Source: Polytrichum commune
Lineage: Eukaryota; Streptophyta; Polytrichopsida; Polytrichales; Polytrichaceae
Direction of reading: 5' to 3'
Assembly: GCA_950295325.1 (NCBI GenBank)
Contig: OX485804.1
Span: 66,564,033 to 66,628,032, forward strand
Length of the DNA: 64,000 nt
Shown: positions 1 through 64,000 of the stretch, one piece after another
Numbering within the stretch: position 1 is the stretch's first letter
How the letters are laid out: every line of letters starts with the position of its first letter
Translations under genes and position numbers: made by a program
The notes under the pieces: model-generated
What the model was told of the DNA's origin: nothing
Databases searched by the model: none
The model's input: only the letters and a program-made list of their open reading frames with translations

Positions 1-799
1 GGATGAGAAGTACTGTCAACCACGATCATGCATAATTTGGGGAAATTTATTAGTATATACAAATTCTTTTATTATAGTATGGATAACTTGCTAGTATATG
101 TTGGACGTTGTTGGTAATTGAAACTAGTTAAAAAAAGTCATGCACTTGGTTTTTCTTAGTATGCACAAAATGGGAGAATTAAAAAACTACATTAACCATG
201 TGATTTAGCGTGGTAGTGAATAAGTTGGTGTGCCATGTTGATTTCGGTGTACTTTCATACTATTTTTATTTCTTATTTTTAAAAAATAAACTTCTTGGTG
301 GGTGTTTTTAATTTGATTTTGGATGCATATTTTACCAGTGAGGGTCCGAAGTTTTTTTTTGGGCTGCCCATGCATGCGACCACTCACTTAATACGGAGAG
401 AGGGAGTTATAATATACAAAAGTACCTCTATTCATTCAATGTAAAAGCCTTGAAATAATATGCAACCCAGAGGTTACATTTGTTCAGTTGATTCAACACC
501 GGACTTAGATTTAAAGACCTTGAATTAGTCTAGCCCAAGACATTTGAGATGAATCGGCAACACTTCTATAGGGGGTTTAAGTTTTTATGCTGGATGGATG
601 AGAGTTACGAATGTGTATGACAATTCCCTCCCTCTGCTCAAATTAAGTTACTACTACAATGGATCTCTCATAAGAAACCAACAGAATACTCCCCCAAAAC
701 AACACCTTATTTCTCATGATCTCATAATTCTTACCTTTACTGCAACTTAGGGATGTGCTCATCACTGTTGTCATAAGAGGCCAATAAAAGCAAGCGCGG
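1..799. other. AT-rich non-coding stretch, no gene seen
   Basis: No open frame here has splice sites, codon bias or a recognisable motif. The only structure I can name is a short dispersed repeat near 505-640, listed separately, and then the MITE that starts at 800. Confidence 0.6.
505..640 (+). repeat. short dispersed repeat, copy 1 of 3
   Basis: The segment reads GAATTAGTCTAG, then GAATCGGC, then CTATAGGGGG, then TGGATGGATGA at similar spacing. The same series of blocks recurs at about 13,295-13,410 and 35,480-35,570. The 13.3-kb copy lies inside a perfect inverted repeat, so the family is probably a small non-autonomous DNA transposon. No ends are visible for this copy. Confidence 0.5.
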
Positions 800-1181
800 C
801 TACACTAAATATGATATTTAGTGTCACCAATTCTAATTATCTTGTTCAATACTAATTGTAAACTGCAGTATAGTGTCACCAACACTAAATGTTGACCCAA
901 CATTATTTGTCATTCCTTCTAATTAATTTTTTTGGGATTCTAGATTCACCGAATCTGGCAATTACTGTCACTTACCAATCGATTTTTCATCCAAATTTCA
1001 ATCATCCATGACAATATTTCATCACAAGTTGCTGACAAGAGGAAGTTGGGTTTGGGCCAATGGATGAACTCATCCATCATCCATGACAATACTTGCTCAC
1101 TTCTTCATAAGAAGTGTGATCCGAAAAGTTACCATAGTGACATAAAGGACCATATGACACTAAATAACATATGTAGTGTAG
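800..1181. mobile_element. MITE family 1, copy 1 (~380 bp)
   Basis: The element begins CTACACTAAATATGATATTT and ends with a diverged inverted copy finishing in TAGTGTAG. The body aligns along its length with 13,950-14,305 and 39,125-39,503, sharing blocks such as CATCACAAGTTGCTGACAAG and a CATCCATGACAATA motif. The terminal repeat is itself a hairpin (CACTAAATAT, one base, ATATTTAGTG). No coding capacity. A target-site duplication is not clear. Confidence 0.8.
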
Positions 1182-1941
1182 TTTCCCAGTTTCCTGTGTG
1201 CCGGAGCTCTTGGATTTAGTGTGTCGGCCACCTTTGTCGCCACCTACTGTGAAGCAGATGTGCTCATCCCATCGACCGACGACGGCGATAGAATCTCTCA
1301 TCGCTTTTTCCGTTTCCTTTTTTTCTCTTTCACTCTTCGATCGTGGTAGGTCGACGCGCAGTCATAGGCCGGGTAGTAGGTTATTCATTCATTCATCGAT
1401 TCATTCATTCGTTTTGTAGGAAGTATATTTTTTGTTTTAAGGCAGCCGGAATTGAGGGATGTGCTCATCGTCGTTGCCATCACAATTCGGTGGAGCTTGG
1501 GGACTGTGGAGTTCCAATGGTCCTCGTCGTCTTCGTCGGAGCTGCAACCAGGAGAGGAGAGAAGAGGAGAGAAGAGGAGAGAAGAGAAGAGAAGGTGAAG
1601 TGTGGGCCAGGTGAAGTTGTAGTTGAGGTAAGCTGAGAAGTCGGATATTGGAGGCGTATGACGACACTATTGTCTGTGTGACCTTCGGGCACATCCAAGC
1701 GCTGCCTGCTCGATTTGTGTTTCAAGCTCTTGATGAGTAGTATAATAGCTTCCGAAGAGGGTTGCAGACTTTGAAGTTCGAACTTGGGGAGCTCCCGGAC
1801 CGGTTTCTTCGTTGTTGTACCAGGTGTGTGTTGTACCGTCTCCTTCCTTCCTTCCTTCCTTCCTTCCTTCCTGCCTTCCGTTTTAAGTATAATCGCACGA
1901 ATTTGAAGTATAAGTGTACCGCATGTCGTCGTTGTTGTTGT

Positions 1942-1974
<33 letters not shown>

Positions 1975-2592
1975 GCGTGTAAGTACGCTGCTGGATCGAT
2001 TGAGTACATGATTACACAGCTGCGTCATCGTCACCTTTCTTTCTTTCTTCTTTGAGCTTGTCTTACGTGTCGAGATTTCCAAGGCGGTGTTGGAAATGTT
2101 TTTTTTCTTTTTTTCCCCTTCTTGTTTCTTCTTCCTTGCGCAGAGTCAGAATCTGAGCCGTTTGTGAATATTTTTGTTTGGTGTCAAATTTCGTGCGGTG
2201 AGAGTGAGTGCGTGCTTTTGGTGAGGAGGAGGAAGCTGAAAAGGCTTATATGGACTAGTGTGGAGGTCAATTCGAATTTTAAATCAGCGAGGTTCGAATT
2301 GATTCAAAGGTTTTGAACAGCTTTGAATCCTTCCTTACGGTATTACGAGGAAGTGTACTTTTGGACGGGGAGGCACAGTTTCTTTAAAATATCCTGTACC
2401 AGAGTTGTGACGACTTGTAGAAATAAATGGCATATTGAGCACCAGATAAGTAGTCGACATGAAACGAGACGCAATGCGGAATTTGAATTGAATTTCGCAT
2501 TGCAATCAACGATTCTCTCTTCGCATTCATTGACCTTTGCTAGCTACGTAGGCCTGAAGAAACTCTTGCTTTCTTGTTCACATCAGTAGCGA
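1182..2592. promoter_or_regulatory. upstream region of the ZIP gene, with microsatellites
   Basis: This 1.4-kb interval precedes the ZIP gene and probably holds its promoter and 5' UTR. It contains a GAGAA-type purine tract (about 1551-1595), a (TCCT)n tract (about 1831-1871) and a (GTT)n/(GAT)n tract (about 1927-1975). Long frames here are low-complexity translations of these repeats. I could not place a TATA box or a transcription start. Confidence 0.4.
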
Positions 2593-4713
2593 ATGTCTGA
2601 GTGGAGTTTCGGGTTTCTCTTCCCCGACCTTGTTTCGAAGATTCTTACATTCTCGGCACGTAACACTTCTGGTAAGCTCAATTTTCATGCACACATCTCT
2701 CTCCCACTCTCTCCTGCACATACATATGCATCGTGGAGGGGGATGCATGAGGGCTACATGGTGCTGACCATATTGTTTGTTTTTATTTATTAAATGTGTG
2801 CAGGTACAAATTCAGAAGACAAAATGGGTGACTGCGGCCCTACCATCGATATGGCTTGCAGGGATGTTTTGCTTTCCAAACGCTTGAAAGGCGCAGCAAT
2901 CGCCACCATCCTCACTGCCAGTGCCCTAGGCGTCTTGTTACCGCTTCTAGGTCGGAACCTCAGGTTTCTGAGAACAGATGGGAATCTCTTCTTCATCTCC
3001 AAAGCATTCGCAGCTGGGGTGATTTTGGCTACCGCATTTGTGCACATGTTACCCAGTGCGGAGAGCACCTTGGCTAACCCGTGCTTACCTGCCCATCCGT
3101 GGTCGAAATTCGCGTGGGCAGGTTTCATAGCCATGTTGGCCTCCCTTGGGACCCTTGTGGTGGACTTTGCTGCCACAGAATTCTATCAAAAGCGCCACCT
3201 CCACAATGCAACGTTAGACAAAGTTGTGGACGCTTCAGGTGAAGCTGGTATGCATCTGTACCTGTTTAACTACTGATTGAATGATCTATCTTATTTCCTT
3301 ATGTTCATTAGAGTTATCCTGTAACTCAATGGAACTTTTCGTCAGGAATCGATCCCCTATGATTTTCCTTGGTTGTTTTGCATACGATGACAATATTTCT
3401 TTTCACTTGTGGTGCATACTCGGAGGTAGTGTTTGAATTTTAACGAAGAGCAACCTATTTCGGTTCATTGAGGGCCAAACACATTTTAGCACCTCTTGAA
3501 AGTGATTCTCAATGAGCCCATATAAAATGTTCGTTCAAACTTCCACACTACCTCCAAGCATGCATAGTAAGCGTACCAAACATAGATGGTGTTGTAAGCA
3601 AAACAACTAAATCCCGACCAAAAGTCATGCTGAGTTAGGGAATAACTCTACTCTTTGTTGAATGAATTATGTTGCTGTCAAGAATTATGTTAACATTGGG
3701 GCTCACATACTCGGTCGTTTCCCAGCAGGTTTAGCGAAAGGAGATCCCGAGAAGCAGGAGCCAGACGAGCGATTGAACATTGTAGGAATGAGGGCTCATG
3801 CAGCAGCTCATAGTCATAGCCACCCCGAGGGGCATCATGAGTGTGTGGATGTGACTCACCCTCACACGCATGGGCATATGGGTCACTCTACGGAGGATAG
3901 GGCAGCACATATCAGGCACATTGTTATAGCTCAAGTAAGTTTTGTTAAAGAGCTCAAGAATATTTTTCAGTGGGATGGAGTTAAAATTTCTTAGAGACTT
4001 GTGAAGAGGATTGAGCTGAAGAGTTTACAAATTGTTCCTAGGTGGTGTGGAGATGATAATTGCCTCGTGTTTGGTTACTCACAGAAACGGTTTTCTTGCT
4101 GATTTTGCAGGTGTTGGAGTTTGGGATCGTGGCTCATTCTGTGATCATTGGCATTGCACTGGGAGTATCAGACAGTCCTTGCACCATTAGGCCCCTTTTT
4201 GCAGCCCTCAGTTTCCATCAATTTTTTGAAGGCTTTGCGCTTGGTGGATGTATATCCCAGGTGAGCATTGATGCATCTTTGGGATTGAGGGCCAATTTGC
4301 TGAAGTCAACCTATTCGATTCAGGCATGCAGTATACTTTGATTTTTATGTCAAGGCAGCTAAACCTTCTTATGACTGACTGTTGTTTCCCACCCCCCCTG
4401 ATTGTAGGCTGGTTTCCGTAACCGTTCTGCTGCATTCATGGCTTTCTTCTTTGCTATCACCACTCCAATAGGAATTGCGATCGGAATGGGGATTTCGACA
4501 TCTTACAATGACAACAGTCCAACAGCGCTGGCTGTGCAAGGTGTGTTTGATGCTATATCAGCAGGTATCCTTCTGTATATGGCTTTGGTGGACCTGATTG
4601 CAGCGGACTTCCTCAGCAGCCGCATGCGATGTAACAGACAGCTTCAAGTCTATTCTTACCTTGCACTCTTTGCAGGAAGTGGTGCCATGTCGCTTCTTGG
4701 TGTCTGGGCTTGA
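2593..4713 (+). CDS. ZIP family zinc/iron transporter
   Basis: A ZIP (IRT-like) divalent-metal importer with eight predicted membrane spans. Coding exons: 2593-2671 (or start at 2824), 2804-3247, 3729-3934, 4111-4260, 4408-4713; all junctions are GT-AG and in phase. From Met 2824 the product is 361 aa, the usual ZIP length; the upstream in-frame Met at 2593 adds 33 residues through the first intron, so the start is uncertain. Visible marks are a CRD motif near the N-terminus, PLLGR ending span 1, a His-rich cytosolic loop ([10 protein letters not shown], then [10 protein letters not shown]), the span-4 signature HSVIIG, the span-5 [11 protein letters not shown] metal-site motif, and a short C-terminal tail after span 8. 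These residues fit metal coordination in spans 4 and 5. The protein probably sits in the plasma or another cell membrane; substrate specificity cannot be read. It is convergent with the gene ending at 5120. The second intron carries a MITE (3311-3649). Confidence 0.93.
3311..3649. mobile_element. MITE family 2, copy 1, inside a ZIP intron
   Basis: The left end reads GAGTTATCCTGTAACTCA and continues to GGTTGTTTTGCATAC. The right end is the inverted form, with GTAAGCAAAACAACTAAATC followed by GAGTTAGGGAATAACTC. Inner blocks around GGTAGTGT are also inverted. A second copy lies at 29,925-30,309 in an intron of the rhodanese gene. No coding capacity; probably non-autonomous. Confidence 0.65.
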
Positions 4714-5119
4714 AACCCTCATCCGCCATGTATTTTTGTTCAAATAATCATGCTCAGGATCCCATTCACATCTTAACAGTTACAAATCCCTCCAGTCGAG
4801 TGAAATAGGATCTTTGAAATCAGAATACCTTGGGGCATACTGGCTTTTTGCAGTACCCTTTCGAAATGTAAAAATAAAATTTAATACATTTTTGCACTTA
4901 ATTGGTGATTACCAAGACAATTGCATCACCAGAAATCAGTTCACTCGAATCTTTGAGGCTCTATTTTCTATTTATGTGTTTGTTTCCATATTCCTTTCTA
5001 TGTGTAATTCCCTATGAGATCTATTATCATGAGTTTCACTTGGTATTTGGAGAGGCCCAGATCAAGCACATTTTTCACATAAAGATGTCTTTTCAAATCC
5101 ATTGCCAAGCTCAATGCTT

Positions 5120-8078
5120 TTATTTTCCTCCTGGTCCTTTCACCTCTGCTTTCTTGGCTGCTGCAGCCAGTTTGCTGGCGCTGTCTATGCCTGTTAGCTT
5201 CTGTGTCACTTTCTCTTCTGTTGTGTGAATCTGGCCATCGAGTTCTGTCCTCATTTGCGCCAGGTGCTTTTGCAAAGTATCCATCACTTTCTGTGTTATC
5301 TCGTCGGGTATTGCAGCTGTCATGGAAAGTCATAAGAATTGAGATGAGAAGGTCCATGTTTTCACAGACATATCCTTTTAATCCAAAGAGACATGTCGGT
5401 GACAATATGAGCTTGAGAATTGCTGTGTTTTCTGGACATGGCAGTGTTGAAATATTGTTGGGTATAGAATTCAGGAAGATTACCCAGGTAAGCGAGTTCA
5501 ATTTCACGTTGTCTCGCAGCTTCTGCAGCCAATCTCTCCTCTTCTGCCCTTCGGGCCTCCTCATCCTATCCACCACCAGTAAAAGATTTAGTGTTGTATA
5601 CACATGTTGCCTTTGCAAGAACCATAGTTTACACATACTGTATTACTTTGAGTATGCAATACATGATGAAAAACACGACAGCTTAGCTGAATATGGGAAG
5701 TCGGTCTGTGACAAACACACCTCTTTCTCTTTCTGGATTCGTTCCATCTCTGCATCAAACTCATCTTGGGGCAAAAACTTAACCAGAGGAGGAACTGCAG
5801 GGGGGAAATCCACAAAATTGCCAACTTCGAGCGTTTCTAGGGTCAGTATGAAAGTAGGCATACATGCATATTGGTACATTTTGTAGTGCCTGAAGTATCT
5901 GTTTCCTCAACCCATCCCATCCTATCCCTTCAACAAATTCTTCAGATTGCAATACCGCCAGCTGAAGCTGAATGAGAAGCATTTTCTACACTGGGAACTA
6001 CTCATTACAACCACATTGATAGCAAGCACCCACACTGCAGCATTCTCCGAGGTCCAAATTGGAATGGATGTTTCAGAAGTTCATGATGTAATAAAAAATC
6101 AGGTGCAATCACTACAAGCATACGAGTCCTGGGCAATTGACTTGGGTCACTGACAAAGTGTCCTACGTCACTTGGAAATCTGCAAACCTTCCATCGGGAT
6201 GGTAGATTTACATATTTCTCTCACCCACTCAAGATGATTGCCCAAGACTCATATGCTAGTAGTGAATAGAATGAAAATAATTGATTGAAAACGTACGTGT
6301 GAAGCAAATAATGACTAATGGCTTGTAAATCTGCCAAGGAGAAGATGCTGATTGAAAATGGTGGTCGTTGGACACTGTGCGTGAGCAAGATCTTCTTCGT
6401 CTTCTCCCAACTCAAATCCATTGGCATACGCCCGGCTGGGGGTAATGAACCACGGAGCGAGTAATTAATATACTTTAGTGTTGATGATTGTTGTTGATGT
6501 GTTTCCGGTTAACCCTCAGTGCTGCTTCTAGCATGTTCATGATAATTGTATATTCTTTTCCTTTATACTTGATGATGTGAAATCTTCATCAAACTCTTTC
6601 AAAGTCAATTTTGTGTGGATGTCAAGAAGAATGACCTTGGAAGACAATAAGCTATGACTATCTACCAAAAAGTCAGTCACATCACAATCTATATTCACGT
6701 TGTGCAATTTCAACAAACCGTAATGTATGAAGCCCAAAATTGGGCTCCAAAAGCGTTGCGGGGTTAATCGATCAAAATGCGCAAAGGGTAATGTACGTGA
6801 AGTAGTATTGATGGTGGGATTCTAGGGTTTTCAGCCCTTCACTCTCGGAGATATGGAGCTCTTAAACTTTGGACCTTCCTATATACAGAGCCAATTCTGC
6901 ATTTGGTTTTCATGCCTGTTTGCTTTCTCACGGAAGAATTTTTTGAGTACAGGGGTTAGTGGATTACAAGTGGACTGTTCGTGAATGACTTTCACGATGG
7001 ATACCAGGGCAGAAGTCTTTTCCATGGTGAATCTTTTCTCTTGCGCAAATCTGTTTTTGAATAGGTTAAGTTGAATTGTTTTCGTATATAGCTTCTCTTG
7101 ATTTGTACGCAAGGTTTATTACGGCGAATTCTCTCCCCAGTAACTGAACCAGATTATGGGGGACTTTTTCATTAAGAGTCATTCAACAGCTTCAAAAAGT
7201 TAGGCGGCGTAGGAAATTGTTGGACAGTGGACATAAATCAAAGGATACACAATGGCATTGTAGTACAGGTCAACAATAATTTCTGCAATTTCATCTCCAT
7301 CGTCTACAATGTTGAATGCTTCCCGCACATTCCTGCATGCAAGTTATCAGTATCTGCTGATGGAAGTGAAGGGAAGAAAGAAATAGGACGACAGAAATGA
7401 TTCCTCCTTCATTGATTGCAAGTTGTGCCGAAAAGAGTGAGAATATCTCTCACGGAACACAAGACGTTTTATTGGAAGTAAACGAGTCTGGAAGCATGAT
7501 GAATTTGGAGTACCTTCTCACATGTACTGTCTCCTTCGGCTCCAAAATCTCAACCAGCTGAGCCTCTGAGAGATCCTTCCACGCTAAAACTTCAGCCTAT
7601 GTGAAGCCACAAAATATACAGTCACCTAAATTTGGTATTCAGACAGGACTCTGACAAATAAAGGAGATGATTTATATCGTCAGTAGTTACGTAATTTGAA
7701 GCTTTAGCAATCTGTTAGTCAGAGGTATCAGAGGTATGATGCCACCAAATTTTGTCACCTTATCACAACCGTTTTATTCTAAACTTGTGACAGCCCCGAG
7801 TGAATTTGTAAACATGCAGAACATTCTATTTGTCACTATTTGTTTCGAATTGCGGCGTAAGAGATTTCCTCGTGATTGATATCCTTAGGACAGGCTTCTC
7901 ACATATTTCTGCTTGTTATTCTTGTATCATGAAGGAATGGAATCTGAAGATCGAGTCACCGTCGACATTACTGCTAAGAGAATGACTCTGGAATTCTGAG
8001 ATTGCCCTACCATGCTTGTTTTCGCTAGTGTCTTCGGCGGCGGCTCGAAATTTTGCCTCCAAGCTTGATAAAGTGAAC
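5120..8078 (-). CDS. CFAP119/C1a-32-like flagellar protein (5' end incomplete)
   Basis: A flagellar central-apparatus (C1a-32/CLAMP family) protein, expected in motile sperm. Exons in coding order: 8011-8078, 7514-7596, 7249-7332, 6968-7050, 6297-6435, perhaps 5956-5990, 5721-5836, 5484-5565, 5120-5316 (TAA at 5120). Every junction is GT-AG and phase-compatible. Recognisable segments are AWKDLSEAQLVEIL, VREAFNIVDDGDEIAEI, QEKRFTMEKTSALVSIVK and THSVQRPPFSISIFSL; the last fits the family's conserved HSVxRPPxSI block. The C-terminus is a charged helix (DEEARRAEEERLAAEAA) and a coiled coil with a Lys/Gly-rich end. The family normally continues from the RPP block into a Tyr-Phe-Arg-His-type segment, which I cannot find, so the 35-bp exon is provisional. 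No initiating Met was found upstream of 8078; a first exon is missing. Family assignment rests on remembered conserved blocks. Confidence 0.7.
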
Positions 8079-8344
8079 CTGCTAAAAAGTAGACAAACAC
8101 ATTGATGCCATGGCTATAGTCATGGCCAAACCCTTACTCTATACCGTGGAAAGATGCATGAGAGACTCGAGTTGAAGTGGCTTCATGAAAATATTATGGA
8201 GGCGACTGACCTCCATACAGTCTAAAATCCATACTGACAAGCAAGTGTATGTAGGTGTCACAGTTCGACTATGGTGTGCTAATCTCACAAATTTCGGCAG
8301 CTATTTCTAAACGTCGCATGGTGACACTGAAGTTTCAACCTTAC

Positions 8345-9385
8345 TAACTAAGCAACGCACCGCATGAACGAACCTCAACCGTTGGTTACTTCCGCCTTCC
8401 TTTTCAATTACGTCCACTTCAATTCATCCTATATTAAAACTGCAGAAGTTTCTTCCAACCATTCCTCGATGGCATTTACTTAGGTCATTTGTCAACACTC
8501 GCTCGTAGGCTTTCAGGCACAGTTGTTTACTCCTAAACTACCTATGTCAACTAGTATTTCTTTCGTTGTTGAAGTAAAGTTGTATTCCACAAGTCTCATG
8601 TAACGGTATTTGGGTGTATACTGATGAGAGTGTTTGGGAGTTCTCTGCCTAACAGTATTCGTTATACATGCCAAACACTAAGTAAGTTACAGTACTGCTG
8701 TGTCGGAATATGAGGTTCGCACCGTATGAACGAGCCTCAACCGTTGCTTATTTGCTGCCTTCCTTTTCAATATCTCCAATGCAAATTAGGCCTACAAATA
8801 AAACTGCAGAAATATTTTCCAATTTCTCGTTGACGTATGACGAGTCATTCGTCAACACTCCGGCTCATAGGCTTTCAGGTACAGTTGTTTGCTCCTAAAC
8901 TGACTAATTCAACTTGTCTCTCTGTGCGTCGTATGTCGTTGCTGAAGTGAAGTATTATTGATGGGAGTGTTTTGGAGTTCTCTGCTTAACAATGTTCATA
9001 ACAGCAAGTAAAAAACTGCTGTGTCAGAGTAGGAGGGCCGCTTTCAATCCAAGAGGTGCACATCAGATGTCATGCACATACTCAACGTCGGAGTAATCCA
9101 GTTTCTCACTCGAGGATGCAAGTTTGTCATAGGTCATTTGTCAGCACTTGGTCTTTGGCTTTCAGGCACAGTTGTAAAATCCTAAGCTGACTATGTCAAT
9201 ATGTCTTTCTGTACGGTGTATCTCGTTGTCGAAGTGGACTTGTAAGTATATGATGAGAGCCTTTTGGAGTTCTCTGCCTAACAATGTTCGTAATTACATG
9301 TCACAAACACCAAGTAAGTAAAGAACTGCTGTGTCAGAGTAGGAGGTCCGCTTTCATTCCAAGAGGTGCAGTTAACCATCAGAAA
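8345..9385. repeat. degenerate tandem repeat between CFAP-like and SEC1 genes
   Basis: About three imperfect copies of a 300-365 bp unit. Marker blocks recur in order: GCACCGTATGAACGAGCCTC (8.36, 8.72 kb), GGCTTTCAGGCACAGTTGT (8.51, 8.87, 9.16 kb), GGAGTTCTCTGCCTAACA (8.64, 8.97, 9.27 kb) and CTGCTGTGTCAGAGTAGGAG (9.01, 9.33 kb). It fills the space between two genes transcribed away from each other, so it overlaps both promoter regions. It also contains no believable coding frame. Confidence 0.7.
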
Positions 9386-9681
9386 TCTTGCACAAGCTCA
9401 ATTTGGGAACAATCCAGTTTTCTCTCACTTAAGTCAACGATCTCAAATGTTGGAGGCATTATCTGTTGGCACTTCCAACTTGACCGACTACATATCTCAA
9501 GATGGTGGTCACGTCACTTGTCAAGGCTTGGATACCACAGGGCGGTTTGACAAAGCAGACTGTGACCTAATTCAAGAAGCACATGGTGATAGACGGACAA
9601 TGGTATGTTATAGTGTGATAGAGGATCAATTCATTCTTCAGAGACTTCCATAGTCGAGAAGACAGTCAAAGCGAAGTAGCC

Positions 9682-12600
9682 ATGGCGACGTCTTCGCCTC
9701 GCGACACGATGACTCCCAGGCGTGGCGTCTATCGCTCCTTCAAGCAAATTACAAAAGAGCGTGAGTGTTTGTGTTATGTTGCACACGTCCTAATGGTTAC
9801 TACGGTGAGCTCTTCTGGACCTCATGGTCCACAATGATCACCTCGGAGTGGATTCCTCCTAAATCTGAGATCCTATATTGTCAATCAGAAAATTTGGAAA
9901 CTGTGTATATCTATGGTCATGTACCCTAATGATTATTAAGGTGAGCTCTTCTGGAACCATGGTCCATAATGATCATCGGATTGGATTCCTCCTAAATCTG
10001 AGATCCTATACTTTCAATTAGAAAATTTGGAAACTATGTATCTCTATAGTCATCTACCCTAATGCTTATTAAGGTGAGCTCTTCTGGAACCATGAAGCAT
10101 AATGATCACCTCGGAGTGGATTCCTCCTAAATCTGAGATACGATACTTTTAATAAGAACAATTTGAAGCTATAAATCTCAATAGTCATTTTGTAGAAATC
10201 AGCTATTCCTGATAGAATCACTTCATAAAGAGAATTACCTTCTTCACTGATCGGTGAATTTCTTAGTATCAGCAGTCTCAATCACAGTGAGGACAAGATG
10301 GCAGGAGCACATCAATATAGCCCATTCTCTGTTCCACTCAAGTTGACTAAGTAGAAGCAAGAAGAGAGTCTTTCGAATATACTGAACCGGCAAAACATTG
10401 TGGCATAGATTGTGCAGGTCTACTGGAAATGCTGCGAACGGCAAAAAGCGGTGTAAAGTCGATCGACTGGAAGGTTTCGTTCCTCTTTACCTCAACAAAA
10501 ATTCATTCATAATGTTTAGATGGGTACAGAAGGGAAATGGTCATATCTTCATGCTTACCTACCGTGTGGCTCTGATGATGGCGTGCTTGCAGGTGCTGAT
10601 AGTAGATGCAATAACAGTGAAGGTGATATCCTCTTGCTGCAGTATGTCAGAAATAACCGAAGAGGGAATCTCTTGTGCGTGTTTTTCCTAAGTAGAACTT
10701 CTGAAAGCCTTCCGTATATTTCTCAGCACACACAGTAAAGCACCATAGCTTTACTGTGATAGCTCTCTGCATCTTGCGAAAGCCAGAAGTGCTTTTGAGG
10801 CGTTAGTGTACAGAAATTTGATATTTACTTGTAGGTCATACTCTCTGGAATATGGTGCCGTTAAACTTTCTTTAGGGATTGGTCATATTTTTTTGCCTTT
10901 ATGATGTTAGGGTTCAAAACACTTATTCTCAACTGCTGAAATGGTCCGAAGAAAAATCAAAATTAGAAGGAATATATTTTGGTGAACGTGTTGTGGCCTG
11001 TGTACAGTGGTGGAGGATTTGATGAAAGGCAGAGAACCATTACCTTCTCTCAATGCTGTGTATTTCATTCAGCCAACTGCAGACAAGTATGTGCAAAACC
11101 ATGTAACTTGTCCTAAGATTATAAACTCCCTTGCTCTACTCGCAGTTGGAAACCCACATATTGACATAACACTGGAGGCTTAAGATAATTAAGTAGACTT
11201 ACTTTAAGTCTTGGAGGAATGTCATTTGAATGTTTTTTGTGGCAGGTTGCCTTGTTCAGAGAAATTCTCTTTACATGTTGAAAATCACATCCATTTTGTG
11301 CAGCTTAACAACTTGAACTAAACTTTTGCAGTGTGAAAATTATGATTGGAGATATAACGGGGAACATACCTAAATACCAGAAGTATGGAAATCCCTTCAT
11401 CCATTTTGTCATTCCTCCCGTATTGAGATTCATTTCTTTTTATGGCAGATTAATATCAAGGGGCCCTTATGAGACGTCATACATTTTCAATTTTATCTAT
11501 GATCCGCAATGTAATTGTAATGGTTGTTATAGGTTCTTTTATGACAGGATATACGTTTTCTTCAGCTCACCAGCTCCTCCTCATCTAGTGGAATCGATTA
11601 AGGACAATGTGACTGCCCTCAGTAAAATTGCAGCTCTTCGAGAGGTGAGAGCTCATGAATCTAACTTCTGACCTACCTAAGTCAAGACTTGTACAAAGGT
11701 TACATTCATCTTGCAGGCTTTAGCATCGACAACAAATGTACTAGCCCAAAACTTCATAGAAAGCAGCAACTCTACTTCTTTTTGCCAGCTGTCTTGACAT
11801 CAGTGGAAATTCTTGGGTGACACATTTTCTGGGTACAAACTGCTCTTATCGAACTTTCTTGTGGTGGTGAATGTTGTATGAGGTGCAGATGAATTTGGAG
11901 TTTATTGCAGTTGACACACAGGTAATCTTTAACAGCGGTGGACTCCTTTAGAATTGATGAATTTATATTATTGTATGATCATGCACACTATCAGCAAGGA
12001 AGTCCCATAGCACTAGTCTTGTGTCACTGGAGAATGAACATAACTATATTGATGGTAAATCTGCAGATTCTCCAGTGATGCGTTCAGTATTGCATACTTG
12101 ATGCCTTCTTTGACTTGCACGTCTTGCACATTTATATGAACCCAACTATTGCACTGCATCCTTGTAGTTGGTTTCGGTATAATTGAGTATACTAGTTACG
12201 TAAAACATCATATCTGTCCAGCAATCTGCAATCTAAGAGAACCTGTATCCACAGTGGCTGTATCTAGTTGGATGGAATCATTGTAAGTGAATGAAACAAA
12301 GATTTCTATCTACAATATATGTTGGACGTGAGAGCAGGTTACAATTTTGGGCTGATCGATTTTGATGGCGAGGTAGGGGTTTACAACAGAGCATGACAGA
12401 TCCATGGAGCATCTGTTTGGGGAGCATTCAGATCATTCTGAAGCATATGAAATCTGCATACAAAGTGTGGCAATACGACTATCAACAGTCTTCGCTTCCA
12501 TGAAGGTACAGCTAATCTTGATGTATTCCATGCACGTCACTTCTGTTGTTCCTTGCAAATATGGGATCTGGCCCAACAAACAAACAAACACAAGGATAGA

Positions 12601-15600
12601 TAGACACAAGAAAGAAAAAGGAAAAAGAAGATTGACTTGTGAATCTTGATCACATTGTCACCCTTTCATGCTTCAGCTAAATAATAGTTCTCAAGTGGGA
12701 GGCATCCAGGAGTTTCCTTTTGTGCGCTATCATGCAGCTAAGCCACCAACTGCTGACTTTAAAAGTGCAGCTCGAGACCTTGTACCTACGAAACTGGCAG
12801 CTGCACTCTGGGACCGCCTTGTGAGATACAAATCCTCTTTAAGTGACTTTCCACAAACAGAGACCTGCGAGCTCATTATTGTTGACCGGTCAATTGATGC
12901 AGTAAGCTTCCTTACACACATCTGTGGTCCACAAACTTCAAGCAGTTTAGTGGGTCAACACAATCTTGTGTGGGTATTTTTTTATTCATATACCAGTGGG
13001 TTATTGAAAAGAGCACTAAGAATCTGATACCTAGACGGTAGTGGTATTGAAAATATTATTGATATGTCCAAGGGTATGGAGGTGTTGCCATCGAATTTTG
13101 CAATCGTTTGTGCACAACTATCAAGTGGGGTATCAACATTGGTATTGAGGATGTGATACCCCCATGATACGGGCTGTGTCAAGTATATTGGCCAGGGATT
13201 CGTGGCACTCACTTAGAATCATCCGTGCGGATGAAAAAAACACAGGAATCATCTAAATGGCTATTTTTGGGAAATTTGATTCCGGAAATAAAGTCAAAGG
13301 CCCCGAATTAGTCTAGTGACGTCACATTCGAATGAATCGGCCCTCAACCCCATAGGGGGGCTTTTTTTATTGGAGCCACTTCATCCACGATATCTTGGAT
13401 GGATGATTCTAAGTGAGTGCCACGAATCCCATACACGTACCCAGAGTGATACCCGCTTTGAAGTTGGATACCCTCACAACATTGGTCAAACCATAAACAT
13501 AGATACTGATCAAAGAAAGTGGATGTGTCAAGTGTTAGTTGTAATTATAGTCCAAGGCCTACTTGAGGAGAGAGGTTTGGAGGTCGTAAAAAATGAGGGG
13601 TTTGTGGAAGTTTGTTCCCCATAAATCCTTGCATTAAGAACTAACAACGTAGCTTTGACCTTTGCTGGTGGCAGGTGGCACCAATCATACACGAATGGAC
13701 ATATGACGCCATGTGTCACGATCTCCTTGAGATGGATGGCAACAAGTTTGTGCATGAGGTACTTCAGCACTGAGCCAGCAGATGTTGATTTTTATATTTC
13801 CTGGATCTGCAATCTTTTTTTATTCTGGTGGTTGGTAAAAACCGTACTGGTGAAGGACTCTTTAAAAGACCAGGAGAATATTAAGTCAGCGGTTTTTGAG
13901 TTGTGACTCAAATAATGATGGGTCTTATTTCTAAACTCTAATAAAAAAACTGCATTAAATATGATATTTAGTGTCACCAATTCTGATTGTCTTGGTCAAT
14001 ACTAATTGTTAACCGTGGTGTAGTGTCACCTACACTAAATGTTAACCCAACATTATTTGGGGATTATAGGTTTGCAGTGTTGCAATTACTGTCACTGACC
14101 AAGTGATTTTTCATTCAAATTTCAATCATCCATGACAATATTTCATCACAAGTTGCTGACAAGAGAAGGAAGGGTTTTGGCCGATGAATGAATTCATCCA
14201 TCATCCATGACAATATTTTCTCACTTATTCATAAGCAGTGTCATCCGAAAAGTTACCATAGTGACATAATATACCATATGACACCAAATATCATATTTAG
14301 TGTAGTTCCTCATTGTCATGTAGCATATGAAAATGGAGTTCTTAGGGTAATCCTTGTCACTTTCATGAAGCGCACTTACTGGTACATTATTGACTTTATA
14401 CTTTTCTCTTGATGATGGTCCATTCGAAATTGTGATACACACTATAGATATATCTACCCACACCTAATTTTTAGTGTAATCGGTAGGTAAATTAGTGCAG
14501 AAAGCGTCACCCACCAGTGGTCTGGATTGGGTTTGGACACAGCAAATTCTATATTCTTGGTCCCAATTTGATGTCTACTAGATTATAAATATGCAGTTTC
14601 CTTCAAGTCGAACATCGAAAATCCGACCATAGCTCAGTTGGTAGAGCGGAGGACTGTAGAGGTGCAGGTATCCTTAGGTCACTGGTTCGAATCCGGTTGG
14701 TCGGAGGTCTTTTTGATTTCTCGAATTGAGCAGAAGAACCACATTTACTTTTTGCTTCACTTGATATTTACACATTTCCTGTTTGTTTGTTTGTTTGTCG
14801 TGAAGAGAGTTGAAGTAGATATTCTCGCAATCTTTCATCTTTCGCAATGAAGATTTATTACTGAGGTCATTGCAGATTACTACATCCTCAGGCAAAAAGG
14901 AAAGAAGAGATGTGCTTCTGGAGGACCATGATCCTGTCTGGCTGGAATTACGTGACCTTCACATTGCTGATGTGAGTAAACTGTTCTCTTTTGTTCACCC
15001 AATCGGTAATTTGTTGCTTAAATACAGAGAATGTTCCATTTTAACATCTGAGGTTTTATTTGGAACACATTTCAAATGAGACGCAGAAGATGCACAACTT
15101 TTGCCTAAAGTATCCATGTTTTGGACCTTTGGACACACCCTCTTTTGGTTGTTTACACTGTCATTGAGCCAAGTCTCCTTAAAACCCAACTGTGGGTTTA
15201 ACGTAGCTCTTCCTTTCGCCTTACAAGGAGCAGGCAAGCTTGCGACTGACCGGAAAAATGCAAGAATTTGGATCCAAAAACAAAGCAGCTCAAATTCGCT
15301 TGGGGACTAAGTATGGTGAACCTCCTGATACACTTTCCTTGAGTATGTTCTAGGTTAAGGCCTCCCTCCTGAAAACAAAGGAGACAAATTACTTTAACAT
15401 CAACCTTGAGTCTCCAACATCACCCATCTGCGATCACATGGGTGGGCATATCCATGATAACTTTATGGTTTGCTATTTGACTGGAGACTGATAATAACCT
15501 TGCCTTTCAATTGTTTTTGGAAAGCCAAATTGTAGTTTGGAAGATGTAGTTTTGTTCTGATGAGCTACTTTGCTGTTAACAGAGGACAGGAAATATCTAC

Positions 15601-18514
15601 CAGAGATATGCAGAAAATGGTCCAAGCTCTGCCTCAATATCGTGAAGTGATTGAAAAACTCGGTTTACACATTCATGTATGTTTTCAACGAATTCTGTAT
15701 ATTAAGGTTTAATAGAAGGGCTTAGGCACGAAGGGAGAAGAAAATACTCAGTGATGTCCTCGGTTACATTAAAAGCAGTTCATCTCTCTTTTTCCCAAAC
15801 GGGTCTGCATTATGTACAACTACTTTTTCCCAAACGGGTCTGCATTATGTACAACTAAAAGGCTCATGGATATTGGTGTCGTTTGCAGATTGCAACAACA
15901 CTGAATGAAAAGATTAAGAAGGATTGTTTAAATGATATTGGGAAGCTGGAGCAAGACTTCGTGTATGGGGAAGCATCCAGCAAGGATCTTCTCGGTATAA
16001 TAGCTTCCATGCAGGTCAATCACTGTCATATATAGAACACCAGATTGTTGTACTTTCACTCTCAGAAGCATAACTTAAACCTGATCTAATATATGCAGGG
16101 CATGGCACCGGAAAACAAATTGCGGCTGCTACTTATTTATGTCGCCACTCACCCTGAAAAATTGGATACAGCAAAACGCCTACAATGGATGAAGGTTATC
16201 ACTTATTTAATAGGACCACCAGCTTCTTTCTGCAATAAAAGGAAAGACTAATTCCGTGCCCCTTCTGAAGATTTTATGCTTATCTCTGAACTTCCTAACT
16301 GCCTGTCCATAATAAAATCGATCCCACAATCTGCAAGTCATTCCTGTGGAACTTATCACTCCCAAAATTCTGCTGGTAGTCTAATTGAGTTGGATTTGCA
16401 GGTGGCGAAGTTGAGTGGTGACGACATGAATGGCATCAATAATTTGGAATATCTTGGAATTTCAGTTTCTAAAAAACAAGCAGGACCTGTATCTCTAAAG
16501 TTTCGGCAAAAGAAGGTAAAAATGAGCAAGCATGTAGCTACCAAATGTGTGTTTTGTATGTTGTGTGGTATTCTCACCATCTCCTTGCAATATGATTTTT
16601 CGTTCTCCTCATAAATCTTACATTAGACTGGAAACAGATATTTGATGTTGTGCCATACCAAAGTATAAAATATTTGTAGTGGGTTTGCAAATCTACAATC
16701 AGAAATATGTGGACGTAATTATCTAGAGAATTCCTACCAAAGCCACTGACTGAGAAAGCTAACCTTGCAACACAGATGAAAAGGCCACCAAACAGGAAGG
16801 AAAAGAATCAAGATGAAATGAGTTGGCAGCTGTCACGATTTTACCCACTTGTAGAGGTAACCCTTCTGTAAAAGAGTTACATTTTCTAAGAGGTGCTATT
16901 CAGAGAGTTTAAGAGTGAATGTATCCTACTGATCAGTAGTACCAATTTACTTCAGAAGACCATCACATTACTACCCATGTGTATTCCAGTCAATCAGGAG
17001 AATGATGCTTCCTTGGGAGTTGCAGTTGCAGACAAAAAAATGATATATTCTACAGAGGAAAACTTTTTTAGATTTTTAGATTGAAGACACTTCAATATTT
17101 GTTGCCCTGGCGAAGATTGCAGGATATTGTGGAGGCAGTAGAGAAAAATGAGCTTTCCAAGGAGGAATACCCCTATGTAAAACTGCCACCATCACTAGGT
17201 CCAGGAGACGGTGCGGGATCCCCTACCCTTAAAAAGCCACATTCTGTACGCACATTTAGATACCGTTGGCCAGATGAACCCAGGTATCCACTCTGGATCC
17301 CTGCTTTACCTTGTATACTTTGTCCTTGTACTTCAAAAATAATTCCTGTCATTGAGTAACTGATATTATAGTCAGTCATGGTTTAGGTATTGTGTCTCGA
17401 TTCTCCATGACCTGGTGAGGTAGATGGGTCTTAAATGGTTACGTTTTCCAACTAGCCCACTTCTCCTAAGATATGAAACACGAGATTAGTACAAGATGGT
17501 TAGTGAATCCAAATCAAGGCCGTAGCCACTTTCCTCACACTTTCAGGAGCTCATATGAATATCTTGTTCAATATCAAAGTGAAGATACTCGTGTTCATTA
17601 AGTAGTCATATAGGTCCTCCCCAGTTGTGTTGAGTATTGAGCTTAGAATGGTTATCATACTTTGGGCATGTAGTCCAATCTCGTTTGAACACATGTATTT
17701 TTGGTATTTGATCTTGGTTCTACACCTAATCACATACCACATAAAAATAGGTCTTCGATTAAGAGAAGTAACCCAATTAGGCACGTCTACTTCATTATCT
17801 TGAGTCATAGTTTCCTTTACAGTGACTCTGCTCTGATGGAGAGATTGATAGCTGGACCAAAGATATTCATCTTTATTGTAGGTGGAATGACACACTCCGA
17901 GGTACTTGAAACTTGTCCCCAAAACGCCGTGTGTCCTAAAATCGAAGTGTATTTTAAAGTAATAGAGTTGGGATCCCGAGAATTTGACGACTGTAGATGA
18001 GGATATTGTTATCGAAAGTATTATATTTGAGAACACAGGAGGAATTTATCGCAAGGGTGCAACCAAGTAGATGTGATTTTTGACAGATTAGTATTGTAGG
18101 GGGTTAGGCATTCAACCTATACATGTCTCCCTGCCTAAAAGCAGGGCCATGTAGAGGCAAACAGACCCTTTTTGACATCACACAAAAACAATGTTCCTTT
18201 TTGCTTTCTATTTCTGGGGGTTGTCTTTTCACAATTATCTGTTGGGGGTGGATTTGAAGCTTCGGACAGTGCACAAGCTGACATTACAACTGAAACGTGA
18301 TGTGATTCTGGGATCCACAAGTTTAGATACTCCGCAGCAATTTGTCCATGTAAGATAATATTGTTGCACCTTAATTTGGCAGCTAATATGTTTACTACTT
18401 GTTCAAGTATGAGAGTCACTTTCATGAGTTGTTCCGCAGTACATTAAAGCATTCTCTCTCACTTGTGTCTTGCAGAAATTGAAATCTTTGAGTACACTAG
18501 GTGAATTTGATTGA
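9682..18514 (+). CDS. Sec1/Munc18 family protein, KEULE/SEC1 type
   Basis: An SM protein that binds syntaxin-type SNAREs and promotes vesicle fusion at the plasma membrane and cell plate. Start [14 protein letters not shown] followed by the conserved SFKQITKER block. Twenty-one exons: 9682-9760, 10418-10473, 10593-10674, 11008-11086, 11332-11382, 11548-11644, 11889-11921, 12377-12505, 12710-12901, 13675-13758, 14876-14971, 15234-15310, 15583-15676, 15889-16014, 16099-16194, 16402-16515, 16776-16856, 17123-17283, 17823-17901, 18260-18349, 18476-18514. All are GT-AG and in phase, giving 1935 nt and 644 aa, against about 666 for Arabidopsis KEULE. Family blocks seen: [99 protein letters not shown] and [13 protein letters not shown]. 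There is no frameshift or stop. Introns hold a tandem repeat, two small elements and a tRNA gene. Confidence 0.95.
9786..10190. repeat. three-copy ~135-bp tandem repeat in SEC1 intron 1
   Basis: Three imperfect units start near 9788, 9924 and 10057. Each has CTAATG, then GGTGAGCTCTTCTGGA, AATGATCA and GGATTCCTCCTAAATCTGAG in the same order. The unit carries no splice site used in the gene model. Divergence among copies suggests an old duplication. Confidence 0.8.
13195..13430. mobile_element. small inverted-repeat element in SEC1 intron 9
   Basis: A perfect 30-bp inverted repeat (13,195-13,224 and 13,401-13,430; outer part GGGATTCGTGGCACTCACTT) encloses about 176 bp. The interior holds the GAATTAGTCTAG block family also seen at 0.5 and 35.5 kb. 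Exact arm identity suggests recent insertion or strong hairpin constraint. The true ends could lie further out, where weaker inverted matches around GATACC continue. Confidence 0.6.
13950..14305. mobile_element. MITE family 1, copy 2, in SEC1 intron 10
   Basis: This copy is colinear with 800-1181 and has the same hairpin termini (ATTAAATATGATATTTAGTG at left, CAAATATCATATTTAGTGTAG-type right end). It lies in the same orientation as copy 1, in the intron that also holds the tRNA gene. It is slightly shorter than copies 1 and 3. No coding content. Confidence 0.85.
14623..14705 (+). tRNA. tRNA-Tyr (GTA) with a short intron
   Basis: The acceptor stem CCGACCA pairs with TGGTCGG over seven bases, followed by discriminator A. 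The D-arm reads TAGCTCAGTTGGTAGAGC. The anticodon region reads GGACTGTAGA, giving anticodon GTA, and about 10-12 extra bases after position 37 represent the small intron usual for plant tRNA-Tyr genes. The T-arm has GGTTCGAATCC. A T-run just downstream (about 14,710-14,714) is a plausible Pol III terminator. The gene sits inside SEC1 intron 10 on the same strand. CCA is not encoded, as expected for a nuclear gene. Confidence 0.95.
15788..15857. repeat. 35-bp tandem duplication in a SEC1 intron
   Basis: The unit beginning CTTTTTCCCAAACGGGTCTG occurs twice back to back with a 35-bp period and no mismatch that I can see. It lies in the intron between exons 13 and 14 and does not touch a splice site. 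Confidence 0.9.
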
Positions 18515-19179
18515 TAACTTGCTCAATTTCCTTGTGTGGAGCATTGAAACATTTGGCCACTTAATTTTTGTCTATGTATACCCAAATTTGTCAGAGTTCA
18601 GGGGAATTTTTTTTGGTCCAAGACATTGCTCCATCTTAACCATACAGCAATGATACAAAAAGAGTCATCTTAGTCATAGCCAAAAGAATGCACACCACAA
18701 AATTGAAATGTTTGGGCAATTGAGTTTCTCCCTTCGTCATCTGTAACTTCCTACAGTCCATTGCACAACATGTTTATTCCTGGAGTATCATAGTTAATTC
18801 ATAGCATATCGAACTATGTAATCGGGTAATGCATTATACAATTTGATGGTAGGATCTATTACATGTGAAATTGGGTAGTCCACAAGCATCATAAAATGAA
18901 GACCTAATTCATGTGATCCATTCATATAATGCGAGCCCCTGGGATGGCAACTCCTAAATATTATTTATTATTTACCTAATTTTTATGATTTTGAATTATG
19001 GCTAAAAGTCTTACTGTACACATCGCTGTTTTATGATTATTATTGTTATCGTTATGAATCATTTCTCAGCATATCATATTCTTCAATTTTTGAGAAAGTT
19101 AAATATTAGTGTATTGGATTTCTTGTGCACTTTCAGAATATCTTCTTCAAAGTGTAATTGGGGGACGTTATCTTCGGAT

Positions 19180-20785
19180 CCCCCTACAAGTTATAGTAGG
19201 AGGGTGTGTCAAGCATGGTTGTGGACAAGAGTCTCACGCTTTTGGGCAACTTGAGCTCCCTCTATGCTCGAAGTAAAGTAAAATATTCCTTCCTTTCATG
19301 CTTGGCGCCCAACATTGCCCCCATATCTCATATGAATTGCTCTTCAAGGGCAAGCCTAGAGATTCAATATTTCCTCTCACCGGCCTCATTTGCAAAAATG
19401 TGAGATTTGATGGTGAGTTCATATGAAAAATGCAATCATAAAAGTAGGAGGTCAGTAAATCAATAACATAACCTTCTTCGTTTGAATAATGTATAGCGAG
19501 GCCTATATATTTTTCTTTTTTCATTTTGTAAATTTATGGTAAATTTTTCAATACAAGTGAAATGCTTTTCATATTTTTAGAATATGCAAGTAATCACAAG
19601 CCCCTTACAAGTTTTAAAGGTTGCTGTATCTCCTATGCAGTATTTTTAAATTGTGTAGTATTCTAAAAGATGTGGTAATTTTCTCAGCGTATTTTTTTTG
19701 AAATGAAGTGAACTTGTAAATTTAAATATCACTCGTAAGTTTTGAAAGTATGAAGTGCCCTTCACATGTATTGAAGTTTATTTTTGAAACCTAAAACTAG
19801 TGCATTATTCTACACATTTGTGAAGTGTAATTCAAAACCATCTAGGCCTCTCTGTACATGGTAAATAGTTTGAAAAACTCTTGCATTACAACAATTATTT
19901 TATAAAAAGGTGAAAACAATTTTTTTTCAAATGCATCTAGGCCTCTCTACACGTTACCTCAATCAAAGAAGGTTATCTTCCCAGGTAAGTTTTTTTACTT
20001 CCATTTTTTAAAAGTCCATTTTTTATATGAACTCACTGTCAAATCTCACATTTTGCACATGTAGGTGAGAGATTATATTGAATTTCCTTGCTTGCCCTTG
20101 AAGAGCAATTCATAAGGGATATGGTGGGGTATATGGGGGGCAGCTGTGGGTTCCAAAGGATGAAAGGAAGGTTGAGTTTTTTTCTTCTTCGGGCATTGAG
20201 GGAGCTCGTGCCGCCTGACAGTGCAAGACCCTTGCTCCCAACCCTATCTAAGGGCCACTTCACACACAAGGCTGAGAGCCCGTGTCTATTCACTTCAAGC
20301 ACTCTCATTGGTGGAAAAGGCAGAGCCGGTCCAAGTTCACTTCACACTACACTTGAGGACCAACGGAGTATGTGAATGCAAGATGGATGTAAAGTCTACA
20401 TGGATTCCTACATGGCATTGAATGGATCATGTTTCATGGTCACTTGGACTATTTTCAACAACCACCTCTTGGAGGTAGGCCGAACACAAAACTGGGAGAC
20501 CATGGCACTCCGAACGCTCACAACCGTTGATTTATTCTATTTTATCATGTGTGAGGATCCGCATGAATAGACGTTCATTGAAATAGCATTTGGTTGAGGG
20601 CCCGGTCACATATGACTTCTCACTACACTTGAGGGTCCGTGACCACACTACGTGATTTTGGATGTGTGTTGGGACGGCCTTTGGACACTTTCTTTTGGGC
20701 TCTCACAATTTCATGGACACGGCTCTTGGCTCGTGTGTGAAGTGGCCCCAACATCCCCCCTCCTACAACAGCTCGTACAGTTCCT
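19180..20785. mobile_element. long inverted-repeat (foldback-like) element
   Basis: The left arm (about 19,180-19,430) matches, in inverse orientation, the right arm (about 20,018-20,251 plus 20,750-20,785). Matching landmarks are GAGCTCCCTCTATGC with GCATTGAGGGAGCTC, GAATTGCTCTTCAAGGGCAAG with its inverse near 20,100, and GTGAGTTCATATGAAAA with its inverse near 20,025. The right arm is split by another insertion (20,252-20,749). Arms of about 250 bp suit a foldback or Mutator-like non-autonomous element; the superfamily is not established. Confidence 0.6.
20252..20749. mobile_element. ~500-bp TIR element nested in the foldback element
   Basis: The left end GGGCCACTTCACACACAAGG and the inverted right end (GTGTGTGAAGTGGCCCC) form terminal repeats of about 35 bp, including the GAGAGCCCGTGTC block and its inverse GACACGGCTCTTGGC. 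Removing it restores continuity between the two parts of the outer right arm. A GGGCC-type start resembles PIF/Harbinger MITEs, but I cannot confirm a three-base target duplication. Confidence 0.6.
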
Positions 20786-22466
20786 TGTGTTTTTAATGTC
20801 AGAAATCAGAAGCAGAGCATGAGAAGTGTCAATTCTATGTAAAGATAGTTCGTAACTTGATGTCCAATACCATCATCACCAACAACACCCCCTAACCCTT
20901 TGGCTCCTATCAGCATGAGAATGTCCAAGTATTTGTCTCCTTGCAGAACAGACACCTTTAGCCTCCAAGCACTGTCTATACAAAACTGCATATATATATA
21001 TGTTGGCATCCCTCCAAACTCTATAGCTTCCAACTTACATATCAACAATTACCCAAAAGTGAAAATATACCATGAACATATTGCCATTATGGGAAGCTGA
21101 AAACTTGGTTTAACTTAGTAAACTTTAATGAGTTTCCTATATTTTGGCTCCCTTCATCCCTCTTTAACTGGGATGCACACCATGTGTACAATTATCTATG
21201 TAACTGGAACTCTAGGGATGTGGATGCTCTCATCAACCTTTAGGATGGCAGATATGTAAGCATGTTATTTCTCATGTCGTTCACAAAGTAGACTACCTTC
21301 TACCCTCTACGCTTTCGTTCCATTATCTCATTGATGGCCACCGTGGACAATGCTCATCACACTTTGTTTGTGTTGATGGTGCCACATTCATGTTGAGGAC
21401 TTGCAATTTGGATTGCCCCTCGCAGCATAGAGTTATTGAGCATCTAAATGTAACTATTGACCTAATGCAACAAGAAGGCATCCCAAGTTGTAAAAAAGGA
21501 CAAGCAAGAACCTAAGAAAGGCATCTATCCACAACCTAATAGAGGCATCTATCCAAGGTGCCAACAACATAGAAAGCAAACTAAATGAGTGAATAACAAA
21601 GCAAAAAAATTGTGAATGAACAAGATAGAAAAGATAGGGACATAAAATAATTTACTCGGTGAATGTTGCCATGGAAGAAGCACGGCACTCCAAACGATTG
21701 TCAAAGATGCTACTAGGGTGTAGTACCACACATCATCGCGATGTCTCTGAGTGCAATGATCATGTACATGTGTCGAAATAACCTCCAACCATAATAAAGC
21801 TCTCTTGCACTTGCACTTGAGCACTCCAAGTAGCCTACTAGTGCCTCTCCACCTTGAAAGACTCAAACCCATTTGAAACCTCCATGGACAGTGACACTAA
21901 CAACATCGACAATACGTCTAAGAGAAAGCACAATGCATGGAGTGATATGATGATGAGGATGGGTATCAATGATAATAGCCCCTCCCTTTATAGGAGTTAG
22001 AGGTTGGCATGGTACATGACATCGTGATCTTGGTATGCATGGCATGACCATGATATGCCTATGTTCCATATGTGATGTTCCAATTAATCTCATGTTCTTG
22101 TTGGTTAAGTCATTTGGCACATATCATGTACGAGTGTATTTACATGACATGTCACATGTTGCAACCTATTGCTTTAGGTACATCTGTGGCCAAGTCATGA
22201 GTCAACGTCTTAAAGGCCGGGTCTTGGGCGTCCTTGATTTGCATTGTCAAAGCGCCACTTTATACTCAGTGGAAATGGAGGCTGGACCCGTTGGTTGCCA
22301 TAGTTGGCGGCAGACGGTGTACCATCATCTTTTACAAACCTTGGTTCATATAATCGGAGGGGGTTTTCGTGGACTTTGCCAACAAATTGATTCTACTGGA
22401 GGTGGGGTCAACCAAATTGGGAAGCTTCAACCTGTGACCATGGAAATCCCTTATTTTAGGGCAAGC

Positions 22467-23208
22467 CATACGTGTTCGAAAATGCCAGTTTTGAAATGGA
22501 GTTTGGTAAGCCAAGTCAAAAGAATTTTGCCCTTGACATGTGCATGACTTCGAGGATCTTGGTTTCAAGGTTGGTCGGTCTTTTACATGGGATATAAACG
22601 TCCCTTAAGGCCAATTCACATGGGGTCCCAAGTCCCAAGTCCCACTCATGTTAGCAAGTCCCAACATGGAGGCAAAGTCCCAAGTTTTGAGCCTGAAGAA
22701 CCATGAAAATATGGTTTATATTCATCGAAGTTAGATCTTGATTATAGTATGCAAAAATATTCGCGTGACTTATGTTGAGAGTTGGTTCTAGCTTTTTGCT
22801 CGACCCAACTCTCAACACAAGTGCCAAGCCTCACTTCCAAAAAGTGTTGCCATGTAGGCATCCATGTCATACTTGGGGACCTAGGACTTGACACCCCATG
22901 TGAAGTGGTAAGTCCCAACTTCCATGCTCTCAACAGCTGAGATTGCACGGATTGACCTCAAGTGACTTGGGACTTGGAACCCTGTGTGAACCGGACCTTA
23001 TTAGTCAACTCCGATCCAAAACGACAGTTTCAAAATATTTGAAATCTTCATTTTTGAATTGGAGGTGAAAATGAATTGTTTTAACCCAAAAAAAGGGACC
23101 AACCTTGAAACGTAGCTCCTCAAAGCTGGGCACACATCCAGGCCGAAATTCTTTTAGCTTGGAATACCAAACTGTGTTTCAAAACCGGCGTTTTCGAACA
23201 CGTGTGTT
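22467..23208. mobile_element. inverted-repeat element interrupted by a MITE
   Basis: A segment at about 22,467-22,579 matches the inverse of about 23,097-23,208 over some 110 bp; shared marks are CGTGTTCGAAAATGCCAG with its inverse GGCGTTTTCGAACACG, and AAGGTTGGTC with GACCAACCTT. No open reading frame. A second element sits between the arms. Confidence 0.55.
22609..22997. mobile_element. PIF/Harbinger-like MITE, nested
   Basis: The left end GGCCAATTCACATGGGGTCC and the inverted right end (GGTCCGGTTCACACAGGGTT when read from the other side) form terminal repeats of about 33 bp continuing into CCAAGTCCCAAGTC. TAA (or TTA within TTAA) precedes the left end and TTA follows the right end, close to the three-base TWA duplication of PIF/Harbinger elements. 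The interior is made of repeated AAGTCCCAA blocks. Confidence 0.6.
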
Positions 23209-26200
23209 CCTCCACATGCGTAGGATTCTGTCGTTTTCAGAGGCATTTCCCTGCTCTGCTGGGGCATATTTGTGTATCAATCACGTCTTGCTTACAACAG
23301 GTCGATGGCGTCGTCAATTCTACAATTCTATAAGCTTAAGATTAGGCAAATGGAGGAGGAGAGTGGTGGTCTGGGATGAAGTAGGGACTTGAAATATCCA
23401 GTATGGCGAGTACATCTGCGGATTTGAGTGGGGGCGGATCTTCCACGGGCCATGACACTTCTCCAAGCTCCACCGATCCAATCATTTAAGTAGGTCTCAC
23501 TGTCCAAAAACCTTGTGACGAATCTTCGACATATTTTCACACTACAGGGTGTCTCTGTTTATCTCCAAGGATGCATGTCTTGAAGTTCATATTAGCTTAC
23601 CTATGACAGTGAGTGGCTTCAGGTCGTCTTGGTGACACAGTCCCTTCCAAGGCCTTTTGACAGGAAATAGGATGAGTATCTTCCTTGAGGAGCAGAAGCA
23701 ACGTGTAGCATAGATGTTGTAGTGGGATTCGTACGTATGCGTGTTTCATCTTTTCTATCGAGGGAAGAATTTGCAATTTGCAAGGGCAAGGTGAGAAGAA
23801 ATCCAGGATGATCGGCAGTCACTAATTAAGGTTCTCTGATAATAGTTGTGAGAGATTCTGCACAAGATCCGATTAGGAGGTTGATAGGAGTCGAGGTTGA
23901 GGAGGCCTGCATTATTGGAATGGACAAGTCTCACGGAGTTTGAATCCCTTGGTATCAAGGTATTTGTCAGACATGGTGTAGTTCACTTTTCATGATCAAC
24001 AGTCGCAGGGCTGAGGTTGCATAGTTGCTCGTCTTTTAGGTTTTACGTTTTACCTGGTTCAAAAATCTTGATACGTAGATGACAAGACGACGTCCTGAGC
24101 CAGTAAAGCCGGTTCTGTCTCCAGATGGCCAGCACTAATGTAGCTCAGTTGCAACAATGCAGCAATGTTGAAGGTGCCATAGACATTGAGCTCCAGGTGA
24201 AAGGCTGCGGAGTACTTCTTCGATGTCTGTGTGATTGCAGAGATTGATCAAGTGTGGAGACCCTGCAAATCATCTGGAAAGGAGTAAAGCAGGAGTTGCA
24301 GACCCTGTGAAAGATGATAAAGTCCGCCTCCAAAGGTCCTTAACGCTCTAATCCCAAGACCAGATGACATACAGACTAGTTCCTTGGCAAGAGAAGATGA
24401 GGATCAGGGACCTGGCACAGAAAGGAGTTTCAAAATTTATGTAGGGATGCACTTGAATGGGTGAAGTGGGCTATGTTTCAGCGAGGACCTCATACTGTGT
24501 TGGCAGAGCTGGACAAGTACATGGGGGTCCTAGAGGTGTGTGAGGAGCAATCTTCACTCTTAATGAATTTGCATATAGATGTCGGACAGGTGAATCTTGT
24601 CCCGAATCTGTCATCTGTGTCCCTTGTTTCCAACATGGTGATCATGCCAGTCATGGCTATTTTACAGATTTAGTTGCCTCTGGTGGAGTCGGATGCTGTA
24701 AGTGCGGGGATATTATTGCATGGAAAGAATTTGGTTCCTGCTCCAGGCATTGTGGTCCTGGCAAGGGGGCACCGCTGCCTCTCTTTACTGTGGAATCAGC
24801 ATCGTCTGTGATGGAAGCTCTTTTGCACCATTGGGTTCATCGGTTGAGTGTAGGGTAACCGTAGGGGCTCAAGATATGGAATCAGCAAACAGTGGAGGAG
24901 AAGGTGGCATCCCTACTTTCAGCAGCATGCATTGATATGTTACTGGATTTTTGCATATATGGTGAGGCCATGGTGGTCTTCACAGACAACCTTCACAACA
25001 ATCTGCGAAGAACTCAGAAAAATAGAACAAACTTTCATTTCCTCGAATTTTCCAACTCCTCAAGTCAATTCCCAAAGAAGGTCGTGCACAATTAGTTAGT
25101 ATTGGAAGGGCAAAGAATTATCAAGTGATAAGAAGCAGCACCATGCCCATTTCTCTTTGTTGAGGCAGTAGTCGTTGGGGGCCCTCTAATTCTCTTGATG
25201 CCCGTTTCAAGAATACATTAAGACTTGGACCAACTTGAAAATGAAGCAACACCATAATTCAAGCTGGTTGCAACGTCGGAGTGATCTTTCTCTTCCTTCT
25301 GTTGAATGTATTCCAGTGTGTTTCTATTGGGGAACATGCAACTCTGCAACAACTAATCTAGGAAGCATCCTACAAACAAAATGTGCACGAGCAGAAGTAA
25401 AGCCCAGTGTTGCTCCACATGCAGTGCCTGCTCAGGAGGGCGCGTGTATAAAGATACCTCTAACCTACACCTCCAAGAGTTCACCATTTGTGTTGATGTA
25501 TTGAACTGTGATCTGTAGATTCTAAAATCAGCGCATCACAAGGACATTTATCATCAGCATGCATAGTTGCATTTAATGTCACCGAAAATGTCATAAATTG
25601 TTCAGAGACTGTTAGATCCACAACCACTGAGTCACACTAACGGCAATGTTCAGTTTAGTGCAGGTCTGACTTCCTCTATGCGATTAGGGTTTGCATAAAG
25701 CTTCCCTGATAATTGTGCTAGGTAAAGTGCAAAATGTCCAGTGTAAACTCTACTGGTGTGTTGATCGCTCTGATGTGTTGCAGAATTTAAACGCTGGGTT
25801 TTCATTTGATGGGACCTTGCTGAACAGGGAGAATCGGACAAGCATCAGATGCTGATTTTGAATTAGAACTGGAAAGTCTTAATGAGTACAGATAAGATTA
25901 TGCGACAGTGTACAATGGCATGGTTTAAATGACATGTTATTCAACATAATACTTTGAGTTGGTAGACAATATACCACATTTGCATGCCCAGCTGAGAATT
26001 TGGGTAGGAATATAAGAACGTCTCATGACCTTTGACTCTTGAGCATATAACTAAATATCAGTTATGTGCTAAAAATTCCAAATATTTTGGTGTGATGTGC
26101 CATGTCACATGTGAAAGTATGCTACTGGCAATGACATATATAGGCCTACTGGTCCTTAATCAAACGGTTATCTTGACAATCAATCACACCCCAAAACAGG

Positions 26201-26753
26201 AACCAACCTTAGCCTTGATGATATATTACAATAGGACCAAAGTGCACAAAATCTTGCCTACATTTGAAAATGCAAAATTGTTCCTAAACAACCACTACGA
26301 ACTGCATAAAATTTAGACATGGAGGGACATTGATATTGTGCCTGTTCCAAGCTAAATTCACACCACCAGATTACTACCAAGGCAACAATGTAAGACAAAA
26401 CCTAAGACTGTAACTGTTACGTCAGATATTTGAGCTCGACGTGCATCCTCAATGCTAGCATGTCATGCTTTTTTTAACGTTCTATGCTCTTAACCAAGCC
26501 TTATCTGTATGCTCTTCATACCATTAAGGTTGTCGTTACTCAAATCCTTGAATGATGGACCTTTCCGCTATAATATTCTCTAATCACAACAGGATAATAA
26601 TGCAAAAGCATTTCTGTCAGTATGACACATATGTTTACCTTGTAACAACACATGTTGAATGGCATGATCTGAGATAAGAATCTCTGGAGGGAAAGCGTGA
26701 AAGCTCAAAGACTTAAAAGTGGCGTCGAAGAGGAAAAGACGTGAGACTTCTTA

Positions 26754-29700
26754 TTAGTGCCGCAACTCGAAAAAGAAGCGACTGAGTTGTTGAGCACCCA
26801 CAAATGCAAGATCGACTGCTACCACCAGTGCAAACTGCACATAAACAAGCACAACATCAACTTCCAAACTCCATATTAAAACTAAGCTCATGAGCCTAAT
26901 ACAATAGCCATCTCATATATGTACCGCAGACACTTCGCTAAATGCAAATTTGACTAGTATGAGATCAACTAACATATTTAGAGTGAACTGAGTTTGCACT
27001 TGTTTGTCAAAGTGCAGAGAATTGCGAGAGATGCATAAAAAACAATCTAAATGATTACTTTAATCTACACCTTATGATGTTCTTACCAATCTTGCAAATA
27101 ATGCTGCACGATAACCAAAGCCCTGTTTCTTTGCTTCCAGTCTTTGTACATCTGTCCATCTACAGCACGCAATGCCCATAAATTAAAAACAGTAGCACCT
27201 CAAGCTCCAATAAGGTTTAACCTTTAGCAATTTTTAATTCAGATAGCCCCTTAGTAATACATACCAGTCCCCCTGCTCAACTCGTATGTTTTGTTTTCTT
27301 TCTGAGATTGACGACCTTGACCTACATGTCACTAACCCAAACTCTATCAAGACAATCAAATCTCTGGCACTCGCCGTCCAATTTACACCTTCTGCTTTAT
27401 GTACAACAGATCACTCCTTGGTGACATTTAGTGTAAACTCTAACGCTTGCAAGCTTAATATCACCATTAAGAACACAAATATCTGTTTCCTAAGATGGGA
27501 GGCAAAAAGCACATCTAATTTTTATTGGATGTGCAAACAACCTCAAAACACAGAGCAGATTAAAGAGCCGAACTCACCCAATAAACTCTGATACTCCGCC
27601 AATACCCCCAAAGGTGAATGGTTGGGATCCTACCCTCTCCAAGTCCTGTCCAAGAGATACGAATGTCACTAGCAATTAGAAATTGCAATCGATCACAAAA
27701 CCAAGTACATCGAACCATGAAACAACATCTGACATACTTGATAAGGAGACAAATCTAGCTTAATTAATACTGAAAGAGAAAAGAAAAAGTACAGACCACT
27801 ACAACATTTTCCAACCGTTCAAAAGCTTTTAAGTGCCAAAGGCTATTTTTGTTTTCAAATACCATTTGCCACAAAGTGCAGGAACTGCAACTAGCAGGCA
27901 ATGATGTAGATGGGTGAAAAAACATTGGGAGGTGCAATAAAAAGAGATGGCAAGACAAAAATAAAAAATTGATTGTAGGGACTGATGAGATTTCGAACCC
28001 AATTTTTGGATTGGGACATAATTGACAAGTGCTACCGTACACCAGAGACCCATGACTATTTATCTTGCATAATCAAGTATATGAATCAAAGCAATCAGAT
28101 AATGTTAAGCCCATTGTTAGACAGAGACATAATTTTAGAAAACCTCCTTAGTCAACTATATTCCTCAAGCCAAATTGCTAAATAAGAGTAAAGGGGTTTT
28201 GAATAATCTTGACAATCTAAGATGGTATGAGGAAATGAAGTGAAGATAGACATACTCCTTCTTGAACAGCATCCAAACCGCCATTGAGCCAAAACAGATT
28301 CCTATAGCCAGCCTTGTATAGTTGCTCGCATGCTGCCAATGACCTGTGAAATAATCTGGTCAGTAAGAATAATCTGATCCCTATGTATAAACTTGCACTA
28401 AATGCACCTGAGTGGGCACAACATCCACACAAAAGGAAGAGATGACTCACCGAAGGCCCTTCTGACACCCGACAATGATATTTGCACTTTTGGGGACTTT
28501 AGCAACAACATCGGGCATAAATCGCCTGCCACAAATCACCACAAACAACCAATCTCAAATATCTTTCCACATCGAAGTTTAATACCAGTATTCATTTACA
28601 TTAAAAAAGTATGAACTTCAAACACAAATTCATGCCAGCAATTTATCCTCCTCTCCACCATTTTCCTTCCCAACAGTCTGACCCGCTTGCATATGATAAT
28701 ATTTCACTATACTACTACATCAAGTGTGCTAGAAAAATGTGACAAGGTGATGGTCTCCAGTGCACTCACTCATTGTATTTCATAAGCGGCAGACCATTCC
28801 ACCAACCACCTGAAATGGCATTCCAACAAGCGGTAAAGCTGTTACTTTACAAGCTGTGGCACAGAGCAGAAATATAATAAATAAATGTCTATTCCTATCC
28901 AAGGACTGGTTCATCAGATCTTTTTATAAAAGAGTCTAGTTGACAACAGGTAGACAGTGGCTGACCAACATCCCAAGCTTTGCACAACAAATGTAGTTTC
29001 CTTTCATAAATTGAGGAAAAGATATACCCATAGTGAAGTTGGAGAATTTTCTCAATAATGTCCCAGGGTCCAAACTTTGATCAACGTCATATATGGGGAT
29101 CCAGATGGAGTCCTTTACATAGGCCTGAACAAACAAGCACCACACAAAAGCCCATATTCATTTATTTAAATTCGTATTCAATAGCTAATAAATAAAAAGA
29201 GGCAGATCAAAATATGACTGCTTCCAAAAAATTGTTTGTGCAACATTAGATGACAAATAGGTTAGATATCAAACACTCTTGTTGTCATATGTCCAGATAT
29301 GAAAAAATTAAGCAACTAGGGGCATGTAGAGTGTGTGCAGGATTCCATGTCTATTCTTTCCTGATTCAGAAACTAACAGGTTCATGTACCACAAAATTCG
29401 ATGTTTAATTTGGTGACTTGAGGCAGATGGAGGAGATAAGAATTATTGGAAATTTTAAAAAACTGCAAAGCAAACCTGCCATTTAGCATATATGTCAACC
29501 AGATCATCACCACTTCAATACTAGACCTGACGGCTAGAACGATAGACTTAGAATCCAGCTCACTATGCTGCAATGCTATTACCAAAACATAATCCTTCTT
29601 GCTTTGTACATAGTGCAGCTAAAATGCCAAATTCTCAATTTGCAGCCAACTACAATGCCAGGCTGGACTACCATTTGCTATTTGTATGGAAAAACATTTA

Positions 29701-31886
29701 CCACTCAAGGGCCATTCCAAATGCAAACAGAAGCATCACCACAATCAATAACTCTTACCTTATTACGTTCCGACGATGGCCGCACATCCAAGAGCGTGTA
29801 TCCATTCAGCTGGATAGCGTAACCTGCCTCCTTGGGTGACAGAGACTTCACCTTTCCTTCTTTCACCTGTCCCAGTCATACAAGCAAAAAAAAATATCCC
29901 TTCAGGATGTGCCACGCATTATTAAGCTATCCTCCAATCTAGCATGACTATCAATCAGGAGTTGGTTGTTTTGCATACAACACCTTCCATATTCGGTAAG
30001 TTATTGGTGCATAATCAGAAGGTAGTGTGGAGGTTTGAAGGAAGAGCATTCTATAGCAGTTCGTTGAGTGTCATACTCATTTTGGCATCCCAAGAGGTGC
30101 TAAAATGAGTTTGGCCCTTGCTGAACCCGAATAGGTTGCTCCTCAATCAGATTCAAACACTACCTCCGAGAATGCACCACAAGTGGAAAGTATGATATTA
30201 TAAGTTTTTTGATATTATGATATTGTACGCAAAACAACCAATGGAAAATCATAGGGGACCAACTCTGGACAAAATGCCCCATTGAGTTAGAGAATAAATC
30301 TATAGCTCTATTGCCCAGTACAATAAACATCAGGGTACATGGGATATGGGGTCCCACAAATGAGATGAAGGGTCTTAAAATGGGGTACTAAAGAAAAAAA
30401 CAATCTCCTATTGGTCGTCAGTTCATTTAACCATGTCAACCACGGGGAAAAAGTGCCACTTGTGGTTAGTTGCCCATAATGACTCCCAAATAGGTTAGTC
30501 ACCGCAATACATGGATGCTTGAGAATGGTGGTTGTGTGCACACATACAAAAAAGCTATCTTCTTCAAGAGGACTGCTCCTTTGCACTTAGCGCAATCACA
30601 AATTTGCACTTGAGCCATGTGGCCGGAGAATACTTCACTTTTGTCATGACATAGATCCCTTTATTTTTGTTCCTTAAGCCAAATATATTTATCATGAGAG
30701 AGTGGTACTAGTGCTAACGATTAGGGACCCAATATACTAGAACCATGTCATACTGGACACTACCACAGAAGAATACAGAAACCATGTAAAGTATATCTTA
30801 ATACTAGACTTACCTGTGTCTCCCACCGCTTCTCAGCTGCACGCATCGCCTTCATTTGATCTGCCAAGTCTTGGGCGCACCTAATTTGACCCTGCCACAA
30901 ATAACCCATGAAAATTCAAAATTGGTTGAAATTCCCTGTATGACTAATCTATGTCAATAATCAAACAACACTTGCAGATAAAGGTGACCAGTATATAATA
31001 AAGTAGCAACCCAAGAGAGATAATTAATCCAAAACTTTCAGAGTAGCATACTAATGCAGAGCAATGAAAAGGAGAAAACAGACATTAGAGTAAGATAAGA
31101 ATAAACAATTCACACATGTGGCAATAGCCAATTACATCTTTAGAGGTAACAGGAAGACTCAAGCAAATTGTGGTAAAGCATGTGTAGAAAGACCTCACTT
31201 TTGACAAAAGGAAATCATGAGAGGTAGGGCCAACCCCTGAAGTAGGAAAAACCAAAGCCAAAAGTTTAGTTTATTCAAGAAACCACCCTATTTTGCTAAG
31301 AGGGCTTTAACAAGCTCCCCTATAAGGCATTTTGCAAAGCCTTGATAATTGTTTCAAATGCAAGTAAGATAGAGCATGCTAGAACCCTCACCCCACCCAC
31401 AACCAACAACCTAAAATCTTGCACAATAAGTACATATTGATTTTGAGAGTATCCACCATCTTAACATCAAGCTTCCATGACAGTTTTGCATCATCCACCA
31501 ATAGAACATTGAACCTTTCTATCTTTTGCATATGAAATTAATATTAAGATATACTTTGGTTCACTGGAATCCCCTGTCAATTGCTCACAAAAATCAGTTC
31601 GAAGTTTTTCAATGTGACACTAAGTATCTATGCTCAGCAATGGTATAAGCACCATCTACATTACAGAAAGAGGAGTTAGGTCACTAACCGCAGCGGAATG
31701 TGATGACCACCTCTGTACTGTAGAATTGCGCAATGTGAGCGCCCGGAGGTGGGCAGTCAAGGCTGAAACACAGGAAAGTTGAGAGACTTGCATTTGATCA
31801 TTTCTGCAATGCCCTTTTCTCTCTCCTGTTTGAAGAGGCCCTGCCACCACTCCTGTGGCCTTCAAAGTCAGCCCCGCCATTGCCAT
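26754..31886 (-). CDS. Rhodanese-like protein, chloroplast STR11 type
   Basis: A single-domain rhodanese-like protein with an N-terminal transit-like region and a C-terminal membrane span; Arabidopsis STR11 is plastid-targeted. Exons in coding order: 31689-31886, 30814-30891, 29759-29866, 29028-29124, 28770-28809, 28451-28525, 28256-28343, 27578-27645, 27087-27159, 26754-26834. All are GT-AG and in phase, giving 906 nt and 301 aa (STR11 is about 292). The first 66 residues are rich in Ser, Thr and Arg with few acids, suiting a transit peptide. The rhodanese fold shows GYTLLDVRP, SIWIPIYDVD, GGWWNGLP and the active-site loop IIVGCQKGLRS with Cys near residue 194, then GYRNLFWLNGG. The tail FALVVAVDLAFVGAQQLSRF is hydrophobic and probably a membrane anchor. 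The biochemical substrate of this subgroup is unknown. A MITE lies in one intron. Confidence 0.93.
29925..30309. mobile_element. MITE family 2, copy 2, in a rhodanese-gene intron
   Basis: The ends are inverted: GGTTGTTTTGCATAC on the left and GTACGCAAAACAACCAATGG on the right, with outer blocks AAGCTATCC and ATAGCTCT. It also carries the inverted GGTAGTGTGGAGG and ACACTACCTCCGAG blocks. It matches the element at 3311-3649. No coding content. Confidence 0.65.
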
Positions 31887-31899
31887 CTGTAACCCTCTG

Positions 31900-33230
31900 C
31901 AGGATCCTTTTCAAGCACTGCCAAAGATTCACACATACAAGTATTTCAGTACATCTCTTCTTTGAAAGAGACCTATCAACCCTGAACCTAAACCCCCAAC
32001 ACACTCAAAGGCTGGGAATTGTGTGATCTTGCTCACAATTACAAAACGTTTTTTTGCTTAGTTTTCTGCTACCCACATGTGCGGAATTTCTTACGAAGAC
32101 TCAAAAATCCCTTCAAGCACCGAGAGGTACAAACCCTGGCCCTAAACCCAAACACCATTCGGTATGATTTCAGCACAGCTTTTCTTTAAGGAGACCTATC
32201 AACCCTGAACCTAAACCCAACACTTCCAAACGCTGGAAATTGTGCACCTTGCACACAAACACAGAACCTTTTTTTTTCCTTAGTTTGCTGGTACCCACAT
32301 GTGCGAAATTTCCTATGAAGACTCAAAGGTCCTTTCAAGCACCGCCAATGATTCCCAAAAAACAACCGCTTCAGTGATACTTTCCTTCAAAGAAAAAGTA
32401 CCAACCTGACCCTAAACCCAACACCATTCAGTAAGAATTTCAGTAGAGCTTTTCTCTATGGACACCTATCACCCTGAACCAAAACCGAACACATTCGAAC
32501 GCTGGAAATTGTGTAACCTTGCACACAATCACAAAACCTTTTTTCCTTAGTTTTCTGGTACCCCAAGGTGCGGAATTTCCTATCAAGACTCAAAAACCCT
32601 TTCAATCATCATAAAAGATTTACAAGAACACTTTCCTTCAAGGAAAAAGAACCAACATTGACCCTAACCCCAACACCATTCAGTTAGAATTTCAGTGCAG
32701 CTTTTCTTTAAGGAGACCTATCAACCCTGAACCTACATCCAACACAGTCAGAAGCTGGAAATTATGTACATAAAACCTTCGTTCTTAGTTTCTGGTACCC
32801 GCATGTGCGGAATTTCCTATGAAGACTCAAAAGTCCTTTCAAGCACCCTAAAAGATTCACAAAGAACAATCACTTCACTGCAGCTTTCGTTCATGCAAAG
32901 ATTACCAACCTTGACCTTAAACCCCAACACATTCAACCGCTGGAAATTAAGAAACCTTCCAAACAACCACAAAACCTCGTCTTCTTGGTTTTCTGGTACT
33001 CACCGGTGCAGAATTTCCTAAGCAAACTCAAAATCCTTTCAAGCTCCGCAAGAGATTCACAAGCGAAACTTTGGTTCAAGGAAAAAGTGCCAACACTGAC
33101 CCTAAACACAACACATTCAAAGCCTGGAATTCGGTGTGAACTATGTGCAATCAATCACAAGGCTTTTCCTCAGTTTTTCTGGTACTCACCGGTGTAGAAT
33201 TTGTTGAGAAAGCTCCGAGGAATGTAATGT
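31900..33230. repeat. degenerate tandem repeats upstream of the rhodanese gene
   Basis: About six imperfect units of roughly 180-270 bp. Each has a GGAAATTGTG-type block (near 32,009, 32,233, 32,502, 32,755, 32,941 and 33,124), a TTTTCTGGTACCC block, GCGGAATTTCCTA, GACTCAAA with CCTTTCAAGCACC, and GACCCTAAACCCAACAC. The array begins immediately upstream of the start codon, so it occupies the 5' UTR or proximal promoter. No coding frame runs through it. Confidence 0.75.
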
Positions 33231-36200
33231 GAGCTTAGAGAGCCTTGATGAAGCTCAGTATCGTGACTGTTGATGAGCTCCAGATCTCGTGCAAATCTTT
33301 ACACCAAGGTTTCCAGTAAGGAGCCTGCCGCACTATCCCACTCTATCCACTTCCGAAATCCAACCAGTCCGCGTTGAAGTCCGGTGGACAATTCCGCCGA
33401 CCATCGGTCACTAGCTGCGTCCAGGAGATACGGATCTTATCCGCTCCTACGGGCGACCTTCGGTCGGTGAGAAAATCCCGTGAAAACCATCGCCCAAGAG
33501 CTCGAACTGGCTCTTTAATCCAGTCGGCGACCGGCGGGAATGAATCGCCCTAGTATATTCCGTTCGAAGTTTTCTATGTGTTCCGCACCACCCTTCCTAC
33601 TGCTTGAATTAACCAAGTCCACCACCCGAGCCTACTCAAGCTTTTAAGTTATTGCAAAATCTTCTTCACATTCTATTTCTATAGTTTCAACATCTATTTG
33701 AAAATGAAATGAAATGAAATTGATTTTAATCTCCAGGAAGACCAAAAGGCTAATGGGACTGAAAGTACATCATGATGGTTTCAAACCAACTAATTCTCCA
33801 GAGTGGCAGAGTACGGTAGCTTCCGTGTGCTTTTGTAAGGAACTTGGGAATCAACCAGTTTGACACCATTCTGATGAATATTTAATCCCATCAGCCTTTT
33901 GTCTTCCCAATCTTTAAAATCAATTTCATTTCATTCCTTTGATGTCATTTCCCTCTCCACTTGGGCTTATGTAGAAGGTGTTAAAATCATTACTTTAAGT
34001 AGTGAGGATATATACTATAATTAGATTGATAAAAATGGAAGTTTCTTGTTAGCAAATTACAAAGGCTCTGCGATGCTCCATCCAATCATTGACAACAAGA
34101 AATGATTTAGGTAGCGGAAATTTTAATACCAATTAATATTGGTATATTTATTTAGAACAAATCATTTGTATTGTCAATATGTGTTATTTAAATTTGGATA
34201 TTGATATTTTTATAAGTTTTTAGTTTCAATATCGACATGTACCGTTGGAGGCCGGCAAAAGTTGTCCCTTGCATGTTCACTTTGAAGATTAGTTTTCATA
34301 ATATTTGATTATTAGATAATAATATTTAATCATTTTAATTAATGGAATATCATTTTTCATGGTATTTTCCTTATAAGAATTTAAATGAAATAATTTAGGG
34401 GTAAAACAACCATTTAAAAGCGTTGATTTCCAGTCAAATCAAAGATGTATTATGGAATGTAATTTAACCATTTTAAAATGAAAAATGCATGTGTATAGCA
34501 TGTGCTTATAAACGGTGGTTGAAACTTTACTAATGGATGAGCACTTTGGAGTTCATCACAAAGGGCATAAGCCATCTGCAAATGAGCCACTCGGGGCCGA
34601 GGCCTCTCCGTTGGTGGGAGGAGGAGGCCCCTCGTAGGAGAGGCGGTTCATTCGTATGCGGGTGTGAAGTTAAGACCAAACTCAATCATGATCTGCTCAA
34701 TAACGGGGGGCCAAAAAAAACCAAAAAAAAAACTTAGATTTATATCTTTGAGGTATAATTACATGTTGGCTTTGTGATCTTCACATTTCCTCATCCAAAA
34801 AACGCGACGTAAATTGTTCACAACATGCTTCCATTTCAGGCGAACTTATGATTAGTGTAACTTAATGTAACTCCTTTGGGGTATCCCACTTACATTTTGA
34901 GGTGGCCCTAGCGTGCATTAAAAGCACAATCATATATAGCAAAATGATGATGGTAATTGGGACTACACGAAGGAGGTAATCGATAGCCTCAGCAAACAAA
35001 AGAGAATCTACCAAGACTTCGTGGAAGATGAAATGATCAAATCAAGAACAAAGTACAAGTTACGTATTTGAGGATCACAGAGTATTTGAATCTCATGCAC
35101 ACCAAACCCGAAATCTGAAACCTTCCAGCATGTAAAAAGAAGATTAATTACCGTGGTAGGGTGTTTCTGCAATTTTTATTTGTAAAATAAACATAGGCTT
35201 GCTATAAAACTCAAACACTTGACTACACTATTTATCTCATTTAGTGAGGGTGGGATAATAGTGCGTGTGGGAAATTAGTGAAGGTGATACTAAAATTCTT
35301 CATGCTATGAAATTAGTGCCACCATAAGATCTAGGAAGCATTGTTCATCGCGGCAGTAATCACTGAAAGTACTAGCATTACTTACTATAAATAAATATAC
35401 TCACAACAAAAACTATTCACAACATTCATGCTATTCATACCAACATCAATGTCTCCTTATTATCTAAGTTTCTTTCCCAAATTAGTCTAGTTCAAGTGAT
35501 ATGAGCTGAATCAACAACAAACCTATAGGGGGTCAAGTTTTGATGTTGGATGGATGAGATATACGCCTATATGCAATAATTCCCCCTCTCCAAATATTTT
35601 GGAGTTGTGTACACAGGTAGATTACCTGGTTTATTCACAAACAAGTAGGTTTCATGAAGGGACAGTTGAGTAAGCATAATGAACTGAAATGTTTTACAAA
35701 TAGCACACAACATCACAAGTGCAGGATAAATTGTCGACCAAGTCCATTTCACTTTATATAATAATGCTAAAAGCACAGTTTATGTTGGGAGGACAGCCTA
35801 GTGTTGATGTCCAATTGCCTGGGGTAAGAGAAACTCTTAGATGGCACATGGTGTACTATAGTCGCATAATTTAGCTAATACTTGTCCCAAGAAAACTTTG
35901 ATGTGTCGATTTTTTTTCCTAAATAACCCTTTGAGGATGCCCGGGGAGGGCACTCGCGAAAATTTATTAAACCATGTGAGAAAGAATGTAGGGTATTTTT
36001 TATTCATTTGTGATAAAATTTATACAATTCTTCGATATAATGAAGCACCTCTTCAATTACAAAGTTGTGTGTATAAAAAAATAAGGGTACCATATAATGC
36101 ATCAATTTATCTAATTCTTTCAATCTAAAATAGGGTTGGGAATAGTAGGTAGAGAAAAAAAATATTGAGGCAGAGGTATATAATGCATTTTATGGTGGTC

Positions 36201-37032
36201 AATGGATGAAAAACTATCCATTTTCAATCCAAAGTCCCGAATGAAAAATTTGGATGACAAGGGTTTTGGTGTTCTTTGCTTTGTGCGTTGTATCTTTGAT
36301 TTTTGCCTAGGGTTGCTTGCGCCAATGCAGCGCTACTTGTGAGGCATGATTTGGTGTTGAAGTTCTTGACGTGCATTTTGTGGTTGTGTGCGGTTTTCGG
36401 AGTTCTAGTAGTAGAATCTTGTCTTCATTCGTTTTATTTTGGTGCTTCTCTCAAGTTTACTTGCTTCAAGTTTGTTTGATTTGAACATTGTTTGATGTAT
36501 GTTTTGGAACAATAGGAGGTCCTAATAATGCTTCAAGTTTTTATGTTTTGGTACATTGTTTGATGTCTTCAATCTAGACATGGTTTATTGAATTTTTACT
36601 ACAAACTTTCAAGAGTCCTATGAGTTGTCATTCATGGGGTCAAATATAAAAATTATAAGGAACATAGGGTTCTAGAAACTAGTTCAGTTGCGACTTTATA
36701 AATACAAATAGGGGCATCTAAAATGACAAAATTTAGATTTATATGTACTGATAGGGTGTAAAGAATTCCAATTTCTTAGATAAATAGCCCCATGATAAAT
36801 ACCCTTCCGTCGCAGATGGGTTATTAAATACATGTATGAGTGCCCTCCCCGGGTGAGGATGTGTGTTGAAGTTTATGTTCATGATTCTTTAATGACCAAA
36901 AGAGCCCTGATTCAGCTCCCAGTAAAGTTCTCCCTGCAAGTTTGTATTCTTATTGAATGATTTCCCTTGTAAAGGGACAGTATATACACACTACTTCCAG
37001 ATTTAACAAGACTGACACTTCCTTCCTCACAA
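33231..37032. other. AT-rich non-coding stretch
   Basis: No gene is visible. It contains a 236-bp inverted-repeat element (33,702-33,937) and a copy of the dispersed repeat seen at 0.5 kb (about 35,480-35,570). GC-richer sequence at 33.3-33.55 kb, with GGCGACCTTCGGTCGGTGAG, may be the distal promoter of the rhodanese gene. Confidence 0.5.
33702..33937. mobile_element. 236-bp MITE with ~55-bp inverted ends
   Basis: The left end GAAATGAAATTGATTTTAAT continues into GGAAGACCAAAAGGCTAATG. The right end is its inverse, with CATCAGCCTTTTGTCTTCCC followed by AAAATCAATTTCATTTCATT. Arms match over about 55 bp. It has no coding capacity and no clear target duplication. Confidence 0.75.
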
Positions 37033-37802
37033 CTAGGACAGGACTTTGAAGGCAGATCGTTTGGTACAAAGGTCATGAACATGTTGAATCATAACACGTT
37101 TCCGGCCACCTCGTGGTCTCATTCTGAATTCAATATCTTCAGCTTCAAAATCTACAACCTGTACCAGCCAGAACTAATGTCAATGAATAGGTCAATTTTG
37201 AGAGATGGTAGTATTAGGTCAGAGCGTTCTTTGCCATGAGATCTGCTGCAAAGTAGTCACTGTGCTCTATGATTTAGACACCTATCACCAAAAAATGACT
37301 CATATATCATTGTTGTACACTTAGACTTGGTTCAATAACCTACAAGAGAATACTTGCTCCTGAAGACATAACAGTTACATTCCTATCAAGAAGTAAATCC
37401 AATGTGAAGGAAAAGTACAACCAACTGGAGAAGCCCTGTCATGAGAACTAAGACCTCATGTATGCAGACTTTCCACAATGAAAAGATGATGGTTTACTAG
37501 AATTGAGTGCAAAACCTTTAGTACCTCTGATGACTGAGAGTGAACAACAACTTCATGCTTCTCAAGCACAACCTTGTATGGAGTTCGCATAGTGCACCAG
37601 GTCCAGTTGGTATCTTTCAAGGTGCAGATAAAGAGCACCAAAGAAACAGAAAAAACTTACAATTTCTTGTGTTGGAGGTTCATAATCAGACAAATTAGAA
37701 AGTTCTGCCTCTGCCAGCTCAAGCTCTTTAGAAGCCACCAAAATTTTCTCCTGCCACGTAGCTTCTCGTTTCTCGTTACTGGCATCATCACTTGTGTTGT
37801 AG
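37033..37802 (-). pseudogene. possible gene fragment of unknown function
   Basis: Three exon-like blocks lie in one direction: 37661-37802 (acidic helix with KELELAEAELSNLSDYEPP), 37525-37613 (WTWCTMRTPYKVVLEKHEVVV) and 37033-37158 (FEAEDIEFRMRPRGGRKRV, then HVHDLCTKRSAF, TAG stop). The last junction is GT-AG and in phase. The first would need an intron of only 47 nt and is off phase by one base, so the locus is either a decayed fragment or I have misplaced that junction. No initiating Met or upstream exon was found before the tandem repeat at 38.2 kb. I do not recognise the protein. Confidence 0.4.
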
Positions 37803-38199
37803 CTATGTAGACATAGCCTCTTCAGTTTTAGAATGAATCAGAACTCAGCCTAATGCCCTTCAGTGCATTTCTCAATGGAGAATGAGTTTTGTATTCACTT
37901 TGAAAGGGGATGATGATGAGAACTTTAGGTTTTTTAGCCTCCACTACCTTACCTTAATGGGAAAAAACTTAAAAAAATTAGGAAGAACTAACACTGGAAT
38001 GAATAATGAACACTGTCAACATGAATAATGCCAATAGGAATAGTAAGAATATTATGAATAATGTCGGCATTTTCATTGATAGTTCTACTATGAATAACAA
38101 TTTCAAGGAATGATGCTAAGATGAACAATGGCTCTTGAGAATTTTACTGGGATGAACAGTGATTCTTGTGCATAGTGCCAGTAGTACAACTCCACCCAA

Positions 38200-39045
38200 A
38201 TTTTGAAGTTCATCATGAATGTATGAATAATAAATGAATAATCCCACTTTTTTCGAGCGCCCATGGAATTCAATTAACACAGTCCAATGTCATGAAACCG
38301 ACCCACATGCTTGAATAATGTTATGAACTACGTGATTGAGTAACTTATACATATTTGATTAGGGCAATGCCGCAATTGTGATTGCCGTGCAAGGCGGGCT
38401 ACCACAAGCTCATAAATGTTTTGAAGTTCATCATGAATGTATGAATAATAAATGAATAATCCCACTTTTTTCGAGCACCCATGAAATTCAATTGACATAG
38501 TCCAGGGTCATGAAACCGACCTACATGCCTGAATAATGTTGTGAACTACGTGATTGAGTAACTTATACATTTTTTATTAGGTTAATGCCGCAATTGTGAT
38601 TGCCGTGCAAGGCGGGCTGCCACAAGCTCTTAAATGTTTTGAAGTTCATCCTGAATGTACGAATAATAAATGATGATTCCCACTTTGTTTCGGGGCCCCA
38701 TGGAATTCAATTGACATAGTCCAAGGTCACGGAACCGACCCACATGGCCGAATGATGTTGTGAAGCACGTGATTGAGTAACTTATACATATTTGATAAGA
38801 TCAATGCCGTAATTGTGGTTGCCGTGCAAGAAGGGCCGCCACAAGCTTTGATGAATGTTTATTCCCACTTTGTTCGGGGACCCATGGATTTCAATTGACA
38901 TAGTATAGAGTCATGGAACCGACCCACATGGCCGAATAATGTTTTGTACTACGTGATTGGATAATTTACGTATATTTGATCATGTCAATGCCACAATTGT
39001 GGTTGCCGTGCAAGGAGGGCCGCCATAAGCTCTTAGAAATTGGAG
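38200..39045. repeat. four-copy ~217-bp tandem repeat
   Basis: Units start near 38,205, 38,421, 38,640 and 38,850. Each repeats GAAGTTCATCATGAATGTAT, CCCACTTTTTTCGAG, CCCATGGAATTCAATTGACA, TACGTGATTGAGTAAC and GCAATTGTGATTGCCGTGCA in order, with the last copies more diverged. There is no coding frame. Earlier sequence (37.98-38.2 kb) has a simpler GAATAATG-rich repeat. Confidence 0.85.
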
Positions 39046-39124
39046 TTTACTGATCATGTCCCCCTGGCACAGAGTGGGGGAACAATTGTCTGCATGCCTA
39101 GTTGCATTCGCCTTCCTCCAACTA

Positions 39125-39503
39125 CCACACTAAATATGATATTTAGTATCATAAATTCTAATTGTCTTGCTCAATACTGATTGTAAACTGCAGTATAGTG
39201 TCACGACACTAAATGTTAACCCAATATAATTTGTCATTCCTTGTAAATTGTTTGGGTATTATAGATTTACAATGATGCAGTTACTGTCACCTACTAAGTG
39301 ATTGTTCATCCAAATTTCAATCATCCGTGACAATATTTCATCACAAGTTGCTGACAAGAGACGGTAGGGTTATGGCCCATGGATGAACTCATCCATCGTC
39401 CATGACAGTATTTGTTCGCTTATTCATAAGAAGCGTCATCTGAGAAGTTACCACAGTGACATTAAACACCATATGCTATTAAATATCATATTTGGTAGTG
39501 TAG
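39125..39503. mobile_element. MITE family 1, copy 3
   Basis: It is colinear with 800-1181 and 13,950-14,305, beginning ACACTAAATATGATATTTAG and ending with the inverted block ATATCATATTT, here with a small insertion before TAGTGTAG. All three copies lie in the same orientation. No coding capacity. Confidence 0.85.
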
Positions 39504-42500
39504 TTGTGTCCGGAAGTTAGCTTTGCTACTGTACTTAAGTTAGAACTCTTTGCTCATGGCTTGCAAATCATTTTCCAGACACTGCATGTGATGGAGTGCG
39601 CTCTCGTTCCCGAGTGATGTCGAAAGTATTAATCATCTCAACTTCCAACTTCCTAGTGCCTGCTGTCCGCGTTGCTGGATCCATCTTTTGCATCTTAAGT
39701 GAGCACGTACAACTGAAGCTTCATAGAGAACTCAGATTCTGTCTTCTTCCCTGGATCTATCTTTGTGCTCGTGGGCGGAGAGTTTTGTTTGTGAGACTAG
39801 CTTGTTGATCTGTTGTGCGAAATGGTAGACGAGATATGTTGTGGTTCAACTACTTGTGCAATCCACAAAGTCCATTGTAGAGGTATAGAGCATTCTCAGA
39901 AACTTGATGTTGCAGTTACAGTTGTGGACTACTTAATATGGGTTTGTTGAGGAATGAGTCGACCTCTGAGATCGGGCAACGACAATAGAGTACCTTCAAA
40001 GGTGGCATAGCACCATAGCCATGCTCCTCTACTGTAGATCTGGTGGAGGGGACGTAGTGAATCGCTGTCCATTTAGTTTCCCTATTTCGAATAATAATGA
40101 TGTTTATGAGTTCAACTTGAATGTTAATGACAGTCGTGAAAATCAGGTGTGGGATCTCAACGAGCAGAACCTTATAAGTTGAACGCTTTGGTCGTTGGTG
40201 GTCTAACTATCATTTGTTGAGAGTCAGACATGTGCGATATTTTATGTCATAATGTATGTGGATTTCATTAGAAGTCTGGTGGTGGGTTTGGAGATAAGGT
40301 CATTGAGTTTTGTGATTGAGTGTTCGTGTATGTTTGTTGTGCAAGTCAGTGAACCAAGCAGTTTTTGTACTCCACATGGAGGAACATCAAGCAAGTTAGG
40401 ATATTTGTTGTAGTCTCAGAAGTAGTAGGAAATTTATCAGGCCTTTAAATTTTGTGGGTATCGAGTACGATCTAATTCGTTGGAAATGTGTCTCGTGGGA
40501 TCTTGAGCACGAGAACATGCATCCATGTTGCTCATTGTTTAGCAGGCACACGATCCACTGTATGTAACAACTATTTTAATACTTGGACATTTGACAACGT
40601 TTGGGGAAACGTGATGTTTGTTGTATTGATTCAAGGTTGTGACTATGCAGCCAACATCGATGATTTCATAAGTTATGAGTGCAACTTGAGTATTGGTGGA
40701 GCCTATGGTGGTTAAGTTGGGACGTACTTGAAGGTTTCAAAACACTTAGTTATCGTACATGGTGATGTTGTATCATTTCGAGTTAAACTTGCAATCTTTT
40801 GAAGTTTGATTCCTACCATTAAGAGCATTAGAGTGGGCGGTTCGGTTAAGGTGGTTAGATAAGGTTCAGGATGGTGTAAGGGATGCGGGTTGGGTTGAAT
40901 TTGATCCCGATTGTTGCCGATGTTTTGAAGTACCTAGAAGGTGAAATTGGTACATCTTGGTTGTGGGAATAGACGTGATAAACTTTAGGGTCTGTGAGGA
41001 GGAGAAATGAGGGGCACATGTGGATAATGAAGGTGCACATATGTGGTGGCCCCACTTACCAAGTTTGAACTAAACTCAAGTGACACGCCAACATCATTAG
41101 TTTAGTCACAATTATCTCTCTATCCTAGATTGCTGAGCCTCCAAAGGCGGCAGGTTGAACCTAATGTGTGAGGCTTGGCCCATACCTGCGCCTTCGTATT
41201 TTGGTTGCTTCAAAGTGAGCTCCTCCCCGCCGTCTTCGACTAATCATACATTGACCGACTGCATTGCACTTTGAGTTTCACCTTGGGCTTCAACTCTTGC
41301 CTTGGTAAAGGCGGACATTTATGATTCATTCTGAAAAGCGTGAGGATCTAGACATGGCGGATTTGGAGAGGTAGGGAGTGTGAGAACCACAAGTCTACTG
41401 AGAGCTTTATGTGGCATCAAGTTACAGATCCGCTTATGGCGATCCAGCGCCAGACGTGTCCAATTTCGTTAGCCTCATGATTCATTTAAGTTCCTCCTTC
41501 CTTTCGCATTATTCTGGCATTATGTACAAGGTTGAATGTTGTATAACAACATAGGTGAAAGTCAAGAAGGACTATATGTATTGTGTCACTGTCTTTTATT
41601 CCATTGTGATCCTTTGGACAATCGATGTTTTTGGAGTGACGAGGGTTTCATTGATGCTCTCATCCTTTATCTTCACACATACTTTAGTCTTTTCTATCCC
41701 GCTTTGTTTAAAGGATATGTTTTTTCTTTTTTTTCCAGCGGCATGTAGTTTTGCAAAAGGCCAACTTTCATTTTGTTTTTTGGTGTGGTTTCCAACCAAA
41801 AGTTTTTAGTTTGTATCCGTGGTTTCAGACCGTGCCCAAAAACTTAACTTCTGAGGTGTTCCTATATCGTGAGTTCATGAGATTTTTAGAGATTTGATGC
41901 TTAAAGGGGTCGCATTTACATGCTCTTATGCTGAATGGAATCAATGACATATATCCACGGGAGTACAAGTAGGTGTCGTAGTACCATGCTGCCAACTGGT
42001 TCAATCTCACATGCGTTATTAAGGATCTTTAAATGGTTAAAATCTTAGCGTTTGGATATTGATGTGAGTGGTGCCTATCATTGTTGAGCGACTAATCATA
42101 CACATGGGAAGTTCATGTATATTCTTCAGTTTGAAACTTGAAGGAATTTATAAACATTTGCTTAAGAGAATGTAGAGCATCAAGAGGATGCAATTCTTTA
42201 GGAATGTTGCCTAAATGCAACTAATTGGTCGATCTGCAACAAGATAATTAAGTTATAATAGTTATTCTTTGTAGGATTAGAAAGTAGCTCCGTCTCATAG
42301 ACACGTGGATCTCCTATAAAAAATACGACACAACCTCCGGAAATCTTGAGGTGGTGTCTTGAACGAATATGCTTTGGTCATATTTGTGGAGCTTCTTGTC
42401 TTTTGCTTTCTTGCCTGACTTTTCCTTTCAGATGTTTCATCACTTACCATTTGCAACTTTGGTGCTAGATCTATATTCTCATCCCCACATCAAGCGTCCA

Positions 42501-43693
42501 ACCTCCATAGATGGTCATGAGTCACCTTGTAGACTTAGGTTTTTAACACCAAAGTGCCTACCTTGCTCATCACCTATGTTATTAGAGTAACATTTAGCCT
42601 AGAATGCAAGGATTTTCAACGCTTTAAATTTGGGAGTCAATGTTACTTGCATGTATTTTCTGCAGATGAATAGATAGTGTAATACTTGTACGCTTGATTT
42701 TGCACTGTTGCTTAGCAATACCTTAGAATAACAATCCCGTCTTGCATTTTGCTAGACCAAAACACTTTCAATTGATGTTTTTGAGAAATCTACAACATGA
42801 AATTCCAACAACCTTTGAATGAGCAACAACATTGAGATGAGTGGGTAGCTTATGGTATCTGTGACGTTTAGCAGTGAGTATATTCAAAAACAACAATTTG
42901 TATTGTTGAAGGTAAAGAACATCATACTCTGCTACGAGGATTTAAAAAATGACATCATTATGAAAATGTTGCAGTTTTTACGCTTGCATTCAACATAAGT
43001 CTCTCAATTAAGTTGATGAGGTTCTAGACAATCAATCTTTTTTTCAAGTTAGGAGGAACATGGGGTTGGAGTGACTACCTACAGTATGATAAAAAGCTAA
43101 ACAACGGCTTTTCGAATTATGAATAGAGAAACAAAATATGAGATTATGCAAATTTATGAATTTCTTTTACTTTTATTACAATATGTCAAATATACTAGTA
43201 GCCACGTGTGCTCATTGTGATCTTTTCGGTGGCTCTGTGTTTAGGCCCACATTGAGCATAGCTAACGTGGCGCCAACACTAATTTTTGTTGAGGAGAATA
43301 TTCAAAAGTACTTCAAGGTGAGCCTATGACCACTTTCATGTTGCATTTGTGTTTTGTCATATAGGAATCTGTGAGCTAAGTTATTTATTATATTACTTGA
43401 ACAAAGTCATAGTGAGATTTCTATTTGCTCAGGGACAAAATGTCGCAAAGTATGGTCACGTTTTAAACCTTGTATTGTGGACAACGGGAGTCATCCATGC
43501 ATCAAGTTTTGTGATCCACAAATCACATATGTCTTACTTTTCTCTTCAATAATCATTTCTTACATCCTCAATGTGAGGATGTTGGGGTTAAACTCACAAA
43601 TATTCAATTTATGTTGACTTCAATCATTTTCTCATTTTTAAAAGCTATGTCCGATAAAAATAATAGGGTGCCTTATATTATTTAATGGCATAA
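39504..43693. other. gene-poor stretch, nothing recognised
   Basis: About 4.2 kb of sequence with only short frames. I found no splice chain, terminal repeats or familiar motif. It may hold decayed transposon sequence that cannot be recognised by eye. Confidence 0.4.
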
Positions 43694-43725
43694 TATAAAC
43701 ACTATATTCGTTAATTGGAGACTTT
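43694..43725 (+). repeat. left terminal inverted repeat
   Basis: It starts TATAAACACTATATTCGTTA and runs into TTGGAGACTTT, matching the right end with one difference. The next bases make a hairpin, GAGACTTTGGAAAGTCTC. Further in (43.75-44.22 kb) degenerate palindromes and half-sites of the element's motif (CATCCGTAAA) act as subterminal repeats. Confidence 0.85.
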
Positions 43726-44354
43726 GGAAAGTCTCAAAATAAATTGGACCCGTAGTTTCGGATGCGAATATTGTGAACGTAGGGAACATGGGGAACAATG
43801 GCAACATAATGTTCGAAAGATCCATATGTGATGAATATATATGTTTCTAAATATAGTAATTATTTGGGGGATAATCAAAACTACGCCAACACAATATTCC
43901 AATGTCACAAATTCACAATTATTTTGTATTTTTGATTTTGTATTGAACAAAATTAATGAATCTATAAATAGCCATCTGATTTTATATCTAGGGACTCTTG
44001 GATGCGTATCCCAAACATAACATCTTAGCCAATTGTGGGTGAATTGAACGGCACATCCCAAACGCAACAATATTAAAATAATTTGACAGTGTGTATAAGA
44101 AATTGCAAATTAGCATCTGCAATATAATTATATAGTTTGGACTCCACATCCGTAAACACAAACATATAAAAAACATTTGATAGCGCATGTGAAGTTGGAT
44201 TCCACATCCGTAAATCAATACAATCATGATATATAATTGTAATCTATAAAATTGCTATAAAATGTGTCTAATATAGTATTCGACCCCAATGTCATATATT
44301 TCATGAAAAACCAAGACACATTTCAAATAATTGTGGTCCAACCCTACGTCAATA

Positions 44355-47300
44355 TCATTCTCCATCTTCATCTTCAGCTTCATTTCCATTCTCGACATCG
44401 TTTTCTGCAGCAGCAATACGTGCCAAGTTGTCTTTGGCAAAATCTATATGTTTTTGGGGGATGGTCATTGTCTCTGATTTGGAACCTTTGCGTGGTTTCC
44501 AAGCACAAAGTATGGTATCTGTGTTTATCCATATTGGTTCGTATGCTGAGTCCATTGTCCATTTGAAACCTTTTTTGGTGTCCCACCCTAAATATGTGCG
44601 GAGCACATTTTGATCTTTGGTGCTGGGACGGCAATATTCCACCTCAATTTGATGAAAATTTGGGCTAGTTGGAACAAAATTTGGTGATGACAATGCTTTT
44701 ACCAACCAAATCGGTTTAGGGTGCTCCTCATCTCCAGGACGTACGAGGATCATATACCCTTCGTAGCAATCAACAGCCACACGAAATGATGGAGCCGGAC
44801 GATTACGAGCTGGGCCAACATAATGGTCGTCCGCTGCGAACTCTTCACGGATGTCCCCATTGTCGAAGAACATGGCCTCAGATTCCACGATTGTCACTCG
44901 GCTTTGTGGCCAAAAACCTTGTGTCAAACATGAATGTGTTTCGACATCGGGTGCTAGCAATGCTGAGCGAATGCGATCCCAGTACGTAATCAATGGTTCG
45001 TGGGTATCCCGAACACGCCTTGTGATGTCTTCCTCGCACAATTCTTTCCAATATTGGATGAATCCGGATATACCTTTGATGATTTCTGGTCCATTCCTCA
45101 TGGGGTTGGGTTTGCAAGGCTTCGGCTCCCCATCAGGTAGCATACATTTGCCTTCTTCGTTTTGGCGCCATACGAGTATCCCTTCCTCTGGACCCCAATC
45201 CGGGGAAGTGCACAAAACTTTGAATTGCATGGCCGGCAAACCATCATCACGCATATAGAATCGGAATTGTTGAGCCTTGGTATGGCCCACTAAACGGTCA
45301 CCTCCCTTAAGAATGAATGGTTCGATAAACGCTTTGAAATCGGGCACTTCTTCAATCAAATGCGGGATGACTGGCACATTATCCAAATCCATGTATGATT
45401 TCATGAGAAGAGGAATCGTCGGAAAATCCTCCTCGTGCAACTTCATACTCCAACGTCCAAATGAAGCGTCAATGTCATCATGCGTGTGGCCAACCATCAA
45501 AAAAGACACAAACACTTCTTTGAAAATGCCCTTGGCTACGAGCAATGACCAAAAACAAAACACGTATCGACATTTGTTGTCTTTGGCACAATTGTCCAGT
45601 TGCACATGTAGAGTTGGAGGCAAAGGTTTAGCAAGAATGGTTTGTTCAGGCGGTTCTTGCAGTGACGATAGACATACTTCTTTCCCCTCTAGCACAGCCT
45701 CATAAATCGGTGTTGTTCCACATCCAACAAAAAGAGCGCGAGAGGATGATGTTGGCGGACTCTCAAGATCTCGTAGAAGTTTTGCAAAAGACCCTACGGT
45801 ATGATTGGCGTCGCCTGGATAGAAATCCAAGCCATAATGTGCATACTTGACGTCCACATGGCCATGTGCGATCATACCTGAATTAAGACATACAAATGAG
45901 AAGTACATTCCAATATCATTTATAATAAAGAAATTCAATTTTTCCGCAAGCAGGCCAAGAAAATGAACAAACACTTACGGATGTACATCCGTAACTCTTA
46001 ACGATGAGTATGTGGGTTCGCAAAAAAAATGTGAAAACCAACGAACCTGTGACAGATATTGGGAGCTTGAAATATCCATCTGTAGCCTTTATTTTCCGTG
46101 CATAACAAGGGCACGCAGTCTTCGCATGGTCCATTTTGTCATGAATGATTGTCAAAACCTCATTCGGCCTCATTATCGATAATGCGCGATTCTTGTAGTA
46201 GTCTTGACGGTGTGCCTCTTGGTTGTTGACATGCTCAATGTATTTCCGTTGATGTCTATTGTGCGACTCAGTCCCTATGGGATGTGCATCTCGAAGGCCC
46301 TTGTATTTTTCACAAGCAGAACACCTGGCAAACTTATCCCCAGGCCTCTTTGTAATGTACTCTGCAAATTGTTGATTCTTGATCACACTCAATTTTGACA
46401 ACGAAATCGGCCCACATCCAGCCTTTTCGCCAACCTCATTAACATCCATAAGTATGTTCTTCCATTTTGTCCCTGTAGGCAAAACCATCTGGACAACCTT
46501 TTCCCCCGACGGCAGAGTCCGTGTTTTGTGTGGCATCGCATCTGCTAATGGCATAATGATGGTTGATAGTGTTGCAGTTGCTTGGAGTGTTGCCTCCCTG
46601 GGCTTCTTTGTACCAGAGTTGCCATGGAACCGAGAACGCCGTCCTTGCAGCGAGTAGTTCCGGAACCTATAAAAATCTGCCTTTGAAACTGCATGTATAA
46701 TGTACCATGCCGTGCAGCATACCTCTATATTTTCCAAGGTCACAACCTTACGACCTTCGGCATCAAAGTGCATGTTGCGATGGACTTCAAGTTTCTTTGC
46801 AGATCGCATCCGAAAGTCCGCAAGCCACATCTCTTGTCTCAAAGATTTGATTTTGTCACGGGGAAATAGTTGGCAACACATTTTTGCACAACAATCCTTT
46901 GTTGCTACGGACCTAATAGATGTGTCTCCCAATGTTAGATCTCGACGACGTTGCGTGGGTTCACGGGGCACGCGAACAGAATCATATTTACGCCGACCTT
47001 GTCTAGGACGCATTGTGGCGAACAAAGTCTTTTGTATTTCCTCAAAACGACGTGCATGATTCCACAAGCTGACACCATCGTGAAGAACACTTCGCAACGG
47101 CCATCGACGAAGAGAGAATCTCCAACCAGGAGGTACTTCCAATGGATGTAAGGAGTTCAAAATGCACACCCCAACATCTTCCTCCCCAAGGGGATTTGCA
47201 TCAATACAGTCCATAGGATTTGAGTTCCTACAAACACCATTGGCCACGGGGACGCCGTATCCATTGACTATGACAACATCAAGATCAATCCATTGTTCCC

Positions 47301-47511
47301 GCGAATAACCCTCACATGTTGGTATGAAATCATCCTCTGCATTGGCGACACCAATTGTAGTTTCATGTTCCATAACACCTTCAAATTCGCTAGCATAGCT
47401 TGACGCTTCCGAAGAGAACTCGAATGCACTATCTCGGACGTTGGAATCCATGGCCACTACAAGTGACCCACATGAAGAGTATGTCAAAATATCCCATTCA
47501 ATAAATGTCAT
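44355..47511 (-). CDS. DUF7869-like protein, probable transposase
   Basis: Two exons, 46047-47511 and 44355-45877, join in phase (GT-AG, 169-bp intron) to give 995 aa; an internal Met at 47,451 would give 975 aa and is equally plausible. The N-terminal ~150 residues are acidic and look disordered. The core has a Cys pair (FARCSACEKYKG) followed by a His-rich stretch, then IIHDKMDHAK, LPISVTGMIAHGH, HVQLDNCAKDNK (Asp near residue 583) and VGHTHDDIDASFG (Asp cluster near 622-625). This D, LDN, GHTHxDID pattern is that of DUF7869 proteins and resembles an RNase-H-like (DDE) nuclease core. The C-terminal region (VDCYEGYMILVRPGD to ILCAW) resembles a BAH/Tudor-like beta domain. It is the only gene in the element with a transposase-like core, hence the role; that is inference. 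The intron and upstream region carry the element's palindrome. Confidence 0.8.
45975..45994. promoter_or_regulatory. palindrome copy in the gene A intron
   Basis: TTACGGATGTACATCCGTAA is a perfect 20-bp palindrome, with the core varying from GACGCGCGTC to GATGTACATC. It lies inside the only intron of the DUF7869 gene. Confidence 0.75.
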
Positions 47512-47592
47512 GGATAGTCCTAACGCTTATTGTCAATGAAACACAATGTCAACAATAGTGGATTTCATGGCCTGGAAACAAAGACACATTGG

Positions 47593-48073
47593 TATACGAA
47601 CGCGCGTACGTATATCTCCATGTAACAACATTATCAGTGCAAGCACGCGCATACATATGTCTTTATTTGTTCATAGTCGGCGGAAAGGTCCAGACAACAA
47701 AAACATGACAGTTTTATGGGCGCGCACCCGTAAATCTCTTCGTGGTCAAAGAGGTCAATATCATGCGCAAATGTTTTCGCAAACTATACAACATAGGTAT
47801 ACGGACGTGCGTCCGCAAACATCCGAATGTCAAAAGTCAGTGTTGTGCAAGACACACAGAGGTTTAGGAAACCAAGATGTCCAGGTGCCAGGTTCCTACT
47901 GTGTATTATGAATGTCAAAATATTATACTATGACACATAGGGTGATGTAAGCTTAGGGTTTAGGGATCTTATACCTCCATTGACCGTACAGTCTCAATGT
48001 AATATTCTACATGGCACATAGTGAAAAGTATGGAACCAAAGGTTTGCAGGTTTACGGATGCGCGTCCGTAAAC
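47593..48073. promoter_or_regulatory. four diverged palindromes upstream of gene A
   Basis: Copies lie at about 47,593-47,614 (ACGAACGCGCGTACGT), 47,713-47,733 (ATGGGCGCGCACCCGT), 47,798-47,820 (ACGGACGTGCGTCCGC) and 48,051-48,073 (ACGGATGCGCGTCCGT). The first is about 80 bp upstream of the Met at 47,511, a suitable place for promoter binding. Several changes are compensated on the other arm, for example GGGCGCGCACCC. Confidence 0.7.
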
Positions 48074-48227
48074 CTCTCTGTACCTCATTACTAGCACAAA
48101 TAGGTTTAGGTTACTGGACGTGAGTCAGAAAATTTTCATGACAATACAGTCTCGTTGGTATACTATACATGGCAAGTGGTCATGATGTCAGCTCAGGTGC
48201 AATACCGAACAATGGAACAAAAAGGTG

Positions 48228-48545
48228 CAAAAGTTTACGGACGCGCGTCCGTAAACCTTAATGTACATGAAATAGCTGAAGTATAATTCTCACAACAATA
48301 GATATCCAATCAAGCAAGAGGTTTAAGGTTTACGGACGCGCGTCCGTAAACCTCAATGTAAATGAAATAACTCAAGTATAATTCTCACAAAAATACATAT
48401 CCAATCAAGCAAGAGGTTTAAGGTTTACGGACGCGCGTCCGTAAACCTCAATGTACATGAAATAGCTCAAGTGCAATTCTCACAGAAATAGATATCCAAC
48501 CAAGCAAGAGGTTTAAGGTTTACGGACGCACGTCCGTAAACCTCC
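48228..48545. repeat. 95-bp tandem array, one palindrome per unit
   Basis: Palindromes begin at 48,234, 48,329, 48,424 and 48,519, exactly 95 bp apart. The spacer has TGAAATAGCTCAAGTATAAT and ATATCCAATCAAGCAAGAGG in each unit. Three copies have the perfect ACGGACGCGCGTCCGT core and the fourth has one change. The array lies 0.7-1.0 kb upstream of gene A. Confidence 0.95.
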
Positions 48546-49754
48546 GTGATTTGCGGCGCCATAATAGGACCATTTCACCAGGAACGATACTTGCCATAAA
48601 CAAAAATCAATCACTATAAGGATCCAGACAGTGCAATCCACATAAAATTGGCTCCACTAATGGGTTTATGGCTTGGAATTTAGTGTTTAGGGTATAAAAG
48701 GTCCATTGCAATAGGATCTGTACCTGCACGAAATAAACATCCAGAACACTACAAGGGTCCAAGCAGCGCAACCCACATCTGAGATGCAAAAAGAGTCCCT
48801 TGGTGGAGGGGTGTCCCCTTAAGTACTGATCGTTTCCCTTGGATCCGTTTTCCAACATAGGATACTAGCCACCATCTACGTCCTATAAATAAAAACCTAA
48901 CATTACTACATTCCGTGTGCCAGCCTTACAATGGAATGTGTATTCATAGTGGACAACATGCATAGACGATGAGTCCACATAATGACAAAGCAAAAGGCAT
49001 CTACGTATTTATGGTGGACAACAAAGAAAATAGGCTAATAATATATGAGCATTGAACATTGTTGAGGGTGGTTTATAATATTGAAGTACCTAATATTGAG
49101 AGGTCATTGTAGAACTAGGAGACAGAACATTATAGTGTCGTGTGAAACATCAACCACAACAACAACAATAGTACATGGAGTATAAAAATACGTGTCATTC
49201 AAAATTAAACTAGCATCTATTTTATTGTTTTGCATACGATGTAATGATATTCACTCCAATATCATGTTATCTCCTCTCATCTAGCATTTAAACTAGTAAT
49301 TACATTTGCCACCACCCTACCATCCAACCCGTTTAATTTACCCACTTTTACACACCTATACATAATTATACTAATACGTACACAAACTTTGAGCGCCTAG
49401 ATGCCATGAAAATAGCACATCTATTGTCATAGGCACTATGGGTTGCTTTAAAATCAATATTCTCAATTTCCTCTCTTAACTTTAGGGCCCCCTTCAATAC
49501 ATCAACATTTATTTCAAAAAAAAAAATACTAGCATTCTTAATGTACTATACGTGAGACAAAAAACAATTTTTAGTACCCCATGTACATTATCTACAATAT
49601 TGACTCAAACAATAGCAGTTGTTGTTCTAAGTAACATTATGAGCCCAACAAACCATAATGGAGAGAAGGGGAGGGTAGGGTATCCAAATATTATAAAGGC
49701 AAGCAATTTTAAGTTGGTGACAAAAGGGGGATACTCTCATTAGTTCATACGTGG

Positions 49755-49825
49755 TACCCTAAATCCTAAACCCTAAACCCTAAACACTATACCCTATACC
49801 CTATACCCTATACCCTATAACCGCC
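49755..49825. repeat. telomere-like CCCTAAA tract
   Basis: AAATCCTAAACCCTAAACCC followed by TAAACACTATACCC and several CCCTATA units. Two to three perfect plant telomere units (CCCTAAA) grade into a variant. It lies in the middle of the transposon, so it is an interstitial tract or a telo-box-like element, not a chromosome end. Confidence 0.75.
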
Positions 49826-52139
49826 CACCCCTGAACAAACACAACGACATACGGTACGCATGGTTAACTGAATAACTCCCAATACATGTGTAGCCTTAAG
49901 TGGAAGTAATTCAAAACTATATGACTACCTTTAAATTTTGTAAAAGAAAACCATAAACATTTCAAATGTGAAGCAAATTTAGGGGTAACCTTACCTTTCA
50001 TTTTTTTAAATCTTTCTTTGGCTTTAAACCATTTGCTTTAAACATATACTTTTGATGAAAGGTTTTGAAGATCGTATATTGGTATTCTATAATCGAGTCC
50101 TAAACACAACTCACCACCGAAAGAAAACTCCAAATATAAACAAGTTTGCTACTACTTATAAGCGATAATACAAGCTGAGGCCTATGTGTGGAAGGATTGG
50201 ATGGATCCGAAAGGTTGTTTAATGTACAAGAGGGATGTACATTCAACACATACCCATGCATTTTGTTTTAATACAAGCTTAGACCTATGTGTGGAGGGAT
50301 TGAATTAATCCGTAATGTTGTTTAAGGTATTACAAGCATATGAATTCTCCCCATATCTCGATGTTTCGGTTTTGTTAATTGCGTTTCACAACTTATTGCG
50401 ATAATTGAGGGATTCACAAGTATTTCTTGGCAAAGTTTCATGAGAATTTGTGGCCAATTGGTATATTGCCCCAATTGCATTTGAATCCCACCTTTGAGAA
50501 GAAAAAGAATTCTTATACTGAAGTTAATCAACAAGACATCCTTTTATTGAATATTATTATTATTCTCGAAATATAGAGTCCCCTCCATAGCTCGGGGGGT
50601 GCACTGTACTAAACATGTACGAGTTATACGTGAGTGCACAGGAGGGGTATTGATTTGGACCTTGCCGTATTGCATATACATATGGTATACATGTTATAAT
50701 TTATAGTTACGTACATATATGGAAGGCCTTTAAAAAGTATAGAATAATTGTACTTGTATGGTATTGTTACTATACTATATATCATAAGTGTTCATATTGG
50801 ATAAGTTTTCATAAGGTTTGGTTTGTTGGGAGAGTTTATAGGATGCGGAGGAAGTTTGGTAATCGTTGGGTGGAGTATAGGGATCCATTTGACTTGATGG
50901 ACCGTCCATCAAACGTGGAGATTGGTTTATGTTGGTATCAAAAGGGGCTAACAACAAGTGGACATATGATCTTATTGATCATTCCATGGTAGACTTCGAG
51001 ACAATAATTGCATTTGTATACTTATGTTAATGACTCTCGGGGGGGGGGGCAGTCATTGGTTGGAGTAGCAATATACGTGCAAACAAATGATAGGGTATTT
51101 TAAAAACATGGGGGCAAAAAATTATAAATGGACTTAAGAGTAATATAGGGTATCAAAAATGGCACTGGACATCTTTAAAGTAGTATAGGGTATGGAATAA
51201 TTGGTAATTTGGAATTATAAGTAATGCAAGCCATTTTTCTATTAACCCAAAGTAGAAATTTATATAATGATAGCATGTGAAAAAAAATAAGAGAATTGAA
51301 AGTAATACCCCCCTATATCCTTATTTTTTTAACACACTGCCCCCCCGAGTAATGACTAATATATATGAATGGATGTTTTTTTGTGTATACATATTGTTGC
51401 TTGTATATTTATTGTTGCAATTGTATGTGTATTACTTCATTTCACAAAAAATCACTTGTATATATTAGGGGGTTTTTAGAGTATGCAGTGAACGCACGTG
51501 ATTCTAGGTTTTAATGAAAGGTGCTCCCCCACTCTCCATAGAGGCCACACTAGAAATTGTAGTTAGTTTCTCTCATTGTTTGGAGTTCCAAAATGATATT
51601 ATTATTATTATTGATGTCATTTAATTGTTGACAATGACATAATAATTTACTCAACCTCACACCCTAATATAATTTCCTAAAATAATGAATACTTTCTAGA
51701 GCTCGTATGAATATTTCACTCATTATCAAAAGTGAAGAGAAGAGGCAACGAGATGGCTCATTTTATATTTAGAGTGACATTTAGTGTGACTTTTAACTTG
51801 CCTTAGCATAAACATAAGATGTTATTATGACATAATATGATAATAAAATCACCAAACTAAGTATAAATTAAACCCCTATTTCAATACCAAATATAGACCA
51901 GTAGGGTGATGCCACGTAAGGGTATAGGCCGGCGATTGGGCGCGACGTTTGGGGTAGGGACACGTGGAGGCACGCCATTGTTTTAGGGTTCCAAGTACTC
52001 CAGCACCCTTTCGCCCTCGCTCTTTGTGCTTTTCCTTCCTTCTCTATCATCTCTTCCTTCCGTTCCTTCTACTGTTGCTCTTGCTTCTCTTGCTTTAGGG
52101 TTATAGGGTTTCAAAGTACACCAGCTCCCTTTTGCCCTC

Positions 52140-52445
52140 CTCTTCGTGCTTTTGCTTCCTTCTCTTGCAACTCTTGTTTATCTTGTTTCTCTTGTTTCTC
52201 TTGTTTCTCTTGCTCATCTGCTCTTGCTTCTCTTGCTCATTTGCTCATCTTCTCTTGCTCATCTGCTCTTGCTCATCTTCTCTTGCTCATCTTCTCTTGC
52301 TCAACTTCTCATCTTCTCTTGCTCATCTGCTCATCTTCTTTTGCTTCTTTTGCTTCTCTTCACTTTCTTCTCTTGTTTCTCTTGCTTCTTACCCTTATCT
52401 TCACTTTCTTCTCTCTCTTCTCTTGCTTCCCTTGCTGGTCTTGCT
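52140..52445. repeat. pyrimidine-rich microsatellite
   Basis: Irregular repeats of CTTCTCTTGCTCAT and TTGTTTCTCTTGTTTCT make a nearly pure C/T strand with scattered G. Leucine/serine-rich open frames through it in three phases are by-products. Confidence 0.9.
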
Positions 52446-52489
52446 TCTCTTTCCTCACAATGCAAAACTCATTCTTATTGGTCAATTGT

Positions 52490-52501
52490 TGACGCGCGTC
52501 A
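52490..52501. promoter_or_regulatory. variant short palindrome
   Basis: TGACGCGCGTCA shares the GACGCGCGTC core of the element's palindrome without the ACGG/CCGT shoulders. It may be a chance match or a reduced site. Confidence 0.4.
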
Positions 52502-53278
52502 GAGCTAGAGTAAGTTCTCCTTGTTTGCTGCTCATTTGCTTATTAGCTCATTAGCTCATTAGTAAGTTTTGCTTGCTGCTTGCTTGCTTGCTGCTCATTA
52601 GATCATTAGGATGCTCATTGTTGCTTGCTACTGCTCATTAGGTTGTTTTCAGTTGTTGATCTCAGTTGTTGCAAGGGTAATTAGTGTTTCAGATGTTGCT
52701 CATTAGGGTTTCAGTTGTAGCTTCACCATGTAGTTCATTATATTTTTTGCATACAAATCAATAGTTTCCTTTCACTTGTGTTGCATGAATCTGATTTATG
52801 AGCAACTTTTTTGAGTAGTTCTCAATGTTGAATCATGCATGTGCACATTGAATTACTAGAGGTTTCTGACCTCAATTTTATTGTTCATTTGCAGTTGGTA
52901 TTAGCTGCAGCAGGAGCAGCTAGTTGTGGTTTAGGAGCAAACACTCTAGAAAGGTAAGTTTTTTAGAACATTGCAATTGCATTTTGTATGATTGCAATTT
53001 TGGGTTGTTGTGGTTTAGGGCTTAAGGTTAGCATGACAGAATGTGAGATTCCAGTTTCAAGGAATTCTGAATTTGTTTAGTACTTTGTCTATGGCTACAT
53101 TCTAAGAATCATTTAGTTATGGACATGTCAGTGTTCTGAAAGTGCCTTATGTTGTCAATCTGCAGTGCAGTGTTTGCTATTGCAGTGAAGTAAAATTGCA
53201 TTCTTATTTGGAGGGCAAAACCATATTGGACGACAAGGTAAAGTCCCGAAAAACACGGAGCATTAATGAAAACATTGG

Positions 53279-53850
53279 AATACGCAAACATTACAATAGC
53301 CTTTATAATCCTCAAAGTTTACGGACGCGCGTCCGTAAACTTTGTGGATCTTTGTGTAGGTGAGAGACAAGCCTCTCAAACAACATATTACGCAAACGAA
53401 GCCAAATATTGTAATATTAGGCATATTAAAATAGCCTTTATAATACTCAAAGTTTACGGACGCGCGTCCGTAAACTTTGTGGATCTTTGTGTAGGTGAGA
53501 AACAAGACTCTCAAACCGCATATTACGCAAACGAAGCCAAATATTGTAATATTAGGCATATTAAAATAACCTTTATAATACTCAAAGTTTACGGACGCGC
53601 GTCCGTAAACTTTGTGGATCTTTGGGTAGGTGAGAGACAAGCCTCTCAAACAATATATTACGCAAACGAAGCCAAATATTGTAATATTAGGCATATTAAA
53701 ATAGCCTTTATAATACTCAAAGTTTACGGACGCGCGTCCGTAAACTTTGTGGATCTTTGTGTAGGTGAGAAACAAGACTCTCAAAAATATATGTAGGTGA
53801 GAAACAAGACTCTCAAAAAAATGTAGGTGTGAAACAAGACTCTCAAAAAA
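53279..53850. repeat. 135-bp tandem array, one palindrome per unit
   Basis: Perfect palindromes begin at 53,318, 53,453, 53,588 and 53,723, exactly 135 bp apart. Each unit also has TGTGGATCTTTGTGTAGGTG, ACGCAAACGAAGCCAAATAT and TTAAAATAGCCTTTATAATA. The array decays into short TGTAGGTGAGAAACAAGACT repeats at its right end. It lies 0.3-0.8 kb upstream of gene B, mirroring the 95-bp array upstream of gene A although the spacers are unrelated. Confidence 0.95.
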
Positions 53851-53904
53851 ATATTAACCGTAACTTGAATACATTGATATTTACCACCATACTATCTTTG
53901 CGAA

Positions 53905-54051
53905 GTTTACGGACGCGCGTCCGTAACTTATAGAGATATTTGAGTATATAATATACGCGTTATGCGTATTTGGAAGAAATGTATCTTTTCATTTGGATCC
54001 AAAAATGTAATTGAGACAATTTGGAAAACTTTACGAACGCGCGTTCGTAAA
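53905..54051. promoter_or_regulatory. two palindromes just upstream of gene B
   Basis: Copies at 53,905-53,926 (ACGGACGCGCGTCCGT core) and 54,030-54,051 (ACGAACGCGCGTTCGT, changed symmetrically on both arms). The second ends 55 bp before the start codon at 54,107, so it is probably in the 5' UTR or core promoter. Confidence 0.8.
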
Positions 54052-54106
54052 GTATGATCTATATCTTTTGCCAAGAATTCTAACTTATCTATCTTATCAT
54101 TTGCAA

Positions 54107-57100
54107 ATGGCATCTAAAAAGAGACATGCAATTGAGATGTTCGCAGAAGCTCTCATTCCTCCGCTACCAGAAGCCATCAAAGACATAAGTCCCAACGACC
54201 ATTACAAGCCACAAGATGAAATTGTGGATAATTGGACAGTATTGGTAGAAAAGGACGAGAAAGAAATATTTGTGCTTAGATTTGCATATCAAATGAAGAC
54301 GGACATAGATGAAGCTGAGAAGTGGATAAAGCTTAAATCGTGGACAGTAGAGTGTGCAGTGGCACAAGGGGATTATGTAGTAATAGACCTTGAGAAGAAA
54401 GAAGATCGGGTCACTTTCATTTTGCACGAATCCTACCACCCCTTCAACAAAAATGAGTGTGAGAATGCTAGTACAGATGCGGCTTGCTTCAATCTCCAGA
54501 CGGAGTTCCAAGACTATGCATGCAATGCACCTTGGACGGGTAAGCGGCTTGGACGACTCTTGAACAATGTAACAAGAGTAAATGGAGCCTTGCTAGAGGC
54601 CAGAAAGGGGAAAGATAAGAAAAAACAAGTCGTTCCTGAACGACCTAAGCGTGTGCCTAAACCAGTGCCGGAATCCTCAAGGCCCTCGCAGAGTGGTGCA
54701 TCAAGAGGGAGCAGACAGGCGAGTAAACGCTCTCACTCGCAGATGGACTCTGGACTAACAGAGGGTCCGGATGTCAGCTCTACACTGACTGTCGCTCCAC
54801 TCCTCAAAAAGGGTCAACGCCCTGACGCCGAACTCTCAACAAAAATATTCCAAGAGTTCGATGAGAAGACGAAGGGATGCTGGCCCCTTGGCAGGTATTT
54901 TACTTTCGAAGTAGACGTCTACAAATGCCACAAGGGCACCGAAAGTATGAATACCAGAGCAAAAGAAGAAAGCGGTGTATGGTGGCAAATGAACAACATC
55001 ATGAACAACCCCAAGTTTGACAGGCAAACCATTTGTGTGACACCAAAGGATCCTATCGTTGAAGTCAACGAAAAAAATTGGCCGATTCTCAAGAATGGAG
55101 AGTTCTACATTGTCGACGGCCAACATAGTGTAATGGCTGCAAAAGCTCTCCTTGAAGACGACGAGTGGAAAAGCCCATTAAAGGAGACAATCCGATATTG
55201 GAAGGCATTTGTCGTGCATTCCAAGGACTCGAACCAACTCATAGCAATATCTGCCTTCATGAACCAGGGGAATAAAGTGAGGCAGTTCGAGGCTTCATGG
55301 GCAGCCAACATCGTGGCTGGGAGGACCTTGTGGGTGGAGCACGAATGTCCCCCAAAAGAAAGAGATAATGCTGTCGTGAAGAACCCAAAATGGCAGGTAT
55401 GTTACTCAAATAGATTTACGGACGTGCGTCCGTAAATGTGGCCCTTCTCCTCCCACTGCTTCAAATATTTGAATTTAATTTGTACTGAATTCAATGTTCT
55501 GATTTCTTGCAATTCGCGCCTCTTGCAGACATTCAGCAATGCCATATTGACAAAGTTCTCGAGTATAGACATGAAGACAAGCGGCATGAAAACAGTGCAT
55601 GAATTAAAAGGCGAACTCAAGCTCATCACTGCAACAGAAGAGACGTGGTCAATATGGTTGCGACTTTTCGATGCCCACAACAACGGCGACCTTGTCAATC
55701 CAGATACGGAGAACACCTACAAGAGCGACTCAAAAGTTAAGGTACCACCAATCCTGCGAGAGTTCTTTCGTCCCCTCCAAGGATTGATGGACTCGGAGCT
55801 GTACAGGGCAGCAGAACACATTCTTCTAGAAACTCCTAGAAGAACTCTGCCCTATCCCAAAATCTTTCTGAAGCGGCCGAAGCACATGAAGCCATCCACG
55901 TACCACATTAAGGAATGGTGCGATTACAGAAAGAAGAAGACCATGGCTGTAAGGGAGATTAGCAAATTGCTACCCACCCACAACCTCATTAATAGTGATG
56001 GTGAGATCGTGTGGGAGAATTGGAGGAAGCTGAAGGGTGAATACCACATCAATGGCGTCTCAATGCGAGCTTTGATAAGAGGGGCATCATCCTTCCTTGC
56101 CCAACGATCCAGAAGGAACGAAAAGAAGGGATCCATCGACGAGAGGGAGACAGGGTTGTATGTTCACTTTCTCGATAGGAAAAAGAACGCGAAATTTGGA
56201 GGGTTTGCAAGATTCTGCACGGTCGCAAAGGGCATGAAGTTCGGCGCATGGGACACCCATGCTTCAAGAGCCTCTGTGAGAGATGACCCCAGGGGTTGCC
56301 CTTTCGCCATTTTTGATTTTCGTGCAATTCCCGGAGCATGGAAGCAAGACGTTGCGGGAGCACCCTTCTACGAGCCCTTCTTAAAAGCCTTCAAGAGCTA
56401 TCGCTCGCCTGCCCTCTTCGAGCCTCATGTGTGGTTATGGATTGTAGAGCAAGAGAGGTCCACATCCATTGTCCATCTGTACACATCAACGATGGACCTC
56501 GAATACGATATGTACCACAGCACCTACATCCCAGCGAAGACAGAAGGGATCACTTTCATTCAAGAGGCAAGGGGGGTGAAGCAAGTGGGAGCTGTGCAGC
56601 TTTATTTCTTAACACGCAAGTCTTCCCCAACTGGGCGATTGCCCATTAAACCACACGAGGTGTTCAGGAAAGTCTATTCGTTGCCGCCACCACATCCCAA
56701 GGAGCTTGTTGAGGAGACAATGCATGCAATCTATCCGGCGTTCGAGCTCCGGATGGACTTTTATATAGGGGTCTTGAAGGCTTTAACTGTCATGAGTGAG
56801 ACAGTTTACAACGTCTTCGGAGGCACGAAGTTTATGTATGCAGCACTGGTGAGTATTTGTTTGTCTTTCAACCCACCTATCTTTTGCATAGTTATTTTAC
56901 GGACGCGCGTCCGTAAAAACCCAGTATCAGGTGCATGTGAATTTTACGACCGTGCGTCCGTAAAATTGTCCAACTTTTGAGTGGTGGTTTTACGGACGCG
57001 CGTCCGTATAACGTGTTGACATCTAGCCTCATTTATATGCAATCACCACTATTGTTCTTATCTAATTTTCTTGTTATGGTCCAGATGCTTGGCTTGCAGG

Positions 57101-58515
57101 TGAATTCTTTTGTGCAGGATTCCGACTACGATGACGCCCATACTCACAGGGTAATGGCCTCCAAAATGGATATCCAGGACATCATGGACGTCCTTACACC
57201 CCATCCTGTTGTGCCTCTTTCTTCTAGAGAAGAGGCAATGCCCGGAATGGAGACAGACCCTGAAGAGGACCAAGATCCCAGTTCCCCAAGAGCGCAACCC
57301 TCCACACAGGAGCCTTTACACGGCCTTGTTCGCGACCCAATTAATCCAAGTGCTTTCCTGCTGGGAACAGACGACACGGATGCGCAGGAGGCACGCGTGA
57401 ACTTCACTCCGATAAGGGTCCCTCATACCCCTGTTCTCTCACCTTTTGGGACTCCCACCTCTCGAGTTGGATTTCCCTCAACTGCGGGTCCATCTCGTGC
57501 TCCAGGAGTTATGGCCGAGAAGGATGTGGACCTTGCGGCAAAAGGCGGATGCACCGCTTCATCTGGAGGGGGGTCTCAACATTCAGATCTACCCCCTATG
57601 GAGGGGAGGGATGTGCTGGAGTTGATATTGAGGCCTGATATCTCTCTATATCGTGAGAGTCGACGAAAGAGGAACAAGACGCCATACAACGAATACCCTG
57701 AAGGCGCGGTCTTGGAGCTCTCCGATGAAGACGAGGATGAGATTAGGATTCACAATGCCATCTCTGCCTTGCCTACGGAACCTGGCAAGGTGAAGAAAGA
57801 GCCGATGTCAGTGTCCGAATTGGACGAGAAGATGGAGAGGCGAATGAAGGAAGAGCTTGACCAACGGCTTCGAGAAGCTAACGAGGAGCACGCCAAAAAG
57901 ATGGCCGCCATCCAAGCTGAGATGGAGCAAGCTAGGTTGGAGTCTGCTCGAAGGCACGCCGATCTCATGGCCCAAAATCAACAGTTCTTGGCCCAAAGTC
58001 AACAATTTATGAGCCTGATGCAGAGCTTGCAGGCAAGACCCCCTGTAGTCTATACAGCTCCCGATGCCGTCATGTCTATGCCCCCCACTCTCATGCGGCC
58101 TCCGTCTAGTAGCCATGCGGTGTATATACCCGAGCATGCTTATCCAGCCCCCGCGTTGATTGTCCCGCCCTCTCCCCTTGTTGTCGCCACTCCAGAGGAG
58201 CCCTCCTCTCATCCTACAGGAGTGGAGGAGATACCGGCACGTGACATGGCGGGTGCCGCCGAGACAGATGTCAATGAAGGCAATGCCCCCATCGGCGATG
58301 AAGATGTACATATGCGGGGCAGCCAAGACTCCACAGATGAGGATCAGCCTTACGTGGATACTCAAGGGTCGCAAGCGGCTGGAGACACCTTGTTGGTGGT
58401 CGAAGATCTGGACAATTTTGCGGACGCGCGTCCGGATCCTGTGCCCATGACGGGGCCAGGTGAGGGAGGCACTGCTGGCGCGGACCTCGCCCTTGAAGAG
58501 GTAATCAACCTTTGA
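54107..58515 (+). CDS. ParB-like/DNA methyltransferase-like fusion protein
   Basis: Three exons, 54107-55396, 55529-56848 and 57085-58515, all phase 0 with GT-AG borders, give 1346 aa. An upstream in-frame Met at 54,011 is possible, but its frame begins within a palindrome, so 54,107 is preferred. Residues 1-190 are unrecognised; 195-280 are Lys/Pro/Ser-rich. The box FYIVDGQHSVMAAKALL (DGQHS near 337-341) and the later AFMNQGNKVRQFEASW resemble ParB/DGQHR-type domains. Across the exon 2/3 junction, FELRMDFYIGVLKAL, then VYNVFGGTKFMYAAL and MLGLQVNSFVQDSDYDDA (about 835-890), resemble the KPxEL, VxDxFxGxGTT and AAxxLGRxxIGxE order of N4/N6 DNA methyltransferases. A catalytic [DNS]PP[YFW] box is not visible, so activity is doubtful. 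The C-terminus has an acidic patch, a charged coiled coil (SELDEKMERRMKEELDQRLR) and a Pro/acid-rich tail. Both introns contain palindromes. Confidence 0.75.
55415..55436. promoter_or_regulatory. palindrome in gene B intron 1
   Basis: ACGGACGTGCGTCCGT with symmetric TTT/AAA shoulders lies within the 132-bp first intron, about 19 bp after the donor site. One base departs from perfect symmetry in the centre. Confidence 0.8.
56896..57010. promoter_or_regulatory. three palindromes in gene B intron 2
   Basis: Copies at 56,896-56,917, 56,943-56,964 (ACGACCGTGCGTCCGT, two changes) and 56,989-57,010 fall within a 236-bp intron, spaced 46-47 bp apart (about four and a half helical turns). Confidence 0.85.
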
Positions 58516-58546
58516 GCATGCCTCCCACGTTACGGACGCGCGTCCA
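58421..58546. promoter_or_regulatory. palindromes at the end of gene B
   Basis: CGGACGCGCGTCCG at 58,421-58,434 is translated in frame as Ala-Asp-Ala-Arg-Pro-Asp, and a second copy (ACGGACGCGCGTCC, 3' shoulder lost) lies at 58,530-58,546, just after the stop codon. They could act on RNA or DNA at the 3' end of the gene. Confidence 0.7.
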
Positions 58547-58888
58547 AAACTTCCTTGTCTGCCTCCTTCGTGGCGTGTGTATATTATCGAGTTCAATCCT
58601 CGACTTCGCCCGGCGGGTGGATACAATTTTGTTAGCATAGATTCCATTAACTTCAACAGATATTTTTTGCGACAATGTATATTATTCACCAAATGTATAT
58701 CACCAATTACATTAATACCAATTTTTCAACTGGATGGTTCGGATTATTTTTGGCCTTATAATTTGTGTTGAGTTTATCCATGCTTGTCAATTGGTTTTCT
58801 TGAGTAGTACCATTTACCTAGATAGAATGTTCCATCACAGGGTCCGTCGGAGATATGTCGCAACCCCGCGGGAAAACCAAGCGCGCCC

Positions 58889-59608
58889 ATGATGAAACCG
58901 TTCATAATATTTGACCTCAATGGGGTGCTTTGTCAATCCAAACATATCTCGAATAGTGCGTCCAAGGGGCCCTTCCGTAGTCCACAAGACATGGATTACG
59001 GCGGACATTTCGATACTCTCATAAATAAGAAGGTTGTACGTGCCCGCCCCGGTTTGAGGAGCTTCCTTCGTGAGGTCCTTGGCTTCGCCCATGTCATCAT
59101 CTGGAGCTCTATGCTCATGGACAACACGAAGGCCATCGTCGGTTTCCTTTTCCGAGAACTCGCAATGCCATGCTTGCTTCTCGGTCAAGAACACTGCGAT
59201 GACCTCTATGACCGTAGTGGCAATATTGTACCCAAGGTCGGAGGGGGTCGTGGGCCTCAATTCTTAAAGGTCCTGAGGAAGAACCTCTGGGTGGGCGTCC
59301 CTATGTTGGAGGGGGTTCCCCACGGTTGTTGGCCCACCCCGGATAACACACTCCTCATTGACGACAGCCCGGCAAAGAGTATTCTCAATCCCCCGGGCAA
59401 TTGCATATTCCCGGATCCTTGGGAAAGCGATAGAAATGACAACTTTCTAGAGAGTGAACTAGGACCCTACATTAGGAGGCTTGCCTATCACCCCGGAAGT
59501 GTCCCGGATTTTGTGCTCTCCAACCCAATTGGCAATAGGCCTCTAGGCCCACAAGATGAGGAATTTAGGAGATTGTACGGCTACGCTAGACTCAATAAAT
59601 TAATATGA
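58889..59608 (+). CDS. FCP1/NIF-like HAD phosphatase
   Basis: 239 aa with the order of an FCP1-like (NIF) HAD domain: motif I FIIFDLNGVL near residue 6, RARPGLRSFLREVL, motif II VIIWSSM, and motif IV TLLIDDSPAKS near 155. In classical FCP1 motif I is DxDxT/V; here the second Asp is Asn, a form common in plant DLNGxL proteins, which may change or remove phosphatase activity. The size covers the domain only, with no BRCT domain. A good acceptor (ATCACAG) precedes in-frame codons from about 58,851, so a 5' exon is possible. The gene follows gene B by 370 bp on the same strand within the element and may act on RNA polymerase II C-terminal domain or another phosphoprotein; that is inference. Confidence 0.75.
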   Translation: MMKPFIIFDLNGVLCQSKHISNSASKGPFRSPQDMDYGGHFDTLINKKVVRARPGLRSFLREVLGFAHVIIWSSMLMDNTKAIVGFLFRELAMPCLLLGQEHCDDLYDRSGNIVPKVGGGRGPQFLKVLRKNLWVGVPMLEGVPHGCWPTPDNTLLIDDSPAKSILNPPGNCIFPDPWESDRNDNFLESELGPYIRRLAYHPGSVPDFVLSNPIGNRPLGPQDEEFRRLYGYARLNKLI

Positions 59609-59700
59609 AAACTTTGATGATTTTGGGTTTGTACTTGGACTCTCCATGTAAATATCTAACATTTCTCCCCTTATCTTTGTAATGTATTTTTGTGTCTTAG

Positions 59701-60597
59701 TTGCCTCACCAAGCACCCAAAAGTGTCGTCAATGGCATGTCTGCATCTCAGGCAGACACCGGCTCCCTTTCCCTTGGTATGAGCGACGTTGCAATGCCTT
59801 CACTATTCCAATATTCGGCCGTCGATGCTGCCTCTGCTGTTGATTACTCCAAAGACTCCGGGTTTGAAGACGGAGTCGTGGATAGCCCTCCTGCAAAGGT
59901 TGCAAAACTCAATTACTCTCCAAGTCCATCTCCATCTCCCCTCCGCAGTGAGAAGCACGTCCGTAACCCACGGTCGACCAGACGCCTTTGCATGGATGAA
60001 CCCCAAATTGATGTCCCGGCGTTTGCGAACGTCCCTCTCGGGCTTGTATCTACACCCGTCGATGTCCCAAAAGCTCTAACCAGCGCCCCAAAGGCGAAGG
60101 TGCCCAACTATTGGCATTCTCAAGTTTTTCCTTGATGATTTCCGTGTATTAGTGCATTTCAACTTCTTGGGTTTTTCGGACTTCCATCCGTAACTTGTAA
60201 CCACTTATACTAACCCACTTCATTATATATATTTATGGTCATTGTTCAGACCCCAATGTACACGAATGTGGGCCGGGCATCATCGACTTCGTCATTGGAT
60301 AGGCGAACACTGAAGACAGCTTCTTGCGAGTCTGATCGTTGTTTGGCCCTACGGAAGAGTGCAAGACGTTCGGTTTCCCAAACGCATTCGTATTCCACTT
60401 ATTCGGAAGGGGGTCGGCAAATATGGGCAAATGGCGCATATTCGGGGTCAACAAATAAACAAGGTTACAGCCGCGGACCCGAGATCTTTAGAGCCATGGA
60501 GGCCATGAAAGCAAAGGAACGTGAAACGGCCGTAAATGCTAATAATAGTATTGCAAAAGCAAAAGTAGTGAGTCGTAATCATGATCCGAACGTATAG
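59701..60597 (+). CDS. Ser/Pro-rich hypothetical protein, probably two exons
   Basis: Two open blocks follow the phosphatase: 59,701-60,135 (after a TCTTAG acceptor; a first Met near 59,734) and 60,250-60,597 (after GTTCAG). The first has a low-complexity YSPSPSPSPLRSEKHVRNPRS stretch and repeated VP-rich segments; the second has SSTSSLDRR and a basic helix ending in a stop at 60,597. They join in phase if GTGCCC at about 60,099 is the donor, which is a weak site. Alternatively they are separate, or belong as 3' exons to an alternative form of the phosphatase gene. Composition resembles gene B's tail more than the flanking DNA. No known domain. Confidence 0.4.
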
Positions 60598-60879
60598 GCT
60601 ATATTAACATACATGTAGTTGTGGAATTATGTTTCTAGGACTTTCGCCTAATATTGGATATTCCACTTGCATTTTGTACTTCAACCCCTATTCAATAAAT
60701 ATGATATTGATTTTCCATATGCAAATGTTTTCATATATCCCATTTTCTTATTGTTAATGTGTAGTTCCATGCATTTGAGTCTCTTATTTGTATCCAAAAT
60801 TGGGAACATAGCATATTTTTAGTGTTTTCATTCCTATAAATGTGAAAGCCACGTCCTTAAATAGTCTCAAAATTAACAA

Positions 60880-60911
60880 AAAGTCTCCAAATAACGAATA
60901 TAGTGTTTATA
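60880..60911 (-). repeat. right terminal inverted repeat
   Basis: Read on the minus strand it begins TATAAACACTATATTCGTTA and continues TTTGGAGACTTT, matching the left end. Just outside, the strand reads CACTA before TATAAAC, giving a short direct repeat, so the exact end could lie up to three bases further out. A degenerate half-site (CACGTCCTTAAA) lies just inside. Confidence 0.85.
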
Positions 60912-61985
60912 GTGATGTATACAACAAAATTAAGTAAGTTCATAGGTTTTATAGTAACATAGGGTTATGATTATAAGGGGCAAAGGACTTTAAATATGTT
61001 ACATGGATATAGGATGCTTGATGATTGGGATGCATTAGTATTGATTGATGAATTGTATGAGGTTCAATCAATAATCCTTATGGATTATGTTTATACACCC
61101 CCTATTTTGGATGTTTTTAGGCTCCTCCGCAGTGAAAGCCCATCAATGTCAATGAATTTCTGTCCATAACCTTGTCCTTAAATTGAATGTTTGGATTAAT
61201 GTTCTTTGAAGTCCCTAAGACATGAACTTTTCTTTTCCATTTCTATTTTACTTGAAATATTATTGTACAAAAAAATATATGCAAAAGCAACCAAACTCAT
61301 TAGGCTAAGTGGCATGTAAAGCAACTTGTTAACTTATAGCTCCAATGGAACTCTATTCTGCATCCTCTATGATAAGAATCAATAATGCAACGAGTATTGA
61401 AATCAACATATATGGCTCATTATTTTAATTGTTATAGGAAATCTTTGCATTATGTGTTTGCAAAATACTTGAGTCTTGTGACTTCGCCATGGTAGATGAG
61501 AATACGATCTAAGTTTCTTGTTCTTAATACCATGTTTTGTCGCTTGTATGCGGAGGATGCCTATTCTACTCATAAGATTTCCTATGTCAATCATTGTTAA
61601 TGATTAGTGATGCATGCAATGAGTTTTTGAATTGCATGGGAACTCCCACAAAAACATGTGGCCATGTTATTTATGTTGGGAGAATTAGAAGGAAGGGAGA
61701 TTTGATTATGAGCACAATTAGACGAGGAGAACAAATGAAACGTGCTATTTTGAAGGCTTATTTTCTATTGGCGTACCGTCCATCTTTTTTTGAGAATTTC
61801 AGGGCTTTACCAAGATCAAGAAAATCTCAATTAGAATGAATTTTACAACTGTGATTTGTAGAGGTGTTTAAAATAATTTGTTTGTACTAAGTGAAATTGG
61901 GAGTGTCGGATTTGTGTATGTTTACAAAAGTCATAGAATATGAAATGTTGGCAAAATTGATGTAAAATGTAGGTTTTATTCCGTC
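60912..61985. other. AT-rich gap between the element and the NLR gene
   Basis: About 1.1 kb with no supported gene. A short frame at 61,594-61,839 (TIRRGEQMKRAILKAYFLLAYR) has no recognised domain. The promoter of the downstream NLR gene should lie here. Confidence 0.5.
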
Positions 61986-64000
61986 ATGGCCGTCGAGCTT
62001 CGGCGAGTATTGGTGAAGCAACTGTCAATGCTTTGGCAGTTCATCAGCATTTGCTTCATATACTTCTTCACACTTGTTCAGAAAGAGGCACCGCATGCAT
62101 GCGAGTTTTTGGAATTTTTGCAATGGAAAGAGGAAGAATTGATCAAAATGCAAACTATTCTTCGACAAGATGATGTATTGAATAAGCGACAATGCACAAA
62201 GCTTGTTGCCAAGCTTTCTACAACCATGCATAGTATTATTGAGATGATCACATTCATCAAGCAATCCTTCGAAGTTAAGATGGTGGTGATGGAGTTACAT
62301 CGTATCATACAAAAAGGGGGAGTATTGGTGAATGAATGTGGGAGTGGAGATTGGTGTTGTGCAACTCTTTTCCAAATAAACAACAAAGAGGCCTTTCGGG
62401 AACTCGTGTCTGATTTGGAGTGTTGTTGGGAGGCAGTGCACGAGATATACTCGACAAACCATCCAAATCCACAAAACTACACAATGTGTACAGATTTGAA
62501 TGTGGCTACTTTGAAGGAAGTTGAAGGCGATGAACAAGACTTGTTGAACAAACTTGAAAATGTGCTTGAGGACTCCAAAGAACACAAATTAGCAAAGCAT
62601 TTGTGGAAGAGATTGAAATGTGACTTGCAACAAGTGAAAGGCGCAGAATTGGATGCTTTGGAAATACCTAAAGATTTTCCAAAACCTAGACTTGGGGAAC
62701 TAATGGGTACGGGTGCATTTGGATCAGTGTACGAATCAAAATGGTTGGGATTGCCAAGTGCAACAAAAAAGTTGATTGTTCCAGAGGATTTGTCTGGTTT
62801 TCGCAAAGAAGTTGGGATCTTGGCAGGCTTGAGCCACCCAAACCTCATCAAATACTTTTGTTGTGGAATAGACGAAGAATGTAAGGAGTTGTATTTGGTG
62901 ATGGAGTTGATGGACATGAGTTTGACAAAAATGTTGGTGAAGCTCAATAAGACACTCCTACCATATGTTATTGCAATTGATGTTATGCTTCAAATTGGAA
63001 GTGGCATGTGGTATCTTCACGACATGCATGTTGCCCATCTTGACTTAAAGCCGGACAATGTGCTTTTAAGCTCCATGACCATTGATGGAGCAAAGGGTAC
63101 TAGGCCTTCTCATTATAATGTCAAATTGATTGATTATGGCACTTCTAAAATGGAAGTTCAAAGCAAACCGCAAAAACAAAAACATGATTGTATTGTTGGT
63201 ACACCAAGGTATATGGCACCTGAGCAAAGGGAAATAAACCTCACTCATATGGCATGTCTTTTCCAAGCGGATGTATGGTCTTTTGCTATGACATGTTCAG
63301 AGATCCTTTCCCGGAAGGTACCATTTCATCACACACATGATATGAGAGAAATTCTTCCAAAAATAAAGAAGGGTGAAAGGCCGGAGCTACCTATCAATTG
63401 TGGGGAGCTTACCGAATTGATCGAGGAATGTTGGAGAGAGGATCCCTTACAAAGGCCGACATTCTCGGATATTTGCAAGAGACTTATAGGCTTGAAGAAA
63501 ATGTTCATGAAGGGAACATATTTGAGTGATATGGTTCCGCAATTTGATGGAGTTAGGAATCTTTTTCCAAAGTTGTCAACAACGTTGAAAGGTTGCAAAG
63601 AAGAAACGAATCACAGTAGTCGGAAGGTAAATGCCACTTCCATTACAGTGAGCTCACTATTTAAGTTGTTCTCAATTTATTAATTGCTTTGATTTATTAT
63701 TGTGGATGTTTGAAGTTGAACATATTTTTTTGGTGGTAAGATATAATAGAGTTTATTGATATATTTATGTGTTGTACATATAGGTGTTTGATGGAACATT
63801 ACTAAATGATCCAACGGTGGTTAGTCTTGAGAACAACCTTGCAAGGGTGAAAGATCGCCTCAAAGAAGTGAATACCTTGGGTATTGTGGGTATGGGTGGA
63901 ATAGGGAAGACCACATTGGCAAAGGCCATATTTGATGATGTGAAGTCCACATACGATGCATCATGTTTTGTGGGGCAATTGAAAAGTAGGAGTTTGCTTG
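61986..64000 (+). CDS. Protein kinase-NB-ARC (PNL-type) immune receptor, 3' cut
   Basis: An NLR in which a protein kinase precedes the NB-ARC nucleotide switch; the class (PK-NBS-LRR) is described from mosses and would act in intracellular immune sensing. Exon 1 (61,986-63,627 region, donor after AGTCGGAAG at 63,626) encodes 547 codons, exon 2 starts at 63,784 in phase 0 and runs off the window. Residues 1-230 are a helical region with many Leu and Cys. The kinase (about 235-510) shows GTGAFGSV (G-loop), ATKKL (Lys), HLDLKPDNVLL (catalytic loop), LIDYGTSK (DYG instead of DFG), GTPRYMAPE and a RPTFSDICKRL end. Exon 2 shows the P-loop GIVGMGGIGKTTLAKAIF. The LRR region lies beyond the window. 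All key kinase residues except the DFG Phe are kept, so it may be active. Met 61,986 is the first in frame after AT-rich DNA. Confidence 0.9.

What the first reader, a model, noticed from the sequence alone, without database searches (positions are those of the whole stretch)
43694..60911. A 17.2-kb DNA transposon with 32-bp ends and at least three intact genes
The two ends match at 31 of 32 positions in inverse orientation and enclose every copy of a special palindrome and all genes of foreign character. Complete reading frames imply a recent or active element. Neither the terminal sequence nor the gene set fits hAT, MULE, CACTA, Harbinger, Mariner, Helitron, Maverick or KDZ as I know them.
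Basis: partly seen in the sequence, partly recalled or inferred. Interest (0 to 1): 0.95.

Follow-up and report, generated by a model that had tools for sequence, protein, structure and literature searches.

The report
Giant plant jumping gene, self-regulating parts
This is a young, repeatedly copied 17-kb jumping gene in a plant-like genome that carries its own transposase and a second large protein, and it is sprinkled with about twenty copies of a short palindrome that is probably the docking site by which the element controls itself.

Summary
The element is 43698-60907 (17,210 bp) with 28-bp inverted ends; the outer TATA on each side is its 4-bp target-site duplication. Of 32 end pairs found in the same 408-Mb genome, 30 have exact 4-bp duplications (26 different words); 26 spans are 17.1-17.4 kb. 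The two exceptions carry swapped duplications. A second whole copy is 99.7% identical, and one insertion has a paralogous empty site.

It most likely has two genes. Gene A is a DUF7869 transposase. The plus-strand ORFs join in frame through three phase-0 introns into one 1,597-aa protein (DGQH motif, NIF-phosphatase domain) under purifying selection.

The 4-bp duplication, size, conserved acidic motifs and divergent partner gene match published giant Sola(-1) elements. The novel part is a 22-bp palindrome: 878 exact genomic copies, clustered in promoters and introns, kept in a subfamily whose accessory protein is 77% identical. It fits the published TACG-N10-CGTA operator of DndB. My reading: the accessory protein binds it to regulate the element.

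The parts
43694..43697 (.). Target-site duplication, left copy (TATA)
60908..60911 (.). Target-site duplication, right copy (TATA)
43698..60907 (.). Whole element, 17,210 bp
   Evidence: Ends fixed by copies with other flanks and TSDs; second whole copy 17,327 bp, 99.7% identical
43698..43725 (+). Left terminal inverted repeat, 28 bp (AACACTATATTCGTTAATTGGAGACTTT); GAGACTTT-GG-AAAGTCTC hairpin-like repeat at 43718-43735
60880..60907 (-). Right terminal inverted repeat, 28 bp, 27 of 28 matching the left
46047..47451 (-). Gene A (transposase) coding exon 1; start codon 47451 or 47511
   Evidence: 39% identical to N-terminal part of L111 protein; splice donor
45878..46046 (-). Gene A intron, 169 bp, GT-AG, holding a 20-bp perfect palindrome at 45975-45994
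   Evidence: absent from the intronless L111 ORF
44355..45877 (-). Gene A coding exon 2 with most of the DUF7869 domain (stop included)
   Evidence: Pfam PF25273 E 4.8e-40; 51% identical to L111; 67 of 85 scored relatives stop-free
47593..48540 (.). Palindrome cluster upstream of gene A (8 sites with 6 or fewer mismatches, 3 exact), partly as 95-bp tandem units
53318..54051 (.). Palindrome cluster upstream of gene B-E (6 sites, 4 exact), partly as 135-bp tandem units
54107..55396 (+). Gene B-E coding exon 1 (B), with the DGQH motif
   Evidence: dN/dS 0.095 against L112; 95 scored relatives at 76-100% identity
55397..55528 (+). Intron 1 with palindrome 55415-55436
55529..56848 (+). Gene B-E coding exon 2 (C), no Pfam match
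   Evidence: dN/dS 0.11
56849..57084 (+). Intron 2 with palindromes 56896, 56943 and 56989
57085..58500 (+). Gene B-E coding exon 3 (D), coiled-coil-like stretch (by eye) and one palindrome-derived site at 58417
   Evidence: dN/dS 0.26
58501..58840 (+). Intron 3 with degenerate palindrome 58529-58550 (4 mismatches)
58841..59608 (+). Gene B-E coding exon 4 (E), NIF-phosphatase-like domain, stop included
   Evidence: Pfam PF03031 E 4.4e-13 on the ORF; dN/dS 0.17
49756..49822 (.). ACCCTAA-type (plant-telomere-like) tandem repeat inside the element, length-variable between copies

Best explanation
A giant (17.2-kb), recently active TIR transposon of the Sola type, most likely Sola-1. Gene A (DUF7869) is the transposase: it recognises the 28-bp ends and inserts the element with a 4-bp duplication at loosely AT-rich sites. 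Shown: shared ends, duplications, paralogous empty site, conserved two-gene content. Inferred: catalysis by gene A. The second, divergently transcribed gene encodes one 1,597-aa accessory protein, inferred to bind the 22-bp palindrome TTTACGGACGCGCGTCCGTAAA as a dimer and thereby to regulate the element's own transcription (repress it, or protect it from CpG-methylation silencing). Shown: the palindrome array, its places and its conservation. Inferred: binding and its effect.
For: 30 of 32 end pairs with exact 4-bp TSDs, 6 of 6 in the 77% subfamily; paralogous empty site with a single ATGG; 99.7% identity of a second whole copy. DUF7869 at E 4.8e-40 with shared acidic motifs HDKMD/IDGMD, QxDN, GHTH(E/D)DID among aligned relatives. 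In-frame phase-0 splicing of B-C-D-E in two subfamilies and dN/dS 0.095-0.26. Palindrome: 878 exact copies, control 0; 49 of the 50 listed places beside a gene-B copy; 15 sites in corresponding places of L112, where intron 1 is otherwise only 53% identical. Published Sola traits (PMC10741241 passages) and Sola1-1_Ec32 with an opposite-strand ParB-like gene (PMC12477816 passages). DndB, a DGQHR-motif regulator, binds TACG-N10-CGTA (PMC4507180 passages), which the consensus palindrome contains. A distant DUF7869 locus (L079) has, on the opposite strand, an ORF with VDGQH then RPLQGL in the order of exons B and C.
Against: No Sola1 sequence was available for comparison. Profile searches of the accessory protein or genome gave no match in the element for DndB, DGQHR, ParB_N or N6_N4_Mtase; hhalign to a methylase of the same genome was negative. 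Both AlphaFold models failed (pLDDT 32.8 and 30.6), so neither an RNase-H nor a ParB fold was seen. The L079 similarity is weak (E 0.012 and 0.002 as single comparisons). TACG-N10-CGTA is exact in only 13 of 24 variants counted. Symmetric double changes in the palindrome are 7, asymmetric ones also 7, shuffled mean of symmetric 3.0, reached in 33 of 2000 shuffles: modest. No transcript data: the splicing is inferred. L082 has S for the second acidic residue.
Confidence: 0.7

Rival explanations
1. A separate, unnamed superfamily: DUF7869 elements are not Sola but their own lineage that also makes 4-bp duplications and acquired a ParB-like partner.
For: DUF7869 is named in no paper of the held library; no Sola sequence could be compared; terminal sequence AACAC is not one I can match to a published Sola end.
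Against: TSD length, size range, acidic motifs and the divergent ParB-like partner all agree with published Sola/Sola-1.
Confidence: 0.2
2. The palindromes are bound by the transposase or by a host protein, not by the accessory protein; they act as enhancers of transposition or as host-read promoter sites.
For: The tests for a ParB/DndB domain in the accessory protein were negative; clusters lie 5' of both genes.
Against: Transposase exon 2 is 92-93% identical in the 77% subfamily, so conservation does not single out a partner; the published parallel and the DndB operator point to the ParB-like protein.
Confidence: 0.3
3. The palindromes are functionless tandem-repeat or hairpin-derived sequence spread inside the element.
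For: Many sites lie in tandem units of 95, 135 or 53 bp; one lies in coding exon D.
Against: Sites outside tandem arrays, in introns, are kept in a 77% subfamily while the intron around them diverged (53% identity); unit lengths differ while the 22 bp stay.
Confidence: 0.15
4. Misassembly or chance inverted repeats.
For: One assembly only; no second accession.
Against: Copies with the same ends, different flanks and own TSDs; empty site.
Confidence: 0.01

Closest known systems
Sola1-1_Ec32, giant Sola-1 transposon of Ectocarpus (PMC12477816, passages read)
   Same: Giant (21.5 kb) DNA transposon; second gene on the strand opposite to the transposase with a ParB-like domain.
   Different: There the second protein (1,104 aa) has a DNA methyltransferase domain; here none is detected, and a coiled-coil-like region plus NIF-phosphatase-like domain follow. 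The passages read name no palindromic target.
Sola superfamily in general (PMC10741241, passage read)
   Same: 4-bp TSD, DDD transposase, some over 15 kb, TIRs of 11-1124 bp, known in moss.
   Different: Most are 2-9 kb; sequence relation of DUF7869 to Sola not tested.
DndB regulator and its operator (PMC4507180, passages read)
   Same: DGQHR-type motif (here DGQHS); palindrome TACG-N10-CGTA in its own promoter.
   Different: Bacterial DNA-phosphorothioation regulator; no profile homology found.
En/Spm (CACTA) TnpA system (recalled)
   Same: Second element-encoded protein and many short CpG-bearing sites.
   Different: Subterminal 12-mers, 3-bp TSD and CACTA ends there; internal 22-bp palindromes, 4-bp TSD and AACAC ends here.

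Membership tests
Sola / Sola-1 | 4-bp target-site duplication | tested here: met
   30 of 32 pairs, plus 6 of 6 in a subfamily
Sola / Sola-1 | DDD transposase | tested here: inconclusive
   Three conserved acidic motifs; structure model failed
Sola / Sola-1 | TIRs between 11 and 1124 bp; size 2-9 kb, some over 15 kb | tested here: met
   28-bp TIR, 17.2 kb; ranges from PMC10741241
Sola / Sola-1 | Sequence homology to Sola1 transposases | not testable with these tools
   No Sola sequences held
Ginger1/Ginger2 | TGTNR termini; CCGG-type 4-bp (Ginger1) or RTATAY 6-bp (Ginger2) targets | tested here: not met
   Ends AACAC, 26 different AT-rich words; definition from PMC2836005 passages
hAT, MULE, CACTA, Harbinger, Tc1/mariner, piggyBac/Kolobok, KDZ | Their TSDs (8, 9, 2-3, 3, TA, TTAA, 8 bp; recalled) | tested here: not met
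   4-bp, variable word; only DUF7869 in gene A
DndB / DGQHR / ParB_N | Profile match (PF14072, TIGR03187, PF02195) | tested here: not met
DndB-type operator | TACG-N10-CGTA | tested here: met
   Consensus palindrome; 13 of 24 variants counted
N6/N4 DNA methyltransferase | PF01555 match or profile homology | tested here: not met
   No Pfam match to exon C, exon D or joined C-D stretch; hhalign to L113 probability 0.4%
NIF/CTD-phosphatase-like (HAD) | PF03031 above cut-off | tested here: met
   49.7 bits against 21.8; TIGR02251 29.4 bits, below its cut-off 139; activity unknown

The most novel reading that the evidence does not exclude
Giant Sola-type transposons carry a parS/operator-like control system of their own: a ParB/DndB-like accessory protein that reads a dedicated 22-bp CpG-rich palindrome repeated about twenty times in the promoters and introns of its own element, so that each family marks and regulates its own copies, perhaps in a methylation-sensitive way.
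Probability: 0.4. Interest if true: 0.8.

Novelty: new variant of a known kind. Interest (0 to 1): 0.58.

Why it matters
The Ectocarpus paper proposes that ParB-like accessory proteins of giant algal transposons bind and mark their own element; the passages read name no target site. Here a similar layout in a plant-like genome comes with an obvious candidate site, hundreds of identical sites and many stop-free gene copies, so the proposal becomes directly testable by binding assay, footprinting and methylation data. It also ties the Pfam family of unknown function DUF7869 to a mobile element with measured ends and 4-bp duplications.

Tried and rejected
Structure prediction of the exon-B ORF alone and of the L111 transposase aligned with the two window exons gave useless models (pLDDT 32.8 and 30.6), so no fold search was run. 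PDB sequence searches gave nothing or hits I judge to be chance (interleukin-2 at best E 0.0016; three unrelated at E 0.44 or worse; a toxin-component entry at E 0.24; succinate-CoA ligase at E 0.91). Other weak profile hits judged chance: YEATS in B (E 0.021), BrxC in the coiled-coil-like exon D (PADLOC E 0.0026; NCBIfam E 0.039), DUF6551 and DUF1015 at the DGQH motif (E about 0.1). Viral-contig scans for the transposase and exon B found no relative; the prokaryote-genome scan found one (L111), read here as a eukaryotic contig binned into a cyanobacterial genome.

A methyltransferase reading of exons C-D came from a motif-I-like string at the exon junction; the profile tests were negative, so it is not claimed. 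DndB homology is not claimed for the same reason. The ends of the second DUF7869 family (L088 and others) do not lie within the 1.5-kb flanks held, so its TSD is unknown. The species was not established; one search for a moss with seven pseudomolecules found only Potentilla. A claim of novelty of the palindrome rests on no exhaustive literature search: DUF7869, 0 papers; Sola1, ParB, transposon: 682 papers with two of three terms, 12 listed, only PMC12477816 with both Sola1 and ParB.
Full report
Observation. The two ends match at 31 of 32 positions. Searching the window's own genome (407.8 Mb, 64 contigs) with 301 bp of each end gave 41 left-end and 40 right-end rows; the tool scored only 40 of about 800 candidates each, so these are lower bounds. 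On the same contig, in the right orientation and within 60 kb, 32 of the 41 left-end rows find a right end and 9 do not; 26 of the 32 spans are 17.1-17.4 kb, the others 7.4, 18.3, 19.3, 32.7, 33.2 and 36.5 kb. The flanks show exact 4-bp duplications in 30 of 32 pairs, with 26 different words, biased to A at the first position (16 of 30) and T at the last (16 of 30). In the window the word is TATA. The two failing pairs (C7:31.46-31.49 and C7:31.68-31.71 Mb, in opposite orientation, about 190 kb apart) carry ATGC and CATT crosswise, as expected if recombination between inverted copies turned the stretch between them around, or if the assembly did so.

One insertion (C5:27.9) has a paralogous empty site: its joined flanks match an uninterrupted stretch of L013 over 482 aligned bases at 83%, with a single ATGG at the junction. 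Weaker spanning matches for C6:40.42 and C3:6.37 are gapped or mismatched at the junction and are not counted. A second whole copy is 99.7% identical (50 mismatches over 17,189 aligned bases). The element is real, young and multicopy.

Family structure. The exact 28-bp terminus occurs 109 times forward and 109 reverse, control 0. Six copies of a subfamily whose exon B is 76-78% identical have the same terminus and exact 4-bp duplications in 6 of 6 cases; they were chosen from the listed places. Transposase exon 2 beside such copies is 92-93% identical, so the transposase is better conserved than the accessory protein. DUF7869 has 1,491 first-look candidates, 150 scored, in this genome, including a second abundant family with an open frame of about 690 aa. 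The group of L082 and L084 is 29-30% identical to the window protein. L079 (not in that alignment) has on the opposite strand an ORF with VDGQH and then RPLQGL, the two landmarks of exons B and C (E 0.012 and 0.002 as single comparisons).

Genes. Gene A, minus strand: two exons split by a 169-bp GT-AG intron. The exons align one after the other with a 963-aa intronless protein on L111 (39% and 51% identity). Pfam: DUF7869. The acidic motifs are HDKMD/IDGMD, QxDN and GHTH(E/D)DID; the first is missing from the truncated L084 ORF and L082 has S in the second. Exon 2 is stop-free in 67 of 85 scored relatives, and in 34 of the 39 at 99% identity or more. Gene B-E, plus strand: the ORFs join in frame through three phase-0 introns in the window and in L112, giving 1,597 and 1,588 aa; dN/dS per exon is 0.095, 0.11, 0.26 and 0.17. 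dS falls from 1.5 and 1.4 in B and C to 0.71 in D and 0.41 in E, and intron identity rises from 53% to 60% to 80%, so the right part was probably exchanged between subfamilies later. Among the 32 best matches of exon B (98-100% identity), 21 have no stop. Domains: DGQH motif in B (by eye), no match in C, a coiled-coil-like D (by eye), NIF phosphatase in E (49.7 bits, cut-off 21.8), with DLNGV where I recall that active members have a second Asp.

Palindrome. TTTACGGACGCGCGTCCGTAAA, within 6 mismatches, occurs 22 times in the window (8 exact): 8 sites upstream of gene A, 6 upstream of gene B-E, one degenerate site in gene A's intron, one, three and one in introns 1-3, one inside exon D and one weak site at 60173 near the right end. 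Genome-wide there are 878 exact copies against 0 for the reversed pattern. The tool listed 50 places, all on chromosome contig C1; 49 lie beside a gene-B copy. L112 has 15 sites in the corresponding places. The tandem units around the sites differ (95, 135, 53 bp) while the 22 bp stay. Of the changes at CpG positions, 20 of 21 are of the deamination type in 23 variants counted (3 degenerate ones left out), which suggests cytosine methylation. Double changes are symmetric 7 times and asymmetric 7 times, one-sided 46 times; symmetric ones average 3.0 in shuffles, reached by 33 of 2000: modest support for selection on the dyad. L111 and the eight other DUF7869 loci examined (L079-L085, L088) do not hold this palindrome in the stretch held.

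Link to DndB. DndB, a DGQHR-motif regulator placed in the ParB superfamily (PMC10853773, passages), binds two palindromes TACG-N10-CGTA in its own promoter (PMC4507180, passages). The consensus palindrome has TACG and CGTA in exactly that register; a random palindrome would have TACG in the one required register with chance 1 in 256, before allowing for the operators one might have compared. It is exact in 13 of 24 variants counted. Profile homology to DndB, DGQHR and ParB_N was tested and not found. I use this as a lead to function, not as membership.

Comparison with known systems. Sola elements are described as DDD transposons with 4-bp duplications, TIRs of 11-1124 bp, 2-9 kb with some over 15 kb, found in Physcomitrella but apparently not common in flowering plants (PMC10741241, passage). 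The 21.5-kb Sola1-1_Ec32 carries, on the strand opposite to the transposase, a gene for a ParB-like plus DNA-methyltransferase protein; [quoted passage not shown] The present element agrees in TSD, size and opposite-strand partner. It differs in having no detectable methyltransferase, in the added coiled-coil-like and phosphatase-like parts, and in the palindrome array. Ginger is excluded by termini and targets; other superfamilies by TSD length (recalled) and domain.

Mechanism proposed. Shown: mobile unit, ends, 4-bp duplications, two conserved coding units, palindrome array conserved in place. Inferred: gene A cuts and inserts; a dimer of the accessory protein reads the palindromes and sets the level of both transcripts, possibly by blocking methylation-based silencing. 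I put the element assignment at about 0.7 and the palindrome-reading model at about 0.4. A direct comparison with Sola1 sequences and a gel shift would decide both.

Noticed in passing
G000 C7:31455329-31491846 and C7:31679065-31712294 (L016, L062, L006, L038): Two composite copies in opposite orientation carry each other's TSDs (ATGC/CATT), as after an inversion by recombination between copies, or an assembly inversion.
   Followed up: partly
L111 (CADCWO010000071.1): A contig filed under an uncultured Synechococcales genome encodes a 963-aa DUF7869 transposase, about 40-51% identical to gene A; probably a eukaryotic contig in a cyanobacterial bin.
   Followed up: partly
L088, L090-L108: A second DUF7869 family with an open frame of about 690 aa, nearly identical in many copies; its ends lie beyond the flanks held.
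   Followed up: partly
L113 (G000 C1:9660800-9663200): A 577-aa frame with an N6/N4 DNA methylase domain (E 1.1e-7); frames of the same length at C4:44111740 and C5:16865322, and many weak matches to the same Pfam family elsewhere.
   Followed up: partly
G000 contigs C10, C12, C23: Small contigs with above-cut-off ParB_N and (C10, C12) methylase matches; possibly bacterial contigs in the assembly.
   Followed up: no
window 49756-49822: Telomere-like ACCCTAA tandem repeat inside the element; an indel of 14 bases there separates two copies.
   Followed up: no
G000 C3:55654251-55661667: A 7.4-kb copy with both ends and an exact TSD (CAAT), apparently an internal deletion derivative; exon 2 of gene A is still open.
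   Followed up: no
window 61944-63680: Protein-kinase gene just outside the element (Pfam E 6.4e-41).
   Followed up: no
window 9789-10188 and 38201-39031: Tandem repeats with units of 133 and 218/184 bp outside the element.
   Followed up: no
L033 position 1245; L041 position near 312; L010 position near 2134: Related or inverted extra termini close to full copies, a sign of other family members or fragments nearby.
   Followed up: no
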